Assembly (NCBI GenBank): GCA_027485165.1
Contig: JAIXRN010000066.1
Span: forward strand, 1 to 64,000
Source of the DNA: Rubrivivax sp.
Lineage (GTDB): Bacteria > Pseudomonadota > Gammaproteobacteria > Burkholderiales > Burkholderiaceae_C
Reading direction: 5' to 3'
DNA length: 64,000 nucleotides
Both the position numbers and the translations under genes were made by a program. How positions within the stretch are numbered: position 1 is the stretch's first letter; every line of letters begins with the position of its first letter. Below the pieces are notes generated by a model, which made no database searches, was not told the DNA's origin, and saw only the letters and a program-made list of their open reading frames with translations. Shown here piece after piece: positions 1 to 64,000 of this stretch.

Positions 1-100
1 ACCTGACTCATACACCTCAGACCAGCAACCTCTCAGTCACTAACCCTCAGCACACTCGTCTGGCACTCGCCTTCAAACGCCCACGCTTATCGGCTGTATG

Positions 101-112
101 TTGTTAAAGAGC
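101..112 (-). promoter_or_regulatory. boxA antitermination element of rRNA leader
   Basis: GCTCTTTAACAA on the minus strand closely matches the boxA consensus bound by NusB/S10 for rRNA antitermination. It is followed by a block typical of Burkholderiales rRNA leaders. A small hairpin (ACTGC/GCAGT, 129-143) precedes it. Confidence 0.6.
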
Positions 113-165
113 TGCTCGCTTTTGCCAGACTGCTTTACGCAGTGCTGTTTTCAGCGAAGACCACG

Positions 166-195
166 ATTTTGACATCTTCTTGAAAGACTTGTCAA
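166..195 (-). promoter_or_regulatory. Candidate downstream rRNA promoter (P2)
   Basis: A perfect -35 hexamer TTGACA (190-195 on the minus strand) is followed after 18 bases by CAAAAT (166-171). It sits about 55 bases before the boxA element, the usual geometry of the proximal rRNA promoter. This is the stronger of the two candidates. Confidence 0.5.
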
Positions 196-403
196 GCACA
201 CGATCTGGATTTCTTTGCTGCAGCTTATTTAAGCTGAATTACGACCGCGTGATTCTCCGAACATCTCGGAGCAACTCACGGCAATAACCACTGCTCAGTA
301 CGGGAGCTTTCCGTAGACGCTTTGAAGCGCACGGGCTTAACCCCATACCTTCAAAACAGCTTCCGTTTGACTTCCGTCAATCTTGCGATCAGCGAAGCCT
401 TCG

Positions 404-433
404 ACTGTAGCACGGCTGGCCGAATGACTGCAA
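404..433 (-). promoter_or_regulatory. Candidate upstream rRNA promoter (P1)
   Basis: On the minus strand, TTGCAG (428-433) and TACAGT (404-409) are separated by 18 bases. They lie 80 bases beyond the ptsI stop codon and upstream of the rRNA leader. Each hexamer matches the sigma-70 consensus at four positions. Position and orientation fit the first of two tandem rRNA promoters. Confidence 0.4.
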
Positions 434-512
434 GCGGTCTCCAACTTTCATCGCACTCGACGCCGGTCGGCAGCGCGTGTCGCCCATAACGCCCAGGCCC
501 AAACGCAGCCCA

Positions 513-2279
513 TCAGGTCGCGCTTCGACCAGCATCCGCCAACGCCTGCTGCATGGCCGCGTCGGCACGCTCAGCCGCCAACACCTTTGGCATCAGGCTG
601 GCGAGCTGGCGGGTGTCGGCCCTGAGCAGCTTCTGCTTGATCGACGCAATGCGTGCAGGGTGCATCGAGAAGCTGCGCAAGCCCATGCCCAACAGGAGTT
701 CGGTGAACGCGGGGTCACCCGCCATCTCGCCGCAAACGCAAACACTGCGACCATGGGCCTGCGCTCGCGAAATGGTGTGGTGCAGCAGGTGCAGCACCGC
801 TGGATGCCAGGGGTCGTACAGATGCGCGACTTCGTCGTCGGCCCGGTCGATGGCCAGGGTGTACTGGATCAGGTCGTTCGTGCCCACTGACACGAAATCG
901 AAATCGGCCAGAAAGCGATCGATGACGACTGCCGCGGCAGGTACTTCGATCATGGCGCCCAGCTCCACCCGACCGTACGCCCGCCCCGCATCGTCCAGCT
1001 GCTGACGCGCTCGTTGCAGCGCTTCCAGAACAGCCCGCACTTCGCTGCCATGCGCCACCATCGGGATCAGGATGCGCACCTTGCCGAACGCACTGGCGCG
1101 CAGGATGGCGCGCAGTTGCTGGCGGAACATCCCGGGCTCTGACAGGCTCCACCGAATCGCCCGCAGGCCCAGCGCCGGGTTCAGACCATGCTCATGGCGC
1201 TGTTCCTGCGCGCTCATGCGCTCGATCGGCTTGTCGGCGCCAATGTCGACGGTGCGGATCGTCACCGGCAGGCCCTGCATGGCCAGCACCGCCTGCCGAT
1301 AGGCTTCGAACTGCTCGTCCTCGCCAGGCAGGTTGCCGCCACGGTTCATGAACAAGAACTCGCTGCGGAACAAACCCACGCCCACCGCACCCGCCGCCAA
1401 CGCGGCATCTGCATCCCCAGGCGATTCAATGTTGGCCAGCAGCTCCACCGCCTGCCCATCCAGCGTGACGGCAGGCGTGTGCCGCAACCGATTCAGCCGC
1501 GCGCGTTCCAGCTCGCTTTGCTGCTGGCGAAACCGGTACTCCTCGAGCACGATGTCACTGGGGTTGACGATCACGACACCCGCGTCGCCGTCGATCACCA
1601 GCAGGTCGTCCTGACGAATCATCCGGCTCGCCTCGCGCGCACCCACGACGGCGGGGATGTCCAGGCTGCGCGCCACGATGGCGGTGTGCGACGTCCTGCC
1701 TCCAACATCGGTGACGAAGCCGGTGAAGACGCTGCGCTTGAACTGCATCATGTCCGCGGGCGCCACGTCGTTGGCTACCAGCACCAGAGGCTCGCCGTCG
1801 TTCCCTTCGGGCAGTAGCGAGCGCGGCTGCGCTTCCGGGTCGCGCCCCAGCTGTCGCAGCACACGTTCGACGACCTGCTCCAGGTCGGCCTTGCGCTCGC
1901 GCAGGTACGCGTCTTCCATGTCGTCAAACTGGCGCGCCAACACTTCCAGCTGTGCAGACAGCGCCCACTCGGCGTTGTAGCGACGCTCGCGGATCCACGC
2001 TTTGGTGGCGTCGGTCAGGGCGTCGTCGTGCAGCATCATCAGATGCACATCCAGCAACGCGGCCAGTTCGTGCGGCACGTCGGCCGGCATATCGCGCTTC
2101 AGTGCCAGCAATTCCCCAGCCACGGCATCGCGGGCCTGGCGCAGGCGGCAGACTTCATGGTCCACGCGGTCCGGCGCGACGAAGTAGTGAGCGACGTCGA
2201 CGCGGCTGGACGCCACCATCACGGCGCGACCGATGGCCACGCCCCGCGATACCGCCGTGCCAAAGACTTGTACGCTCAT
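513..2279 (-). CDS. ptsI: PTS enzyme I, phosphoenolpyruvate-protein phosphotransferase
   Basis: A 588-residue cytoplasmic protein that autophosphorylates from phosphoenolpyruvate and passes the phosphate to HPr. The phospho-histidine motif GGRTSHTAIV places the active His near residue 198. The TIM-barrel half carries LFRSEFLFM, GTNDLIQYTLAIDR and CVCGEMAGDP, all typical of enzyme I. The ATG at 2279 (MSVQVFGTAV) is chosen over an in-frame upstream start at 2345, because the extra 22 residues do not look like the family. ptsH lies 168 bases upstream, an unusually wide gap for this operon, and contains a 7-base A run (2409-2415) on the plus strand. No EIIB or EIIC permease is nearby, so the relay is probably regulatory. 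Confidence 0.95.
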   Translation of the reverse strand: MSVQVFGTAVSRGVAIGRAVMVASSRVDVAHYFVAPDRVDHEVCRLRQARDAVAGELLALKRDMPADVPHELAALLDVHLMMLHDDALTDATKAWIRERRYNAEWALSAQLEVLARQFDDMEDAYLRERKADLEQVVERVLRQLGRDPEAQPRSLLPEGNDGEPLVLVANDVAPADMMQFKRSVFTGFVTDVGGRTSHTAIVARSLDIPAVVGAREASRMIRQDDLLVIDGDAGVVIVNPSDIVLEEYRFRQQQSELERARLNRLRHTPAVTLDGQAVELLANIESPGDADAALAAGAVGVGLFRSEFLFMNRGGNLPGEDEQFEAYRQAVLAMQGLPVTIRTVDIGADKPIERMSAQEQRHEHGLNPALGLRAIRWSLSEPGMFRQQLRAILRASAFGKVRILIPMVAHGSEVRAVLEALQRARQQLDDAGRAYGRVELGAMIEVPAAAVVIDRFLADFDFVSVGTNDLIQYTLAIDRADDEVAHLYDPWHPAVLHLLHHTISRAQAHGRSVCVCGEMAGDPAFTELLLGMGLRSFSMHPARIASIKQKLLRADTRQLASLMPKVLAAERADAAMQQALADAGRSAT

Positions 2280-2447
2280 CTGCTCAATGTAGCGCAGGGG
2301 AAGGGCGGCTGGCAGGCGCAAAGACCCGGCACAACCATGCGCCACTGCCGCGCACCCGAAGTGGCGAGCGACCGCCTGAACGGCGGCTGGCCAACCGACG
2401 GCTGCCCGAAAAAAATTGACAACGACAGCGCAGCTGGCAACCGCCGG

Positions 2448-2717
2448 CTACTCGCCTTCGCCGAACTTCGCTTCGATCAGGTCGCGCAGTGCAGCCATGG
2501 CCTGAGCCTCGTCCACGCCGTCGGCTTCGATCTCGACCTCACTGCCCAGCCCCGCCGCCAGCATCATCACCCCCATGATGCTCTTGGCGTTCACGCGCCG
2601 CCCATTGCGGCTCAGGAAGATCTCGCACTTGAAGCCCCCGGCCAGCTTCGTCAGCTTGGCCGAAGCTCGGGCGTGCAACCCCAGCTTATTGCTGATGCTT
2701 ATCGATGTCTTGATCAT
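2448..2717 (-). CDS. ptsH: HPr phosphocarrier protein
   Basis: An 89-residue small phosphocarrier linking enzyme I to EIIA proteins. Phospho-accepting His15 lies in KLGLHARAS, and Ser46 lies in the KSIMGVMML segment, the site used by HPr kinase in species that have one. Length and motif spacing are exactly those of the family. Its start lies inside the end of the upstream EIIA gene with a 32-base overlap in a different frame, which implies translational coupling. Confidence 0.96.
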   Translation of the reverse strand: MIKTSISISNKLGLHARASAKLTKLAGGFKCEIFLSRNGRRVNAKSIMGVMMLAAGLGSEVEIEADGVDEAQAMAALRDLIEAKFGEGE

Positions 2718-3135
2718 TCGGCTTGGGTGGAACAGGCTGGTTCTGGCGGCGCGGCACGGACACCTGCATCACACCCAGGGTGCCACCGGCTACGGCGCGC
2801 GACGCCAGGTCTTCCAGCGGTACGTCGGCATAGCACAGGGTGCGCCACAACATCGGCACATTCACGCCCGCCACCACACGTGCTGCTCGCCCGTCGGCCA
2901 CGGCTAGCGCGGCGTTGCAGGGCGTGGCGCCAAACACGTCGACCATGATGAGCACCGGGCCTTCGCCCAGCCGGGAGATAGCGGCACCCACCTGGGCTTC
3001 GGCCTCGTCCATGGAAGCACCCGGCAACACGTCCACGCAGTCCACGGACCGGCAGCGTTCAGCATAGACATGCTCGGCCGTCGAGCGCAGGGCGCTCGCC
3101 AACGGGGCATGGGCGACGATCAGGATGGAAGGCAT
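2686..3135 (-). CDS. PTS EIIA component, mannose/fructose type
   Basis: A 149-residue single-domain protein of the EIIA-Man fold. The N-terminus MPSILIVAHAPLASAL puts the phosphorylatable His at residue 9. The segment VLIMVDVFGATPCNAAL is the conserved Asp-containing loop of the family. It would accept phosphate from HPr. No partner EIIB, EIIC or EIID is present, so it is more likely a regulatory EIIA, as in many Burkholderiales, than part of a sugar transporter. The ATG at 3135 was chosen because the open frame upstream reads through an unrelated gene. Confidence 0.9.
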   Translation of the reverse strand: MPSILIVAHAPLASALRSTAEHVYAERCRSVDCVDVLPGASMDEAEAQVGAAISRLGEGPVLIMVDVFGATPCNAALAVADGRAARVVAGVNVPMLWRTLCYADVPLEDLASRAVAGGTLGVMQVSVPRRQNQPVPPKPNDQDIDKHQQ

Positions 3136-3199
3136 GGCGCGGCCGGCGATTATGAGCAGCTTCGCCGCAGCGCGCGGCACCCTGACGCTGGCCAGCGGT

Positions 3200-3775
3200 T
3201 CACGGCAGGGCGCGTAGCGATTCGAAGAAGGTCGCCACCCCCTCGGCTGGCAATTGGACGCCCAGCACCGTGGCCTGGAAGACCACGGTTCCGCGTGCGA
3301 AGACTGCCACCTCTTCCAGCACCGGCTGGCCGTCGGGCAGGCGGCCGGCCAAGCCCCAGCGCAGACTGGCTGGCTGCGGCGTAGCACCCGGCACCGCCAG
3401 CGGCGAGCGTTCCTGCGGCTGCACCCCGCCCAGGTTGGCGGCCGCGCTGTCCCGTAGCTCGGCCAGCGCCGGGCCGACCTGGGCCGGGTCACGCACATCG
3501 GCATAGGCCAGTGCCCAGGTCTGCCCGCCAGCGCTGCAGGCGTGCAAAGACAGGCGTACAGCCTGCCCCGCCAGACGCACGCTGCGCACCTGCGGCGTGG
3601 GCTTACAGGGCAACAGCAGGCTCAGACCGCTATCGGCAGGGCGCCAGTCGCGCCAATCCAGTGCCGGGCTGCAGCCCGCCAGCCCCAGCGTGCAGGCGGC
3701 AGCCAGCGCCCGGGCCGACCGGTGGCCGCGACCACTGGGCAGGGAAGTAAAGGCGTGAGCAGCAACGACAGGCAT
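3200..3775 (-). CDS. Putative lipoprotein of unknown function
   Basis: A 191-residue protein. It starts with a positively charged stretch, a hydrophobic segment and a lipobox-like LGLAGC (Cys near residue 34), so it is probably a lipid-anchored envelope protein. The rest has an alternating beta-type pattern (SLRWGLAGRLPDGQPVLEEVAVFARGT is split here only as description) that I cannot place in a named family. It starts 40 bases from the divergent CoA-transferase gene and ends 64 bases before the EIIA gene, so it may share the PTS transcript. The ATG at 3775 gives a sensible signal peptide. Confidence 0.7.
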   Translation of the reverse strand: MPVVAAHAFTSLPSGRGHRSARALAAACTLGLAGCSPALDWRDWRPADSGLSLLLPCKPTPQVRSVRLAGQAVRLSLHACSAGGQTWALAYADVRDPAQVGPALAELRDSAAANLGGVQPQERSPLAVPGATPQPASLRWGLAGRLPDGQPVLEEVAVFARGTVVFQATVLGVQLPAEGVATFFESLRALP

Positions 3776-3815
3776 CCACCAGATTATCCCGACAGCCCTG
3801 CCGCAGAATGCCGCG

Positions 3816-5078
3816 ATGGCCACACCCCCAGCACACCCACCTGCTGCCGCCCTGCACGGCGTGCGCGTCCTCGACCTGTCCCGGGTGCTGGCCGGCCCCT
3901 GGTGCACCCAGACCCTGGCCGACCTGGGCGCCGAAGTCGTGAAGGTCGAACGCCCGGCGCGCGACGGGCACCCTGGCGGCGACGACACGCGCGGCTGGGG
4001 CCCGCCGTTCCTGAAGGATTTGCACGGCGCGGACACGCGCGAAGCCGCCTACTTCCTGGGCGCTAACCGCAACAAGCGCAGTGTGGCCATCGACATCGCT
4101 GATGCCGACGGCCAGGCCCTGGTGCGCGAACTGGCCCGGCGCAGCGACGTGATGGTGGAGAACTTCAAGGTTGGCGACATGGCGCGCTACGGCCTGGACG
4201 CCACCAGCCTGCGCGCCCTGAACCCGCGCCTGGTGGTGTGCTCGATCACCGGCTACGGCCAGACCGGCCCCTACAAGGACCGCGCTGGCTACGACTATGC
4301 CGTGCAGGGCCTGGGCGGCCTGATGAGCGTGACCGGCGAACGCGACGACCTGCCCGGCGGTGGCCCGCAGAAGGTGGGCGTGGCGGTGGCCGACCTGTTC
4401 ACCGGCATGTATGCCACGGTCGCCATCCTGGCTGCGCTGCGGCACCGCGACGCCACTGGCCAGGGCCAGGTGATCGACATGGCCCTGCTCGACACCCAGG
4501 TCGCCATGCTCGCCAACCTGGGGGCGAACTACCTGGTCACGCGCCAGGCGCCCCGACGCGCCGGCAATGCGCACCAGAACATCGTGCCGTACCAGGTGTT
4601 CGCGGTCGCAGACGGCCACCTCATCCTGGCCGTGGGTAACGACGCGCAGTTCCAGCGCTTCTGCGCAGTGGCCGGCTGCCCGGAACTGGCCCGCGACGAG
4701 CGTTATGCGCGCAATGCCGCCCGTGTTCGCCACCGCAGCACGCTGGTGCCGCAGCTGGCCGCCATCCTGGCGCTGCGCAACCGTGCCGATTGGCTGGCAG
4801 CGCTGGACGCCGCGAAGGTGCCCTGCGGCCCCATCAACGACTTCGATGATGTCTTCCGCGACCCGCAGGTGCAGGCGCGCGGCATGACCGCTCGCGTGCC
4901 GCACCCGCTGAACGACCAGCTGGAACTGGTGGCCAGCCCGATGAAGCTATCAGCCACCCCGGTGCAGCTGCGCCGGCCACCGCCCCTGCTGGGGCAACAC
5001 ACCGACGAAGTGCTGGCTGAACTGGGCCTGGACGCCGAGCAGGTGCTGGCCCTGCGCACCCGGGGCGTCGTGGCTTAG
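3816..5078 (+). CDS. CaiB/BaiF family (class III) CoA-transferase
   Basis: A 420-residue cytoplasmic enzyme moving coenzyme A between carboxylic acids through an aspartyl-CoA thioester. Family marks are LSRVLAGP (21-28), ADLGAEVVKVE (35-45), VADLFTGMYA with the probable catalytic Asp near 193, and GQGQVIDMALLD (216-226). The C-terminal third keeps VPCGPINDFDDVF. The substrate cannot be read from the sequence. It stands alone on the plus strand between a divergent lipoprotein and a regulatory-looking gene. Confidence 0.92.
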   Translation: MATPPAHPPAAALHGVRVLDLSRVLAGPWCTQTLADLGAEVVKVERPARDGHPGGDDTRGWGPPFLKDLHGADTREAAYFLGANRNKRSVAIDIADADGQALVRELARRSDVMVENFKVGDMARYGLDATSLRALNPRLVVCSITGYGQTGPYKDRAGYDYAVQGLGGLMSVTGERDDLPGGGPQKVGVAVADLFTGMYATVAILAALRHRDATGQGQVIDMALLDTQVAMLANLGANYLVTRQAPRRAGNAHQNIVPYQVFAVADGHLILAVGNDAQFQRFCAVAGCPELARDERYARNAARVRHRSTLVPQLAAILALRNRADWLAALDAAKVPCGPINDFDDVFRDPQVQARGMTARVPHPLNDQLELVASPMKLSATPVQLRRPPPLLGQHTDEVLAELGLDAEQVLALRTRGVVA

Positions 5079-5332
5079 CTTTAGCTGGCAGACACCCCCC
5101 GGGGCTGCGGGGGCCCTGCCCACAGGCCGTGACGAAGTCGGCGCCCCAGAGTGGCCGCCGCCCGGCGCCCCCCCGAAGCATGGGGTGGCGGCCCAGCCCT
5201 GCAGCAGTGAACCTCTTGTGTCTGAAAGTATCCACGTCACAACGGCGACGCAGGTGCAGGGCAGTGCGCACCGCGCCTTGCCGAGGATGGGAATCAGCAG
5301 CGGCCATGCCGTGCACAGGGAACATCAAAACT

Positions 5333-6484
5333 ATGGAAACCTCGGAACTGGTACGCGACCAGCTCGCCCCGGCGCAACGCCCCAGCGAGCCTCTGGACCC
5401 GCATGTCCTGCTGTCGCGCCTGGGTGGTGAAGTCGCGCGCACGCTGTCGGCGGCGCTGGAGCGCGTGAACACCTTGGCCACAACCGGCCGCATCGACCGC
5501 AGCAGCCTGCGTGCGCTGCGCGACGAGGTCGACCGCGCGCGGCGCGCGGGCATCATGGGCCAGCAGGTCAGCCGCTTCGCGTCGGGCCGCGTCAAGGTGC
5601 AACGCGAACGCCTGGACCTGACGGGCTTGCTGCTGGAAACCGTGCGCCAGCGCCGGCGCGAAATCGACGCCCGCGGCATCGAAGTGCGCCAGTTCTTTGC
5701 CCAGGCTGAAGTCGTCAGCGATGCGACCCTCAGCTTTTCTCTGCTGCAGAGCCTGTTCGACTGGGCTTTCGAACATGCCGCCCAGCGCATCGACCTGAAA
5801 CTGGACATCAAGCCCTGGCCAGCCCACGCCCGGCTCAGCTGCGCCTTCAGCCACAAGCCCGTCGACCCGAAGTCCGCTGGCGACAGTGCCTGGACCGACG
5901 GCGAACCGACGCCGCTGGACACCATGGCCTGGTGCCTGCTGCAGCAGACGGCTGTAGCCCTGGGCCTGGTGATCTACCGCCACGACACCGCCAACCGCAC
6001 CACGCTGACGCTGGAATTCCCGGAAACGGTGGTGTCGCGCATCGACGGCCTGTCCACCAGCGAACTGGACGACCCCAGCCAGCAAGCCCACCACTCGCAG
6101 CCACTGGCCGGGCGCCATGCGCTGGTGGTGGCCAGCCGGCGCGAGGTGCGCGGCCTGGTGCGCGACGCACTGCGCCCGATGGGCCTGATGCTGGACTTCG
6201 TCAACTCGGTCGAAGAGGCCATCGACTTCTGCCGCGACGGCCTGCCGCACGCGGTCGTCTACGAAGCCGCACTGGCCGGCGAACGCTTCGACAAGCTGCG
6301 CGCCGACATGCTGGCCGAAGTGCCAACGATGGCCTTTGTGCAGATCGCCGAACACGGCAAGGCCTTCGAGGTGCTGAACCTGGGCACGCACCAGTTTGCA
6401 AGCGTGGGGCGCGAAGCGCTGCTGGAATCGCTGCCGGCCGCGATGATGTTCGAGCTGGCCCGCAGCGACCAGCAGCCGCAATAA
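5333..6484 (+). CDS. Degenerate histidine-kinase-like protein with receiver-like domain
   Basis: A 383-residue soluble protein with no membrane segment. Residues 20-110 are helical and charged, like a dimerisation region. Residues 110-240 resemble a GHKL ATPase fold, but the N-box region (LFDWAFEHAAQRI) lacks the Asn and no clear GxG box is left. Residues 260-375 look like a CheY fold (HALVVASRREVRGLVRDAL) in which the phospho-Asp position reads HAVVYEAAL, without an Asp. So both halves appear to have lost catalysis. The ATG at 5333 follows 254 non-coding bases; an upstream in-frame start would add a low-complexity tail. Function unknown; probably a signalling scaffold. Confidence 0.7.
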   Translation: METSELVRDQLAPAQRPSEPLDPHVLLSRLGGEVARTLSAALERVNTLATTGRIDRSSLRALRDEVDRARRAGIMGQQVSRFASGRVKVQRERLDLTGLLLETVRQRRREIDARGIEVRQFFAQAEVVSDATLSFSLLQSLFDWAFEHAAQRIDLKLDIKPWPAHARLSCAFSHKPVDPKSAGDSAWTDGEPTPLDTMAWCLLQQTAVALGLVIYRHDTANRTTLTLEFPETVVSRIDGLSTSELDDPSQQAHHSQPLAGRHALVVASRREVRGLVRDALRPMGLMLDFVNSVEEAIDFCRDGLPHAVVYEAALAGERFDKLRADMLAEVPTMAFVQIAEHGKAFEVLNLGTHQFASVGREALLESLPAAMMFELARSDQQPQ

Positions 6485-6492
6485 AAGCTGCA

Positions 6493-6529
6493 GCATCGCG
6501 GCACCGGGCGTCGCCCCGGGGCCCGATGC
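6493..6529. terminator. Candidate bidirectional terminator hairpin
   Basis: The arms GCATCG (6493-6498) and CGATGC (6524-6529) enclose a further GC-rich stem around GTC. It lies exactly between two convergent stop codons (6484 and 6539). There is no long T run, so efficiency is uncertain. Confidence 0.4.
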
Positions 6530-6538
6530 CACAGAAGC

Positions 6539-7243
6539 TCAGCGCCCGAAGACTTTCTTCAGGATCGCGCTGCCCGTGCCCACCGGGTCGGCGCGGATCT
6601 TCTTCTCTTCGACGCCGATCATCGTGAACAGGCCGTCCAGCGCGCGCTGGGTCACGTATTGCTGGATGTTGGCGTCTTCGCCCTTCACCAGGCCCAGGCC
6701 GGCGGCCTTGGCCGCGACGGCGTTATAGCGCTCGGCCAGCTGCACTTTTTCGGTGGCCCGCGTGACGATGGGCAGAAACTTCTGCCCCAGCGGGCTGCGC
6801 GTCTTGGCGGAAAAGAAGTCGGTCACGGCCGTGTCGCTGCCGCGCACCAGCTTCAGCGCTTCTTCCACGCTGATGCTCTTGATCGCGTTCACCAACAGCG
6901 GCCGCGCCTCAGGTACAGCGCTTTCGGCCGCACGGTTCATCGCGGTGACGAGTTCATCCACGCGCTTGCCCTGGCCGGTGGCCTTCAGCAGGCCGGCGGC
7001 CTTTTCCAGCCCGCCGGGCAGCCGGATGCGCACCCGTTCGTCACCCAGAAAACCATCGGTGCGGCCGAGCAACCCCACAGCCGCCACGGCGCCGCGTTCC
7101 AGCGCTGCGCGCACGCCTTGGGCCGCGTCAGATTCGCCCAGCTGGGCCCAGGCGGGCCCGGGCAGGGCCACCAGTCCAGTCCCCATGCCCAGCCCGGCCA
7201 GACCGTTGAAAAACAGGCCTTGCGTAAACTCTCTGCGATGCAT
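6539..7243 (-). CDS. DUF4197 family exported protein
   Basis: A 234-residue protein with a Tat-like N-terminus (HRREF) and a hydrophobic segment ending at a signal-peptidase-like AWA, so it is probably periplasmic. The body matches my recollection of DUF4197: segments [40 protein letters not shown] and the closing [17 protein letters not shown]. The molecular function of the family is not known. Its start codon abuts the divergent redoxin start inside the palindrome ATGCAT, so both genes begin Met-His and any promoter must lie inside the neighbouring coding region. Confidence 0.85.
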
Positions 7244-7765
7244 CTGCGTGTCCCGCCATCAGAAAAGCCCGATCTTGCGCGCCGCGCGCTGCTGCTGGCA
7301 AGCAGCGCGACCGCCCTGGGCTGGGTGGCCGGCTGCGGCCAGCGGCAGCCGGCCCCGGACGTCAGCTTCACCCTGCTAAACGGCCGGCCCGGCCGCATCG
7401 CCGACCTGCGCGGCCAGGTGGTGCTGGTGAACTTCTGGGCCACCAGCTGCGCCGTGTGTGTGGCGGAAATGCCGCTGCTGGCCGCCACGCAGCGCCAGTA
7501 TCAGGCGCGCGGCCTGCACACCCTGGCCGTGGCCATGCGCCACGACCCGCCCGCTGCCGTGGCGCTGTTTGCCGAAAGCCGCGCCCTGCCCTTTGGCGTG
7601 GTGATCGACAACACCGGCGCGGTGGCGCGCAGCTTCGGCGACGTGCGCGTCACGCCCACCAGCGTGCTGCTGGACCGCCGCGGCCAGATCGCCCAGCGTT
7701 GGGAAGGTGCACCCGAGCCCGCCACCCTGCAGGCGCGCATCGAACGGCTGCTGGCGGAAACATGA
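7238..7765 (+). CDS. TlpA-like thioredoxin-fold protein, lipid-anchored or exported
   Basis: A 175-residue thiol-disulfide protein. The N-terminus has RR, a hydrophobic segment and GWVAGC, which could be a lipobox, so it should act in the periplasm. The thioredoxin motif is [15 protein letters not shown], with the redox pair C-A-V-C. The cis-Pro segment VTPTSVLLD is present. TlpA-type proteins reduce periplasmic disulfides, for example in cytochrome maturation, but the partner here is unknown. Its stop overlaps the ruvA start by four bases (ATGA), an unexpected coupling with a DNA-repair gene. Confidence 0.88.
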
Positions 7766-8337
7766 TCGGCCGCCTGTCGGGCCTGCTGGTGGCCAAGAAT
7801 CCGCCGCAGCTGCTGGTGGATGTGGGCGGCGTGGGCTATGAAGTCGATGTGCCGATGAGCACCTTCTTCAACCTGGGCGCCATCGGCCAGCCCGTGGTGC
7901 TGCTGACGCACTTCGTGGTGCGTGAGGATGCCCAGGTGCTGTTCGGCTTTCTCACGGCCGAGGAACGCGCCACCTTCCGCGAGCTGGTGAAGATCACCGG
8001 CGTGGGCCCGCGCACGGCGCTGGCCATCCTGTCGGGGCTGAGCGTGGCCGAGTTGGCCCAAGCCGTCAGCCGCCAGGACAGCGCCCGGCTGGTGAAGGTG
8101 CCCGGTATCGGCAAGAAGACCGCCGAACGCCTGTTGCTGGAACTGAAGGGCAAGCTCGGCGCCGACATGGCGCTGCCAGCGGGCCAGCCGGTCAGCGACA
8201 ACCAGGCTGACATCGCCCAGGCCCTGCAGGCGCTGGGCTACAACGACCGCGAAGCCCAGGCCGCGCTGAAGGCCCTGCCGGCCGACGTGGGCGTGAGCGA
8301 CGGCATCAAGCTGGCGCTGAAGGCGCTGAACCGCTGA
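7762..8337 (+). CDS. ruvA: Holliday junction DNA helicase subunit RuvA
   Basis: A 191-residue protein that binds four-way DNA junctions as a tetramer and loads the RuvB motor for branch migration. The N-terminal OB domain starts [12 protein letters not shown]. Two helix-hairpin-helix motifs follow ([13 protein letters not shown] and [16 protein letters not shown]), and a C-terminal helical domain that contacts RuvB ([15 protein letters not shown]). ruvB and ruvC are not in the window. The 3' end overlaps the convergent LemA-like gene by 32 bases. Confidence 0.97.
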
Positions 8338-8902
8338 CCAGGCCCGCCGGGCCGAAACCGTACAGGCGTAACAGCCAGCGCGTGGGCAGTTGAGTGGCCG
8401 CCTGGTTGTAGGCGCTGGCGGCGGTGTCGAACACCCGGCGTGCAAAGGCCAGCTCGACGTCGGCGTCGCGCCAGGCAGACAGCAGGGCGGCCACGGCAGC
8501 GCTGTCGCGCCAGGCCGGCTGCTGGTCCAGCAGCGCACGCACGCGGCTGGCGCGCGCCAGCAGGGCGGCTTCGGCCTGCACCCAGTCGGCGGCGGCCTGG
8601 GTGGCCACCGGCCGGGCGGCCAGCGCAGCCGCTGCGCGCGCCGCCTGAACCAGCGCTGCCTGCAGGGCGTCCAGCGCACCTTCTTCGCCCACCAGGGGTT
8701 CGCGCAGCACGGTCAGCAACGGCGGCAGCACGGCCGCGCGGTGCTTCAGCGCAGCGTCGATCTGCTGCCAGGCCGCGCCGATGTCGTTGCGCAGCGCCAC
8801 CAGCCGGTTGTAGGCCCCAACCATCCAGAACACGATGACGGCTGCAGCGCCCAACACCGCCCACTGGGCGGCCGACACCTCGGGCATTTCAGGCAGATTC
8901 AT
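8306..8902 (-). CDS. LemA family membrane-anchored protein
   Basis: A 198-residue protein with one N-terminal membrane segment ([19 protein letters not shown]) and a long helical extracytoplasmic part. [20 protein letters not shown] and the closing [20 protein letters not shown] are the LemA signatures. The function of the family is unclear. The ATG at 8902 is preferred over a GTG at 8917 that would add five residues. It runs toward ruvA and overlaps its last 32 bases. Confidence 0.88.
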
Positions 8903-8951
8903 GGCCGACGCGGGCACGAACGGGCATCAGAAACCACGGCTGCTGCGGCCT

Positions 8952-10247
8952 TCACGCCGACCGGGTTTCGCCCTGCCCCAGCACCACCCACTTCAGCGAA
9001 GTCAAGCCTTCCAGCCCTACCGGCCCGCGGGCGTGGAACTTGTCGGTGCTGATGCCGATTTCCGCGCCCAGGCCGTATTCGAAGCCGTCGGCAAAGCGCG
9101 TGCTGGCGTTCACCATCACGCTGGCGGAATCGACTTCGCGCAGGAAGCGCATGGCGTTCGCATGCAGCGCGGTCAGGATGGCGTCGGTGTGGTGCGACCC
9201 GTGGCGGTTGATGTGGGCGATGGCCTCGTCCAGGCTGGCCACGGTCTTGATGCTGATCACGGGCGCCAGGTATTCCGTCGCCCAGTCTTCTTCGGTCGCG
9301 GCCTGCACATGGGCACCGGGCAAGCCCTGCAGCAGCGCCAGGCTGACCGGGCAGCAGCGCATTTCCACGCCCTTGGCCGCGAACACCGCACCGATGCGCG
9401 GCAGAAAGGCGGCTGCCTGCGCGGCATGCACCAGCATCGATTCAGCGGCGTTGCAGGGGCTGTACTTCTGCGTCTTGGCGTTGTCGGTCACGCGCAAGGC
9501 CAGGTCCAGGTCGACCTGCTCGTCGACGTAGACATGGCAGTTGCCGTCCAGGTGCTTGATGACGGGCACGCGGGCCTCGGCACTGATGCGTTCGATCAGC
9601 CCGCGGCCGCCGCGCGGAATGATCACGTCCACGTATTGCGGCATCGCCACCAGCTGGCCCACGGCGGCGCGGTCGGTGGTTTCCAGCAGCTGCACCGCTG
9701 CTGCCGGCAGCCCGGCGTCGCCGAGTGCCGCCTGCACCAGCCGCCACAGCGCCAGGTTGGACTGCAGGGCTTCGCTGCCGCCGCGCAGCAAGCAGGCATT
9801 GCCGCTCTTGATGGCGAGCGAAGCGGCTTCGATCGTGACGTTCGGGCGGCTTTCGTAAATCATGCCGAACACGCCCAGCGGCACCCGCATGCGGCCCACG
9901 CTGATGCCGCTGGGGCGGCGCTTGAGTTCGCTGATCTCGCCCACCGGGTCGGGCATGGCCGCGATCTGTTCACAGCCTTCGGCCACCGTGGCGATGGCCT
10001 GCGGCGACAGCTGCAGCCGGTCCAGCAGCGGCCCGGCCAGCCCGCGGTCGGCGGCGGCCTGCAGGTCGCGCGCATTGGCCTGGGCCAGCACGGGGCCGGC
10101 AGCGCGCAGCCGGCTGGCCAGGGCCCGCAGCGCCTGGTTCTTGGCGGCCGTGCTGGCGCGGGCCATGGCCGCAGACGCGCTGCGGGCCGCCTGGCCCAGG
10201 CGGTTCATGTAGGCCTGTAGGTCGGCGGGGGTGTCGGCAGGTGTCAT
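8952..10247 (-). CDS. proA: Glutamate-5-semialdehyde dehydrogenase (gamma-glutamyl phosphate reductase)
   Basis: A 431-residue cytoplasmic enzyme that reduces gamma-glutamyl phosphate to glutamate semialdehyde with NADPH in proline synthesis. Characteristic segments are [38 protein letters not shown] and the nucleophilic Cys in [10 protein letters not shown]. The C-terminal [20 protein letters not shown] is diagnostic. Length is normal. proB is not in the window. Start at ATG 10247; a second Met at residue 14 is a possible alternative. Confidence 0.97.
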
Positions 10248-10362
10248 GTTGCCGGCATTGTCCCAAACCTGGGCCGTCTGCCTGGCAACGCAGGGCCCGT
10301 GTCACGCCGATGCCGCGTGCCCGTCACGACGCGGGCACGGCGCAGCGCTGCAATCCGTCACG

Positions 10363-11619
10363 ATGGCAGAACCCTCCAGCGATTCGGCGCGCGGCTTGCG
10401 CCCGCTGATCGCCGCCCAGTTCAGTTCCGCGCTGGCCGACAACGCCTTGCTCATCGTCAGCATCGCCCTGCTGCAGCAGCAGGGCCGCCCGGGCTGGTGG
10501 GCGCCGCTGCTGAAGTTCAGCTTCATGCTGGCCTATGTGCTGTTGGCGCCCTTCGTCGGCGTGCTGGCCGACAGCGTGGCCAAGGGGCGCTGGATGATGG
10601 CCATGAATGCGCTGAAGGTGCTGGGCCTGGCCGCGCTGATGGCTGGCGTGCATCCGCTGCTGGCCTTGATGTGGGTGGGTGTGGGTGCTGCGGCCTATGC
10701 ACCGGCCAAGTACGGCTTGGTCACCGAACTGGTGCCGCCCCGGCAACTGGTGGCGGCCAATGGCTGGATCGAAGTCACCACGGTGCTGGCCGCCTTGGGC
10801 GGCACCGTGCTGGGCGGGCTGCTGGTGTCGCCCTGGGCGGCGGCGCTGGCGCAGGCCGCCACGCCTGGGGCCCCGCCGCTGACGGGTGCTTTCGCCGCCC
10901 TGCTCGGTCTGTATGCGCTGGCCGCGCTGCTGAACCTGGGCATCCCCGACAGTGGCGCCCGCTATCCCCGCTGCAGCCACCGGCCCTGGGTGCTGGTGCG
11001 GCACTTCGCACAGGCCAACCGCCTGCTCTGGCGCGACGCCGAAGGCGGGCTGTCGATGGCGGTGACGACGCTGTTCTGGGGTGCGGCCGCCGTGCTGCAG
11101 TTCGCCGTGCTGCGCTGGGCAGCCGAACACCTGGGCCTGCCGCTGGATCAGGCGGCTTACTTGCAAGCTGCCGTGGCCGTGGGTGTGGTGGCAGGTGCTG
11201 CGGCGGCTGGCCGCTGGGTCAGCCTGCGTGGCGCCACGCGCACCTTGCCGGCCGGCGTGGCCCTGGGCCTGCTGGTGCCGGTGGCCACCTGGACCAGCGG
11301 CCTGCCGGCTGCCATCGCCTTGCTGCTGGCCGTGGGTGCCCTGGGTGGCGCACTGGTGGTGCCGATGAACGCGCTGCTGCAGCATCGCGGCCATGTCCTG
11401 ATGAGCGCCGGTCGCTCGGTCGCGGTGCAGGGCTACAACGAAAACCTCAGCGTTCTGGTCATGCTGGCCGCCTACGCCGCCTTGCTGTGGGCGGGCTTCG
11501 GGGTCGGCCAGCTGATGGCCTTGCTGGGGGCGCTGGTGGCTGGCGTGATGCTGCTGCTGGTGCAGCAGGGCCGAAGCTTGCGGGCGCTGGGGCCTTCAGG
11601 GCCGCGCGGCCAGGGCTGA
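10363..11619 (+). CDS. lplT: Lysophospholipid transporter LplT-like (MFS)
   Basis: A 418-residue inner-membrane protein with about 12 predicted helices. The N-terminal stretch AAQFSSALADNALLIVSIAL and the loop YAPAKYGLVTELVP are strongly LplT-like. LplT flips lysophospholipids from the outer to the inner leaflet for re-acylation. The usual partner aas (acyltransferase) is not adjacent. It lies beside the lipid cluster at 11596-18605, and its last 24 bases overlap the convergent glycosyltransferase. The ATG at 10363 is chosen because translation upstream crosses the divergent proA start. Confidence 0.87.
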   Translation: MAEPSSDSARGLRPLIAAQFSSALADNALLIVSIALLQQQGRPGWWAPLLKFSFMLAYVLLAPFVGVLADSVAKGRWMMAMNALKVLGLAALMAGVHPLLALMWVGVGAAAYAPAKYGLVTELVPPRQLVAANGWIEVTTVLAALGGTVLGGLLVSPWAAALAQAATPGAPPLTGAFAALLGLYALAALLNLGIPDSGARYPRCSHRPWVLVRHFAQANRLLWRDAEGGLSMAVTTLFWGAAAVLQFAVLRWAAEHLGLPLDQAAYLQAAVAVGVVAGAAAAGRWVSLRGATRTLPAGVALGLLVPVATWTSGLPAAIALLLAVGALGGALVVPMNALLQHRGHVLMSAGRSVAVQGYNENLSVLVMLAAYAALLWAGFGVGQLMALLGALVAGVMLLLVQQGRSLRALGPSGPRGQG

Positions 11620-12852
11620 CCAGCGCGTGCCGGCCGCTGGCGTCTGCACGGCAGCGTGCAGCGCCTGTTCGTACTGCGCCTCGATCAGGCCGACAACGCG
11701 TTCCCAGTCGAGCCGCAGCGCGACTTCACGCGCCGCCAGGCCCATGGCGCGCACCGCGTCGCGCTGGCGCACCAGTTCAGGGGCCAGGCGCAGCAGCGCG
11801 GCGGCATCGTCCATGGGCGCCAGCAGGCCGCTCTGGCCGTGGCGGATCAGCTGGGCGGCAGCGGCATAGTCAAACGCCAGCACCGCCAGGCCGCTGGCCA
11901 TGGCCTCGGGCACGACATTGCCGAAGGTCTCGGTCAGGCTCGGAAACACGAAGGCGTCGGCCGACGCGTAATGCGCCGCCAGATCTTCGCCATGACGCAG
12001 GCCTGCAAACACGGCCTCGGGCAGCTGCTGCTGCAGCGCGGCGCGCGCCGGGCCGTCGCCCACCAGCACCAGCTTCAGCGGCTGGCCGCTGGCGGCCATG
12101 GCACGCCAGGCTGCCACCAGACTGGCCAGGTTCTTTTCGGGCGCCAGCCGGCCCACGCACAGCACGACGGTGGTGTCGGGCCCGACACCCCAATGCGCGC
12201 GCAGCGTTTCGCTGCGCCGGGCCGGACTGAACAAACGGCTGTCGACGCCGCGCGCCACCACTTCCAGACGGCGAAAGCCGGCGTCGGCCAGCTGCTGGCG
12301 CAAGGCCTCGGTCGGCACCATCGTGCAAGCCGTTCGGTTATGAAACCGGCGCAGGTAAGCCATGATCGGCTGGTGCAGCCACGCCGCGCCGTAGTGGCGG
12401 CTGTAGGCGTGGAAGTTGGTGCGGAAGTCGCTGACCACCGGCAGCCCCAGCTTCAGTGCGGCACCCAGGGCAGACCAGCCCAGCGGACCTTCGGTCACCA
12501 GGTGCACCAGGTCGGGCCGGCGCCGCGTCCACAGGGCCAGCAGCGCACGCTTGCTGGGCATGCCCATCTTCAGCTGCGGGTAGCGCGGGATGGGCAGGCC
12601 CCGCATCAACACTTCGGTGTGCCACTGGCCACCCGGGGCTGCGGCCCAGCCCGCGTCGACAGCATCCTGCCGCGGGCGCACCAGCTGCACTTCGTGCTGG
12701 CGCTGGCGCAAGCCGTCAACGACCCGGGCGATGGTCGCGGCGACCCCGTTGACTTCGGGCGGAAAGGTCTCCGTCACCACCGCCACGCGCAGCGAACGCC
12801 GCTGCGGCAGGTAGTCGTCGACACGCAGGCCCGCGAGCGGCTCAACTTCCAT
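11596..12852 (-). CDS. GT4-family glycosyltransferase, Agt-like (probable diacylglycerol glycosyltransferase)
   Basis: A 418-residue two-domain GT-B glycosyltransferase. The N-terminal domain opens with VAVVTETFPPEVNGVAATIA, as in MgtA-type enzymes. The C-terminal nucleotide-sugar domain has VGRLAPEKNL, LVGDGPARAAL and the E-x7-E segment FPSLTETFGNVVPEAMASG. In other bacteria a GT4 enzyme of this kind (Agt) glycosylates diacylglycerol released by PlcP under phosphate limitation. A PlcP-type gene lies 5 kb away at 17667. PHO-box-like repeats pointing toward this gene lie 23-51 bases upstream (12875-12903). ATG 12852 is preceded by AGGGG at unusually short spacing. The acceptor assignment is inferred. 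Confidence 0.75.
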   Translation of the reverse strand: MEVEPLAGLRVDDYLPQRRSLRVAVVTETFPPEVNGVAATIARVVDGLRQRQHEVQLVRPRQDAVDAGWAAAPGGQWHTEVLMRGLPIPRYPQLKMGMPSKRALLALWTRRRPDLVHLVTEGPLGWSALGAALKLGLPVVSDFRTNFHAYSRHYGAAWLHQPIMAYLRRFHNRTACTMVPTEALRQQLADAGFRRLEVVARGVDSRLFSPARRSETLRAHWGVGPDTTVVLCVGRLAPEKNLASLVAAWRAMAASGQPLKLVLVGDGPARAALQQQLPEAVFAGLRHGEDLAAHYASADAFVFPSLTETFGNVVPEAMASGLAVLAFDYAAAAQLIRHGQSGLLAPMDDAAALLRLAPELVRQRDAVRAMGLAAREVALRLDWERVVGLIEAQYEQALHAAVQTPAAGTRWSALAARP

Positions 12853-12874
12853 ACCCCTACTGTGCGTGCGGTGC

Positions 12875-12903
12875 GCAACAGCGGCGTGACAGGCACATGA
12901 CGC
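12875..12903 (-). promoter_or_regulatory. Candidate PHO box array reading toward the GT4 gene
   Basis: On the minus strand three 7-mers are spaced by exactly four bases (11-bp period): GCGTCAT (12897-12903), CTGTCAC (12886-12892) and CTGTTGC (12875-12881). The PhoB consensus is CTGTCAT direct repeats at 11 bp. The array ends 22 bases before the ATG at 12852. Confidence 0.6.
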
Positions 12904-12944
12904 GGGCGTGGCGGACTCCGTGTCGGCCGGATGTCGGCCCAGTG

Positions 12945-13008
12945 TCGTCACGGCGCTTTCACGCCCTGTTCATGCCGGCTTCATCGCCGGCCGTCACCAT
13001 GCTTTCAC
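12945..13008 (+). promoter_or_regulatory. Candidate PHO box array reading toward the membrane-protein gene
   Basis: Six 7-mers carrying TCA lie on the plus strand at 12945 (TCGTCAC), 12956 (CTTTCAC), 12967 (TGTTCAT), 12978 (GCTTCAT), 12991 (CCGTCAC) and 13002 (CTTTCAC). Spacing is 11, 11, 11, 13 and 11 bases, the geometry of PhoB direct repeats. The array ends 46 bases before the TTG start at 13055. No clear -10 hexamer is visible downstream. Confidence 0.65.
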
Positions 13009-13054
13009 ATGGGCCGCCGCGCTGGCGCGCTCAGCCCTTCAAGGAGCCCGCCCT

Positions 13055-13696
13055 TTGAACATCCAGACCCGCCAGACCTTCCTGCAGGCCCTGCGCACCC
13101 AGCGCTGGGACGACCACCGCTACTACCACCACTGCCGCATCAACCAGAGCCTGCACCTGGTCAGCGCCCTGAGCTTTCTCTGCGCGTACGCCTTGCTGTT
13201 CATCGAACCCGCGGCCGCGGCCTGGCTGGCCTGGGGCGTGTCGATGACGACGCGCCAGGCCGGGCACTTCTTCTTCGAACCGAAGGGCTACGACAGCGTC
13301 AACCAGGCCACGCACGCATACAAAGAAGAGATCAAGGTTGGCTACAACATCCAGCGCAAGATCGTGCTGATGGTGATCTGGGCCGCCGCACCGCTGGCGC
13401 TGTGGCTGGCACCGTCGCTGGGCGGGCTGATCGCGCCGGCCACCGGCTTCACGGGCTGGTGGCACGACGTGGGCATGGCCTGGCTGGCGCTGGGTGTGGC
13501 GGGCCTGCTGTTCCGCACCGGCCAGCTGTTCCTCATCGCCGATGTGCAGACCGGGCTGGTGTGGGCCACCAAGATCATCACCGACCCGTTCCACGACGTC
13601 ATGCTGTACTGGCGCGCGCCGCTGCACCTGCTGCGCGGCGAGCGCCTGGACCCGATGCGCCACGTGCTGTCGCACGGCGAACAGGCGCCGCGCTGA
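13055..13696 (+). CDS. Histidine-rich integral membrane protein, unknown function
   Basis: A 213-residue protein with four or five hydrophobic segments. It carries clustered histidines at membrane edges: DDHRYYHHCRINQSLHL near the N-terminus, RQAGHFFFEP and THAYKEEIKVGYNIQ in the middle. Such spacing recalls DUF962/Mpo1 or fatty-acid-hydroxylase-like metal sites, but I cannot assign it firmly. The start is a TTG at 13055 with a strong AAGGAG eight bases upstream; translation from further up would run through the regulatory repeats. It begins the plus-strand arm of the lipid cluster, so a role in lipid modification is plausible. Confidence 0.7.
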   Translation: MNIQTRQTFLQALRTQRWDDHRYYHHCRINQSLHLVSALSFLCAYALLFIEPAAAAWLAWGVSMTTRQAGHFFFEPKGYDSVNQATHAYKEEIKVGYNIQRKIVLMVIWAAAPLALWLAPSLGGLIAPATGFTGWWHDVGMAWLALGVAGLLFRTGQLFLIADVQTGLVWATKIITDPFHDVMLYWRAPLHLLRGERLDPMRHVLSHGEQAPR

Positions 13697-13704
13697 AAGG
13701 CGCT

Positions 13705-15351
13705 TCAGCGATGCGCCAGCATCTCGCGCAGGATGCTGCGACGGATGCTCTTGTTGCTGAGCCCTTCGCCCTGCCACCACCAGCCGTCGGCCTGCATCGC
13801 GCAGGCCGCCGCCACGAAGCGCTGCACCACCGCGGCGAAGTCTTCGTCGCTGTAGTTCAGGCTGAAGACCATGCGCCCGGTGCCCACCCAGCTGAGCGCC
13901 AGGCCCTGTTCGCGCAGGTAGAACTGCAGCATCCAGTTGTAGCGGCTGGGGGCGGTGTAGTAGACCGTCCAGATGCTCGACAAGTTGGCCACCTGCACCG
14001 GCACGCCCGCGGCCTGCAGCGCGGCGTTCATCTGCGCGGCGCGGGCGTTCCAGGTCTCGTCCAGCCCCGCGTACATGCGGCGCACCGGTTCGCTGTGCAG
14101 GCGCTCCAGGAACACCTGCATCGCCCCCATCACGTAAGGGTGGGCGTTGAAGGTGCCGCGGGCAAAGCAGATGTCGGCCGGGCGCTCTTCGCGGTAGCGC
14201 TTCATCAGCGCAGCGCGGCCGCACACCACGCCCACCGGCAGCCCGCCGCCCAGCGTCTTGCCGTACGTGACCATGTCGGCCTTGACGCCGAAATATTCCT
14301 GCGCGCCACCGGGCGCCAGGCGGAAGCCGACGAAGACCTCGTCGAAGATCAGCACGATGCCGCGCGCGGTGCAGACATCGCGCAGCTGCTGCAGCCAGGC
14401 GGTGTAGGCCGCCCGGTCGAATGCCGCGCGGCGGCCGCTGTCCAGCAGGGCCGAATCGCCGGGCGCAGACTTGTTCGGGTGCAGGGCCTGCAGCGGGTTC
14501 ACCAGCACGCAGGCGATGTCCCGGCGCGTCTTCAGCACGCGCAGGGTGTCGGCGTCCATTTCCTTCAGCGTGTAGGTGCGGCCAGGCGGCAGCGGGTTGC
14601 CGGGGCCGGGCTGCACGTCTTCCCACCAGCCGTGGTACGCACCACTGAAGCGCACCAGGTACTTGCGGCGCGTGTGATAGCGCGCCAGGCGCACGGCCTG
14701 CATCACGGCTTCGGTGCCGCTCATGTGGAAGCTGACCTCGTCCAGGCCGCTGATGCGCTTGAGCTGTTCCACGTTCCAGGCCACGGCCGGGTGGTAGCTG
14801 CCCAGCACCGGGCCCAGGTCGCGGGCGCGCGCCGCGCCTTCTTCGATGCAGGCCTTGTAGAAGTCGTTGCCGAACACGTTCACGCCGTAGCTGCCGGTCA
14901 GGTCGTAGAACACCTGGCCGTCCATGTCGGTCATCGTCACGCCGTCGGTGCGCTGCACGAAGCTGCCGATCTTCAGGTGCTGGCGCAGGTAGGCGCTGTA
15001 CTGGAAGGGCACGCGGTACGCGCCGGTGAACTGCAGGTCGCTGATGCCGCCGCGGGCCTGCGCCGTGAGCTCGATGCTGCGGGCATGCCGGTCGCCCAGC
15101 TGCGCAGCCAGGCGGCCAAAGCCCTGTCGCCGGCGCTGCAGCACGTCGGCCGGGGCGCCGTCGCTGCCGAAGAAGCGCTGCTCGTCGTAGCTGTAGCCCG
15201 GCACCAGCGACGCCACGCGCTTGGCCATGCGCGAATGGCCCGTCAGCGACGGGTGCTTGGCCAGCGACAGTTCCAGCCGGCGCTTGGCCGCCGGCAGCGC
15301 CGCCGCCACGGCGGCCAGTGCGATGGCGGAAAAAGCAAAAGTCTCGTTCAT
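13705..15351 (-). CDS. Class III aminotransferase, glutamate-semialdehyde-aminomutase-like
   Basis: A 548-residue PLP enzyme of fold type I. HMSGTEAVMQAVRLAR binds the cofactor phosphate, VLIFDEVFVGFRLAPGG holds the PLP-contacting Asp, and VTYGKTLGGGLPVGV holds the Schiff-base Lys. It is about 120 residues longer than HemL; the extra N-terminal part starts with a hydrophobic stretch (FAFSAIALAAVAAALP) that may anchor it to the membrane. It lies inside the lipid cluster, divergent from the decarboxylase gene with 64 bases between starts. The amine substrate is unknown; an aminolipid head-group or precursor is a reasonable inference. It is unlikely to be the housekeeping HemL because of length and context. 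Confidence 0.8.
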   Translation of the reverse strand: MNETFAFSAIALAAVAAALPAAKRRLELSLAKHPSLTGHSRMAKRVASLVPGYSYDEQRFFGSDGAPADVLQRRRQGFGRLAAQLGDRHARSIELTAQARGGISDLQFTGAYRVPFQYSAYLRQHLKIGSFVQRTDGVTMTDMDGQVFYDLTGSYGVNVFGNDFYKACIEEGAARARDLGPVLGSYHPAVAWNVEQLKRISGLDEVSFHMSGTEAVMQAVRLARYHTRRKYLVRFSGAYHGWWEDVQPGPGNPLPPGRTYTLKEMDADTLRVLKTRRDIACVLVNPLQALHPNKSAPGDSALLDSGRRAAFDRAAYTAWLQQLRDVCTARGIVLIFDEVFVGFRLAPGGAQEYFGVKADMVTYGKTLGGGLPVGVVCGRAALMKRYREERPADICFARGTFNAHPYVMGAMQVFLERLHSEPVRRMYAGLDETWNARAAQMNAALQAAGVPVQVANLSSIWTVYYTAPSRYNWMLQFYLREQGLALSWVGTGRMVFSLNYSDEDFAAVVQRFVAAACAMQADGWWWQGEGLSNKSIRRSILREMLAHR

Positions 15352-15415
15352 GCAGCGACACCTGTGAATGTGACGCTGCGGTTGTATGTCCTGGCCTTGA
15401 CGGTGTGATGACCTG

Positions 15416-16369
15416 ATGAAGAACCCTCTACAACACCTGCCCCTGAACGCCCCGGCAGGCGGCTGGCTGCGGCATTGGCGCGACAAGCTGCTACTGCAGG
15501 AAGACCTGAACTTCCTGCTCACCAACCGCATCCCGCGCGCCGCGCTGACACGCTTCATGGGCCGCTTCAGCCAGGTGCGACAGCCCTGGGTGCGCGACGC
15601 GTCCATCGCCGTCTGGAAGCTGTTCACCGACCTGGACCTGAGCGAAGCCAGCAAGACCCGCTTCGACAGCCTGCACGACTGCTTCACGCGCGAACTGAAG
15701 CCTGGCGCCCGGCAGGTAGACCTGCGGGCCGACGTGCTGACCAGCCCGAGCGACGGCATCGTGGGCGAATGCGGGCGCGTGCGCAACGGCCAGCTGTTCC
15801 AGGCCAAGGGCTTCCCGTACCGCATCGAAGACCTGTTCGGCAGCATCGACGCCGCCCGGCCGTGGCGCAACGGCAGCTACGTCACGCTGCGCCTGACATC
15901 GGCCATGTACCACCGCTTCCACGCACCGCACGACGGGCGCATCGAGCATGTCCGCTACCTGGCCGGCGACACCTGGAACGTGAATCCGATTGCGCTCAAG
16001 CGCGTGGAACGCCTGTTCTGCCGCAATGAACGCGCGGTGCTGCACATGCGGCTGGACGGCGGCGCGCCCGTGGCCCTGGTGCCGGTGGCGGCCATCCTGG
16101 TGGCCAGCATCCGTCTGCACTGCCTGAACCTGTTGCTGCACCTGAAGTACCCCGGTCCGAACGAGCTGCCCTGCAGCGCCACTGTCACCAAGGGCCAGGA
16201 ACTGGGCTGGTTCGAACATGGCAGCACCATCATCGTGTTCGCCCCGCCGGGCTTCACGCTGGCGCCGGGCATCGCCACCGGCGCACGCGTGCGCATGGGC
16301 CAGGCCCTGATGCACCTGCCCGCGGCAGCCCCCGCCGGCGGGACCAGGCTACGAACTGCCGCGCCATGA
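15416..16369 (+). CDS. Phosphatidylserine decarboxylase-like proenzyme
   Basis: A 317-residue protein of the Psd family, which forms phosphatidylethanolamine by pyruvoyl-dependent decarboxylation at the membrane. Self-cleavage normally occurs before Ser in LGST; here the segment reads FEHGSTIIVF, so Gly-Ser-Thr is kept but Leu is His. Other family marks are LTSPSDGIVGECG, SAMYHRFHAPHDGRI and VNPIALK. It starts the three-gene run psd-GT28-plcP and its stop overlaps the GT28 start (ATGA). It may be a second, specialised decarboxylase rather than the housekeeping one. Confidence 0.85.
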   Translation: MKNPLQHLPLNAPAGGWLRHWRDKLLLQEDLNFLLTNRIPRAALTRFMGRFSQVRQPWVRDASIAVWKLFTDLDLSEASKTRFDSLHDCFTRELKPGARQVDLRADVLTSPSDGIVGECGRVRNGQLFQAKGFPYRIEDLFGSIDAARPWRNGSYVTLRLTSAMYHRFHAPHDGRIEHVRYLAGDTWNVNPIALKRVERLFCRNERAVLHMRLDGGAPVALVPVAAILVASIRLHCLNLLLHLKYPGPNELPCSATVTKGQELGWFEHGSTIIVFAPPGFTLAPGIATGARVRMGQALMHLPAAAPAGGTRLRTAAP

Positions 16370-17577
16370 AGACGCAGCCGCTGGTCGAACTGGTGTATTT
16401 CAACGCTGGCGGCGGCCACCGCGCGGCGGGGCTGGCGCTGCAGCAGGGTATTGCGCTGCAGCACCGGCCCTGGCAGCTGCGGCTGACGAACCTGACCGAA
16501 GTGCTGGACCCGCAGGGCCTGTTCCAGCGCCTGACGGGCCTGCAGCCCGAAGACCTGTACAACAAGCGCCTGACCAGCGGCTTCACGCTGGGCCTGGCGC
16601 AGGAACTGAAGCTGCTGCAGGGCGGCATCCGCCTGCTGCAGGGCAGCCTGGTGCAGCGCCTGCAGGCGCACTGGGCAGCCAGCCGCCCGGACCTGGTGGT
16701 GTCGCTGATCCCCAACTTCAACCGCGTGCTGTGCCAGAGCCTGAACCTGGCGTGGCCCGGCGTGCCCTTCGTCACCGTGATGACGGACCTGGCCGACCAC
16801 CCGCCGCACTTCTGGGCCGAACCCGGCCTGCCGCAGCAGCTGGTGTGCGGCACCGCGCACGCCGTGCAGCAGGCCCTGGCCGCCGGCCTGCCGGCCAGCC
16901 AGGTGCACCGGGTCAGCGGCATGCTGCTGCGCCCGGCCTTCCACGCCGCCCCCGCTGTCGACCGGCGCCGGGCCCGCCTGGCTGCGGGCCTGCCGGCCGA
17001 CGAACCCACGGGCCTGGTGCTGTTTGGCGGCCACGGCAGCCGCGCCATGCTGCCGCTGGCCGAACGCCTGGCTGACGTACCGCTGGTGCTGCTGTGCGGG
17101 CGCAACGCCGCGCTGGCCCGGGCGCTGCGGGCGCAGCCGGCCCGCGCCCCGCGCGTGGTGCTGGAATTCACGCCCGACGTTGCGCCATGGATGCACCTGG
17201 CCGACTTCTTCATCGGCAAGCCCGGGCCGGGGTCGATCAGCGAAGCGGTGCAGATGGGACTGCCCGTGATCACCACGCGCAACGCCTGGACGCTGCCGCA
17301 GGAGCGCTGGAACACCGACTGGGTGCAGGAGCACGGCCTGGGCGTGGTGCACCGCAGCCTGCGCACGGTGCGCGCCGCCGTGGCCGACGTGCTGCAGCAG
17401 CTGCCGGCGCTGCAAGCCCGGGTGCGCCAGCAGCACAACCGCGCCTTGTTCGAAGTGCCAGAGCTGCTGTCGCGCTGGCTGCCGCCGGCAGCCGATCCCG
17501 CGCGCGCCGCAGCCGCAGGCGCCAACACGGCCGCGCCGGCGCCGCGGGTGCCAGTGCTGTTGACGCCATCGCCCTGA
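16366..17577 (+). CDS. GT28-type diacylglycerol glycosyltransferase (MGDG-synthase-like)
   Basis: A 403-residue GT-B enzyme. VYFNAGGGHRAAGLAL at the N-terminus is the glycine-rich acceptor-side loop of MurG/MGDG-synthase relatives. PDLVVSLIPNFNRVLC, VTVMTDLADHPPHFW and DFFIGKPGPGSISEAVQMGLP complete the signature of the family. Relatives transfer glucose or galactose to diacylglycerol. The last 40 residues are Ala/Pro-rich and probably disordered. It is translationally coupled to the upstream Psd-like gene and lies 89 bases before plcP, whose product could supply diacylglycerol. Sugar donor not predictable. Confidence 0.82.
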   Translation: MKTQPLVELVYFNAGGGHRAAGLALQQGIALQHRPWQLRLTNLTEVLDPQGLFQRLTGLQPEDLYNKRLTSGFTLGLAQELKLLQGGIRLLQGSLVQRLQAHWAASRPDLVVSLIPNFNRVLCQSLNLAWPGVPFVTVMTDLADHPPHFWAEPGLPQQLVCGTAHAVQQALAAGLPASQVHRVSGMLLRPAFHAAPAVDRRRARLAAGLPADEPTGLVLFGGHGSRAMLPLAERLADVPLVLLCGRNAALARALRAQPARAPRVVLEFTPDVAPWMHLADFFIGKPGPGSISEAVQMGLPVITTRNAWTLPQERWNTDWVQEHGLGVVHRSLRTVRAAVADVLQQLPALQARVRQQHNRALFEVPELLSRWLPPAADPARAAAAGANTAAPAPRVPVLLTPSP

Positions 17578-17601
17578 AGCCATCGTCCAGGCGCCATCGG
17601 T

Positions 17602-17641
17602 CTGCCATGGCCTTGACGCGCTGCTGTCACGCCCCCGTCGC
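17602..17641 (+). promoter_or_regulatory. Candidate PHO box array upstream of plcP
   Basis: Four 7-mers in 11-bp phase precede plcP: CTGCCAT (17602), TTGACGC (17613), CTGTCAC (17624) and CCGTCGC (17635). The first and third match CTGTCAT at six of seven positions; the other two are weak. The array ends 25 bases before the ATG. Confidence 0.4.
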
Positions 17642-17666
17642 AGCCGCGCTGCAAGATGCGTGACGC

Positions 17667-18605
17667 ATGTTGCGCGAAGCCCTGGGCACCCCCGCCCCGC
17701 CAAGAACCCCTGCCGCCTGGGCGACAGCGGTCGCCCCGACGCCCGGTGACGCACCTGGCTCCACCGACGAGGCTGGCGCAGACGACAACGGCGAAGGCAA
17801 GCTGCACCTGCGTACGGTCTGGATTTCCGACCTGCACCTGGGTACGCCGGGCTGCCAGGCCGTCGCGCTGCTGGACTTCCTGCGCACGGTGGAATGCGAC
17901 ACGCTGTTCCTGGTGGGCGACATCATCGACGGCTGGCAGCTGCGGCGGCAGTGGTACTGGCCGCAGGCGCACAACGACGTGGTGCAGAAGCTGCTGCGCA
18001 AGGCGCGCAAGGGCACGCGGGTGATCTTCATCCCCGGCAACCACGATGAATTCGCGCGCAAGTACCTGGACCACAACTTCGGCGGCATCGACGTGGCCGA
18101 CGAATGGGTTCACACCCTGGCCGACGGCCGCCGGCTCTGGGTGACGCATGGCGACCTGTTCGATGGCGTCATCCAGTGCGCGAAGTGGCTGGCCTACGTC
18201 GGCGACTGGGCCTATGAACTGACCCTGCGCGTGAACAGCCGGCTGAACGCCTGGCGCGCCAGGCTGGGGCTGCCGTACTGGAGCCTGTCGCGCTACCTGA
18301 AGCTGAAGGTCAAGCGCGCCGTCAGCTACGTCAGTGATTTTGAGGAAGCCGTGGCCCGCGAAGCCCGGCAGCGGGGCCTGCAGGGTGTGGTCTGCGGCCA
18401 CATCCACCATGCAGAAATGCGCACGATCGGCGAAGTTTTGTATTGCAACGATGGCGACTGGGTCGAAAGCCTGACGGCCTTGGTAGAACACCGGTCGGGC
18501 CAGCTGGAAATACTGGACTGGACCCACCGGCGGCTGTCGGGCCGGCCTGCGCGGCAGGCCGAAACCGACGCCGTTAACAACCCGACACCCATTTCCGTTT
18601 CCTGA
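17667..18605 (+). CDS. plcP: PlcP-type phospholipase C / LpxH-like metallophosphoesterase
   Basis: A 312-residue calcineurin-fold protein. The metal-binding motifs are ISDLHLG (near 53), VGDIIDGW (near 86), PGNHDEF (near 121), THGDLFD and CGHIHHAE. The surrounding text, WYWPQAHNDVVQKLLRKARK and LYCNDGDWVESLTALVEH, fits PlcP of lipid-remodelling bacteria better than LpxH, which usually is shorter. PlcP hydrolyses phosphatidylcholine/ethanolamine to diacylglycerol under phosphate starvation, which a glycosyltransferase then caps. Two glycosyltransferases are in this cluster and a PHO-like array precedes the gene. Residues 1-45 are poorly conserved and probably disordered. The alternative is a plain LpxH-like phosphatase. 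Confidence 0.75.
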   Translation: MLREALGTPAPPRTPAAWATAVAPTPGDAPGSTDEAGADDNGEGKLHLRTVWISDLHLGTPGCQAVALLDFLRTVECDTLFLVGDIIDGWQLRRQWYWPQAHNDVVQKLLRKARKGTRVIFIPGNHDEFARKYLDHNFGGIDVADEWVHTLADGRRLWVTHGDLFDGVIQCAKWLAYVGDWAYELTLRVNSRLNAWRARLGLPYWSLSRYLKLKVKRAVSYVSDFEEAVAREARQRGLQGVVCGHIHHAEMRTIGEVLYCNDGDWVESLTALVEHRSGQLEILDWTHRRLSGRPARQAETDAVNNPTPISVS

Positions 18606-18725
18606 GACTTATTCACTCGGTGCAGCGGGCTCAAGTTCGCGCACCGGCAGACCGAAAACCGGTTGTGAACCCGGGCAGCCCCCACAGGCTTGCCCTGGCC
18701 CCCCGCACAGCCAGCCCGGTCCGCC

Positions 18726-19184
18726 ATGAACAAAAGTCTTTGCGCACGCCGCCCTGCCGGCTTCACGCTTATCGAAGTGATGATCGCGGTCGCGATCGTC
18801 GGCATCCTGGCCGCCATCGGCTATCCCAGCTACCGCGACTACATCGTGCGCGGCAACCTGGTCGACGCCACGAACGGCCTGGCCACGATGCGGGCGCAGA
18901 TGGAGCGCCACTTCCTGGACAACCGCACCTACGCCACGGCCGGTACGTTCATCACGCCCTGCGCCAGCACCGACGCCAACACCCGCACCTTCGGCCGTTT
19001 CGTCGTCAGCTGCGTGGGTACGCCCACCGCCACCACCTTCACGCTGCAGGCCGTGGGCAGCGGAAACGTCAGCGCCTTCACGTACACCATCAACCAAAAC
19101 GACGTGCGCGCCACGACGGCGGCAGAAAGCGGCTACGGCACCTGCGCCACAAGCTGGATCCTGAAGCGGGGGCAGACGTGCTGA
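18726..19184 (+). CDS. pilE: Type IV pilin-like protein (PilE/minor pilin)
   Basis: A 152-residue class IVa prepilin. The leader MNKSLCARRPAG is followed by FTLIEVMIAVAIVGIL, with Glu at mature position 5, the PilD cleavage and methylation site. The C-terminal part has a Cys pair (GTCATSW and QTC) that could form the D-region disulfide. It precedes fimT, pilV, pilW, pilX and pilY1, so it is more likely a minor pilin of the PilE group than the main subunit. ATG 18726 gives a proper leader length; an in-frame ATG 36 bases up would give a much longer one. Confidence 0.85.
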   Translation: MNKSLCARRPAGFTLIEVMIAVAIVGILAAIGYPSYRDYIVRGNLVDATNGLATMRAQMERHFLDNRTYATAGTFITPCASTDANTRTFGRFVVSCVGTPTATTFTLQAVGSGNVSAFTYTINQNDVRATTAAESGYGTCATSWILKRGQTC

Positions 19185-19768
19185 AGACCCGCTGGCGGGC
19201 ATCGGTCGGGCACCGCGGCTTTTCGCTGGTCGAGCTGATGGTGACCATCAGCCTGCTGGGGCTGCTGCTGGGCCTGGCTGCGCCGGCCTTCAGCACCTGG
19301 ACGCGCAACGCCCAGGTGCGCAGCGTCAGTGACGCGCTGCAGTCGGGCCTGCGGTTTGCGCAGTCCGAAGCCGTGCGCCGCAACCGGCAGGTGGTTTTCT
19401 TCCGCACCAGCAGCAAGCTCTGCGACGACAGCATCGTCAGCAACGCCACCGGCATCTACTGGGCCATGCGCACCGTGCCGCTGGTGGCCGGCGATGCCGT
19501 CGAAACCCTGCAGTGCGGGGCGCTGACCGAAGCCACGGGCAACGTCAGCATCACCGGCCCGCGCCTGCTGTGTTTCAACTCGGCCGGGCGGCTGACGGCC
19601 AACGCCAACCCTGGCGTTGGCAACCAGCCCTGCGCCGTGCCCACGGGCGGCGTGGGCACCTACGTGGTCAGCAACACGGGCGCCGACCGCAGCCTGAACG
19701 TCACCGTCGCCCTGGGTGGCCAGGTGCGCATGTGCCTCGTCGGCGGCGCCGGGCCGGACGGGTGCTGA
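19178..19768 (+). CDS. fimT: Minor pseudopilin, GspH/FimT type
   Basis: A 196-residue prepilin-like protein with short leader and GFSLVELMVTISLLGLLLGL as the hydrophobic helix. AFSTWTRNAQVRS and LRFAQSEAVRRNRQV after the helix are typical of FimT/GspH. The start is GTG at 19178, overlapping the previous stop by seven bases. FimT-type pilins help initiate pilus assembly and, in some species, bind DNA. Four Cys residues lie in the C-terminal half. Confidence 0.85.
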   Translation: MLKTRWRASVGHRGFSLVELMVTISLLGLLLGLAAPAFSTWTRNAQVRSVSDALQSGLRFAQSEAVRRNRQVVFFRTSSKLCDDSIVSNATGIYWAMRTVPLVAGDAVETLQCGALTEATGNVSITGPRLLCFNSAGRLTANANPGVGNQPCAVPTGGVGTYVVSNTGADRSLNVTVALGGQVRMCLVGGAGPDGC

Positions 19769-19770
19769 AC

Positions 19771-20166
19771 ATGAAGACCCCTCGTCTGCAGCGGCTCCGC
19801 CGCGGTATTTCGCTCATCGAAGTGATGGTGGTGCTGGTGCTGTTCTCATTCGGCCTGCTGGGCCTGGTGGGGCTGCAGGCCAAGGCGCTGCAGGTGTCGG
19901 TGAACGCCGAAGACAGCACGCGGGCGGCCCTGCTGGCCAGCGAACTGGCCACCGCGATGTGGACCAACAACACCGCCAACCTGCCGGCCGCCGCCATCAC
20001 GGCGTGGCAGACCCGCGTGGCCAATGCCACAGCCGCCGGCCTGCCCGGCGGCACCGGCGCCGTGGCCGTGACGGGCAACGTGGCGCGCATCACCATCACC
20101 TGGGTGCCCACGGGCACGCCCGCCGGCACCGAGAACCGTTACATCACCGAGGTGTTGATCCCATGA
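19771..20166 (+). CDS. pilV: Minor pilin PilV
   Basis: A 131-residue prepilin with leader RLRRG and ISLIEVMVVLVLFSFGLLGL, including Glu5. LVGLQAKALQVSVNAEDSTRA following the helix is typical of PilV. It is short for the family, ending with a compact beta region. It starts two bases after the fimT stop and overlaps pilW by four bases. Confidence 0.85.
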   Translation: MKTPRLQRLRRGISLIEVMVVLVLFSFGLLGLVGLQAKALQVSVNAEDSTRAALLASELATAMWTNNTANLPAAAITAWQTRVANATAAGLPGGTGAVAVTGNVARITITWVPTGTPAGTENRYITEVLIP

Positions 20167-21338
20167 CGCACTGGCCTGCCCGGCCGCGGCGCGGCTTCAC
20201 CTTGATCGAGCTGATGGTGGCGGTGGCCATCGCGCTGGTGCTGACGCTGGCCATCACCCTGATGCTGGTGCGCAGCGAAAGCGGGCGCCGCACGCTCACT
20301 TCCACCAACGACAGCAGCAACAACGGCGCTTACCTCAGCTATGTGCTGGACCGCACGCTGCGCAGCGCCGGTTCGGGCTTTGCGCAGGGCTGGCGCAACG
20401 CCTACGGCTGCGCGCTGCAGGCCCAGCGTGCCACGCTGGGCACCTTCCTGCCGCGCGCCAGCGCCTACCCCGCGCCTTTTGCCAGCGTGCCGCTGACGAT
20501 GCGCATGGCCCCGCTGGTGGTGCAGGCCGGCACGGGCAACGGCGGGTCGGACGTGCTGATCGTGCAGACCGGCTCTTCGGGCCTGGGCGAAGCCCCGCTG
20601 CCGGTGCTGACGAATTCGGCCAGCAGCGGCACGGCCAGCCTGCGCGTGCCCATCACCCTGGGTCTGCGCGGCGGCGACCTGGTGGCCCTGGTGCAGGAAA
20701 CGAACACCGGCACCGGGCCCCTGCCCTGCGTGCTGCAGCAGGTGGAAGCCGGCTTCGTGGGCAACACCGATGTGCTGGAACTGGGCGGCAACTTCTACGC
20801 CGCCAGCGTGGGCGGCATCGCGCTGGACGACATCGGCAGCGCCCGGCGTGCCTGGGTGGTGCCACTGGGCAACGAAGCCGGCAGCCGGCCCGGCTTCCAG
20901 CTGCTGGGCGTGGCCGCCAACAACACCCTGGTCAGCTACGACCTGCTGCGCCTGGACGCCAGCAACACCGTGGTGCCGGTGGCCGACGGCGTGGTCGACC
21001 TGCGTGCGCGCTACGGCGTGGACACCGACGACGACGGCCGCATCGACGACTGGGTGAGCCCTGCCGATGCCGACTGGACGGCCGCCACGCTGATGAACGG
21101 CAGCGAAGCCGCCGCAACGGCGCTGAGCCGCATCATCGCCGTGCGGGTGGCCCTCGTGCTGCGCAACAACAGCCCGGAACGCACCGACATCTCACCCGCT
21201 AGCCTGACGCTGTTTGCCGACCTGCCGGCGGCCCAGCAGGCCACGCACAGCATCGCCGCAGGCGACCGCAGCCTGCGTTACCGCACGCTGGACTTCACGG
21301 TGCCGCTGCGTAACGCGCTGCTCACCCAACGCCCATGA
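20163..21338 (+). CDS. pilW: Minor pilin PilW
   Basis: A 391-residue prepilin with leader PRRG and FTLIELMVAVAIALVLTLAI. PilW is the large minor pilin of the priming complex with PilV, PilX and PilY1. Near residue 287 the sequence DTDDDGRIDDW (bases 21021-21053) looks like an EF-hand-type calcium loop in a variable domain. The GC-rich body is otherwise low in recognisable motifs. ATGA overlap with pilV. Confidence 0.87.
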   Translation: MTHWPARPRRGFTLIELMVAVAIALVLTLAITLMLVRSESGRRTLTSTNDSSNNGAYLSYVLDRTLRSAGSGFAQGWRNAYGCALQAQRATLGTFLPRASAYPAPFASVPLTMRMAPLVVQAGTGNGGSDVLIVQTGSSGLGEAPLPVLTNSASSGTASLRVPITLGLRGGDLVALVQETNTGTGPLPCVLQQVEAGFVGNTDVLELGGNFYAASVGGIALDDIGSARRAWVVPLGNEAGSRPGFQLLGVAANNTLVSYDLLRLDASNTVVPVADGVVDLRARYGVDTDDDGRIDDWVSPADADWTAATLMNGSEAAATALSRIIAVRVALVLRNNSPERTDISPASLTLFADLPAAQQATHSIAAGDRSLRYRTLDFTVPLRNALLTQRP

Positions 21339-21345
21339 AGCGCCC

Positions 21346-21972
21346 ATGAAACGCCTGTCATCCCCGGGCCGCCAACGCGGCGTGGTCATCCTGTTCGGGC
21401 TGATCGCGATGCTCATCATGCTCATCGGCGCCGTCGCCATGGTGCGGTCGATGAACTCCAGCCTGGCCAACAGCGGCAACCTGGGCTTCAAGCGCGACCT
21501 GACGAACCAGGGCGAACGCGCCCTGGCCGAGGTGCTGGCACAGATGCAGGGCGGCAGCCTGGGCAGCGAAGCGCTGCGCCAGTCGCACAACCAGGCGCTG
21601 AACTACCGCGCCAGCCAGTACAGCGGCGCCGACGTCACGGCCCAGGGCCTGCCCCTGGCCCTGGTCAGCGACACCGCCTTCGCCACCGCCGGCACCGCCG
21701 CGCGCGACATCGCGGTGGCCGACATGGGCATCAGCGTGCGCTACGTGGTGGAACGCCTGTGCCGCAGTGACGGCCCGGCCGACCCCGCCCAATGCACGAT
21801 GGCCGACAGCGAGGTGTCCAGCGCCGTCAACGGCAGCGACCCCGTGACGGCTGAATTCGGATCGTCCGGCGGCGCCGGCGCCGCGCCGCAGCTGGTGGTG
21901 TACCGGCTGTCGGTGCGCGTCACCGGTCCGCGCCAGACCCAAGCTTTCTTCCAGACCACGTTCACGCTGTAA
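21346..21972 (+). CDS. pilX: Minor pilin PilX
   Basis: A 208-residue protein. After a short basic leader (RQRG) comes VVILFGLIAMLIMLIGAVAM, the single membrane helix expected for PilX, which lacks the usual Glu5. The C-terminal half includes a Cys pair region. It lies between pilW and pilY1, the conserved place. The ATG at 21346 is chosen; an out-of-frame mini-ORF ATG at 21335 overlaps the pilW stop. Confidence 0.85.
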   Translation: MKRLSSPGRQRGVVILFGLIAMLIMLIGAVAMVRSMNSSLANSGNLGFKRDLTNQGERALAEVLAQMQGGSLGSEALRQSHNQALNYRASQYSGADVTAQGLPLALVSDTAFATAGTAARDIAVADMGISVRYVVERLCRSDGPADPAQCTMADSEVSSAVNGSDPVTAEFGSSGGAGAAPQLVVYRLSVRVTGPRQTQAFFQTTFTL

Positions 21973-21992
21973 ACGCCACCGGAGCTTCTGCC

Positions 21993-24900
21993 ATGGCCAC
22001 CACGACCATCACCAACGCCTTCCTGCGCCGCGGGGCGCCAGCGCTGCTGCTGGCCCTGGCCAGCCTGTGCCCGCTGGGCGCCAGCGCACAGACCGCACTG
22101 GCCGACCAGCCGGTGTTTTCCAACACGGCCGTGCCGGGCAACCTGGCCCTGGCGCTGAGCGTGGAATTCCCCACCGCTGTCAGCGTGGCCCACATCGACA
22201 GCGGCTACGACAGCGGCAAGCCTTACCTGGGGTATTTCGACCCCGAGAAGTGCTACACCTATGTCTACGTCGCGACCGAGAACCTCGCCACCGGCAACGT
22301 GCGCCACTTCGCGCCCAGCGGCGCCGCCATCGCGCGTGGCTGCACCGGCGGGCAGGCCGGCAAGTGGAGCGGCAACTTCCTGAACTGGGCGACGATGCAG
22401 ACCATCGACCCCTTCCGCTGGGCGCTGACGGGCGGCCTGCGGGTGGTCGACACCAGCAACACCACCATCCTGGAAAAAGCCTGGGCCAGCGGCCAGGGCG
22501 GCACCGGCAACTTCCCGAACCGGTCGCTGGGCACCAGCGCGCTGGTGTCTGCCAACACGCCGTTCGGCTGGGGCAGCATGGCCATGCGCGTGCAGGGCCT
22601 GGGCAACAAGCTGCGCTTCACTGCCATCACCACGGCCGGTGCGGTGGACGGCGCCCCGTCGGACTACACCGGCGGGGCCGTGAACACCACCACGCTGTAC
22701 GAAGTGACGGTACGCGTAAAGGTCTGCGACAGCACCAGCGGCGCCGGCCCGCTGGAAGGCAACTGCACGCTCTACAGCTCGGGCAACTACAAGCCCACCG
22801 GGCTGCTGCAGCAGTATGCCGACCGCATCCGCTACAGCGCCTTCGGCTACCTGAACGACAGCAACATCCGGCGCGACGGCGGCGTGCTGCGCGCGAAGCA
22901 GAAGTTCATCGGCCCGCTGAAGAACGACGAACCCACCCTGCCCCCGGCCACCAACACTGCGCGCGAATGGGACCCGTCCACCGGCATTCTGGAGCCCAAC
23001 CCCGACGCCACCGACGCCAGCGCCACGGCCGCCCTGTTCGGCACGCCAGTGGGCAACAGCGGTGTCATCAACTACCTGAACAAGTTCGGTCAGATCAACC
23101 CCGGCAACTACAAGACTTTCGACCCGGTGGGCGAGCTGTACTACGCCGCCATCCGCTACTTCAAGAACCTGGGCAACGTGCCGGAATGGACAGCGAAGTC
23201 CGGCGACACCGACACCAACCGTATCTGGGTCGATGGCTTCCCCGTCATCACCAGCTGGGACGACCCCCTCCAGCACAGCTGCCAGAAGAACTTCGTGCTG
23301 GGCATTGGCGACGTCAACAGCCACGCCGACAAGAACGTGCCAGGCCCCACGGGCACGGCCAACGAATCGACCAAGCCCGCAGCGGTGATCGCCGACACCA
23401 CCGTCGACGCCGTGGCCGCCACCAACAAGCTGGGCCAGCTGCACGGCCTGGGCAACAGCGCCGGCACGGCCGAGAACTGGGGTGGCTGCTGCAACAACAA
23501 CTCGGCGCTGATGGCCGGCGTCGCCTTCGACGCCAATGGCAAGGACATCCGGCCCGACAACGTCGCGGTGCCGAAGACCGCCGGCAAGCAGACCGTGCAG
23601 ACCTACTGGCTGGACATCCTGGAATACCAGACCTACAAGGCCAACAACCAGTTCTACCTGGCCGCCAAGTACGGCGGTGCCAAGCTGCCCGAGAACTTCA
23701 ACCCGTACACGCGCACGGCCGACCTGCCCAAGCCCTGGTGGTCCACCACCGGGGAACTGGTGGGCAGCCAGGACCGGCCCGACACCTACTTCACCGCTGC
23801 GCGCCCGGACCAGCTGGTGGCCGGCCTGACGCGCGCGTTTGCCGACATCGCGGCCCAGCTGAGCGCCTTCAGCACCTCGTTTTCTACTGCGCTGCCGCAG
23901 GTGGCGCAGTCGGGCGCGGACACCTATGCCGCCAAGTACGACGCCGGCAACTGGACGGGCGAAGTGACCGGCAGCACGAGCACCTTCGACCCCGGAACCG
24001 GCGCGCCCACCCAGGTGACGGCCTGGAACTTCAGCACCAAACTGGCCGCGCAGCTGGCCGGCACGGGCTGGGACACCGGCCGCCGCGTGGTGACCTGGAA
24101 CACTGGCACCAACGCCGCCGTGCCCTTCCGCAGCACCGGCATTTCGGCGGCGCAGCTGGGCACGCTGGACACCGCCTACCGCAGCGGCAACGACAGCACC
24201 GACTACCTGAACTACCTGCGCGGCGACGCCACGCACGAAGAGGGCTCCAGCGCTTCCAACAGCACCAAGGCTTATCGCACCCGTACTGGGCCGGTGGGCG
24301 ACATTGTCGGGTCCAAGCCGCGCGTCGTGGTTCGGCCAGTGGCACCGTATTCGTCAGCCACCAATGCCGGCTATGCGGCTTTCCGCACCACCTGGAAGGA
24401 CCGGGCGACGATGGTCTACGTGGGCAGCAATGCCGGCATGCTGCATGCCATCAACGGGTCTGTCACCACCACCGACGGCGGCAATGAAGTCTTTGCCTAC
24501 GTGCCCGGCGCGCTGTACCAGGGCGCCAACGGCACACCGGCACAGACCGGCCTGCAGCACCGCGGCAACCCGAACTTCACGCACCGCAACCTGGTCGACG
24601 GCCCGATCAACGTCTTCGACATCGACATGGGCAAGACCCAGGGCGGCAGCGGCACGCCGACCTGGCGTTCGGTACTGGTGGGCGGCCTGGGCAAGGGCGG
24701 CAAGGCCTACTACGCCATCGACGTGACCGACCCCGCCGCCTTCACCAGCGAGAGCGCCGCCGCCGGCAAGGTGCTGTGGGAGTTCACCCACACCGACCTG
24801 GGCTTCACCTACGGCGAACCGGCTGCAGTGAAGACGAAGAAGTACGGCTGGGTGCTGATCTTCGGCAGCGGCCACAACAACAGCGACGGCAAGGGCTACT

Positions 24901-25805
24901 TCTTCATCGTCAACCCGCGCACCGGCGCGCTGCTGGAAAAGATCGGCACCGGCGTGGGCAGCACCGGCAGCCCGGCCGGGATGGCGCATGTGCAGGCCTT
25001 CATCCTGGACCGCACCGACTTCACCGCCGAATCCGTCTACGCCGGCGACCTGCTGGGCAACCTGTGGCGGCTGGACCTGACGCCGGCCAGCGGCAGCTAT
25101 GCCGCGCCGCTGAAGCTGGCCGAGCTGACCGACACCAACGGCAACGCCGTGCCCATCACCAGCCGGCCGCTGGTGGTGGTGCAGCCGCGCACCAACCGCC
25201 GCTTCGTCACCGTGGGCAGCGGCAAGCTGCTGGCCCGCACCGACCTGGGCAACACCCAGCCGCAGGGCTTCTACGCCATCATCGACGGCACGGGCAACAC
25301 GTTCAGCACTTCCGCCAGCCTGCCCACGGGCATGAGCTACCCACACCGCAACAGCGGCACGGGCAGCCGGCTGCGCAAGCTGAGCAACCTGACCCAGCCG
25401 ATCACCATGAACCTGGCGACCGAGATCGGCTGGTGGGTGGACCTGGGTGCGGCTACCGACGGCCCGGGCTGGCGCGTCATCAGCGACCCGGTCAGCTTCC
25501 TGGGCGTGGTGGCGTTCTCGGCCATGCTGCCTTCGGGCAACGCCTGCAGCCCTTCGGGCGTGAACCGGGTCTACGCCATCGACCTGGGTTCGGGCCAGAG
25601 CGTGCTGCAGTCGGGCGAGACCACCATCGCCTACAACGACAGCCTGTCGGGCATCATCACCGACCTGCGCTTCTTCAGCGTGGACGGCAAGGCGCGCCTG
25701 ATCGGCGGCAACAACAACGGCGACACGCGCGAATTCAAGTTCCGCCCGAACCCCCCCCCCGGCCTGCGCCGGCTGAACTGGCGCGAACTGCCGCTGGCGG
25801 ACTGA
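21993..25805 (+). CDS. pilY1: Type IV pilus tip adhesin/assembly factor PilY1
   Basis: A 1270-residue exported protein with a cleavable signal ending near ASAQ. The N-terminal 650 residues carry the variable adhesin part (SGKWSGNFLNWATMQTID region typical of PilY1). The C-terminal half is the conserved beta-propeller: YVGSNAGMLHAINGS, YVPGALYQG, WRSVLVGGLGKGGKAYYAID and VYAGDLLGNLWRLDL. PilY1 primes pilus assembly and acts in adhesion and surface sensing. Fifteen codons from the end there is a perfect run of ten C (25751-25760), encoding part of NPPPG. Loss or gain of one C would replace the tail. Confidence 0.93.
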   Translation: MATTTITNAFLRRGAPALLLALASLCPLGASAQTALADQPVFSNTAVPGNLALALSVEFPTAVSVAHIDSGYDSGKPYLGYFDPEKCYTYVYVATENLATGNVRHFAPSGAAIARGCTGGQAGKWSGNFLNWATMQTIDPFRWALTGGLRVVDTSNTTILEKAWASGQGGTGNFPNRSLGTSALVSANTPFGWGSMAMRVQGLGNKLRFTAITTAGAVDGAPSDYTGGAVNTTTLYEVTVRVKVCDSTSGAGPLEGNCTLYSSGNYKPTGLLQQYADRIRYSAFGYLNDSNIRRDGGVLRAKQKFIGPLKNDEPTLPPATNTAREWDPSTGILEPNPDATDASATAALFGTPVGNSGVINYLNKFGQINPGNYKTFDPVGELYYAAIRYFKNLGNVPEWTAKSGDTDTNRIWVDGFPVITSWDDPLQHSCQKNFVLGIGDVNSHADKNVPGPTGTANESTKPAAVIADTTVDAVAATNKLGQLHGLGNSAGTAENWGGCCNNNSALMAGVAFDANGKDIRPDNVAVPKTAGKQTVQTYWLDILEYQTYKANNQFYLAAKYGGAKLPENFNPYTRTADLPKPWWSTTGELVGSQDRPDTYFTAARPDQLVAGLTRAFADIAAQLSAFSTSFSTALPQVAQSGADTYAAKYDAGNWTGEVTGSTSTFDPGTGAPTQVTAWNFSTKLAAQLAGTGWDTGRRVVTWNTGTNAAVPFRSTGISAAQLGTLDTAYRSGNDSTDYLNYLRGDATHEEGSSASNSTKAYRTRTGPVGDIVGSKPRVVVRPVAPYSSATNAGYAAFRTTWKDRATMVYVGSNAGMLHAINGSVTTTDGGNEVFAYVPGALYQGANGTPAQTGLQHRGNPNFTHRNLVDGPINVFDIDMGKTQGGSGTPTWRSVLVGGLGKGGKAYYAIDVTDPAAFTSESAAAGKVLWEFTHTDLGFTYGEPAAVKTKKYGWVLIFGSGHNNSDGKGYFFIVNPRTGALLEKIGTGVGSTGSPAGMAHVQAFILDRTDFTAESVYAGDLLGNLWRLDLTPASGSYAAPLKLAELTDTNGNAVPITSRPLVVVQPRTNRRFVTVGSGKLLARTDLGNTQPQGFYAIIDGTGNTFSTSASLPTGMSYPHRNSGTGSRLRKLSNLTQPITMNLATEIGWWVDLGAATDGPGWRVISDPVSFLGVVAFSAMLPSGNACSPSGVNRVYAIDLGSGQSVLQSGETTIAYNDSLSGIITDLRFFSVDGKARLIGGNNNGDTREFKFRPNPPPGLRRLNWRELPLAD
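25751..25760 (+). repeat. C10 homopolymer tract in pilY1
   Basis: Ten consecutive C residues lie within the last 55 bases of pilY1. Insertion of one C shifts into a frame open to 25924, replacing the natural end by a tail of about 55 residues. Such tracts are slippage-prone. Confidence 0.9.
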
Positions 25806-25878
25806 CGGCACCTGGGCCCGCTGGTGGCCGACCGGCAGCGGCGGACTCAGGCCGCGTGTCCGTCTGGCCGATGCGGGC

Positions 25879-27525
25879 TCAGCCAGCCTGGGTGTCGCTG
25901 CCGGCCAGCCAGCCCCCGGTGTAGGCCTCTTCGAAAACCGAACTGCCCGTGCAGTCGCTGTGCGCAAAGCGCAGGCGGCCACGGGCCTGGCGCAGCGCGG
26001 CCAGTGCGCCGGCTTGCACACTGCTGCGCACGCCCGGCGCCGGTATGGCCATGGCGTGGCCCCAGCGCTGCAGGTCGACCTGGCGCAGGCGGCGCGGCAG
26101 GTCGGGGTGCACGGCCAACAGTTCCTGCAGCGCCACGCGTGCCCAGTTGGCCGCTTGCCCCTGCAGCAGGGCCGCGCGCTGCGCCGGCAGCAGGCTGCGG
26201 TAGACCGTCAGCACGGTGGGGCCGGGCGCGGTGCGAAGGCTCTGGTGCATGGCGTCGACCCAGCCCAGGCCGCTGCCACCATAGGCCACGTTGTCCCAGC
26301 TGGGCGGGGCGCCGGGACGGTCCAGCAAGGGCCTGTCCAGGTGCAGGTTGGCCACCAGCCAGGGCGCGTACTGCAGGGCGGCTACGGCCGGCTGCAGCGC
26401 GGCCGGCGGATTGGCCAGCAGCCGCGCGGCCACAAACAGCGGCACCGCCAGCACCACGCGCTGCGCCTGCCAGGCTTCGGCCTGGCCGCTGGCTTCGTCC
26501 CAGGCCAGCAGCTGCACGCCGTGCCGGCCTTCTTCCACCCGCAGGACGGTGCGGCCGGTGTGCAGCCGGTCTTGCAGCGGCGCGGCCAGGCGGTGCACCA
26601 GGGCGGCGTTGCCTTCGGGCCAGGTGAAGACGGGGTCTCCTTCGCCCGGGCCAGGGCCTTCGATGGAGCCTGGCGCGTGGAAGCCGTGCCGACTGGCGAA
26701 GTAGTGCAGCCCGGCCCAGGCCGACACCTGCTGCAGCCCGGCGCCGTAGTCGTCGCGGCAGCAGTAGTCCAGAAACCAGAGCAGCCGTTCGTCGTCCAGG
26801 CCCTGGCGCGCCAGCCAGGCCGCGAAGGTCTGCGCGTCCAGCGCGGCGTGGGCTGGCCCCCAGGGCGCACGCGTGCTGGGCAGGGCAAAGCCCAGTGCCT
26901 GCGCCTGCCGCACCTGGGCGGCGAAGGCCTGGTACTGCTGCTGGGTGCGGGACGACGGGTCGGCCGGCGGCAGCAGGCCTTCAGCCCAGGCGCCGTCGAT
27001 GAACAGGCGTTCCTGCGGGCTGTGGCAGAGGTGGCGTTCGTCGGCCACGGTGCGGCCCAGCACCGTGCGCAGCAGGCCTTCTTCATGCAGGAAGGCCGCC
27101 ACTTCGCGCGCCTGCGGCCCGGGCAGGGGCAGGTAGTGCGCGCCCAGCGGGCAGGCCATGCCGGCCAGCGCGTGGCCGCGGCTGTTGCCGCCGGGCTGGT
27201 CGGCCAGTTCCAGCAGCTGCACGTCGGGTTCGCCGGCCTGCACGCAGGCGCGCGCGGCGGCCAGGCCGGCCACGCCCGCGCCCACCACCAGCACGGCGGC
27301 GCGGCGCTGCCGGGCTGGTGCGGGCAGGCTGCCGGCCGCGCTAGCGGCAGGGCTAACGGCAGAAGCGCGCAGCCGGTGGCCGCGGGCGTGGTCGCTGTCC
27401 AGCCAGCGCACGGGCAGTTCCTGCGGCAGGGCCGCCAACGGCGGGGCGTCGTCGGCACAGCCGGCCAGCGCGGCGGTGCCGGCCAGCAGCCACTGGCGCC
27501 GCGTCAGCGCTGCACGCGGCCCCAT
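25879..27525 (-). CDS. Tat-exported FAD-dependent amine-oxidase-like lipoprotein
   Basis: A 548-residue flavoprotein. The N-terminus MGPRAALTRRQWLLAGTAA has a twin-arginine motif and runs into LAGC, suggesting Tat export and lipid anchoring, so the flavin domain should face the periplasm. VLVVGAGVAGLAAARA (near 77) is the dinucleotide-binding motif and LLELADQPGGNSRG the typical second strand. The rest resembles amine-oxidase/protoporphyrinogen-oxidase folds. It overlaps the spermidine-synthase-like gene by 22 bases, so they are translationally coupled. A polyamine or its adduct as substrate is an inference from this neighbour only. Confidence 0.8.
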   Translation of the reverse strand: MGPRAALTRRQWLLAGTAALAGCADDAPPLAALPQELPVRWLDSDHARGHRLRASAVSPAASAAGSLPAPARQRRAAVLVVGAGVAGLAAARACVQAGEPDVQLLELADQPGGNSRGHALAGMACPLGAHYLPLPGPQAREVAAFLHEEGLLRTVLGRTVADERHLCHSPQERLFIDGAWAEGLLPPADPSSRTQQQYQAFAAQVRQAQALGFALPSTRAPWGPAHAALDAQTFAAWLARQGLDDERLLWFLDYCCRDDYGAGLQQVSAWAGLHYFASRHGFHAPGSIEGPGPGEGDPVFTWPEGNAALVHRLAAPLQDRLHTGRTVLRVEEGRHGVQLLAWDEASGQAEAWQAQRVVLAVPLFVAARLLANPPAALQPAVAALQYAPWLVANLHLDRPLLDRPGAPPSWDNVAYGGSGLGWVDAMHQSLRTAPGPTVLTVYRSLLPAQRAALLQGQAANWARVALQELLAVHPDLPRRLRQVDLQRWGHAMAIPAPGVRSSVQAGALAALRQARGRLRFAHSDCTGSSVFEEAYTGGWLAGSDTQAG

Positions 27526-29132
27526 TCTTCCTCGAAGGTGGCCACCAGGCCCTGGTTGCTCAGACGGTTGGGCGGCATCGGCACGCGCGCCATGTCGGGC
27601 GGGAACTGCAGCAGCGCGGGCAGGCCTTCGAGCGTGAGAAAGCGCAGGCCGGGCGGCAGGGCCTGGGGCATCACCCAGGGCCGGCGGCCGGCGATGATGA
27701 AGCCCCATTCGCCAAAGCTGGGCACATGGGCGTGGTACGGCGTGGTCTGCAGGCCCACGGCTTCCAGCGTGGCGGCCACGGTCCAGAAGCTCTGGCGCGC
27801 CACCAGCGGGCTGGTGGTCTGCACCACCATGTAGCCGCCGGCAGCCAGCGCCTGGTCGGCGCGCTGGTAGAAGCTGGTGCTGTAGAGCTTGCCGATGCTG
27901 AAGTTGGTGGGGTCGGGGAAGTCGACGACGATCAGGTCGAAGGCCTCGCGGTTGTCTTCCAGCCAGGCGTAGGCGTCGGCGTTCACGATCTTCAGCTTCG
28001 GGCTGGCCAGCGCGCCACCGTTCAGCGCCACCAGGCGCGGGTGCTGCGAGAACAGGCGCGTCATCTGCGGGTCCAGTTCGACCAGGGTGACCTGTTCCAC
28101 GCCCCGGTACTTCAGCACTTCGCGCACGGCCATGCCGTCGCCGCCGCCCAGCACCAGCACGCGGCGCGGTGCCGACTGCGCGGCGTAGGCCGCCATGGCC
28201 GGGTGCACCAGGGCTTCGTGGTAGCGGTATTCGTCGCGCGAATGGAATTGCAGGTTGCCGTTCAGGTACAGGCGCACACCGCCAGGGCCGGCGGTGACGA
28301 CCACGCGCTGGTAGTCGCTGCTTTGGCGCAGGACGATGTCGCTGCCGTAGAAGGCGTCTTCGGCCCAGGTCGTCAGCCGGCCGGCACCGGCCATGGCGGC
28401 CAGCAGCAGGGCCAAGGTCAAGCCGCAGGCAGTGGCGTGCGCCCACCAACCGCGCAGTTCGGCGCGGAACAGCCACAGCGCCCACACCGCCACGCCCACG
28501 TTCAGCAGGCCGAAGAACAGCCCCGTGCGCACCAGCCCCAGGTGCGGTACGAACAGCAGCGGAAAGGCCAGCGCCACCACCAGGGCGCCCAGGTAGTCGA
28601 AGGTCAGCACCTGCGACACCAGGTGCTTCAGCGCATAGCGCTGGCTGAAGTGGCGCTTCAGGATGCGCATCACGAGCGGAATTTCCAGCCCCACCAAGAT
28701 GCCCACCAGCCCCACCAGGCCATACAGCAGCACGCGAAAGGGCGTGGTGGCCCCTGCCGGCAGCAGGTTGTGCGCGACGAACAGCGCGGCCGGCATGAGC
28801 CCGCCCACCAGGCCCACCAGCAGTTCGATGCGCAGGAACTGCGCCACCAGCTGGCGTTCGATGTAGCGGCTGAGCCAGCTGCCGATGCCCATCGCGAACA
28901 AATAGCTGCCGATGACGGTGCTGAACTGCAGCACGCTGTCGCCCAGCAGGTAGCTGGCCAGCGCGCCAGCAGCCAGTTCGTAGACCAACCCGCAGGCCGC
29001 GACCACGAACACGCTGGCCAGCAGGGCGACCTCGGCGGGCGAGATGCCGACCCCGGCGGGGGCCGTGGCTGACGCGGGGGCGGGGGCGGGGGCGGGGGCG
29101 GGGGCGGGGGCTGAAGACGGCAGGCTGCTCAC
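27504..29132 (-). CDS. Membrane-embedded spermidine-synthase-like aminopropyltransferase
   Basis: A 542-residue fusion. Residues 30-240 hold about seven hydrophobic helices; residues 260-540 are a spermidine-synthase-type Rossmann domain with VLVLGGGDGMAVREVLKY, VTLVELDPQMTRL and LIVVDFPDPTNFSIGKLYS. Classical SpeE enzymes transfer aminopropyl from decarboxylated SAM to putrescine; no SAM decarboxylase gene is in the window. The likely start is GTG 29132 (VSSLPSS); the N-terminus is an Ala-Pro repeat from a hexamer tract. An ATG at 29204 is possible but faces the neighbouring gene start. Probable role: modifying polyamine-like amines at the membrane. Confidence 0.8.
   Translation of the reverse strand: MSSLPSSAPAPAPAPAPAPASATAPAGVGISPAEVALLASVFVVAACGLVYELAAGALASYLLGDSVLQFSTVIGSYLFAMGIGSWLSRYIERQLVAQFLRIELLVGLVGGLMPAALFVAHNLLPAGATTPFRVLLYGLVGLVGILVGLEIPLVMRILKRHFSQRYALKHLVSQVLTFDYLGALVVALAFPLLFVPHLGLVRTGLFFGLLNVGVAVWALWLFRAELRGWWAHATACGLTLALLLAAMAGAGRLTTWAEDAFYGSDIVLRQSSDYQRVVVTAGPGGVRLYLNGNLQFHSRDEYRYHEALVHPAMAAYAAQSAPRRVLVLGGGDGMAVREVLKYRGVEQVTLVELDPQMTRLFSQHPRLVALNGGALASPKLKIVNADAYAWLEDNREAFDLIVVDFPDPTNFSIGKLYSTSFYQRADQALAAGGYMVVQTTSPLVARQSFWTVAATLEAVGLQTTPYHAHVPSFGEWGFIIAGRRPWVMPQALPPGLRFLTLEGLPALLQFPPDMARVPMPPNRLSNQGLVATFEEEWGRVQR
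29075..29110 (+). repeat. Hexanucleotide repeat (CGGGGG)6
   Basis: Six perfect copies of CGGGGG lie at the 5' end of the spermidine-synthase-like gene. On the coding strand they read as alternating Ala-Pro. Copy changes keep the frame and would vary the length of the N-terminal linker. Confidence 0.9.
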
Positions 29133-29202
29133 GCCGCGAGGGTAGCGCAGCAGGTCACGCCGGCGACAGGGCCCGGGGCAGCCGCTGGCCACAATCGGCG
29201 TC

Positions 29203-29898
29203 ATGGGAACCCTCTACCTCGTGCGCCACGGCCAGGCCAGCTTTGGCGCGGCCGACTACGACCAGCTCAGCGCTCTGGGCACGCGCCAGTGCCAGGCCCT
29301 GGGGCAGTGGTTTGCCGAACGCGGCCTGCGCTTCGAAGCCGCCTACACCGGCACGCTGCGACGCCATGCCCAGAGCCTGGCCGCCATTGCCGCGGGCCAC
29401 GGCGACACGCCTGCGGCCCAGCTGTGGCCAGGGCTGAACGAATACGACCCCGAAGCCCTGGTGCATGCGCATCTGGCCCACCAGATGGCGAGCGGCGCCA
29501 GCGCAAGCCCACTGCCCGCGCCCGGCACGCCTGAGCTCGTGAAGGCGCACTTCCGGCTGCTGAGCGAAGCGCTGGCGGGCTGGATGGCCGGGCGCATCGC
29601 CCCGGCCGGCATGCCGGCCTGGCCCGACTTCGTGGCCGGCGTCACGGGCGCGTTGGACCATGTGCGCCAGCAGCACCAGGGCGACGTGCTGATCGTCAGC
29701 AGCGGCGGGCCGATCGCCACCGCCGTGGCGCAGGTGCTGGGCGCAGGGCCGGAGGCCGCCATCGCGCTGAACCTGCGCATCCGCAACAGCGCGCTGACGG
29801 AATTCGCCTTCAGCCCCAAGCGCCATCACCTGCTGTCCTTCAACCACCTGCCGCACCTGCATGCGGCCGAGCGGCGCGACTGGGTCACCTACGCCTGA
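29203..29898 (+). CDS. Histidine phosphatase family protein (GpmB-like), second His absent
   Basis: A 231-residue cytoplasmic protein of the phosphoglycerate-mutase superfamily. MGTLYLVRHGQASFGAADYD has the RHG motif with the phospho-accepting His at residue 9. The fold continues with LSALGTRQCQALGQWFAER. In the usual SHGG position the sequence reads VLIVSSGGPIATAV, so the second catalytic His is Ser. Activity may therefore be altered. It is the only plus-strand gene inside a minus-strand cluster. Confidence 0.85.
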   Translation: MGTLYLVRHGQASFGAADYDQLSALGTRQCQALGQWFAERGLRFEAAYTGTLRRHAQSLAAIAAGHGDTPAAQLWPGLNEYDPEALVHAHLAHQMASGASASPLPAPGTPELVKAHFRLLSEALAGWMAGRIAPAGMPAWPDFVAGVTGALDHVRQQHQGDVLIVSSGGPIATAVAQVLGAGPEAAIALNLRIRNSALTEFAFSPKRHHLLSFNHLPHLHAAERRDWVTYA

Positions 29899-29917
29899 AG
29901 GCCTTGCCCAGCTCGGG

Positions 29918-30142
29918 CTAGCCGTGCACCGCCGCCGACACGATCAGCCCGATGGCGATGGCGGTCGACCCCACCACGATGGCCAGCGCGACGTTCTTCT
30001 TCTCGACGATTTCCTGCCACAGGTTGTAGGGCGTGAGCTTGTCGATGATGACGAAGCTGAGCCAGAACACCACCACGCCCAGCAGCGCGTAAAGCAGCGA
30101 GCCGAACACCACGGCGGGCTTGAGCCATTCCAGACCGGTCAT
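29918..30142 (-). CDS. DUF350 family small membrane protein
   Basis: A 74-residue protein with two predicted membrane helices (PAVVFGSLLYALLGVVVFWL and VALAIVVGSTAIAIGLIVSA) separated by a charged segment containing DKLTPYNLWQEIVEKKN. This is one DUF350 unit; many family members have two units and about 130 residues. AGGAG lies six bases before the ATG at 30142. It is the next gene of the minus-strand set after DUF4178. E. coli YjfL is a relative. Function unknown. Confidence 0.85.
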   Translation of the reverse strand: MTGLEWLKPAVVFGSLLYALLGVVVFWLSFVIIDKLTPYNLWQEIVEKKNVALAIVVGSTAIAIGLIVSAAVHG

Positions 30143-30212
30143 GAAAATCTCCTGAAGTGTCGTTGAAGGCGCGCACCGCCGGGGCACAGCGCCAGGTCTG
30201 CTGCCAAGGGTT

Positions 30213-31835
30213 TCACTTGTGGCTGCCCCCACTGGACCAGCCGCCATAACTGCCACCGCCCACGCGGCCACTGCCGCCGGATGCGCGCCGGGCCGTGCAC
30301 TGCTGGTATTCGGTGCTGGCCGAACCGAAGGTCTGGCGCACCTCGTCGCAGTCGTCGTCGCTGCACTCTGAAAGCAAGACGACCAGCAGCACGGCCACGA
30401 AGAACAGTGTCAAGGCCTTGCCCGCGCCCAGGCTGGACTTGGCCGTGGACAGCACGGGCACGTCGCGCTCCAGCGCGGCGCGCGCGTCGGCGGGCAATGC
30501 GAAAGCTGCGGCCACGCTGGCCGCTGGCAGGGTGCTGCCAGCCGACCACGTCACTTCACTGCCGGTTTGTTCCCGCGACAGGCGCAGGCTGGCGCCGGCG
30601 CCTGTGCCTTCGAAGTCGGTCACCAGGGCGCGTTCGCCCTGCTGCACGCGCCAGTAGAACTCGCCCTGCACCCAGGTCACCTTGGCGGCATAGCTGTAGC
30701 GCTTGCGGTAGCTCGCGCCCTGCCACTGGGCCGTGTCGCCGCGCAGCGTGGGCACGCCGGTGATGGGCTTGACCCAGCTCCAGCCTTCATTGCTGTCGAC
30801 CAGGAAGGCGAAGCCTTCGGTGCGGTGGTACAGCAGGTATTCACGCCAAAAGCTGGTGTCTTCCTCGGCGTCTTCCGGGATGTCGCAGCGTTCCTGGTAG
30901 CCCACCACCTGCCAGGGCAGGGGCGCCGTACCGGCCGGCCCCAGCGCCAGGGTGCCCGTGCTGCCCAGCGGGATCTGCGGTTCCTGGCCGGCGTGGCCGC
31001 TGTTGTTCTGGGCGTAGAAGGCCAGGTCGGCGCCCAGGCCCTGCGAGATGTCGACGACGGCGCTGCACTGGCCGCAAGCCAGGCTCTTGGTGCTGGCCAG
31101 GGTGGGGGCCAGCGCATTGCCGCAGCTGGGGCATTCGATGCCGCGGCTGGCCAGCGTCTTCTCGGCCTGACCGTCCTTCAGCCCCGCCATGCGCAGTTCC
31201 GACAAGGCCACCGACCGACCGACGGACCAGTGCAGCCGCTGCGCGTCGCTGTCATCCAGCGTGGCCACTTCGCCGGCAGCGTTGCGCAGGTCGACGACCG
31301 TGAATTCGCCTGCCAGCCGTGGCGCAAACGGCAGTTCGCCCTGGGCCGCGATCAGCCGCGCACGCGCGCTGGACGCCACCTGCCAGCCGCGCCCGTCGAT
31401 AGCCACGGCCTGCCCGGCGCGCATCAGCGCCAGCCCGGCGGCGTCCTGCGGCGCGTCGGCTGGCAGCGGCGCGTCGAAGGCCAGCACGTAGGCGCCGTTG
31501 TCTTCGCTCAGCCAGGCCGAACGCGTGCTGTCGTCGCCAGTGTCGAACAGCACATGCCATTCGTTCCAGGTGCCACCGTCATAGCCATATTGAAGGCGCC
31601 CCACCACGGTGAAGGCCAGGCCCTGGCGCGTGCCGCTGGCGCCCAGCTGCAGGGGGCTGTGGTCGTCGAAGAGCTCGGCGCTGGTGCCGATGCGGCGCAG
31701 CGCTTCGCCATCGCGCACCAGGGTGCTGCGGCAGAAGCTGCAGACCGCGCTGGCGCTGGCGGCCGAGGCGAATTCGACCGGTGCGCCGCAGTTGGGGCAC
31801 GCAGCGCGATACAGGCGCTGCGGTGACGTAGCCAA
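30213..31835 (-). CDS. DUF4178 zinc-ribbon membrane protein
   Basis: A 540-residue protein. Two zinc ribbons are visible: CPNC...CSFC (13-34) and CPSC...CGQC (near 222-245). Each is followed by a beta-rich DUF4178-like domain (LQYGYDGGTWNEWHVLFD; the second with EYLLYHRTEGFAFLVDSNEGW). A membrane helix (ALTLFFVAVLLVVLLS) lies near 480, then a Cys-rich and Gly/Ser-rich tail. It starts with TTG at 31835, one base after the SPFH stop, so it is translationally coupled. Function unknown. Confidence 0.82.
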   Translation of the reverse strand: MATSPQRLYRAACPNCGAPVEFASAASASAVCSFCRSTLVRDGEALRRIGTSAELFDDHSPLQLGASGTRQGLAFTVVGRLQYGYDGGTWNEWHVLFDTGDDSTRSAWLSEDNGAYVLAFDAPLPADAPQDAAGLALMRAGQAVAIDGRGWQVASSARARLIAAQGELPFAPRLAGEFTVVDLRNAAGEVATLDDSDAQRLHWSVGRSVALSELRMAGLKDGQAEKTLASRGIECPSCGNALAPTLASTKSLACGQCSAVVDISQGLGADLAFYAQNNSGHAGQEPQIPLGSTGTLALGPAGTAPLPWQVVGYQERCDIPEDAEEDTSFWREYLLYHRTEGFAFLVDSNEGWSWVKPITGVPTLRGDTAQWQGASYRKRYSYAAKVTWVQGEFYWRVQQGERALVTDFEGTGAGASLRLSREQTGSEVTWSAGSTLPAASVAAAFALPADARAALERDVPVLSTAKSSLGAGKALTLFFVAVLLVVLLSECSDDDCDEVRQTFGSASTEYQQCTARRASGGSGRVGGGSYGGWSSGGSHK

Positions 31836-31836
31836 G

Positions 31837-32886
31837 CTAGACCAGCTTCTTCAGCAGCTCGGCCTTCTTCAAAGTGAACTCGTCCTCTGTCAGGATGCCC
31901 TTGGCCTTCAGGTCAGCCAGTTTCTCGATCGTGGCCATCACTTCGTCGGGCTTCAGGCCCACCGGTGCAGCGGCAGCTGCCGCGCCGGCAGTGGCCACCG
32001 CCCCGCCCTGAAGACCCTGGCTCAGCTGCTGCGCCATCACCTGGCCCAGCGCCACGCCGGCGCCCAGGCCCATGGCATCGCCAACGACACCACTGCCGCC
32101 GCCGGCCGCGCCCTCGGCGAACTTCGGGATCGCCTGTGCCGTCTGGTACTGCATGAACTTGCCCATGTCGTTGCCGACCATGCCCATGCCGATCTTCTGG
32201 TCCAGGATCTTCTGCAGTTCCTCGGGCAGGCTGACGTTCTGCACCGTCACGCTTTCCAGCACCAGGCCGAGCTTGGCAAATTCGGGCGCGGTGGCATCTT
32301 TCAGCTGCACGGCGAATTCGATCTGGTTGGCCGCCAGGTCCAGGAAGGGCACGCCGCTTTGCGCCACCGCGTCGCTGATGTGCTGCAGCATCAGGCCACG
32401 CAGCTGGCCGTCCAGGTCTTCCACGGTGTAGCGGTCGCGCGTGCCGCTGATGCTGGTGTGGAACAGCTTGGGGTCGCTGATGCGGTAGGCGTAGTTGCCG
32501 AAGGCGCGCAGGCGCACGGCGCCGAAGTCCTTGTCGCGGATGGTCACCGGCTGGCTGGTGCCCCAGCGGCGGTCGATCTGCTGGCGCGTGCTGAAGAAGT
32601 AGACGTCGCTCTTGAACGGGCTCTGGAACAGCTTGTCCCAGTTCTGCAGGTAGGTCAGCACCGGCAGGGTCTGGGTGGTGAGCTTGTGCATGCCGGGGCC
32701 GAAGACGTCGGCCACCTTGCCTTCGTTCACGAACACCGCCATCTGGCTTTCGCGCACCGTCAGGCTGCCGCCGTACTGGATTTCATTGCCGGCCATGGGG
32801 AAGCGCCAGGCCAGGGTGCCGTCGCCGCTCTCGATCCATTCCAGGATGTCGATGAACTGTTTCTTGATGAAGTCCATCAGCGCCAT
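31837..32886 (-). CDS. SPFH-domain protein with C-terminal SHOCT motif (YdjI-like)
   Basis: A 349-residue protein. The N-terminal part (FIKKQFIDILEWIESGDGTL, VRESQMAVFVNEGKVADVF) and the central region with LRAFGNYAYRISDP are an SPFH domain of the type annotated as virion-core-like. A Gly/Ala-rich linker follows. The end (EKLADLKAKGILTEDEFTLK) is a SHOCT motif. Such proteins form membrane-associated oligomers. It is the first gene of the SPFH-DUF4178-DUF350 run and its ATG (32886) is 70 bases from the divergent UbiH-type gene. Confidence 0.85.
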   Translation of the reverse strand: MALMDFIKKQFIDILEWIESGDGTLAWRFPMAGNEIQYGGSLTVRESQMAVFVNEGKVADVFGPGMHKLTTQTLPVLTYLQNWDKLFQSPFKSDVYFFSTRQQIDRRWGTSQPVTIRDKDFGAVRLRAFGNYAYRISDPKLFHTSISGTRDRYTVEDLDGQLRGLMLQHISDAVAQSGVPFLDLAANQIEFAVQLKDATAPEFAKLGLVLESVTVQNVSLPEELQKILDQKIGMGMVGNDMGKFMQYQTAQAIPKFAEGAAGGGSGVVGDAMGLGAGVALGQVMAQQLSQGLQGGAVATAGAAAAAAPVGLKPDEVMATIEKLADLKAKGILTEDEFTLKKAELLKKLV

Positions 32887-32956
32887 GGCTGTTTCTCCCA
32901 GCAAAAACGCCCAAGCCGGGCGCGGGCAAATAATAGGGCTGAACGAGAGGGTTTCC

Positions 32957-34159
32957 ATGGGCACGACGGCCTGGCAGATTGCAATCATTGGCGCCGGCCC
33001 CGTGGGTCTGGCCCTGGCCTTGCAGGCCGCACAGGCGCTGCCGCATGCGCAGGTCACGCTGTTCGACGCGCGCGCGCTGGACGCCGACGTCAGCGCCGAC
33101 CCGCGCACGCTGGCGCTTTCGCTGGGCAGTGTGCAGATGCTTCAGCGCCTGGGCGCCTGGCCGGCGGAAGCGGCAGAGCCCATCCTGCAGGTGCATGTCT
33201 CGCAAGCCCCGCCCAGCCTGGCCACGCCTTTCGACAGCCTGTTCGGTGCGCCTGAAGTGCTCTTGAAGCACAGTGCGCTGGGCGTGCCGCTGCTGGGCGC
33301 AGTGCTGGGCTACGGCGCCCTGGTGTCGGCCCTGCAGGCGGCTTGGCTGAGCGCGCAAGCCGCCCAGCCCCAGCGCCTGCACAGCCGTTTCGGCACACCC
33401 GTGGCGGCCCTGAAAGACCTGCCCGCCGGCGTGGAAGTGGACGCCGGCGTGGCCGAAGCCTTCGACCTGGCCGTGGTGGCCGAAGGCGGCGTGTTCGGCA
33501 GCCAGCCCAGCAAGCCGCTGCGGCGCGACTACGGCCAGACGGCCTGGGTGGGCACGGCCACACTGTCGGGGGGCCAGCGCGGCCGGGCCTTCGAACGCTT
33601 CACGCGCGAAGGCCCGGCCGCCCTGCTGCCCCTGCCACCCGCGGCCGACGGCGCGCTGCGCGCCGCGCTGGTGTGGTGCGTGAACGCCGCGGCTGACCCG
33701 GTGCGCGACCTGTCCGACGCGCAACGCGTGGCGGTGCTGAACACGATGTTCCCGCCAGAGGCCGGGCGCATCACGGCGCTGTCGCCACTGAAGGGCCTGC
33801 CGCTGGGCCTGAACGCCGAACGCCGCCTGGTGCAGCACAGAACCGTGCGCATCGGCAACGCCGCGCAGACCCTGCACCCCGTGGCTGGCCAGGGCCTGAA
33901 CCTGGGGCTGCGCGACGCCCACACGCTGCTGGCCGCACTGCGCGGCGCGGCCGACATCGACAGCGCGCTGAAACGCGCCGAATGGCAGCGCGCACCTGAC
34001 CGCTGGGCCACCATCGCCACCACCGACTTCCTGGCCCGCGGCTTCACCTGGCAGCTACCCGGCGCGCCCAGCCTGCGCGGCCTGGGCCTGGCTGCTGTGC
34101 AGGCCACGCCGCCGCTGCGGCGCTGGCTGGCGCGGCAGATGATGTTCGGCCTTCGCTGA
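32957..34159 (+). CDS. ubiH: UbiH/UbiF-family FAD-dependent hydroxylase
   Basis: A 400-residue aromatic-ring flavin monooxygenase. IAIIGAGPVGLALALQA binds FAD; DADVSADPRTLALSLGSVQ follows; the second FAD motif is RIGNAAQTLHPVAGQGLNLGLRDA. These are the marks of ubiquinone-ring hydroxylases. GAGAGG lies six bases before the ATG at 32957. Which ring position it hydroxylates cannot be decided. It is a single-gene unit. Confidence 0.85.
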   Translation: MGTTAWQIAIIGAGPVGLALALQAAQALPHAQVTLFDARALDADVSADPRTLALSLGSVQMLQRLGAWPAEAAEPILQVHVSQAPPSLATPFDSLFGAPEVLLKHSALGVPLLGAVLGYGALVSALQAAWLSAQAAQPQRLHSRFGTPVAALKDLPAGVEVDAGVAEAFDLAVVAEGGVFGSQPSKPLRRDYGQTAWVGTATLSGGQRGRAFERFTREGPAALLPLPPAADGALRAALVWCVNAAADPVRDLSDAQRVAVLNTMFPPEAGRITALSPLKGLPLGLNAERRLVQHRTVRIGNAAQTLHPVAGQGLNLGLRDAHTLLAALRGAADIDSALKRAEWQRAPDRWATIATTDFLARGFTWQLPGAPSLRGLGLAAVQATPPLRRWLARQMMFGLR

Positions 34160-34245
34160 ACCCGCCTTTCAGTGCACGGCTGCATGCGGCCGCCACAGAA
34201 GCGCAGTACAAAACAGACCTCTGACAGACCGCAGGAAGCACGAGC

Positions 34246-34707
34246 ATGACGACCCGATTCACCCTGAACGGCCAGCCCACCACGGTGGACGTGGACCCCA
34301 GCACGCCCATCCTCTGGGTGCTGCGTGACAACCTGAACCTGACCGGCACCAAGTTCGGCTGCGGTGCCGCGCAATGCGGCGCCTGCACGGTGCACATGAA
34401 CGGCGCGGCCATCCGCAGCTGCGTCACGCCCGTATCGGCAGCGGCCGGCGCCCGCATCACCACCATCGAAGCCGTGGCCGGCGACAAGGTGGGCCAGGCC
34501 GTACAGGACGCCTGGGTCAAGCACGACGTGGCGCAATGCGGCTATTGCCAGAGCGGCCAGGTGATGAGCGCCACCGCCCTGCTGCAAAAGACCAAGAAGC
34601 CCAGCGTGGCACAGATCGACGCGGCCATGGCCGGCAACATCTGCCGCTGCGGCACCTACGCCCGCGTGCGCGCGGCCATCCTGGACGCTGCGGCGGCCAT
34701 CGCTTGA
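34246..34707 (+). CDS. iorA: Isoquinoline 1-oxidoreductase alpha subunit, 2Fe-2S protein
   Basis: A 153-residue electron-transfer subunit with two [2Fe-2S] clusters. Plant-type cluster Cys residues are at 39, 44, 47 and 59 (KFGCGAAQCGACTVHMNG); the second set is at 98, 101, 133 and 135 (QCGYCQSG and NICRCGTYARV). It partners the molybdenum subunit encoded 13 bases downstream. The family oxidises N-heterocycles or aldehydes; the real substrate is unknown. Confidence 0.92.
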   Translation: MTTRFTLNGQPTTVDVDPSTPILWVLRDNLNLTGTKFGCGAAQCGACTVHMNGAAIRSCVTPVSAAAGARITTIEAVAGDKVGQAVQDAWVKHDVAQCGYCQSGQVMSATALLQKTKKPSVAQIDAAMAGNICRCGTYARVRAAILDAAAAIA

Positions 34708-34720
34708 AAGGGCGCACGCG

Positions 34721-36985
34721 ATGATTCACCAACGTTACCTGCCCCGCGCCGCTGCCGACACAGCAGCGCCAGCGCTGTCGCGCCGCCAGTTCGTCACCCT
34801 CAGTGTGGGCGGCGCCATCGGGTTGGCCTTCATGCCCTTCGCGGCACCCGATGTGCAGGCCCAGAACGCCCCGGCCGTGCCGGGCGGCCAGAAACCGACC
34901 GAACAGCCTGGCGCCTTCGTCAGCATCGCGCGCGACGGCAGCACCACCATCCTGTGCAACCGCATGGACATGGGCCAGGGCATCGAGACCGCGCTGGCCA
35001 TGATCTGCGCCGAAGAACTGGACGCCGACTGGGCCCAGGTGAAGACCGGCTTCGGCAACCAGATGCCGAACTACATCGACCCGATGATGGGCATGCACCT
35101 GACGGGTGGATCGAATTCGGTCAAGAACAGCTACACGCAGTACCGCGAGCTCGGGGCGCGCACGCGCGCGATGATCGTCGCTGCGGCGGCAAAGCAGTGG
35201 GGCGTGGCGCCTGAACTCATCAGCACCGACAAGGGCGTGGTGAAGACCACGGCGGGGGGCGGCAAGTTCGCGACCTACGGCGACATCTTCGACGCCGCGA
35301 TGAAGGAGCCTATCCCCGAGAAAGTGGCGCTGAAGGACCCGAAGCAGTTCCGCCTGATCGGCCAGCCCACGGCGCTGAAGGTGGCGCGGGCCAAGAGCAG
35401 CGGCGCCCAGGGCTATGGCATCGACGTGAAGCTGCCCGGGCAGCTGACGGCCGTCATCTTGCGCCCGCCGGTGTTCAACGCGAAGCTGAAGTCGTCTGAC
35501 ACCACGGCCGCGCGCGCCGTGAAGGGTGTGCGTGCCGTGCTGCCGGTGAAGCTGGACCGCGGCGGCGAAGGCATTGCCGTGGTGGCCGACGGCTACTGGC
35601 CGGCCAAGCTGGGCCGCGACGCGCTGAAGGCCGAGTGGGACACCGCCGCGGTGCCCCGCCCCGACACCGACCAGCTGCTGGCGGACTACCGCGCCCTGGC
35701 CGCCAAACCTGGCCTGCCGGCGCCGCAAGACACGCTGCGCGCCGACACGGCACCACTGGCCAGCGCGCCACGCAAGCTGGTGGCCGAATTCGCCTTCCCC
35801 TACCTGAACCACGCGCAGATGGAACCGCTGGCCTGCACGGTGGACCTGAAGCCCGACGCCTGCACGCTGTACTTCGCCAGCCAGATGCCAGGGGTGGACG
35901 CGGGTGCGGTGGCCGCCACCACGGGCCTGAAGCCCGAGCAGGTGAACATCGTCGTGCAGATGGCCGGTGGCGGCTTTGGCCGCCGCGCCGTGCCCAGCAG
36001 CGAATACGTGCGCGAAGCCACCCATGTGGCGATGGCCCTGGCCGCCGCCGGCCAGCGCGCGCCGGTGAAGCTGGTGTGGAGTCGCGAAGACGACATGAAG
36101 GCCGGCTACTACCGGCCGCTGACGGTGCACCGCGCCGAGATCGGCTTCGACGCCCAGGGCCAGGTGCTGGCCTGGGACCACCGCATCGTGAGCCAGAGCA
36201 TCCTGAAGGGCAGCCCGTTCGAGCCCTTCATGGTGGTGGGTGGCGTGGACGGCACCACCACCGAAGGCATGCGCGAACCCTATGCCATCCCGATGAACCT
36301 GAGCGTGCACCACCCGCAGGTGGACGTGCCGGTGCTGTGGTGGCGTTCGGTGGGCGCCACGCACACGGCTTATGTGATGGAAACGCTGATCGACGAGATC
36401 GCCGTGGCCACGAAGCAAGACCCGGTGGCCTACCGCATGAAGCTGATGGGCAACGACACGCAAGACCCCAAGGCCGCGCGCCACCGCGCCGCGCTGCAGC
36501 TGGCGGTGGACAAGTCGGGCTACGGCAAGAAGGCGCTGCCCAAGGGCACGGCCTGGGGCGTGGCCGTGCACGAGAGCTTCGAATCGGTGGTGGCCTACGT
36601 GGTGGAAGCCAAGATCACCGGCACCGGCAAGAACCGCAAGCCGGTGCTGGTGAACGTGACGGCCGGCGTGCACTGCAACCTGTGCGTGAACCCGCGCACG
36701 GTAGAAGCGCAGGTGCAGGGCGCGGTGGTGATGGCCCTGGGCACGACGATGCCCGAGCACCGCATCACGCTGAAGGACGGCGTGGTGCAGCAGGGCAACT
36801 TCAACCGCTACCCGATGCCGCGCATCACCGACGCACCCACGGTCGCCGTGCACATCGTGCCCAGCAACGACCCGCCGAAGGGCATGGGCGAACCCGGCCT
36901 GCCGCCGCTGGCGCCGGCCTATGCCAACGCCATCGCCCGGCTGACCGGGCAGCGCCTGCGCGAGCTGCCCTTCAAGCTGGCCTGA
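34721..36985 (+). CDS. iorB: Isoquinoline 1-oxidoreductase beta subunit, molybdopterin protein
   Basis: A 754-residue xanthine-oxidase-family molybdenum subunit. It begins with a Tat-type signal ([19 protein letters not shown]), so the heterodimer is probably exported folded, with IorA carried along. Conserved segments are [51 protein letters not shown] and, at the end, [20 protein letters not shown] with the catalytic Glu. No cytochrome subunit is adjacent, although many such operons have one. Confidence 0.92.
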
Positions 36986-36989
36986 GCGC

Positions 36990-37817
36990 CTACAGCCGCC
37001 GGTGCGCCAGCGCCGGCAGCTGGGTGCGCACCTGCTGGATGCGGGCCAGGTCCAGGTCGGCCACGGCCAGACCTTCGCCTTCAGGGCACACGTCCAGCAC
37101 CTCGCCCCAGGGGTCCACCACCATGCTGTGGCCCCAGGTGCGGCGGCCGTTTTCGTGCGTGCCGCCCTGCGCGGGGGCCAGCACGTAGCACTGGTTTTCC
37201 ACTGCGCGGGCGCGCAGCAGCAGTTCCCAGTGCGCTTGCCCGGTGGTGTAGGTGAAGGCCGAGGGCACGCACAGCAGGTCGCAGGGCGGGACCATCAGCG
37301 CGCGGTAGAGCTCGGGGAAGCGCAGGTCATAGCAGATGCTCAGGCCCAGGCGCAGGGTCTGCCCGTTGCCGAAGGGCCCGGCTTGCACCGCCACCGGCAC
37401 CTGCCCGGCGGCCAGGGCGCGGCCTTCGTCGTAGCTTTCGCGGCCGTTGTCGAAGGCGAACAGGTGCAGCTTGTCGTAGTGCGCGGCCTCGGTGCCGTCG
37501 GGCGCGAAGACGCTGCAGCGGTTCAGCACGCGTTCGGCCTGCGCCGTGCGCACCGGCAGCGTGCCGCCCACCAGCCACAGGCCGTGGCGCTGGGCAGCTT
37601 CGGAAAGGAAGCGCTGGATGGGGCCGTGCACGGTGTCGCCGCCGGCTTCTGCCGCGGCCAGCTTGTCGGTGTCGCGCCGGCCCAGCAGGCAGAAGTATTC
37701 CGGCAGCGCCGCCAGCTGCACGCCGACCGCTGCGGCGGCAGCCAGCAGGCGGTCGGCAGCGGCCAGGTTGCGGGCCACGTCGGGGGTGGACACCATCTGC
37801 AGCGCGGCGATCTTCAT
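36990..37817 (-). CDS. Carbon-nitrogen hydrolase (nitrilase superfamily, Nit1-like)
   Basis: A 275-residue amidase-fold enzyme. The catalytic triad is visible: Glu in AALPEYFCLLG, Lys in YDKLHLFAFD, Cys in LSICYDLRFPEL. The set matches the Nit/omega-amidase branch, which hydrolyses deaminated glutathione or alpha-ketoglutaramate. It ends four bases after the iorB stop on the other strand. The ATG at 37817 is preferred over upstream in-frame codons that cross the glnE promoter region. Confidence 0.9.
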   Translation of the reverse strand: MKIAALQMVSTPDVARNLAAADRLLAAAAAVGVQLAALPEYFCLLGRRDTDKLAAAEAGGDTVHGPIQRFLSEAAQRHGLWLVGGTLPVRTAQAERVLNRCSVFAPDGTEAAHYDKLHLFAFDNGRESYDEGRALAAGQVPVAVQAGPFGNGQTLRLGLSICYDLRFPELYRALMVPPCDLLCVPSAFTYTTGQAHWELLLRARAVENQCYVLAPAQGGTHENGRRTWGHSMVVDPWGEVLDVCPEGEGLAVADLDLARIQQVRTQLPALAHRRL

Positions 37818-37992
37818 GCCGCGATTGTGGCGGTCGTCACGGCGCGCCAGCGGCCTGACGGCCGCTGCTGCCACCGCGAAAGACCCACGCCGGCAGGCCG
37901 CCCTGCCGCGCGGTACGCTATGCGACAAAACGACGTCAATCGACGCAACACGACGCACAAACCCCGTCGCCCCGGGCCCTGGAGGGAAACCC

Positions 37993-40782
37993 ATGAACCC
38001 GACGCTGCAGGCCCCGGCCGCCAGCGCTGACCACAGCCGCTTCGTGCAGCGGGTACGCCGGCGCTACGCCGCCGAACTGGCCGCCTTCGCGCAGGCGCGC
38101 CCGGGCATGCCGGACTGGCAAACCGTCACCGCCCTGGTGCAGCGCCTGCAGGCCGAAGGCCGCGACCTGGCCTCGGCGCTGCGCGTGGCGCGCCACCTGG
38201 TGGTGGAACGCATCGCGACGCTGGACATCGAGCAGGGCGCAACGCTTGCGGCCGTCACCGGCGCCATGACGCACCTGGCCGAAGCCACGCTGGAACTGGC
38301 CCTGGCCGAAGCCCAGCGCGAAGCCGACGCGCGCCACGGCCCGCCGCTGGACGCCAGCGGCCGGCGCATCGACTTCTGGATCGTGGGCATGGGCAAGCTG
38401 GGTGCGCGCGAACTGAATGTCTCGTCCGACATCGACCTGATCTATGTTTACGAAAACGTCGACAACGGCCACGGCCAGACCGCCGGCGCTCGCCCGGTGT
38501 CGGCGCATGAATACTTCAGCTTCGTCGCCAAGCGCCTGTATGCGCTGATCGGCGAGACCACCGACGACGGCATCGTCTTCCGCGTCGATCTGGCCCTGCG
38601 CCCGAACGGCAACAGCGGCCCACCGGTGGTGAGCCTGGGCATGCTGGAGGAATACTTCCAGGTGCAGGGCCGCGAATGGGAACGCTTTGCCTGGCTGAAG
38701 AGCCGCGTGGTGGCGCCCCGCGCTGCAGTCGACAGCGGGCGCGCGCTGGCGCTGCGGTCGCTGGTAACGCCCTTCGTCTACCGCAAGTACCTGGACTACG
38801 GCGTCTTCGAGGGCCTGCGCCAGCTGCACCGCAAAGTGCGCGACGAAGCCCAGCGCCGTGCCGCCGGCCGGCCAGAACGCGCCAACGACGTGAAGCTGTC
38901 GCGCGGGGGCATACGCGAGATCGAATTCATCGTGCAGCTGATGCTGGTGGTGCGTGGCGGGCAGTTCCCCGAAGTGCGCACTCGCAGCACGCTGCGCGCC
39001 CTGCAACGGCTGGTGATCAGCGGGCTGATGAAGGCCGAGACAGCCGTCGAGCTGGCCGCCGGCTACACCTTCCTGCGCCAGGTGGAACACCGCATCCAGT
39101 ACCTGGACGACCAGCAGACCCACCTGCTGCCCACGCAAGACGACGACCTGCGCTGGATCGCCCTGAGCCTGGGCCTGGCCTGCCCCGAACGCGGCGGCCG
39201 CGAAACCTGTGAACTGCTGGACCGCCTGGGCGAAGTGCGCGAACTCGTCGCCGCTGAATTTGACGCCCTGCTGCGCGAAGGCCAGACCGGCCCCGACGTC
39301 AGCGGCAACCCCCGCGCATGCCGCAGCTGCGGCCCGGGGCCGCTGCCCATCGACAGCGAAGCCCTGCTCGAACGCCTGCCGCCCGACCTGGCAGCGCGCG
39401 TGCGCCCCTGGGCCCTGCAGCCGCGCGTGCAGGCCCTGCGCGACGAAAGCCGGCTGCGCCTGGGCCGGCTGCTGCAGAAGACGGCCACTGCGCTGCGCGA
39501 TGAACAGTGCACGCTGGTCGGCGCGCTGCGCTTCATCGACTGGCTGGACCCCCTGCTGCGGCGCGAAAGTTACCTGGCCCTGCTGCTGGAACGGCCCGAA
39601 GTGCACCGGCGTCTGCTGCGCCTGCTGTGCCTGGCGCGCTGGCCCATGCAGTACCTGATGCGCCACCCGGGCGTGATCGACGAACTGGCCGACGAACGCC
39701 TGCTGCACCAGCGTTTCGAGCGTGCCGCGCTGATGGCCGAACTGGAAAGCCGGCGCGAAGCCTGGGAACGCGCCGGCCAGGCCGACGAGGAAAGGCTGCT
39801 GGACACGCTGCGCCGGGCCCACCATGCCGAGGTCTTCCGCACGCTGGTGCGCGACGTGGAAGGCACGCTCAGCGTCGAGGAAGTGGCCGACGACCTGTCA
39901 GCCCTGGCCGACACCCTGCTGGAAGTGGCCCTGCGCTGGTGCTGGGGCCTGCTGAAGCAGCGCCACCGCGACGTGCCGCAGATCGGCGTCGTCGCCTACG
40001 GCAAGCTGGGCGGCAAGGAACTGGGCTATGGCGGCGACCTGGACGTGGTCTTTGTCTTCGACGACGCCGCCGATGCCAGCCCGGCCGCGCAGCAACAGGC
40101 ACAAGAGGTCTACGGCGCCTTCGTGCGCAAGCTCATTACCTGGCTGACGCTGCGCACCGCCGCGGGCGAGCTGTTCGACATCGACACCGCGCTGCGCCCG
40201 AACGGCAATTCCGGGCTGCTGGTGACGTCCATCGCCAGTTTCGAGAACTACCAGCGCGGCCGCGGCAGCAATACCGCCTGGACCTGGGAACACCAGGCGC
40301 TGACGCGGGCGCGGTATGCCGCCGGGGCGCCGGGCATCGCGGCCCGCTTCGAAGCCACGCGCCGCGCGGTGCTGACGGCCGCGCGCGACCCCGCTGCGCT
40401 GCGCGTGGAAGTGCGCACCATGCGCGAAAAGGTGCGCGCGGCGCGGCCGGTGCCGGCCGGGCGCTTCGATGTGAAGCACAGCCCGGGCGGCATGATGGAT
40501 GTGGAATTTGCCGTCCAGTACCTGGTGCTGGCCCACAGCGCGGCGCACCCGCCGCTGCAGGACAACGCCGGCAATATCGCCCTGCTGCAGCGCTGCGAAT
40601 CAGCTGGGCTGCTGCCGCCTGGCCTGGGCACGGCCGCGGCCGACGCCTACCGCGCGCTGCGCCGCGCCCAGCACCAGGCACGGCTGGACGAACAGCCCAC
40701 GCAATTCGACCTGGCCACGCACACGGCCCTGGCCGGCCCGCGTGACGCCGTACTGGCGCTGTGGCAGGCGGTCTTCCCCTGA
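37993..40782 (+). CDS. glnE: Bifunctional glutamine synthetase adenylyltransferase/deadenylase
   Basis: A 929-residue regulatory enzyme that adds or removes AMP on glutamine synthetase according to nitrogen status. The two nucleotidyltransferase cores are GMGKLGARELNVSSDIDLIY (near 130) and AYGKLGGKELGYGGDLDVVF (near 667). Each is followed by a helical domain; LALRPNGNSG appears in both halves. GGAGGG lies before ATG 37993. Its last 22 bases overlap the rhomboid gene. Confidence 0.96.
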   Translation: MNPTLQAPAASADHSRFVQRVRRRYAAELAAFAQARPGMPDWQTVTALVQRLQAEGRDLASALRVARHLVVERIATLDIEQGATLAAVTGAMTHLAEATLELALAEAQREADARHGPPLDASGRRIDFWIVGMGKLGARELNVSSDIDLIYVYENVDNGHGQTAGARPVSAHEYFSFVAKRLYALIGETTDDGIVFRVDLALRPNGNSGPPVVSLGMLEEYFQVQGREWERFAWLKSRVVAPRAAVDSGRALALRSLVTPFVYRKYLDYGVFEGLRQLHRKVRDEAQRRAAGRPERANDVKLSRGGIREIEFIVQLMLVVRGGQFPEVRTRSTLRALQRLVISGLMKAETAVELAAGYTFLRQVEHRIQYLDDQQTHLLPTQDDDLRWIALSLGLACPERGGRETCELLDRLGEVRELVAAEFDALLREGQTGPDVSGNPRACRSCGPGPLPIDSEALLERLPPDLAARVRPWALQPRVQALRDESRLRLGRLLQKTATALRDEQCTLVGALRFIDWLDPLLRRESYLALLLERPEVHRRLLRLLCLARWPMQYLMRHPGVIDELADERLLHQRFERAALMAELESRREAWERAGQADEERLLDTLRRAHHAEVFRTLVRDVEGTLSVEEVADDLSALADTLLEVALRWCWGLLKQRHRDVPQIGVVAYGKLGGKELGYGGDLDVVFVFDDAADASPAAQQQAQEVYGAFVRKLITWLTLRTAAGELFDIDTALRPNGNSGLLVTSIASFENYQRGRGSNTAWTWEHQALTRARYAAGAPGIAARFEATRRAVLTAARDPAALRVEVRTMREKVRAARPVPAGRFDVKHSPGGMMDVEFAVQYLVLAHSAAHPPLQDNAGNIALLQRCESAGLLPPGLGTAAADAYRALRRAQHQARLDEQPTQFDLATHTALAGPRDAVLALWQAVFP

Positions 40783-41417
40783 CACAGACGCCTGGCCTGG
40801 CCTGGGTGACCCTGGCCGGCGCCTGGGCGCTGGCCAGCCTGCTGGTCTGGTTCGCCCCTGCCAACGTGCTGGACTGGCAGCCCGACCTGGCCGCTGCCGA
40901 ACCCTGGCGCGCCTTCACCGCCGCCTGGGTGCACTGGAGCCCGCTGCACCTGGCGGCCAACCTGGCCGGCGCGAGCGTGGTGGCGGCGCTGGGCTGGGTG
41001 GCCCGCCTGCCCGCACGCGCCGCGCTGGCCTGGGCGCTGGCCTGGCCGCTGACGCAGTGCGGCCTGTGGCTGCGGCCTGAACTGGCGCATTACGGCGGGC
41101 TGTCCGGCGTGCTGCATGCTGGCGTGGCGGTGGCAGCGGTGTGGCTGCTGGTGCAGCCCGGGGCGACAGCGTCCGCGCTCGCCCACACGGCATCGACCCG
41201 CCGTGACCGCTGGGTGGGCGTCGCCATCGTGCTGGGCCTGGGCTGCAAGCTGCTGCTGGAATCGCCCTGGGGCCCGGTGCTGCGCACCAGCACGGAATTC
41301 GACATCGCCGTGGCGCCGCTGGCCCATGCCACGGGCGCGCTGGCGGGCCTGGTGTGTGCCCTTGCGTGTGCCGTGGCGCTGCAGCGGGATGCCGGCGCGG
41401 CCACAATGCCGCGGTGA
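40761..41417 (+). CDS. Rhomboid-family intramembrane protease, rhombosortase-like
   Basis: A 218-residue membrane protein with about six helices. The catalytic Ser lies in HYGGLSGVLHAGVA (GxSG motif) and the catalytic His in PLAHATGALAGL. AWVHWSPLHLAANLAGA is the conserved H-x-N-type segment of helix 2. Size and the GLSGVLH motif resemble rhombosortases (RrtA), which process GlyGly-CTERM proteins. The start is GTG 40761 inside glnE. Its stop overlaps the next start (GTGA). Confidence 0.82.
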   Translation: MAGGLPLTQTPGLAWVTLAGAWALASLLVWFAPANVLDWQPDLAAAEPWRAFTAAWVHWSPLHLAANLAGASVVAALGWVARLPARAALAWALAWPLTQCGLWLRPELAHYGGLSGVLHAGVAVAAVWLLVQPGATASALAHTASTRRDRWVGVAIVLGLGCKLLLESPWGPVLRTSTEFDIAVAPLAHATGALAGLVCALACAVALQRDAGAATMPR

Positions 41418-42355
41418 GTTCGCCCCCAAAGACGGCCGCCGACGGCCGCCAGCTGCAGCTGGACGCCCGCGCCGTGGCCTTGCTGCTGGGCTGCTGCGCC
41501 ATCTGGGGCTTGGGCCAGGTGGCCACCAAGCTGACGCTGCTGGAAATCCCGCCGCTGCTGCAGGCCAGTGCCCGTTCACTGGGTGCCGCCCTCCTGCTGC
41601 TGGCCTGGTGCCGCTGGCGCGGGCCGGACTTCTGGCGCAGCCTGCTGCAGCGCGACGGCAGCGCCGCCGGCGGCTGGCTGGCCGGCCTGCTGTTCGCGGC
41701 CGAGTTCGCCTGCATCTTCATCGGGCTGCAGTACACCAGCGCTTCGCGCATGGTGGTGTTCATCTACCTGGCGCCCTTCGTCGTGGCGCTGGGCATGCCC
41801 TTCATCGCGCGCAGCGAACAGCTGTCGCGCTGGCAGCTGCTGGGGCTGGTGGCGGCGTTCGCGGGTGTGGTGGTGGCGTTCTACGAAGGCTTCATGCAGC
41901 CCACGGCCGGGCCGCGGCAGTGGCTGGGCGACGCGCTGGGCATCGCCGCCGCGCTGCTGTGGGGGCTGACGACCCTGGTGCTGCGCGGCAGCCGGCTGGG
42001 GCAGGTGGTGCCTGAGAAAGCCTTGCTGTTCCAGCTGGGGGTGTCGGCGCTGGCGCTGGGCGCGGCGTCCCTCGCGGCCGGCGAAGCCTGGCCGCAGGTA
42101 CTGACCGCGGCCTCGCTGTGGCCGATGGCCTTCCAGGTGGTGGTCGTCAGCTTTGCCAGCTATCTGGTGTGGTTCTGGCTGGTGCGCCACTACCCGGCCA
42201 CCAAGCTGGCGGCCTTCACGCTGCTGACGCCGGTGTTCGGCCTGCTGGCCGGCGTGGGCCTGCTGGGCGAAGTGCTGAGCGCGCAGCTGCTGCTGGCCCT
42301 GGTGACGGTGTGTGCCGGCATCGCGCTGGTGAACCTGGGCGGGCGCCGCGCCTAG
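41414..42355 (+). CDS. EamA/DMT-family transporter
   Basis: A 313-residue inner-membrane protein with ten predicted helices in two EamA repeats (CCAIWGLGQVATKL and ALLWGLTTLVLRG as repeat starts). Family members export amino acids or other small metabolites. The start is GTG 41414, overlapping the rhomboid stop by four bases. Substrate not predictable. Confidence 0.88.
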   Translation: MSSPPKTAADGRQLQLDARAVALLLGCCAIWGLGQVATKLTLLEIPPLLQASARSLGAALLLLAWCRWRGPDFWRSLLQRDGSAAGGWLAGLLFAAEFACIFIGLQYTSASRMVVFIYLAPFVVALGMPFIARSEQLSRWQLLGLVAAFAGVVVAFYEGFMQPTAGPRQWLGDALGIAAALLWGLTTLVLRGSRLGQVVPEKALLFQLGVSALALGAASLAAGEAWPQVLTAASLWPMAFQVVVVSFASYLVWFWLVRHYPATKLAAFTLLTPVFGLLAGVGLLGEVLSAQLLLALVTVCAGIALVNLGGRRA

Positions 42356-42417
42356 AGTCGTTCAGCAGCTTTCTTCCGTTCTTCTCCCCAATCTTCTTTT
42401 TTCTGGAGTCACTCGCC

Positions 42418-43062
42418 ATGATCACCCTCTACGGCCGCCCGCTGTCCAACTACTACAACAAGGTCAAGATGGTGCTGCTGGAAAAAGGCATCCCCTTTTC
42501 TGAGGCCTTCGTCGGCACCGGTTCGACCGACGATGCCGTGCTGGCGGCCACGCCGCTGGGCAAGATCCCGTTCATCCGCGTCGGCGACACGCCGCTGTGC
42601 GAAAGCCAGGTCATCGTCGACTACCTGGAAGCCGCCTACCCCCAGCCGCCGCTGCTGCCGGCCGACCCGCTGGCGGCGGCCAAGGTGCGCGAGATCGCCA
42701 CCTTCGTCGACCTGCACATCGAACTGGTGGCGCGCGACCTGTACCCGCAGGCCTTCTTCGGCGGCCAGGTGTCGGAAGGCACGCAGGCGCGGGTGCGCAA
42801 GCAGCTGGACAAGAACATCGCCGGCTTCAAGCGTCTGGCGAAGTTCGCGCCCTTTGTGGCCGGCGACAGCTTCACCCAGGCCGACGCTGCCGCCTGGGTG
42901 AGCCTGCCCCTGGTGGGCATGGCCACCAAGGCGGTGTACGGCGAAGACCTGTTGCTGGCCGCCGGCGTGGACTGGCGCGCCTACAACAAGCTGATCAGCG
43001 CGCGCGGCAGCGCGGTGCGCATCAGCGCCGACCGCAAGGCCGACATGCAGCCGGCGAAGTAG
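42418..43062 (+). CDS. Glutathione S-transferase family protein
   Basis: A 214-residue cytosolic protein. The N-terminal thioredoxin-like domain begins MITLYGRPLSNYYNKVKMVL and contains LGKIPFI with the cis-Pro and CESQVIVDYLE with the glutathione-binding Ser. The C-terminal helical domain has FVAGDSFTQADAAAWV. CTGGAG precedes the ATG by nine bases. Separate from the upstream transporter by 62 bases with a pyrimidine-rich leader. Confidence 0.9.
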   Translation: MITLYGRPLSNYYNKVKMVLLEKGIPFSEAFVGTGSTDDAVLAATPLGKIPFIRVGDTPLCESQVIVDYLEAAYPQPPLLPADPLAAAKVREIATFVDLHIELVARDLYPQAFFGGQVSEGTQARVRKQLDKNIAGFKRLAKFAPFVAGDSFTQADAAAWVSLPLVGMATKAVYGEDLLLAAGVDWRAYNKLISARGSAVRISADRKADMQPAK

Positions 43063-43088
43063 AGCCTGAGCACAAGCCTGGCCAGGGA

Positions 43089-43110
43089 CCCGTCCCGGCT
43101 CGGGACCGGG
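43089..43110. terminator. Candidate terminator hairpin between convergent genes
   Basis: CCCGTCCC (43089-43096) pairs with GGGACCGGG (43102-43110) across a five-base loop with one bulged C. It lies between the stops of the transferase gene (43062) and the desaturase-like gene (43117). No T run follows. Confidence 0.45.
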
Positions 43111-43116
43111 CAGCCT

Positions 43117-43998
43117 TCAGCCCGCCGACACCGGCCCGGTGGCCACGCCGGCGGCCGGGTTGGCCGCCGCCAGGCGCGCTGCCATTTCCTTGCGGAAGCG
43201 GTTCAGTTCCTGCACGCTGGTGAAGCTGCGTTCCATCAGCAAGCTCATGTTGTGCAGGATGCGTTCGACGACCTTGTTTTCCCACACGGTGTCGAACTGG
43301 ATCTGCTTGTCCAGCCACTGTTCCAGCCATTCCGGGTTCGGCAGGCGGCTCTGGATGGTGTCGCGCGGGAACAGGCTCACGTTCACGTGCAAATTGGTCG
43401 GGTGCAGGGCCTGGGCCGTGCGCCGCGCGCTGGCCATCAGCACGCCCACCTTGGCGAAGGCTGCGCGGGCTTCGTCGCCGAACTTGGTCATCGCGCGCTT
43501 CATGTAGCGCAGGTAAGCGCCACCGTGGCGGGCTTCATCGCGTGCCAGGGTTTCGTAGATGGCCTTGATGACGGGTTCGGTGTGCCATTCGGCAGCCCGC
43601 CGGTACCAGTGGTTCAGGCGGATTTCGCCGCAGAAATGCAGCATCAGCGTTTCCAGCGCCGGCGCGGGGTCGAATTCGAAGCGCACCGCGTGCAGTTCTT
43701 CTTCGGAAGGCACCAGGTCAGGCCGGAAGCGGCGCAGGTATTCCATCAGCACCAGGCTGTGCTTCTGCTCTTCGAAGAACCAGACGCTCATGAAGGCGCT
43801 GAAGTCGCTGTCGCCGCGGTTGTCGCGCAGGAACATCTCGGTGGCCGGCAGCGCCGCCCATTCCGTGATGGCGTTCATCTTGATGGTCTGGGCCTGCTCT
43901 TCGGTCAGCAGCTCGGGCTGGAAGCGGGCCCAGGGGATGTCGGTGTCCATGCTCCAGCGCACGGCTTCCAACTGTTTGAAGAGTTCGGGGTACAGCAT
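43117..43998 (-). CDS. Diiron ferritin-like protein, acyl-ACP-desaturase-like
   Basis: A 293-residue soluble helical protein. Two ExxH-type motifs, EEQKH (76-80) and DEARH (154-158), with an extra Glu in GEIRLNHW (125) match the diiron ligands of acyl-ACP desaturases in order and spacing. An earlier Glu in ITEWAALPATEMF could be the sixth ligand. The ATG at 43998 is preferred over a TTG 18 bases upstream. It lies 63 bases after carH on the same strand. In other bacteria light- or singlet-oxygen-induced lipid clusters pair such oxidases with Cfa-like methyltransferases. Confidence 0.75.
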   Translation of the reverse strand: MLYPELFKQLEAVRWSMDTDIPWARFQPELLTEEQAQTIKMNAITEWAALPATEMFLRDNRGDSDFSAFMSVWFFEEQKHSLVLMEYLRRFRPDLVPSEEELHAVRFEFDPAPALETLMLHFCGEIRLNHWYRRAAEWHTEPVIKAIYETLARDEARHGGAYLRYMKRAMTKFGDEARAAFAKVGVLMASARRTAQALHPTNLHVNVSLFPRDTIQSRLPNPEWLEQWLDKQIQFDTVWENKVVERILHNMSLLMERSFTSVQELNRFRKEMAARLAAANPAAGVATGPVSAG

Positions 43999-44061
43999 GG
44001 TGTTCGGCCTGACCAAGGTGCTGAGATTCTAGGCAGCACAGTCGCTTTGCCGTCCCCGTGC

Positions 44062-45012
44062 TTACGCAAAGCCCCCGGCGGAGGATGCCCGCCGCCAGCG
44101 GTGCACGCCGGTGGGTACGTCGCCCAGGCTGGAAAGCGGGTCGACACCGTCGACGCGGCGGCGAAACAGCACCGGCGCGCTGCCGCCGGCCCAGATGTGC
44201 ACGCGCTCGGGCAGCTTCTGGCGCAGTTCGGCCAGGCCGTCGACGACCTGGTTCGGGTTCATGCAGCCGGTGAAGCTGAGCGCCAGGATGTCGCTGCGGT
44301 GCACCTGGGCCGCCAGCACCGTGTCCCACAGCGGGGTCTGTACCCCCAGCGACATGCAGGCGCAGCCTTCCAGCGCGAACATCGCCTCGGCCATCAGCAG
44401 GCCCAGGCCATGCGGTTCACCGGGGAAAGTGGTCAGCAGCACGCGAGGGCTGCTCTGCGGGGCCGCTTCGGGGATGCTGGCAATCGCCTGGCGCAGCACC
44501 ACCTGCACGACCTCGGTGTACATGTGTTCTTCGAAGATCTCCATCTGCCCGCGCAGCCAGGCGTCGCCCACCGCGCCGTTCAGCGGCCCCACGACCTGGG
44601 TCACGAAGCCGGCCACGCCGCTGCGCGACAGCGCGCGCGTCAGGGCCGTGCGCAGCGCCGGGGCGTCGTGGCTGCGGATCAAGGTGATGTAGGCCTGCAG
44701 GTCGGCCTGCCCAGGCAGGGCGTCGGCGGCGGACGCAGCAGCAGCCTGGGTGCCATTCAGGCTCAGCAGTTCGGCATAGGGCAGCGGCACGATGCGGCCC
44801 GGGCGGTGGCCAGCGTCCAGCAAGCGCTTGATCAGGCGGAGCTTTTCCACCTGGTCCATGGTGTAGGCGCGCTCGTCCAGGCTGTCGCGGCTGGGCGCAG
44901 GAAAGCCGTAGCGGCGTTCCCAGACGCGCAAGGTGTCCTTGCTCAGCCCGGTATCGCGCTCGACGGCAGAGATCGACAGGGTCAGCGGCACAAGCCGGGT
45001 GCGATCGTTCAT
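44062..45012 (-). CDS. carH: MerR-family B12-dependent photoreceptor regulator, CarH/LitR type
   Basis: A 316-residue repressor. Residues 12-75 are a MerR helix-turn-helix (SISAVERDTGLSKDTLRVWERRYGF). The B12-binding part keeps W-x9-E-H as W152...E162-H163 and the lower-ligand motif E-x-H-x-x-G as EPHGLG (199-204). CarH/LitR proteins bind DNA with adenosylcobalamin in the dark and release on light. It faces the eight-gene lipid operon at 45671-52983 across a 658-base region with two candidate operators. Confidence 0.87.
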   Translation of the reverse strand: MNDRTRLVPLTLSISAVERDTGLSKDTLRVWERRYGFPAPSRDSLDERAYTMDQVEKLRLIKRLLDAGHRPGRIVPLPYAELLSLNGTQAAAASAADALPGQADLQAYITLIRSHDAPALRTALTRALSRSGVAGFVTQVVGPLNGAVGDAWLRGQMEIFEEHMYTEVVQVVLRQAIASIPEAAPQSSPRVLLTTFPGEPHGLGLLMAEAMFALEGCACMSLGVQTPLWDTVLAAQVHRSDILALSFTGCMNPNQVVDGLAELRQKLPERVHIWAGGSAPVLFRRRVDGVDPLSSLGDVPTGVHRWRRASSAGGFA

Positions 45013-45176
45013 GGTCTGTCCGGGAACCCCGGGGCGGGGCGGCCTGCGGTACGGGCCCGGCGCCGGCCGCTGGGCCGGGCTGGCCCGTCGCCACAGGGGC
45101 GGGGCGTTTGGAGCGCGCCGTCCAGGACAAACCTGGGCTGCGCAGCGGTACTGCAACTTGATAATACGTCCGGCAT

Positions 45177-45189
45177 TGTCCATTGAACA
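45177..45189. promoter_or_regulatory. Candidate CarH operator 1
   Basis: TGTCCATTGAACA is a near-palindrome of the form TGTnnAnTnnACA and lies within a wider inverted repeat (TGTCC...GGACA to 45194). On the minus strand TATTAT lies just downstream toward carH (45158-45163), so a repressor here could block carH transcription. MerR/CarH operators in other species share TGTnnA-type half-sites. Confidence 0.45.
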
Positions 45190-45295
45190 GGACAGAAGCG
45201 CTGCGGCCAAGCCGAGAACAGACCCCGAAACCCGCCCGGAAGCTGACCCGAGGTCGGCCACTGGCAGGGCAATTACCGCATAGTCGCAAAGTGAC

Positions 45296-45308
45296 TGTAT
45301 AGTTCACA
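45296..45308. promoter_or_regulatory. Candidate CarH operator 2
   Basis: TGTATAGTTCACA has the same TGTnnAnTnnACA layout as operator 1, 119 bases away. It overlaps a -10-like TATAGT (45298-45303) reading toward the FAD gene, so binding would block that promoter. No good -35 is visible. Confidence 0.45.
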
Positions 45309-45586
45309 TCACAATGCCGGCGGTCTGGTTGCCCGCGCCCAAGACCGGGCCTGGCAACCAACCCGCGGAACCCTGCGTACACCTGACACATGACGACCCC
45401 GCATCGCCCGAGCTTGCAGCGCTCCCGCCGCGCCCCAGCCCCCAGCCGCCGGCCCCAGGCGGGCTGCGGCGGGGAACTTTCTGCGCCCAGGCGGTCACCA
45501 AGTTCGGGTCTCGCTGCACAGGTCGTGAGACAGGTTTTTCTGTCGCGCAGACGGGCAGCCCGTCTGCCTGGAATCCCCGGGCGCTA

Positions 45587-45613
45587 CTCCTCCTCCTCCC
45601 TCCCTCCCTCCTT
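45587..45613 (+). other. Pyrimidine tract, possible G-quadruplex on the minus strand
   Basis: Twenty-seven uninterrupted C/T bases. The minus strand has three GGG runs and several GG runs separated by single A residues, which could fold as a G-quadruplex. It lies 60-80 bases before the proposed GTG start of the FAD gene. Confidence 0.4.
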
Positions 45614-45670
45614 GGCCCGGGGGCGCTGCGCGACAGCCTTTGCTTCGGTGCCTGGCGCCGCAGGTCTGTC

Positions 45671-47047
45671 GTGACCGCGCCCAGCCACCTGCAGCCCGCG
45701 CACCGGGCGATTCGCCCCGCCGGCGCCCGTGCGCCGCGCGTGGCGGTCGTGGGGTCGGGCATCGCCGGCCTGGCCAGCGCCTACGAACTGGCGCAAGACG
45801 CCCAGGTCACTCTGTATGAAGCCGGCGACTACTTCGGCGGCCACACCCACACCGTCGACATCACCTTGCCCGGGGCCGACGGCCAGCCGGTGCGCCACGG
45901 CGTGGACACCGGCTTCCTGGTCTTCAACCACCGCACCTACCCGCAGCTGATCGCCCTGTTTGCACAGCTGGGGGTGGAAACGGCGGCGTCTGACATGTCG
46001 TTTTCAGTGCAGGCGCCGGGCCTTGAATGGAGCGGCTGCAACCTGAACACCGTGTTCGCGCAGCGCAGCAACCTGTTCAAGCCGCGCTTCCTGGGCATGC
46101 TGGCCGACATCCTGCGCTTCAACAAGCTGTGCACCGGGCTGGCCCAGCGCGGGCTGGACGCCGAGCTGGCCGAACCCATCGGCGCGTTCCTGGACCGCCA
46201 GGGCTTCGGCCAGCGTTTCCGCGACGGCTACTTCCTGCCGATGATCGGCTGCATCTGGTCCTGCCCCACCGACCAGATGCTGCAGTTCCCGGTCGGCACG
46301 ATGATCCGCTTCTGCCACAACCACGGCCTGATCCAGGTCGCCGACCGGCCGCAGTGGCACACCGTACGCGGCGGCGCCAAGCACTATGTGGACAAGCTGC
46401 TGGCCGGCATTCCCGACGCGCGGCTGAACACCCCCGTCCGCGCACTGAAGCGCGTGGAAGACGGCCACGCGGTGATGCTGCACACCGACGAAGGCGCAGA
46501 ACGCTACGACCATGTCGTGTTGGCCTGCCACAGCGACCAGAGCCTGGCCCTGCTGGCCGACGCCAACCCGGCAGAACGTGCCGTGCTGGGCGCTGTGCGC
46601 TACCACCCCAACCGCGCCGTGCTGCACACCGACGTGCGCGTGCTGCCGCGCCGCCGGCTGGCCTGGGCGGCCTGGAACTACGCCCGCGCCGCCGACACCG
46701 CGCGCGAACAGGCCGCCGTGTGCCTGCACTACCTGATCAACCGCCTGCAGCCCCTGCCCTTCGCGCAGCCCGTGGTGGTGTCGCTGAACCCCGACCCCGC
46801 CCGCCTGCCCGACCCCGGCCAGGTTCTGGGCAGCTGGGACTACAGCCACCCGGTGTTCGACGCCGCGGCGGTGGCTGCCCAGCGCCGCCTGCCGGACATC
46901 CAGGCCCGGCACGGCGTGTCGTTCTGCGGCGCCTGGACGCGCTACGGCTTCCACGAAGACGGACTGATGTCGGCGCAGGACGTGGTGGCGCGGCTGCGTC
47001 GCCAGTGGCAGGCCCAGGGCGTGCAGCGGGAGCCCGCGGCAGCATGA
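45671..47047 (+). CDS. FAD-dependent amine-oxidase-like oxidoreductase of the light-lipid cluster
   Basis: A 458-residue flavoprotein. VAVVGSGIAGLASAYEL (near 23) binds FAD, followed by TLYEAGDYFGGHTHTVDI. MIGCIWSCPTDQMLQFP and GVSFCGAWTRYGFHEDGL are shared with the conserved flavoprotein that sits beside DUF1365 and Cfa in light- or singlet-oxygen-induced operons. It may desaturate or oxidise methylated acyl chains. Start chosen at GTG 45671 with AGG seven bases upstream. It overlaps the DUF1365 start (ATGA). Confidence 0.85.
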   Translation: MTAPSHLQPAHRAIRPAGARAPRVAVVGSGIAGLASAYELAQDAQVTLYEAGDYFGGHTHTVDITLPGADGQPVRHGVDTGFLVFNHRTYPQLIALFAQLGVETAASDMSFSVQAPGLEWSGCNLNTVFAQRSNLFKPRFLGMLADILRFNKLCTGLAQRGLDAELAEPIGAFLDRQGFGQRFRDGYFLPMIGCIWSCPTDQMLQFPVGTMIRFCHNHGLIQVADRPQWHTVRGGAKHYVDKLLAGIPDARLNTPVRALKRVEDGHAVMLHTDEGAERYDHVVLACHSDQSLALLADANPAERAVLGAVRYHPNRAVLHTDVRVLPRRRLAWAAWNYARAADTAREQAAVCLHYLINRLQPLPFAQPVVVSLNPDPARLPDPGQVLGSWDYSHPVFDAAAVAAQRRLPDIQARHGVSFCGAWTRYGFHEDGLMSAQDVVARLRRQWQAQGVQREPAAA

Positions 47048-47139
47048 CGCCAACCCAGATCGGCAGCATGACGCCTACCGAGATCGGCAGCATGACGCCA
47101 TTTCAAACCAGCAGCATGACGCCTACCCCTGCCGGCATG
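47044..47139 (+). repeat. Tandem 24-base repeat carrying in-frame ATG codons
   Basis: Four units start at 47044, 47068, 47092 and 47116. Each opens ATGACGCC; the first two continue ACC-N-AGATCGGCAGC almost identically, the third and fourth have diverged. Each unit provides an ATG in the DUF1365 frame, and the fourth runs into a fifth Met at 47137. Confidence 0.9.
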
Positions 47140-47940
47140 CCGGCCCCGCCCCCGGCATCCGCTGCTGCCCCGGCCACCACGCTGGCACGGGCCCTGCTGG
47201 GCACGGGTGAAGTGCGGCACCGCCGGCTGCGCCCGCGCGTGCACGCCTTCGCCTACCCCACCTATTTCCTGATGTTGCCGCTGCGCAGCCTGCGCACCCA
47301 GCCCGACGCCGCGCTGCGCCGCAACCGCCGCGGCCTGCTGGCCTTCTTTGACGCCGACCACGGCGACGGCCGCGCCGACGCCCTGGCCTGGGTCGACGAA
47401 CTGCTGGAAGCCGAAGGCGTGTTCGCCCCCGGCGAAGCACGCGGCGAAACCTGGCTGCACTGCTACCCGCGCGTGCTGGGCTATGTCTTCAAGCCCGTCA
47501 GCTTCTGGTACTGCCACCGCGCTGACGGCCGGCTTGCGGCCATCGTCGCCGAAGTCAACAACACCTTCGGCGAACGCCACTGCTACCTGCTGGCCGGCCC
47601 GCAGGTGGCGCTGGGGCGCGAACTGCAGGCGCGCAAGGTCTTCCACGTCTCGCCGTTCTGCGACGTGCAGGGGCAATACCGCTTCCGCTTCATGCGCACC
47701 GCAGACCGCACCGTGGCGCGTGTGGACCACGACGACGACGCTGGTGCGCTGCTGCAGACCAGCGTCAGCGGCCGGCTGCAGCCGCTGACCCCGGGCGCCG
47801 TGCGCCGCGTCTTCTTCGGCATGCCGCTGATGACGCTGGGTGTTCTGCTGCGCATCCACTGGCACGCCGTGCAGCTGTGGGCCAAGCGCGTGCCCTTCTT
47901 CAGCAAGCCGGCGCCGCCGCAGGCTTTTGTTTCGCGCTGA
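47044..47940 (+). CDS. DUF1365 family protein
   Basis: A 298-residue protein if read from 47044; about 31 residues shorter if the last repeat ATG (47137) is used. The conserved part starts at LLGTGEVRHRRLRPRVHAF and contains LLAFFDADHGDG, LGYVFKPVSFWYCHR, VNNTFGERHCYLL and KVFHVSPFCDVQGQYRFRF. The family is unknown in function but always travels with this FAD protein and a Cfa-like methyltransferase. Four tandem in-frame ATG codons precede the conserved region. Confidence 0.88.
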   Translation: MTPTQIGSMTPTEIGSMTPFQTSSMTPTPAGMPAPPPASAAAPATTLARALLGTGEVRHRRLRPRVHAFAYPTYFLMLPLRSLRTQPDAALRRNRRGLLAFFDADHGDGRADALAWVDELLEAEGVFAPGEARGETWLHCYPRVLGYVFKPVSFWYCHRADGRLAAIVAEVNNTFGERHCYLLAGPQVALGRELQARKVFHVSPFCDVQGQYRFRFMRTADRTVARVDHDDDAGALLQTSVSGRLQPLTPGAVRRVFFGMPLMTLGVLLRIHWHAVQLWAKRVPFFSKPAPPQAFVSR

Positions 47941-48021
47941 ATACGCGCTGAATTCGCCCTGAAGCCGCCCCGCTGCCGCCCACCCGCTTCCCCGTTCACC
48001 CGACCCTTCACTCCGCTGGCC

Positions 48022-49266
48022 ATGACGACCACTTCCTCAACCCGCAGTTCCACCCCGGCCGACGCTTTCGCATTGCCCACCAGCGCCCCGGCAGCGGCGC
48101 GTGCGGTCTTCCGGCTGCTGAAGAATATTCGTGGCGGCACGCTGGACCTGCAGCTGCCCGACGGCAGCCAGGTGCATTTCGGCCAGGCCGTGGAAGGAGG
48201 CCGGCGCGCCGCGCTGCGGTTGCTGGACTGGAACGTCTGCAGCGCCGCGCTGAAGCGCGGCGACATCGGCTTCGCTGAAAGCTACATCGCCGGCCACTGG
48301 ACCACGCCCGACCTGACGGCGCTGCTGGAGCTGTTCATCGCCAACCGCGACGCGATCGAATCCGTCATCTACGGCACCTGGTGGGGCGGGCTGGCTTATC
48401 GCGTGAAGCACCTGCTGCACCGCAATTCGCGCCGCGGCTCGGCCAAGAACATCCACGCCCACTACGACATCGGCAACCCGTTCTACCGCCTGTGGCTGGA
48501 CGAGACGATGAACTATTCCAGCGCCCTGTTCGAAGGCCGCTACGACCAGGACATGGCTGCCGCGCAAGACGCCAAGGTGCGCCGCGCGCTGCGCGAATGC
48601 CGCGTGCAACCCGGCAGCCGCGTGCTGGAAATCGGCTGCGGCTGGGGCGCACTGGCGGAAAAGGCCACATTGGAGTTCGGCGCCAAGGTGACGGGCGTGA
48701 CACTGTCCAGCGAACAGCTGGCCTGGGCGCAAGAACGCCTGGCACGCGTCGGCCAGTCCCAGCGCGCCGACCTGCGGCTGCAGGACTACCGCGACATCAC
48801 CGATGAGCCCTTCGACGCCATCGCCTCGATCGAGATGTTCGAAGCCGTGGGGCGTGAATACTGGCCCAGCTACTTCGCCACGCTGCGCGACAAGCTCAAG
48901 CCCGGCGGCCACGCCTGCATCCAGACCATCACCATCCGCGACGAGCTGTTTGCGCGCTACGTCAAGAGCACCGACTTCATCCAGCAGTACATCTTCCCCG
49001 GCGGGCTGCTGCCCAGCCCGGCGGCCTTCCGCGCCGAAGCCGCCAAGGTCGGCCTGCAGGTGGTGAACGAACTGGCCTTCGGTGCCGACTATGCCGAGAC
49101 CCTGCGCCGCTGGCGCGCCAGCTTCATGGCCCGCGACCCGCAAGTGCGCCAGCTGGGCTTCGACACCCGCTTCATGCGCATCTGGGAGTTCTACCTGGCG
49201 TACTGCGAAGCGGCCTTTGCCACCGGCAATACCAACGTCATGCAGTTCACGCTGCGGCGCCAGTAA
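48022..49266 (+). CDS. Cyclopropane-fatty-acyl-phospholipid synthase family methyltransferase
   Basis: A 414-residue SAM-dependent enzyme acting on unsaturated phospholipid acyl chains at the inner membrane. KNIHAHYDIGNPFYRLWLD, MNYSSALF and VLEIGCGWGALAEKA (SAM site, near 203) are diagnostic. EMFEAVGREYWPSYF and TDFIQQYIFPGGLLPS follow. In R. sphaeroides a relative (UfaM) forms methylated acyl chains leading to furan fatty acids. The DUF1365/FAD context favours such a specialised product over simple cyclopropanation. An 81-base gap separates it from DUF1365. Confidence 0.88.
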   Translation: MTTTSSTRSSTPADAFALPTSAPAAARAVFRLLKNIRGGTLDLQLPDGSQVHFGQAVEGGRRAALRLLDWNVCSAALKRGDIGFAESYIAGHWTTPDLTALLELFIANRDAIESVIYGTWWGGLAYRVKHLLHRNSRRGSAKNIHAHYDIGNPFYRLWLDETMNYSSALFEGRYDQDMAAAQDAKVRRALRECRVQPGSRVLEIGCGWGALAEKATLEFGAKVTGVTLSSEQLAWAQERLARVGQSQRADLRLQDYRDITDEPFDAIASIEMFEAVGREYWPSYFATLRDKLKPGGHACIQTITIRDELFARYVKSTDFIQQYIFPGGLLPSPAAFRAEAAKVGLQVVNELAFGADYAETLRRWRASFMARDPQVRQLGFDTRFMRIWEFYLAYCEAAFATGNTNVMQFTLRRQ

Positions 49267-49319
49267 CCGCACCCGTGACCGCGCCAGTAGCCGCGTCCGC
49301 AACCGAAAGCCCGCCTGCC

Positions 49320-49880
49320 ATGCCCACCCCGCTGCACCGCCGCCTGTTCCTGCTGGGCGCCGCCGCCCTGGCCCTGCCGGCGCGCGCGGCTGACGCCACG
49401 CCGCCTGAAGTGGCAGGCGAACTGCCGGGCGCCAGGCTGCAGGGCAGCGGCCGGCTGCGCGTGTTCGGCTTCCAGGTCTACGACGCACGCCTGTGGTCGG
49501 CCGCCGCGATGGGCCCCGAACAGTGGTCCACCGCACCGTTGGCGCTGGAACTGCAGTACCTGCGCAAGCTGGACGGGCAGGCGATTGCCGAACGCTCGCT
49601 GGACGAAATGCGGCGTCAGGGCGACATCGCCAGCGCCAAGGCCGAACGCTGGCTGGCCGAGATGAAGAAGCTCTTCCCTGATGTGGCCGCCGGCGACCGC
49701 ATCACCGGCGTGCAGCTGCCCGGCACCGGCACGCGCTTCTTCGTCAACGGCAAGCTGAAGGGCGAAGTTCGCGACGCTGAATTCACGCGCTGGTTCTTCG
49801 GCATCTGGCTGTCGCCGCGCACCAGCGAACCCGCTATGCGCGACGCCCTGCTGGGCGGCGCGGCACCCGCGGCGCGATGA
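49320..49880 (+). CDS. Chalcone-isomerase-like exported protein
   Basis: A 186-residue protein. MPTPLHRRLFLLGAAALALP ending at ARA is a signal peptide, so it is periplasmic. LQGSGRLRVFGFQVYDARLW and ITGVQLPGTGTRFFVNGKLKGEV are typical of the bacterial chalcone-isomerase-like family, whose members bind fatty acids or have unknown roles. ATG 49320 is preferred over a GTG at 49275 that would extend the signal. Four-base overlap with the MFS gene. Confidence 0.82.
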   Translation: MPTPLHRRLFLLGAAALALPARAADATPPEVAGELPGARLQGSGRLRVFGFQVYDARLWSAAAMGPEQWSTAPLALELQYLRKLDGQAIAERSLDEMRRQGDIASAKAERWLAEMKKLFPDVAAGDRITGVQLPGTGTRFFVNGKLKGEVRDAEFTRWFFGIWLSPRTSEPAMRDALLGGAAPAAR

Positions 49881-51178
49881 CGCCGGCCCCGCAGGGCTCG
49901 GCAGCGCTTTGGCGCGGCGGCTGGCGCCAGGGCCTGGCCTATGGCGGCCTGGGCCTACCGCTGGCCTTTGTGGCCCTGCCGCTGTACGTCATCCTGCCCA
50001 ACCACTACGCGGCCGAATTCGGCATCCCGCTGGCCACACTGGGGGCCATGTTGCTGGCCGCACGCCTGCTGGACGCCTTCGTCGACCCCTTCATCGGCCG
50101 CTGGGTGGACGGCTGGTTCACGCAGTCGGTGCGGCGCGTGCTGGGCTTTGCGGTGGCCGCGGCGCTGGTGCTGGCGCTGGGCTTTCGCGGCCTGTTCTTC
50201 CCGCCTGTGGACGGCGGCACGGCGCTGCTGGCCTGGTGCTTCGCGCTGCTGGCCGTCACCTACCTGAGCTTCAGCGTGCTGACCGTGCTGCACCAGGCCT
50301 GGGGCGCGCGGCTGGGCGGCGACGAAGGCCAGCGCGCGCGCATCGTGTCCTGGCGCGAAGGTTTGTCGCTGGTGGGGGTGCTGGTGGCCAGCGTGCTGCC
50401 TTCGGTGGCTGGGCTGTCGGTGTCCACCATCGTCTTCGCCGTGCTGCTGGCCGCTGGCGTGGCCTGGCTGGCGCGCGCGCCACAGCCGCGCATCGGGCAA
50501 GCGCCAGGGCAGCTGCCGTCGATGGCCGAGCCGCTGCGCACGCCAGCCTTCCGCCAGTTGCTGCTGATCTACCTGGTCAACGGCGTGGCCAGCGCGGTGC
50601 CGGCCACCCTGGTGCTGTTCTTCATCCGCGATCGGCTGCAGGCGCCCACGTTTGAACCGCTGTTCCTGGCCAGCTACTTCGCGGCCGGCGCGCTGTCGAT
50701 GCCGCTGTGGGTGCGCGCCGTGTCGCGCTTCGGCCTGGCGCCGGCCTGGCTAGGGGGCATGCTGCTGGCGGTGGCCACTTTCGCCTGGGCCACGCTGCTG
50801 GGCGCGGGCGACGTCACGGGCTTCGTCATCGTCTGCATCGCCAGCGGCATTGCGCTGGGGGCCGACCTGTCGCTGCCCGGCGCGCTGCTGGCCGGCGTCA
50901 TCCAGCGCGCTGGCCATGGCGAACGCCTGGAAGGCGGCTACTTCGGCTGGTGGAACTTCGCCACCAAGCTGAACCTGGCCCTGGCCGCCGGCATCGCGCT
51001 GCCGCTGCTGGGCGTGTTCGGCTACGCCCCTGGCGCACAGGACGCTGACGCGCTGCGCGCCCTGACCATCGCCTACTGCCTGCTGCCCTGCGCCCTGAAG
51101 CTGCTGGCTGCAGGCTTGCTTTACGGGCTGTGGATCCGCCCGCGCATCGAATCCCTTCCCTTGAAAGCCACACCATGA
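49877..51178 (+). CDS. MFS transporter, GPH/MFS_2-like
   Basis: A 433-residue inner-membrane protein with about 12 helices. LPLYVILPNHYAAEFGIPLA and LDAFVDPFIGRWVDGW resemble the melibiose-permease (GPH) group. It sits between a chalcone-isomerase-like gene and a DUF3833 lipoprotein with ATGA overlaps on both sides. Its cargo is unknown; the context suggests a lipid-derived compound. Confidence 0.83.
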   Translation: MTPAPQGSAALWRGGWRQGLAYGGLGLPLAFVALPLYVILPNHYAAEFGIPLATLGAMLLAARLLDAFVDPFIGRWVDGWFTQSVRRVLGFAVAAALVLALGFRGLFFPPVDGGTALLAWCFALLAVTYLSFSVLTVLHQAWGARLGGDEGQRARIVSWREGLSLVGVLVASVLPSVAGLSVSTIVFAVLLAAGVAWLARAPQPRIGQAPGQLPSMAEPLRTPAFRQLLLIYLVNGVASAVPATLVLFFIRDRLQAPTFEPLFLASYFAAGALSMPLWVRAVSRFGLAPAWLGGMLLAVATFAWATLLGAGDVTGFVIVCIASGIALGADLSLPGALLAGVIQRAGHGERLEGGYFGWWNFATKLNLALAAGIALPLLGVFGYAPGAQDADALRALTIAYCLLPCALKLLAAGLLYGLWIRPRIESLPLKATP

Positions 51179-51711
51179 ACCGTCGACTTGCCCTGCTCAG
51201 CGCTGCTGTCGCAGCCGCCCTGGCCCTGGCGGGCTGTGCCGCGCCCGCGCCGGCCGACTACGCGAAGGAAAAGCCGGTCCTGGACCTGAAGACCTACTTC
51301 AACGGCCCGATGGTGGCGCACGGCATCTTCACCGACCGTTCGGGCAAGGTGGCGCGCCGCTTCACGGTGCAGATGACCGGCACCTGGCAGGGCAACCAGG
51401 GCACGCTGGACGAACGCTTCACCTACAGCGACGGCAAGACCGAACGCCGCGTTTGGCGCCTGACGGACCTGGGCAATGGCCGCTGGAGCGGCCGCGCCGA
51501 CGACGTGGTCGGCGAAGCCGTGGGCATCGCGGCGGGCAATGCGCTGAACTGGCAGTACACGCTGAAGCTGCCGGTGGACGACAAAGTCTACGAAGTGCAG
51601 TTCGACGACTGGATGTACCTGATGGACGACAAGGTGATGCTGAACAAGGCGGTGATGAGCAAGTTCGGCATCCGCCTGGGCGAAGTGACGCTATCGTTCT
51701 ACAAGCCTTGA
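51175..51711 (+). CDS. DUF3833 family lipoprotein
   Basis: A 178-residue lipoprotein; the signal ends at LALAGC with Cys20. LDLKTYFNGPMVAHGIFTDR and the end NKAVMSKFGIRLGEVTLSF are the family marks. DUF3833 proteins have a lipocalin-like beta pattern and recur in clusters with Cfa and SDR genes. Function unknown. Confidence 0.87.
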   Translation: MNRRLALLSAAVAAALALAGCAAPAPADYAKEKPVLDLKTYFNGPMVAHGIFTDRSGKVARRFTVQMTGTWQGNQGTLDERFTYSDGKTERRVWRLTDLGNGRWSGRADDVVGEAVGIAAGNALNWQYTLKLPVDDKVYEVQFDDWMYLMDDKVMLNKAVMSKFGIRLGEVTLSFYKP

Positions 51712-51757
51712 AGCACGCTGCACCAGCGGCCGGGCCCGCAACAACGAGAAGGCCTGC

Positions 51758-52543
51758 ATGGCACTGAACCCCCGCATCGACACCTGGGCCGGGCGCACCG
51801 TCTGGCTGGTGGGCGCTTCCACCGGCATCGGCCGCGCCACCGCCGAAAGGCTGCATGGCCTGGGCGCGAAAGTCGTGGTGTCGGCACGCAGCCGGCAGGC
51901 GCTGGATGAATTCGCCGCCGCCCACCCGGGCAGCGAAGCCCTGAGCCTGGACGCCACCGACCGCGACGCGATGCGCGCGGCCGCCGCGGGCATCGTGCAG
52001 CGCCACGGCCGCATTGACCTGGTGGCCTATTTCGCCGGCACCTACACGCCGATGCGCGCGACCGAATTCGACCTGGACACAGCCCTGCGCCATGTGCAGG
52101 TGAACTACGTCGGCGCGCTGTACCTGCTGGACGCCGTGCTGCCCACCCTGCTGGCCCAGGGCCGCGCCCGGCAGCCGGCGCACATCAGCCTGGTGTCCAG
52201 CGTGGCGGGCTTCCGCGGGCTGCCGCAGTCCCTGGCCTATGGGCCCACGAAAGCGGCGCTGATCAACCTGGCCGAAACCCTTTACATGGACCTGGAAGAC
52301 AGCCATGTGGGCGTGTCCGTCATCAACCCCGGCTTCGTCGAAACCCCGCTGACGGCGCAGAACGCCTTCAAGATGCCAGCGCTCATCACCCCCGCGCAGG
52401 CCGCGCTGGAAGTGGTGAAGGGCTGGGAGAAGGGCGAATTCGAGATCCACTTCCCCAAGCGCTTCACGCTTTGGCTGAAGGGCCTGCGGCACTTGCCCTA
52501 CACGGCCTATTTCGCCGCCGTGCGGCGGTCCACCGGGCTGTGA
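51758..52543 (+). CDS. Short-chain dehydrogenase/reductase
   Basis: A 261-residue Rossmann enzyme. WLVGASTGIGRATAERL is the cofactor motif, ISLVSSVAG carries the catalytic Ser and LAYGPTKAAL the Tyr-Lys pair. It probably oxidises or reduces an alcohol or ketone on an acyl-derived intermediate. It is coupled to the NTF2-like gene by a GTGA overlap. Confidence 0.9.
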   Translation: MALNPRIDTWAGRTVWLVGASTGIGRATAERLHGLGAKVVVSARSRQALDEFAAAHPGSEALSLDATDRDAMRAAAAGIVQRHGRIDLVAYFAGTYTPMRATEFDLDTALRHVQVNYVGALYLLDAVLPTLLAQGRARQPAHISLVSSVAGFRGLPQSLAYGPTKAALINLAETLYMDLEDSHVGVSVINPGFVETPLTAQNAFKMPALITPAQAALEVVKGWEKGEFEIHFPKRFTLWLKGLRHLPYTAYFAAVRRSTGL

Positions 52544-52983
52544 TCGACCCTGTCGCTGCCGAAGCCGCGGTGGTGCGTATCCGCGCCGCCTTCGAGACGC
52601 TGACGCCGGCCAGCCTGGCGCAGCTGGACGAGGTCTACACCGCCGACGCCAGCTTCAAGGACCCGTTTAACGAAGTGCGCGGCGTGCCCGCCATCCGCGC
52701 CATCTTCGAGCACATGTTCCGCACACTCGAAGGCCCGCGCTTCGTCGTCCGCGACGTGGTGGTGCAGGGCGGGCAGTGCTTCCTGACCTGGGACTTCCTG
52801 TTCCGCCAGCCGCGTATGGGCCCTCAGGAACAATGCATCCGCGGCAGCAGCCATCTGCGCCTGGCCGACGACGGCCGCATCGCCATGCACCGCGACTACT
52901 GGGACGCCGCTGAAGAGCTGTACGAAAAGATCCCCGTGCTGGGCGCGTTGATGCGCTGGCTGAAGCGGCGCGCGAGCAGTTAA
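52540..52983 (+). CDS. NTF2/SnoaL-like protein
   Basis: A 147-residue single-domain protein starting at GTG 52540. LDEVYTADASFKDPFNEVRG and IRGSSHLRLADDGRIAMHRDYWDAAEE form the cone-shaped NTF2 pocket. Members of this cluster often carry one; a role in binding or isomerising a small hydrophobic substrate is inferred. It is the last gene of the cluster. Confidence 0.83.
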   Translation: MIDPVAAEAAVVRIRAAFETLTPASLAQLDEVYTADASFKDPFNEVRGVPAIRAIFEHMFRTLEGPRFVVRDVVVQGGQCFLTWDFLFRQPRMGPQEQCIRGSSHLRLADDGRIAMHRDYWDAAEELYEKIPVLGALMRWLKRRASS

Positions 52984-53043
52984 CGCGACGGCTGAGAGCG
53001 ACGATCGTTGGCTGCAACGCTCCTCGGCTGAGCGTCTGCTGGC

Positions 53044-53074
53044 GGCCCAGAGCGGCCTTCGGCCGCTCTGGGCC
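53044..53074. terminator. 14-bp-stem hairpin, copy 1
   Basis: GGCCCAGAGCGGCC, loop TTC, then the exact reverse complement. It is the first of two copies in this intergenic region and lies 61 bases after the stop of the NTF2-like gene. Confidence 0.55.
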
Positions 53075-53271
53075 TTCGGGCCCGTCCGTTTCGCACCCCC
53101 GTGCCCCCGCCGAGCGGGGGTTCCAGCGTGATGCTTGAGCCGGCCTTGCGGCCGTCAAGGCGCTCGCGACCAGGCTGCACGTCGCTTGGAGCGGCGGACA
53201 GGCCGATGTGTCGAACACGCTGGAGCCCCCTCCTGGAGGGGGCTGGGGGGAGCGGTGTGTCCGGGCCCCTG

Positions 53272-53302
53272 GGCCCAGAGCGGCCGCAGGCCGCTCTGGG
53301 CC
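53272..53302. terminator. 14-bp-stem hairpin, copy 2
   Basis: Same 14-base arms as copy 1 with loop GCA. It lies 63 bases beyond the stop of the minus-strand TonB-like gene. Confidence 0.5.
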
Positions 53303-53364
53303 GATTGCGGACCTCCGCCAGGGAAGCCAAGCCTCGTCAGAAAGCGCCCGACTTCAATAGGCTG

Positions 53365-53862
53365 TCAGCGCTGCCCTTCGGTCAGCGTATCGACCTGGAA
53401 CAGGCCGCTCTTGTCGACGAGCCAGATGTCCAGGTACTTCACCGTCGCGTCCTTCATGCGCGCCGGCGCGGGGAAGGGTGCGGCGCGGCGGATCATCGCC
53501 GTGACCCATGGCGTCACCTCGTTGGCAGCGGGCTTGCGCACGACCTTGATGTCCTTGATGGTGCCGCTGGCGTCGATCTCGGTCTCGACCACCATCACGC
53601 TGTAGATCAGCGGCGGCACCTTGCCGCGGTAGACCCGCATGGGGTAGGCGGCATACAGGTGCCGCGCGGCGTCGATGCGATATTCCTTCTCGATCTCGGC
53701 TTCCGAAGCGCGCGGCGGCTCGGGCGTCAGCGGTGTGGGCACCATGCTGAACTGCGCCAGCGCCGGGCCCGCAGTGCAGGCCACCGCCAGCAGCAGGGCA
53801 GCACGCGCCACTGCAGAGGCGATGGAACACGAGATCGATGAACCGATGGGCATGCTGGGCAT
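53365..53862 (-). CDS. Periplasmic TonB-C-terminal-like protein
   Basis: A 165-residue protein with a signal peptide ending at ALAQ. RVYRGKVPPLIYSVMVVETE, DASGTIKDIKVVRKPAANEV and the C-terminal strands fit a TonB C-terminal domain without the membrane anchor or proline spacer. ExbB/ExbD are not adjacent. A second ATG at 53853 is an alternative start. Role uncertain. Confidence 0.7.
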   Translation of the reverse strand: MPSMPIGSSISCSIASAVARAALLLAVACTAGPALAQFSMVPTPLTPEPPRASEAEIEKEYRIDAARHLYAAYPMRVYRGKVPPLIYSVMVVETEIDASGTIKDIKVVRKPAANEVTPWVTAMIRRAAPFPAPARMKDATVKYLDIWLVDKSGLFQVDTLTEGQR

Positions 53863-53952
53863 ATCGACATGCTGCCTGGGGCTTGAAGCTACAGGTTCCC
53901 CCACTGCCCGGTCAGGGGCTGCGAATGTGCCAAACACCACGGCAACAAACTG

Positions 53953-54930
53953 TTAGCGCAGCCAGCCCTTGCGCCGGAAGTACAGGAAGGGCGCGGCCAC
54001 CGAACACACCATCAGCGCGATGGCGAAAGCGTAGCCGTACTGCCACTTCAGTTCCGGCATGGTCTCGAAGTTCATGCCGTAAACACTGGCGATCAGCGTG
54101 GGCGGCAGCAGCGCCACGCTGGCGACCGAGAAGATCTTGATAATCTTGTTCTGGTTGATGTTGATGAAGCCGACCGTGGCGTCCATCAGGAAGTTGATCT
54201 TGTCGAACAGGAACGCGGTGTGGCTGTCCAGGCTGTCGATGTCGCGCAGGATCTGGCGTGCTTCCTCGAACTGCTCGGCGCTCAGCATGCGGCTGCGCAT
54301 CATGAAGCTGAGCGCACGGCGCGTGTCCATGACGTTGCGGCGGATGCGGCCGTTCAGGTCTTCCTCGCGCGCGATCGCTGTCAGGATCTCGCCGGCCGCG
54401 CGGTCGTCCACGTCCTGCTTCAGCACCCGGGCGCTGACGCGTTCCAGCCCGTCGTAGATGCCTTCCAGCGCGTCGGCCGAGAATTCGGCGTCGGCGTCGT
54501 ACAGCTTCAGCAGCACGTCTTTCGCGTCTTCGATCAGCGCCGGGATGCGCCGCGCCCGCAGCCGCAGCAGCCTGAAGACGGGCAGGTCTTCGGCATGCAC
54601 TGAAAACAGCACCTTGTCGCGCAGGATGAAGGCCACTCGCACGTTGCGTGCCGGACGGCCGTCTTCACCGGGCTGGGCATCGACCAGGAAGTCGGAACGG
54701 ATGTGCAACTCGCCGTTGTCTTCTTCGTAGAACCGGGCCGATTCCTCCAGGTCGTCGTCGACCGCGTCGGTGGGGATCAGCAGGCCGAAACGGCTGGTGA
54801 TCCAGCCTTTCTCTTCGGGTGACGGCGCTTCCATGTCGACCCAGACTGGCTGCACGCCAGCCAGGTCCTGCGGGCCATCGACTTCGCGCTGCACCAGCCG
54901 GCCATTGACGAGCGTGAAGACATTGAGCAT
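53953..54930 (-). CDS. corA: Magnesium/cobalt transporter CorA
   Basis: A 325-residue channel subunit. The long N-terminal cytoplasmic domain ends in a stalk helix, followed by two membrane helices with the selectivity motif YGMNFETMPE between them and a basic C-terminus (FLYFRRKGWLR). Pentamers conduct Mg2+ and Co2+. Start ATG 54930. Confidence 0.94.
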   Translation of the reverse strand: MLNVFTLVNGRLVQREVDGPQDLAGVQPVWVDMEAPSPEEKGWITSRFGLLIPTDAVDDDLEESARFYEEDNGELHIRSDFLVDAQPGEDGRPARNVRVAFILRDKVLFSVHAEDLPVFRLLRLRARRIPALIEDAKDVLLKLYDADAEFSADALEGIYDGLERVSARVLKQDVDDRAAGEILTAIAREEDLNGRIRRNVMDTRRALSFMMRSRMLSAEQFEEARQILRDIDSLDSHTAFLFDKINFLMDATVGFININQNKIIKIFSVASVALLPPTLIASVYGMNFETMPELKWQYGYAFAIALMVCSVAAPFLYFRRKGWLR

Positions 54931-55013
54931 GGGCGGGCATTATGGGCGCCGACCCGGCCCCGGTGGCCGCCGCACCCCCAGGCAGACCCCGCGCGATGGC
55001 AGACTCCCGACCC

Positions 55014-56261
55014 ATGAAACCCTGGATGCGCTGGCTGGCCGGCAGCTTGCTGGCAGCCGGTCTGGCGCTGGCCACCCTGGCCGGCCTGGTGCTGGACCTG
55101 AAGCCCGCCGTGCCCGAGCGCCAGGACATCGCCCTGGCCGACGCCGCGCATGCCCTGGCACTGGCGCGCCAGCTCGACCCGCGCCGCGCTGCGCCCGGGC
55201 AGCTGACGCGCGTGGCCGTCACCGAACGCGACATCGACCTGCTGCTGAACCACGCCGCACACCGCCTGCTGGGTGTGCGCGTGGCCGTGGGCCTGCAATC
55301 TGGGCAGGCCGGGCTGCAGGCCAGCCTGCCCTGGTCTTGGGGCCCGCTGGGCGGCTGGCTGAACCTGCGCGTCCAGCTGCAGCAGACCACCGGCCTGCCA
55401 GCCCTGGCGGGCTGGCAGCTGGGCCGCCTGCCCCTGCCACGGGCCTGGGCGCGGCCGGCGCTGATGGCGGCAGCAGCCCGCGTCGGCACGGTGCCGGACC
55501 TGGCCCTGGTGGCCGAGGTCGTGCAGCAAGTGCAGTTTGCGCCGGCGCAGATGGATCTGGCGTACATCTGGCATTCCGACACCTCGGCGCGCGTGCTGTC
55601 GGTGCTGACGCCACCAGCCGAACAGGAACGCCTGCGTGCCTACGCCGAGAGGCTGGCCGCGCTGACCCAGCGCAGCCCCGGTTGGACAGTGCCGCTGCCG
55701 GCCCTGCTGGGCCCGCTCTTCGACCTGGCACGGGAACGTTCGCTGCACCACGACGCGGCGCAGGAAAACCGCGCGGCGGTGCTGACACTGGCGCTGTTCG
55801 TGAATGGCCGCAGCCTGGCCAGCGTGGTGCCGGCAGCGCGCGGCTGGCCGCAGCCGCGGCCGGTGCGGGTGCTGCTGGCGGAGCGCGACGACTTTCCGCA
55901 GCACTTTCTGGTGTCGGCCTTCCTGGCGATGGAAGGCACGACGCCACTGACCAACGCCATCGGCCTGGCCAAGGAAGTGGCCGATGCCAACGGCGGCAGC
56001 GGCTTCAGCTTCACCGACCTGGCAGCCAACCGCGCCGGCCTGCGTTTTGGCCAGCTGGCGCTGAAGCAGCCGGCCCTGCTGCAGCAGCGGCTGGCCAGCG
56101 GGGTGACGGAAGCCAGCCTGCTGCCACCCGTGCTGGACCTGCCGGAATTCCTGCAGCAGACCGAATTCGAAGCCTTCTACGGCCAGGTGGGCTCACCTCC
56201 CTACCGGCGCGTGCTGGCTGACATCGAAACCCGGCTGGACCGCCTGCCGCTTTACCGATGA
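55014..56261 (+). CDS. Membrane-anchored protein of unknown function
   Basis: A 415-residue protein with one N-terminal membrane helix (WLAGSLLAAGLALATLAGLVL) and a large extracytoplasmic part. TERDIDLLLNHAAHRLLGVR and FLVSAFLAMEGTTPLTNAIG are distinctive, but I do not recognise the family. The mature part seems mixed alpha/beta. An upstream ATG at 54996 adds six residues. It begins 83 bases from the divergent corA. Confidence 0.7.
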   Translation: MKPWMRWLAGSLLAAGLALATLAGLVLDLKPAVPERQDIALADAAHALALARQLDPRRAAPGQLTRVAVTERDIDLLLNHAAHRLLGVRVAVGLQSGQAGLQASLPWSWGPLGGWLNLRVQLQQTTGLPALAGWQLGRLPLPRAWARPALMAAAARVGTVPDLALVAEVVQQVQFAPAQMDLAYIWHSDTSARVLSVLTPPAEQERLRAYAERLAALTQRSPGWTVPLPALLGPLFDLARERSLHHDAAQENRAAVLTLALFVNGRSLASVVPAARGWPQPRPVRVLLAERDDFPQHFLVSAFLAMEGTTPLTNAIGLAKEVADANGGSGFSFTDLAANRAGLRFGQLALKQPALLQQRLASGVTEASLLPPVLDLPEFLQQTEFEAFYGQVGSPPYRRVLADIETRLDRLPLYR

Positions 56262-56341
56262 ATGCGCCGCTGGTGCGCCGCTAGCGCGCCGCTGGTGCGC
56301 TGCCCTTTCACCGCTGAGCGCGCCACAGCAGGCCGCCAGAT

Positions 56342-56983
56342 TCAGCCGGCCGCCTGCGCCGCGATCTCGCGCAAAGCGCGCGCGAACACCGCCGCCGGCT
56401 GCCCGCCCTGGATCAGGTGGCGGCCGTCGACCACCACCGACGGCACCGACTGGATGCCCAGCGCCTGCCAGCGCTGTTCGCGTTCGCGCACCGCGTCGGC
56501 GTATTCGTCGGAACCCACGACCACCGCTGCGCGCTCGGCATCCAGGCCCACGGCACCGGCCAGGGCCACCAGCAGCTCGGGGTCGCCCGGGTTCAGGCCT
56601 TCGCCGTGGTAGGCCTTCAGCAGCGCGTGCTTCAGCGCACGCTGCGCGGCGGGGTCTTCAACGCCGGCCCACATCAGCAGCCGGTGCGCGTCGAAGGTGT
56701 TCCAGACATGCATGCGGTCGCCGAAGGCAAAGCCGACTTCGGCGCCGCGCGCCTTCAACATCGCGGCGATGGCCTTTCGTTCTTCGGGCGGGCGGCCGTA
56801 CTTGCGCGCCAGGTAGGCGTCGGCGTTTTCGCCTTCGGGCGGCATGTCCGGGTTCAGTTCGAAGGGCTGGAATTCGATCGCGATGTCGATCTCGCCGTCC
56901 AGTTCGCGCAGCGCGGCTTCCAGCGCGTTCAGGCCCACCGCGCACCAGGGGCAGGCGATGTCGGAAACGAAGTCGATCTTCAT
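56342..56983 (-). CDS. FrnE-like DsbA-family oxidoreductase
   Basis: A 213-residue cytoplasmic protein. MKIDFVSDIACPWCAVGLNA holds the redox motif CPWC; RMHVWNTFDAHRLLMWAG and LGIQSVPSVVVDGRHLIQGG are typical of FrnE/2-hydroxychromene-carboxylate-isomerase relatives. No signal peptide. Its ATG shares one base with the stop of the upstream methyltransferase gene, so they are coupled. Confidence 0.9.
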   Translation of the reverse strand: MKIDFVSDIACPWCAVGLNALEAALRELDGEIDIAIEFQPFELNPDMPPEGENADAYLARKYGRPPEERKAIAAMLKARGAEVGFAFGDRMHVWNTFDAHRLLMWAGVEDPAAQRALKHALLKAYHGEGLNPGDPELLVALAGAVGLDAERAAVVVGSDEYADAVREREQRWQALGIQSVPSVVVDGRHLIQGGQPAAVFARALREIAAQAAG

Positions 56984-58239
56984 CAGGTGCCTTCCCGGGC
57001 CGGCGGCTTGTTCGAGCCGGCCACCATGTCGAAACGGAACAAGCGGCAGTCGATGGCGCCGTTGCGCAGCGGTACGCGGCGGCTTTCCTTCAGGCGCATC
57101 AGGCCGGGCAGCTTCATGTCGGGCGTCAGCAGCCAGGCGGTCCAGCCGGCGTAGTGGCGCTTCCAGTGCGCGGCCAGGCCGCCGAAGAATTCGGCCGACG
57201 AGCCCCCGCCTTCGAAGCCTTCGCGCGCCATGTCGGTGCCCGTTCCTTTGGCGACGATGCGTTCGCCCACCGCATGGCTGCCTTTGGCAGACATGCGTTC
57301 ACCATACGGCGGGTTCATCAGCACCGTGCCGCGCGGCGCCGGCGGCAAGCGCTGCAGGGCGTCGGCGGTCTTCAGTTCGATCGCGTGTTCCACACCGGCA
57401 CGGCGCGCGTTGCGCAGCGCAAAGTCCGTCATGCGAAAGCTCACGTCGCCTGCAAACACCGGCGCGGCCGGCGCATGCACGCGCGAGCGCGCGGCCTGCT
57501 GCAGGTCGCGCCAGGCGTTCAGGTGCGGCCGGAAGGGCAGCATGCGTTCGAAGGCAAAGCGCCGCAGGCTGCCGGCGGCGATGCCGCAGGCCATCTGCGC
57601 GGCTTCGATGGCGATGGTGCCGGCGCCGCAGCAGGGGTCGAGCAGCGGGCCGTCTTCAGGCCGGCCCTGCCAACCGATGGCGGCCAGCATCGAAGCTGCC
57701 AGGGTTTCCTTCAACGGGGCTTCGCCGGTGTCTTCGCGCCAGCCGCGCTTGAACAGCGCTTCGCCCGAGGTGTCGGCGTACAGCATGGCGTGGTCGGGGC
57801 CGACGAACAGCGCCAGCGGCAGGTCGGGGTGGCGGGTGTCGACGCTGGGGCGTTCGCCGGTGGCTTCGCGCAGCGTGTCGCAGACGGCGTCCTTGATGCG
57901 CAGGGCAGCGAAGTTCAGGCTTTGCAGCGGGCTTTGCATGGCCACCACGTCCACGCGCAGCGTCTGCTGCGGCGTGATCCATTCAGCCCATTGCACACGG
58001 CGGCCCAGCGCATACAGGTCTTCGGTGCTGCGGTACGGGCCGTCGGCCAGCGGCCACAGCACGCGCTGGGCGATGCGGCTTTCCAGATTCAGCTGAATGG
58101 CTGTGCGGGCGTCGCCCTGCACCCACACGCCGCCACGACCAGCTTCACCCGCATGGCCGGTGATGCGCTGCACTTCTTCGGCCAGCCAGGCTTCGCTGCC
58201 GCTGGCGCAGGGCAGGAACAGGGTGACGGCGTCCTTCAT
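56983..58239 (-). CDS. THUMP-domain RNA methyltransferase, RlmL N-terminal type
   Basis: A 418-residue protein with an N-terminal THUMP RNA-binding domain and a SAM-dependent N2-guanine methyltransferase domain. LLDPCCGAGTIAIEAAQMA is the SAM loop and GTVLMNPPYGERMS the NPPY catalytic motif. This equals the N-terminal half of E. coli RlmL, which methylates G2445 of 23S rRNA; the RlmK half is absent. Probable target 23S rRNA. Confidence 0.88.
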   Translation of the reverse strand: MKDAVTLFLPCASGSEAWLAEEVQRITGHAGEAGRGGVWVQGDARTAIQLNLESRIAQRVLWPLADGPYRSTEDLYALGRRVQWAEWITPQQTLRVDVVAMQSPLQSLNFAALRIKDAVCDTLREATGERPSVDTRHPDLPLALFVGPDHAMLYADTSGEALFKRGWREDTGEAPLKETLAASMLAAIGWQGRPEDGPLLDPCCGAGTIAIEAAQMACGIAAGSLRRFAFERMLPFRPHLNAWRDLQQAARSRVHAPAAPVFAGDVSFRMTDFALRNARRAGVEHAIELKTADALQRLPPAPRGTVLMNPPYGERMSAKGSHAVGERIVAKGTGTDMAREGFEGGGSSAEFFGGLAAHWKRHYAGWTAWLLTPDMKLPGLMRLKESRRVPLRNGAIDCRLFRFDMVAGSNKPPAREGT

Positions 58240-58386
58240 GGGCGCTCAAGGCCTGCCGCGAAGTTAGGGGTGCCCCACCCCGTACCTGTGGGATGCGCCA
58301 AGCCACGCCAACCCGGACGATTCAGGGCGTAGCACCCGCAAGCCCCGGCCACCGGCGCAGAGGTGTCAAACCAAGGAGTGAAAGAC

Positions 58387-59364
58387 ATGAATCGCATTCT
58401 CGCTGCACTGCTGCTGGGCCTGGGCCTAGCGCACACCCAGGCCCAGACCCTGGGGCCGGAATTCGCCGGCAACTACAGCAGCTTCGACCTGGGCTCGGTG
58501 CCCGGCCTGCCCACCAACTACGGCGGGCTGACCTTTCTGGACAACGACACCATCCTGATCGGCGGCGCTGCCAATGGCGCCAGCGGCAGCCTGTACACCA
58601 TCGACGTCACGCGCAACACCAGCGGCGCCATCACGGGCTTCGTAGGCACCGCCCAGCGCTTCGGCGGCCCGAATGGCGCCGTGGGCGAATACAACGACGG
58701 CGGGGTCGTTTTCGGCCCTGACGGCGTGCTGTTCACTGCCCGCTGGCCCATCAACGGGCTGGGGCAGACCAAGCCGGGCAGCACCAACGAAGACAAGGTC
58801 ATCGAACTCGGCCCGCTGGGCGTGGCCAGTTCGCTGTCGGCCCTGAACTTCGTGCCAGCGGGCTTCGGTGGTGCGGGCCTGATCAAGCTCGTCAGCTACA
58901 GCGGCGGCCAGTTCTACAGCGCCAGCCTGGCACCGGACGGCAACGGCACTTTCGACCTGGTGGGCCTGGCGCCTGTCGACGTCGACCCCGCCACCCCCGG
59001 CGTGCAAAACCTGCCCGGCGGCCCCGAAGGCTTCGTCTACATCCCCGCTGGCAACGCAGCCTTCAGCGTCAACAGCATGCTGGTGTCGGACTACCTGGCG
59101 GGCAGCGTCAGTGCCTACACCGTGGACGCGCTGGGCAACCCCATCCTGTCCACGCGGCGCAACTTCCTGTCCGGCCTGCAGGGCGCCGAAGGCGCAGCCA
59201 TCGACCCGGTGACGGGCGACTTCTTCTTCTCCACCTTCGGTGGCGGCAGCCGCGTGGTGCGTGTGTCGGGCTTCACGGCCCCCATCCCCGAGCCGGGGAC
59301 CTGGGCGCTGATGGCTCTGGGCCTGGCCGGCTGCCTGCTGGCCAGCCGGCGCCGCGCCGGCTAA
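58387..59364 (+). CDS. PEP-CTERM sorting domain protein
   Basis: A 325-residue exported protein. The signal peptide ends near TQAQ. The body is Gly/Asn-rich beta sequence (LTFLDNDTILIGGAANGASG), like a beta-propeller with NHL-type turns. The end is PIPEPGTWALMALGLAGCLL plus RRR, the classical PEP-CTERM tripartite signal recognised by exosortase. AAGGAG lies ten bases before the ATG. No exosortase gene is in the window. Confidence 0.9.
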   Translation: MNRILAALLLGLGLAHTQAQTLGPEFAGNYSSFDLGSVPGLPTNYGGLTFLDNDTILIGGAANGASGSLYTIDVTRNTSGAITGFVGTAQRFGGPNGAVGEYNDGGVVFGPDGVLFTARWPINGLGQTKPGSTNEDKVIELGPLGVASSLSALNFVPAGFGGAGLIKLVSYSGGQFYSASLAPDGNGTFDLVGLAPVDVDPATPGVQNLPGGPEGFVYIPAGNAAFSVNSMLVSDYLAGSVSAYTVDALGNPILSTRRNFLSGLQGAEGAAIDPVTGDFFFSTFGGGSRVVRVSGFTAPIPEPGTWALMALGLAGCLLASRRRAG

Positions 59365-59413
59365 ACCGCAGGCAGGCGGCGGTTCACATCCGCCGCCCCA
59401 AACCAGGGCCCGC

Positions 59414-60952
59414 TTACATCCGCCGCCGCAGGCTGGCGGGGGCAATCTTCAGCGCCTCGCGGTATTTGGCCACGGTGCGCCGCGCCACCTGGATGCCCTG
59501 CTCTTCCAGCATCTCGCTCAGCTGGCTGTCCGACAGGGGCTTGTTCACGTCCTCGGCGCTCACCAGCTGCTGGATCAAGGCCCGCACCGCTGTGCTGCTG
59601 GCGTTGCCGCCCGCGTCGGTGTTCAGGCTGCTGCCGAAGAAATACTTCAGTTCGAAGGTGCCGTGCAGGGTTGCCATGTACTTGGCCGTGGTGACACGGC
59701 TGATGGTGCTTTCGTGCAGACCCAGTTCGTCGGCGATCTCGCGCAGCACCAGCGGCTTCATGGCGATGGCGCCATGGCTGAAAAAGCTCTTCTGGCGTTC
59801 GACGATGGCCTTGCTCACACGCAGGATGGTGTCGAAGCGCTGCTGGATGTTCTTCATGAACCAGCGCGCTTCCTGCAACCGCGCGCCCAGTCCGGGCTGG
59901 CCGTTGCTGCCGCGCGTGCCACGCACGGCCTGGGCGTACAGGTCGTTGATGCGCAGCTTGGGCATCACGTCCGGGTTCAGCACCACCACCAGCCCGCGGC
60001 CGGTCTTGCGCACGATGACGTCGGGTATCAGGGCGTTCGACTCGGTCTGCGCGAAGGGCCGGCCGGGCTTGGGTTCGCAGGCCTTGATGAGTTCGTGCGC
60101 CTCGCGCACCAGGTCTTCGCTGGCACCCGTCAGCGCCGTCAGGCGGCGCATGTCGCGGCGCGCCAGCAGTTCCAGGTACTGTTCGCTGATGCGCAGTGCC
60201 ACCTGGCGCGCCGGCGTCTTGGGCCGCTGGCGCAGCTGCAGGGCCAGGCATTCGCTCAAGCTGCGCGCCCCCACGCCCAGGGGTTCCATGCTCTGCAGCC
60301 AGCGCAGGGCGCAGCGCAGGCGGTCCAGCAAGACATCGGGTTCAGCGGGCTCGGCATCCACCAGCATCTCGGCCAGGCGTTCGGCGATCTCCTCCAGCGG
60401 GTCGGCCAGGTAGCCGTCACCGTCCAGCGATTCGATCAGCACCCACAGCGCGGCGCGGTCTTCGTCGGCCAGGCGCATGCCCATCAGCTGGTCGCGCAGG
60501 TGGTCCTGCAGGCTCTGGCTGCTGCCGCGCCGGTCCTGCCCGTCCATCTCGTCGCCTTCGGCGTCGCTGCCACCGCTGCCGCTGTTCAGGCTGGGGGTTT
60601 CGCGGATGCCGTCGAAGTCGTCGCCCTCGGTGCCGTTTTCCCAGTCTTCGCGTTCGGTGCTGCCGAATTCCTCGGCCCGGATCTCGGCCACGGCTTCGCC
60701 GCCATCGCCTGCATCGGTGCCCTCGCCGCCTTCGCGCTCGGCCACGCGGTCCACGGCCTGGCGTTCAGTAGGCGTATCAAATGGCGTGGCGCCGGCTTCG
60801 TCGTCGGCTTCCAGGAAGGGGTTCTGTTCGAGCATCTGCTCGACTTCCTGGTGCAGTTCCAGCGTCGACAGCTGCAGCAGGCGGATCGACTGCTGCAGCT
60901 GCGGCGTCAGCGCCAGGTGCTGCGAGAGCCGTACTTGGAGCGACGGCTTCAT
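59414..60952 (-). CDS. rpoN: RNA polymerase sigma-54 factor
   Basis: A 512-residue alternative sigma factor needing enhancer-binding activators. Region I is LSQHLALTPQLQQSIRLLQL; an acidic region II follows (residues 50-130); the C-terminal RpoN box is ARRTVAKYRE near residue 490. ATG 60952 shares a base with the lptB stop; an upstream GTG is also possible. It follows lptA-lptB as in most proteobacteria. Confidence 0.97.
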   Translation of the reverse strand: MKPSLQVRLSQHLALTPQLQQSIRLLQLSTLELHQEVEQMLEQNPFLEADDEAGATPFDTPTERQAVDRVAEREGGEGTDAGDGGEAVAEIRAEEFGSTEREDWENGTEGDDFDGIRETPSLNSGSGGSDAEGDEMDGQDRRGSSQSLQDHLRDQLMGMRLADEDRAALWVLIESLDGDGYLADPLEEIAERLAEMLVDAEPAEPDVLLDRLRCALRWLQSMEPLGVGARSLSECLALQLRQRPKTPARQVALRISEQYLELLARRDMRRLTALTGASEDLVREAHELIKACEPKPGRPFAQTESNALIPDVIVRKTGRGLVVVLNPDVMPKLRINDLYAQAVRGTRGSNGQPGLGARLQEARWFMKNIQQRFDTILRVSKAIVERQKSFFSHGAIAMKPLVLREIADELGLHESTISRVTTAKYMATLHGTFELKYFFGSSLNTDAGGNASSTAVRALIQQLVSAEDVNKPLSDSQLSEMLEEQGIQVARRTVAKYREALKIAPASLRRRM

Positions 60953-61710
60953 CACATGCGGAAGTTTTCACCGAGGTAGACCTTGCGGACCTCGGCGTTG
61001 GCGACGATCTCGTCGGGGGTGCCTTCGGCCAGCACGCTGCCGTCGCTGATGATGTAGGCGCGGTCGCAGATGCCCAGCGTTTCGCGCACGTTGTGGTCGG
61101 TGATGAGCACGCCGATGCCGCGTTCGCGCAGGAAACCAATGATGCGCTGGATCTCCATCACCGCGATCGGGTCGACGCCGGCGAAGGGCTCGTCCAGCAG
61201 GATGAAACGCGGCTGCGTCGCCAGGGCGCGGGCGATTTCCACGCGCCGCCTTTCGCCGCCCGACAGCGCAGGCGCTGGCGAATCCCGCAGCCCTTCGATC
61301 GACAGGTCGTGCAGCAGGCTCTGCAGCAGGCTTTCGATGCGCGCCTTGGGCAGGGCGCGGCCATCGCTGCCGTGCTGCAATTCCAGCACGGCACGGATGT
61401 TTTCGGCCACCGTGAGCTTGCGGAAGATCGACGCTTCCTGCGGCAGGTAGGAAAGCCCCAGGCGCGAACGCTGGTGGATGGGCAGGCCCTGCACGGCGCG
61501 GCCGTCGATGCGGATCTCGCCCGCGTCGGCCCGCACCAAGCCCACCACCATGTAGAAGGTGGTGGTCTTGCCGGCGCCATTGGGGCCCAGCAGGCCCACG
61601 ACTTCGCCCGCCGCCACGGCCAGGTGAACGCCCTTCACCACCTTGCGCTGGCCATAGGTCTTTTGCAGGCCCTGGGCTTCCAGGCGGCTGGCGGTAGCAG
61701 GGGTCTGCAT
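60952..61710 (-). CDS. lptB: LPS export ABC transporter ATP-binding protein LptB
   Basis: A 252-residue ATPase powering lipopolysaccharide extraction from the inner membrane with LptF/G/C. Walker A is [17 protein letters not shown], signature [15 protein letters not shown], Walker [32 protein letters not shown] is typical of LptB. It lies 13 bases after lptA and is coupled to rpoN. Confidence 0.97.
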
Positions 61711-61723
61711 CGCGTCTGGGGCG

Positions 61724-62425
61724 TCAGCGAGGGGTCTTGGCCGCGTCGGCCGGGGGTGCAGGCGCTGGCGCTGGCGCTGGCGCTGGCGCGGGTGCGGGTG
61801 CGGGTGCGCCCAGGCTGCGGCTGGGCGTCAGGCCGGTGGCGGGTGGCGCCGCGGGTGCTGCGCTGTCGGCCCGCGGCGCCAGCACAGCGCGTACCCGGCC
61901 GCCGGGGTTGACGACGGTGCTGGCCCCGCCTTCGACGCGGAAAACTTCGGCCAGGTTGTCCCAGACGATGGTGGCGCCGGTGATCTCGTCGGCCACCACG
62001 CCGGCGCGCAGGCGGCGCACCGCGCCGTTGCCGACGAAGCGCAGGGTGTCAGCGCGGCCGTCAAAGTCGATGCGCTCGGCCGTGCCTTCCACGGTCTCGT
62101 CCAGCCCGTCGCGGCGCTGGCGCCAGCTGGCGGGCTTGCCGGGGCTGCCGATGGCCTGGCCGCTGTAGTAACCATCGGGCGTCTGGCGCACTTCGATGCG
62201 GTCGGCCCGCATGACCATCGTGCCCTGGGTGATGACGGCGTTGCCGGCGTAGACGAAGACCTGACGCTGCAGGTCCAGGCTGCCGCTGCGGTCAGCTTCC
62301 AGCACCATGGGCTTGTTGCGATCGGCCTTTTCGGCCAGCGCCGGCGCGGCCAAGGCACAGGCCAGAATGGCCAGGGCCAAGGGCGCAAGCGGATGGGAAC
62401 GGGGCGTAGCGGTCAGGGCTGACAT
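61724..62425 (-). CDS. lptA: LPS transport periplasmic protein LptA
   Basis: A 233-residue periplasmic bridge protein. Signal peptide ends at [24 protein letters not shown] and [20 protein letters not shown] are the OstA-like strands. The C-terminal 60 residues are an Ala-Pro-rich tail, partly from hexamer repeats, absent in E. coli LptA. The usual upstream neighbour lptC is missing; dsbA is there instead. Confidence 0.92.
61761..61808 (+). repeat. Hexamer repeats in the lptA tail
   Basis: (GGCGCT)4, one GGCGCG and (GGTGCG)3, coding for an Ala-Pro run on the minus strand near the LptA C-terminus. Copy-number changes would keep the frame. Confidence 0.9.
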
Positions 62426-62440
62426 GATTTCGGCACGGAA

Positions 62441-62465
62441 CTTGCAGACCATTCTAGCCTGCAAG
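62441..62465 (-). promoter_or_regulatory. Candidate lptA promoter with inverted repeat
   Basis: On the minus strand TAGAAT (62451-62456) is a good -10 hexamer 26 bases before the lptA ATG. It is framed by the inverted repeat CTTGCA-N13-TGCAAG (62441-62446 and 62460-62465). No strong -35 is seen, suggesting activator or repressor control. Confidence 0.4.
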
Positions 62466-62567
62466 CCAGCCACTGCCCCCGCCCCGTACCGCGGGTCACG
62501 GCACTATTGCGCAGCCCGTGCGCAGATGCCGAACCCAGTGAGGGGCCCCGCACCCGAAGCAGCAGCT

Positions 62568-63215
62568 TCAGGTGCCGCTGCGCGCGCGGTTGATCAGGAA
62601 GTCGGCCACGCGCACCATGCCGTCGTTGCCGCCGGTCAGCGAACCCGAGGTGAAGAAGCGCCCTTGCACGCCCAGCGCCGGTACGCCGTCGATCTTGTAT
62701 TCCTGCGACAGCTGGCGGGCGCGGGTGCTGCGTGTGGTGGCGCTGAACGAGCCGTAAGCGTCTCGGAACTTCGCCACATCGACGCCCTGGGAGCCGACGA
62801 ATTCGATGATCTCCGCGTCGGTGGCCAGCTTGCGGTTTTGCTGGTGGATGGCGCTGAAAATCTTGCGGTGCATGGCTTCCAGCTGGCCCAGGTCTTCCAG
62901 CGCGTAGAAGGCCTTCTGCAGCGACTGCTGCGGCACGCTGAAAGCCACAGGCACGCGGCGGAACGCGACATCGGGCGGTAAGCGCTTGACCCAGGCTTCC
63001 AGCGTCGATTCGAAGGCGAAGCAATGCGGGCACCAGTAGCCGAAGAATTCCACCACTTCGACCTTCTTGCCTGCTGGTACGGCCACAGACGCCGGGGTGT
63101 TCAGCTTGACGTAGTTGGTGCCCTCGACCGGCGCGCCCTGGGCGCGCGCGGTGCCGGCCATCGCCAGGCCCAGACCGCTGGCGGCCAGTTGCAGGGAAAA
63201 GTCGCGCCGTTTCAT
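62568..63215 (-). CDS. dsbA: Thiol:disulfide interchange protein DsbA
   Basis: A 215-residue periplasmic oxidase introducing disulfides into exported proteins. The signal has RRDF and ends near ARAQ. FFGYWCPHCFAFE gives the CPHC active site, and KIDGVPALGVQGRF the cis-Pro loop. It lies 148 bases after the SPOR-domain gene, a usual neighbour in this order. Confidence 0.95.
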   Translation of the reverse strand: MKRRDFSLQLAASGLGLAMAGTARAQGAPVEGTNYVKLNTPASVAVPAGKKVEVVEFFGYWCPHCFAFESTLEAWVKRLPPDVAFRRVPVAFSVPQQSLQKAFYALEDLGQLEAMHRKIFSAIHQQNRKLATDAEIIEFVGSQGVDVAKFRDAYGSFSATTRSTRARQLSQEYKIDGVPALGVQGRFFTSGSLTGGNDGMVRVADFLINRARSGT

Positions 63216-63363
63216 GACAATCCTTTCAAGGTACGTGGGAATAGATGCGGGGCGTGGATCAGACCTTAACGGCTTCGGAGCCGACCCGGCTGACTCGGTT
63301 CCATTTCCATGCCGGCGGCGGCAAAAACCCACGGCCTGCGGTGGCGACGGCGCAGCGGCGAGT

Positions 63364-64000
63364 TCAGGGTTTTTCGACGCGCACGATCTGCGATTCGATG
63401 CTCGATTCCTGCAGCCGCAGCTGCAGGCCGTCTGCGTCCTCGCGGCTTCTCAGCGGGCCCAGGCGCACGCGGTAGACGGTACGGCCGGCTTGCTCGCGTT
63501 CGCTGACGCGGGCCGTGTGCCCGGCCATGGCCAGGCGGGCGCGCTGCTGTTCAGCGTCTTCGCTGCGCGTGAAGGCGCCGGCCTGAACGAAGTAGATGAA
63601 CGGGTCGGCCGCCGGCCGGGCGGGCGCGTCGGTGCCGGCCAGGATGGCGGCCGGGTCGCGGCCGGCGGCGCGGGCCACAGCGGCAGAAGCTGCAGCCGAA
63701 CCGGGTGCAGCGGCAGAGGCTGCGGGCAAGGCCGCCACCGCCGCCCCAGGGGCACTGGCGGCCGGGGCAGCGGGGGCAGGGCTGGCCGACGCTGCCGGGT
63801 CTGTGGCAGCCACGGGGCGTGGCGGCAGCTTGCTGCCCAGCGGGGCGTTCGGGTCCCAGTTGCGGTTGCGTTCGGCTTCGGCAGTGTCTTGTTCCGCCGT
63901 GCGCTGGGGCACCTTGTTGACGAAGGGGATGGGCGCGCGCGTGATGTACAGCGCCACGGCCAGCGCCATCGCCAAGCCCACCAGCAGGCCCACGACCACG
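63364..64000 (-). CDS. SPOR-domain protein (FtsN-like), cut by the right edge
   Basis: At least 211 residues; the start lies beyond the window. A membrane helix (VVGLLVGLAMALAVALYI) is followed by an Ala/Pro-rich linker and a C-terminal SPOR domain (YFVQAGAFTRSEDAEQQRAR ... VYRVRLGPLRSREDADG), which binds denuded septal peptidoglycan. FtsN-like cell-division role inferred. In related genomes argS usually precedes it. Confidence 0.88.
   Translation of the reverse strand, partial: VVVGLLVGLAMALAVALYITRAPIPFVNKVPQRTAEQDTAEAERNRNWDPNAPLGSKLPPRPVAATDPAASASPAPAAPAASAPGAAVAALPAASAAAPGSAAASAAVARAAGRDPAAILAGTDAPARPAADPFIYFVQAGAFTRSEDAEQQRARLAMAGHTARVSEREQAGRTVYRVRLGPLRSREDADGLQLRLQESSIESQIVRVEKP

Follow-up and report, generated by a model that had tools for sequence, protein, structure and literature searches.

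The window analysed here is a 64,000-nucleotide stretch of a Rubrivivax sp. genome, and within it six contiguous genes and an adjoining lplT were located where the initial annotation had placed them. As read from its sequence, the locus is a set of known phosphate-starvation genes, which exchange phosphorus lipids for sugar lipids, with three uncharacterised enzymes adjoining. Its features are as follows.

10363 to 11619, plus strand: LplT-like lysophospholipid transporter, a neighbour (NF008397, 476 bits, cut-off 297; ORF open from 10231)
11596 to 12852, minus strand: GT4, Agt-like glycosyltransferase, probable substrate diacylglycerol (GT4 and GT1 Pfam domains; ORF open to 12951)
12886 to 12903, minus strand: predicted Pho-box-like site between GT4 and HisTM, in their divergent promoter (11/14 consensus positions)
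12956 to 12988, plus strand: three TTCAC/TTCAT repeats with an 11-bp period, read by eye; a possible second PhoB site
13055 to 13696, plus strand: HisTM, His-rich membrane protein, predicted distant Mpo1-like (TTG start; ORF open from 12908)
13705 to 15351, minus strand: AT3, PLP-dependent aminotransferase of class III, hydrophobic anchor at the N-terminus (PF00202, 113 bits)
15397 to 15414, minus strand: predicted Pho-box-like site between AT3 and Psd2, in their divergent promoter (10/14 consensus positions)
15416 to 16369, plus strand: Psd2, phosphatidylserine-decarboxylase-like pyruvoyl enzyme with an HGST motif (TIGR00163, 152 bits)
16366 to 17577, plus strand: GT28, candidate MGDG-synthase-like glycosyltransferase (weak matches under cut-offs)
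17667 to 18605, plus strand: PlcP-type phospholipase C (calcineurin-like phosphoesterase domain above cut-off; conserved part from 17802)

Psd2 and GT28 share 4 bp at their junction. The phosphoesterase had been proposed to be PlcP, not LpxH, and this predicted identity is well supported: the protein is 53.4 % identical to the Sinorhizobium meliloti and 54.4 % to the Pseudomonas aeruginosa homologue (53-57 % across the S. meliloti, P. aeruginosa and Sphingomonas homologues), and homology does not group it with LpxH; such a grouping would have counted, in the terms of the initial annotation, against its proposal. An LpxH identity was rejected on curated scores below their cut-offs (43/134 and 34.8/190 bits). 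The genome has a separate LpxH-like gene elsewhere than the cluster, whose product is 26.9 % identical to PlcP over 119 columns and reaches 181 bits against TIGR01854 versus 35 for PlcP, both below the 190-bit cut-off. Two diacylglycerol glycosyltransferases had also been proposed, a claim that holds up for one of them. GT4, with both Pfam domains above cut-off and 35.2 % identity to P. aeruginosa Agt1 over 372 columns (E 5e-48), is an Agt-like glycosyltransferase that probably acts on diacylglycerol. GT28, however, falls below every family cut-off, namely both Pfam scores (21.9/25 and 21.0/22) and the NCBIfam score for the UgtP/MGDG-type diacylglycerol glycosyltransferase family (59.7/500), and is weakly supported as a candidate second glycosyltransferase.

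PlcP-Agt remodelling at phosphate starvation is described for Phaeobacter, Pelagibacter, P. aeruginosa and Methylosinus in the extracts used of three papers (PMC4796936, PMC8528852, PMC9239053). With those systems, as the extracts present them, the locus shares a PlcP orthologue, an Agt-like GT4, Pho-box-like sites and, near 13 of 95 loci among the matches listed, a UDP-glucose-dehydrogenase-like gene; it differs in that HisTM, AT3 and Psd2 are added, GT4 is just 35 % identical to Agt1, and PlcP often lies elsewhere. Phosphate-regulated glycosyltransferases are also the theme shared with Caulobacter, where, in the portion of the source drawn upon (PMC6445935), the PhoB-regulated Sgt1 and Sgt2 lead to uronic-acid lipids, but with ceramide as their substrate. 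A sphingolipid setting was considered after one Sphingomonas was seen to carry serine palmitoyltransferase about 10 kb from the trio; a search of the window's genome for serine palmitoyltransferase and ceramide synthase, run without a positive control, gave no match.

PhoB control of the cluster, likewise part of the initial annotation, stands in so far as predicted Pho-box-like sites occur at both divergent promoters, the phosphate response being visible as promoter sequence only. The window's own matches are moderate (11/14 and 10/14), with p values against dinucleotide shuffles and random windows, respectively, of 0.016 and 0.015 for the GT4/HisTM site and 0.066 and 0.045 for the AT3/Psd2 site; the stretches preceding PlcP and lplT gave 0.08 and 0.17. 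Across loci, a match of at least 11/14 was found in 64.6 % of the 82 GT4/HisTM regions, compared with 2.7 % for random windows from the same loci, and in 27.8 % of 97 AT3/Psd2 regions, against 2.1 %. This enrichment is strong at the divergent promoters of beta loci, where PhoB may bind, and is present in some alpha-type loci; the signal was not found in the sphingomonad-like AT3/Psd2 regions (L154-L156) or in seven of nine other alpha-type regions tested, and upstream of AT3 in loci with a fused GT4 none of six tested fell below p 0.05.

Conservation of the neighbourhood was assessed in 95 loci retrieved through AT3 (the best 80 of at least 581 matches being kept), 65 of which extend over 6 kb to either side of AT3. 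Co-occurrence of the six genes had been named as a point to check, and they do not form a conserved unit: among the matches listed, AT3, Psd2 and HisTM lie within 6 kb of one another in 65/65 long-flank loci, whereas GT4 is present in 61/65 (within 6 kb of AT3 in 60), lplT in 34/65, PlcP in 27/65 (within 6 kb in 23) and GT28 in 13/65. In an independent search via HisTM, 18 of the 20 stretches fetched carry the whole trio, the two exceptions being a contig end and a second copy, and among 398 sampled genomes HisTM occurs in 25 and AT3 in 25, with 24 common to both. It is thus well supported that the conserved unit is the trio HisTM, AT3 and Psd2, not the six genes. Alpha- and beta-type genomes and one gamma-like genome carry the trio, with altered gene orders and orientations, and it is also present in records named Polynucleobacter and in a 1.9-Mb genome from the same order. 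Of 115 loci searched, the ten alpha-type ones in which GT4 is unfused or missing have a PmtA-like methyltransferase gene immediately upstream of HisTM; it was not found in the beta loci among those 115. One neighbour cluster, seen in four loci, has an acyl-CoA ligase-like appearance. Ornithine lipid, marked by PF13444, was set aside as a distinguishing feature: the domain was found in 64 of 75 genomes, whether or not they carry the trio, and therefore does not separate the two groups.

PlcP accompanies the trio at the level of the genome: among the genomes sampled in the family it is present in 15/15 that bear the trio versus 27/45 of the others (p 0.0026, ignoring kinship), and it is also present in 12 of 15 further genomes carrying AT3 and HisTM. 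The physical link is loose, since PlcP lies within 6 kb in the minority of listed loci given above and since, in Sphingomonas, the trio and a PlcP-glycosyltransferase pair are on different replicons. In the three further genomes that lack PlcP (G425, G072 and G183), the in-cluster GT4 is fused to a long N-terminal region, in frames of 985, 896 and 901 aa, respectively. The fused-GT4 family (f39) belongs to a different class from the window's genome, with a GyrB nearest, at 59 %, to alphaproteobacteria in the plasmid collection. By eye, the fused proteins suggest a PHP-type phosphoesterase domain; for the pieces tried, Pfam and PDB gave no match.

HisTM, which the initial annotation had merely listed as a His-rich protein, is present and can now be read as a distant Mpo1-like member of the conserved core. 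In the window it has no Pfam match at 1e-3 and scores 15.8 against PF06127 (Mpo1-like; cut-off 24), but two relatives from the f39 family, G072 and G155, exceed that cut-off at 27.1 and 26.9, and profile-profile alignment (hhalign) with the Mpo1-like His-rich core gives a probability of 90 and E 1.7e-6, a match equalled by 0/60 column shuffles. With the Mpo1-like 2-hydroxy fatty acid dioxygenases HisTM shares a conserved His, His and GH..FE pattern; it differs in its length of about 210 aa, which includes a long additional C-terminal region, and in the sub-threshold score of the window copy. A fold search with its predicted model returned 37 matches, none at E <1e-3, and matched no solved fold. 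AT3 belongs to the class III aminotransferases (PF00202, cut-off 30.5), sharing with the mycosubtilin synthase aminotransferase domain and glutamate-1-semialdehyde aminomutase (HemL) the family score, the PLP lysine Lys365 in GKTLGGG (invariant in 16/16) and an SGTEA motif. Unlike these it is free-standing and apparently membrane-anchored, the N-terminus being hydrophobic in 91 of the 101 orthologues that could be read, and it lies far under the HemL equivalog cut-off (173/527 bits).

Psd2 is a full member of the phosphatidylserine decarboxylase family by score (TIGR00163, 152.4 bits, cut-off 111.75), and the His noted earlier in the LGST motif of this second decarboxylase proved to be a fixed trait, with HGST in 99 of 100 orthologues and QGST in one. 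Compared with E. coli-type enzymes (PDB 6L06, 7CNW), it lacks the LGST cleavage motif but keeps the GST core, the YHRFH histidines (His144 and His147, E. coli numbering) and Asp90; it has His before GST, Met in place of Asp142 (invariant in 16/16) and Arg in place of Tyr137, and it is a second copy alongside an ordinary LGST-bearing Psd. In the available extract of PMC7952604, which describes the roles of the YHRFH histidines and Asp90, Asp142 is a member of the self-cleavage triad, and Tyr137 is replaced by Arg in 15 % of known PSDs also.

Taken together, we give even chances to the reading that a PhoB-controlled PlcP/Agt remodelling locus is here joined to an undescribed oxidising, aminating and decarboxylating head-group module. 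The PlcP/Agt genes are already known; on the HisTM-AT3-Psd2 trio, no paper was found in the open PMC subset. The trio probably builds or alters an amine-bearing lipid head group, by a chemistry that we infer. PlcP would convert phospholipids to diacylglycerol, from which GT4, and perhaps also GT28, would make a glycolipid. The trio would then act in the order HisTM, AT3, Psd2: HisTM, as a putative oxygenase, may use iron and O2 to oxidise the hydroxylated head group of a lipid, membrane-anchored AT3 may aminate the keto acid or aldehyde so formed, and Psd2 may decarboxylate the amino-acid stage to an ethanolamine-like amine. In alpha relatives with an unfused GT4, the adjacent PmtA-like enzyme may methylate the amine further. 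The pathway would end in a zwitterionic or cationic lipid formed at phosphate shortage. More tentatively, and with some doubt, we propose that this is an unrecognised oxidation-transamination-decarboxylation route from a glycolipid or other hydroxylated lipid to an amine-bearing, possibly phosphorus-free substitute for phosphatidylethanolamine (PE) or phosphatidylcholine (PC) under phosphate starvation, common to Burkholderiales, Rhodocyclales, Bradyrhizobium-like and sphingomonad-like alphaproteobacteria and a few other lineages.

Alternatively, though we consider it unlikely, the module may act on acyl chains, AT3 aminating a beta-keto acyl intermediate to a beta-amino fatty acid for a phosphorus-free lipid and Psd2 performing a separate step. 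The nearest solved structure to AT3 is the mycosubtilin synthase domain (216 bits versus 165 for the next molecule), whose substrate we take to be beta-keto acyl chains, not head groups; very long frames, of 1,547 to 5,032 aa, are among the distant matches to AT3; and Mpo1 acts on 2-hydroxy fatty acids, an activity reflected in the Pfam name of PF06127. However, no ketosynthase or thioesterase recurs among the neighbour clusters found in at least four loci (judged by eye, with a 90-aa minimum that misses acyl carrier proteins), Psd2 scores fully as a phosphatidylserine decarboxylase, and the extra alpha partner resembles a head-group N-methyltransferase. That same Psd2 score, with the retained His144, His147 and Asp90, and the tie to a phospholipid-consuming PlcP pathway would suit turnover of phosphatidylserine and PE, in which Psd2 makes PE, AT3 removes or exchanges the amine, HisTM oxidises the rest and diacylglycerol passes to GT4. 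This is improbable in our estimation, as PlcP already supplies diacylglycerol and is present in every trio-bearing genome sampled in the family, the genome already has an ordinary Psd, and a methyltransferase adjoining HisTM suits synthesis better than breakdown. We rate somewhat lower still a boost to ordinary PE/PC synthesis at phosphate stress by Psd2, the PmtA-like enzyme and partners, with AT3 and HisTM auxiliary. Consistent with it are the TIGR00163 score, the occurrence of Arg for Tyr137 in other PSDs and, in the part of PMC8590670 consulted, the methylation of PE in E. coli by Bradyrhizobium PmtX3/PmtX4, perhaps not the same genes as those at the loci here; but the near-perfect co-occurrence of AT3 and HisTM, the near-invariant HGST and the missing methyltransferase in beta loci all favour a dedicated pathway. 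Chance adjacency of unrelated lipid genes, which the frequent lack of GT28 or PlcP and the separate Sphingomonas replicons might suggest, is very improbable and is contradicted for the trio, though not for GT28 or lplT, by its survival through reordering and reorientation across the alpha- and beta-type genomes and the gamma-like one.

Membrane lipid remodelling determines how much phosphorus a bacterium needs, and the known aminolipids of the phosphate response are, in the extract used of PMC11631085, made by acylating amino acids. If the head-group reading is true, this widespread module, making an amine head group by other chemistry, would account in part for how freshwater and soil bacteria respond to phosphate, and would give three uncharacterised protein groups a single testable role.

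All six genes named in the initial annotation were located at positions 11596-18605 of the window, and four of their products, i.e. the Agt-like glycosyltransferase GT4, the apparently membrane-anchored class III aminotransferase AT3, the PS-decarboxylase-family protein Psd2 and a calcineurin-like phosphoesterase, each scored above a curated cut-off in domain searches. The GT28-like protein scored below the cut-offs in these searches. The remaining product, the His-rich membrane protein HisTM, has no Pfam match at 1e-3. The presence of lplT beside the cluster held up (LplT, 476 bits; cut-off 297). Based on coordinates, and with the phosphoesterase listed as PlcP, the genes are arranged as follows.

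GT4 and HisTM: divergent pair
HisTM and AT3: convergent pair, 8 bp between them
AT3 and Psd2: divergent pair
Psd2 and GT28: 4 bp overlap, followed by PlcP on the same strand

From translations, type IV pilin-like, minor pilin-like and large PilY1-like genes lie 3' of PlcP on the same strand (18690-25805), and a LemA-family protein is encoded on the minus strand at 8306-8917 (PF04011, 47.6 bits).

Relatives were collected with AT3 as bait. Within the same family, 15 of 60 genomes (own included) had a match above 60 % identity; from named genomes the best 80 of 581 matches were kept, and one Sphingomonas plasmid was added, giving 95 loci with the own genome excluded, 65 of them with flanks longer than 6 kb on each side. 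Among those best 80 of 581, the nearest AT3 relative belongs to a Burkholderiales metagenome bin (91 %), followed at about 80 % by Rubrivivax and other betaproteobacteria, so that a Burkholderiales host close to Rubrivivax is probable. The six genes are not conserved as a unit: anywhere in the 65 long-flank stretches (tblastn, E 1e-10), Psd2 and HisTM were each present in 65 and GT4 in 61, as against 34 for LplT, 27 for PlcP and 13 for GT28. At 6 kb or less from AT3, the counts were 65 for HisTM, 65 for Psd2, 60 for GT4 and 23 for PlcP. Since AT3 had itself served as bait, a second, independent search started from HisTM, which was found in 25 of 398 Pseudomonadota genomes. The whole trio of HisTM, AT3 and Psd2 was carried by 18 of 20 HisTM-baited stretches (from 19 of these genomes); of the other two, one is cut off by the end of its contig and one is a second copy with no partner close by. 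An AT3 profile run over these 398 genomes gave matches in 26, including one within a 2,611-aa frame at a far lower score; 24 of the other 25 are shared with the HisTM set. HisTM also occurs on eight Bradyrhizobium plasmids, and in the two inspected it stands alone, without trio partners; these orphan copies (L145:12001-12555 and L146:10001-10555, about 55 % identity) have no AT3 or Psd2 nearby.

The named trio loci (best 80 of 581, plus the added plasmid) are betaproteobacterial, apart from a few bins with odd labels and one Sphingomonas. By a rough placement of the sampled HisTM-bearing genomes, family f45, with a ClpB 81 % identical to that of Sphingomonas, is sphingomonad-like, and there are slight indications that family f48 is Bradyrhizobium-like. 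Family f39 belongs to another class than the window genome, its GyrB being closest to alphaproteobacteria (59 %), and genome G425, of the same GTDB class as the window genome, has its nearest RecG in Aeromonas (66 %).

Profile comparison shows HisTM to be distantly related to the Mpo1-like family, which it matches below the cut-off in the window and above it in two f39 genomes; the profile-profile match has a probability of 90, equalled by none of 60 column-shuffled controls. Its predicted model is confident (pLDDT 86), and a comparison with solved structures gave no fold match. A hydrophobic N-terminal stretch is present in 91 of 101 readable AT3 orthologues, and among solved structures AT3 comes nearest to the aminotransferase domain from mycosubtilin synthase. 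Psd2 retains the residues aligned to E. coli His144, His147 and Asp90 (numbered by counting from the His pair), with Met at Asp142 and Arg at Tyr137. According to PMC7952604, Asp142 is part of the self-cleavage triad, and Arg replaces Tyr137 in 15 % of the family. The His reported in the LGST motif of this second decarboxylase recurs as HGST in 99 of 100 Psd2 orthologues.

Judged from sequence, the window phosphoesterase is PlcP and not LpxH, in agreement with the initial annotation. LpxH was rejected, with two LpxH models giving the protein 43 bits (cut-off 134) and 35 bits (cut-off 190). A separate LpxH-like gene is found elsewhere in this genome (181 bits, slightly below the TIGR01854 cut-off), and its product is only 26.9 % identical to the window protein over 119 columns. 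Identity is 53.4 % to a Sinorhizobium meliloti protein whose gene has a LuxR gene and one for an acyl-homoserine-lactone synthase in its vicinity, a neighbourhood that we take to be that of SMc00171 (PlcP), and 54.4 % to a Pseudomonas aeruginosa protein whose gene overlaps a glycosyltransferase gene with a cyclase gene nearby, presumably the PA3219-PA3218-PA3217 arrangement. In PMC8528852, PA3219 is PlcP and PA3218 is Agt1 by name. Elsewhere, on a Mitsuaria plasmid, the gene for polyphosphate kinase 1 is immediately preceded by a PlcP-like gene (L226:5917-8983). A PlcP-Agt1-like pair occurs on P. aeruginosa plasmid NZ_CP137508.1 (24879-30583), in surroundings that, by gene order, look to us like a transplanted chromosomal segment (L228).

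The Pho-box consensus, given as CTGTCATNNNNCTGTCAT in PMC8528852, was scored over 14 positions across divergent intergenic regions, whose sequences are related, such that draws are not independent. In 85 GT4/HisTM regions of betaproteobacterial loci, the mean best match was 10.92/14 versus 8.85 for dinucleotide shuffles (p<0.05 in 49/85), and in 104 AT3/Psd2 regions it was 10.11/14 versus 8.65 (p<0.05 in 29/104). With loci under 8 kb excluded, 11/14 was reached by 64.6 % of 82 GT4/HisTM regions versus 2.7 % of random windows from the same loci, and by 27.8 % of 97 AT3/Psd2 regions versus 2.1 %. The window's own sites are moderate, at 11/14 (p 0.015) and 10/14 (p 0.045). In favour of PhoB control, AT3/Psd2 regions of L149, L150, L165, L166 and L023 match at 12 or 13. 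Counting against it are the loci in which GT4 carries a long N-terminal extension (fused GT4), with p<0.05 upstream of AT3 in 0/6, the sphingomonad-like AT3/Psd2 regions L154-L156, matching at 8 or 9, and the other alphaproteobacterial-like regions, with p<0.05 in 2/9, both upstream of the methyltransferase (L154 and L023).

Of 115 loci searched (tblastn, E 1e-15), 10 encode that PmtA-like N-methyltransferase immediately upstream of HisTM. They are the alphaproteobacterial-like loci without fused GT4 (L023, L149-L152, L154-L156, L165 and L166), and the gene was not found in betaproteobacterial or fused-GT4 loci in that search. Its reading frame overlaps that of HisTM in L156. In the four scanned (L023, L149, L154 and L156), PmtA is the top-scoring NCBIfam model, yet at 132-151 bits against a cut-off of 390. 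A UDP-glucose-dehydrogenase-like gene (one member scored) lies near 13 of the 95 loci, and one also adjoins HisTM in L160, which would fit a GT4-made uronic-acid glycolipid.

Within the family, PlcP is present in 15/15 sampled trio-bearing genomes and 27/45 others (Fisher p 0.0026, kinship not corrected). PlcP has a PF13444 gene, which we take to be OlsB-type, no more than about 1 kb away in 14/27 trio-less versus 3/15 trio-bearing PlcP genomes of the family (coordinates, by eye; e.g. G002:C4:84765-86290). Among further genomes with AT3 and HisTM, 12/15 have PlcP; in the remaining three (G425, G072 and G183) a different GT4 stands between AT3 and Psd2, with reading frames of 985, 896 and 901 aa, respectively. 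A fused GT4 with an N-terminal region of about 540 aa is encoded at each of the six loci of this type whose frame is complete (892-985 aa).

L157, 11408-14284: fused GT4
L160, 2344-5025: fused GT4
L158, L159, L162 and L163: fused GT4

The N-terminal region has PHP-type His motifs by eye, and the pieces of it that were searched gave no match in Pfam or the PDB.

PlcP, GT4 and the Pho boxes are accounted for by the known PlcP-Agt scheme, of which the trio is not described as a part in the papers found in the open PMC subset. From its predicted chemistry, we infer that the trio would act on a putative lipid head-group substrate by oxidation, then transamination, then decarboxylation, with methylation of the head group as an added step in some alphaproteobacteria. 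The GT4 fusion may be a replacement for PlcP, for which its N-terminal region, if a phosphoesterase, would stand in.
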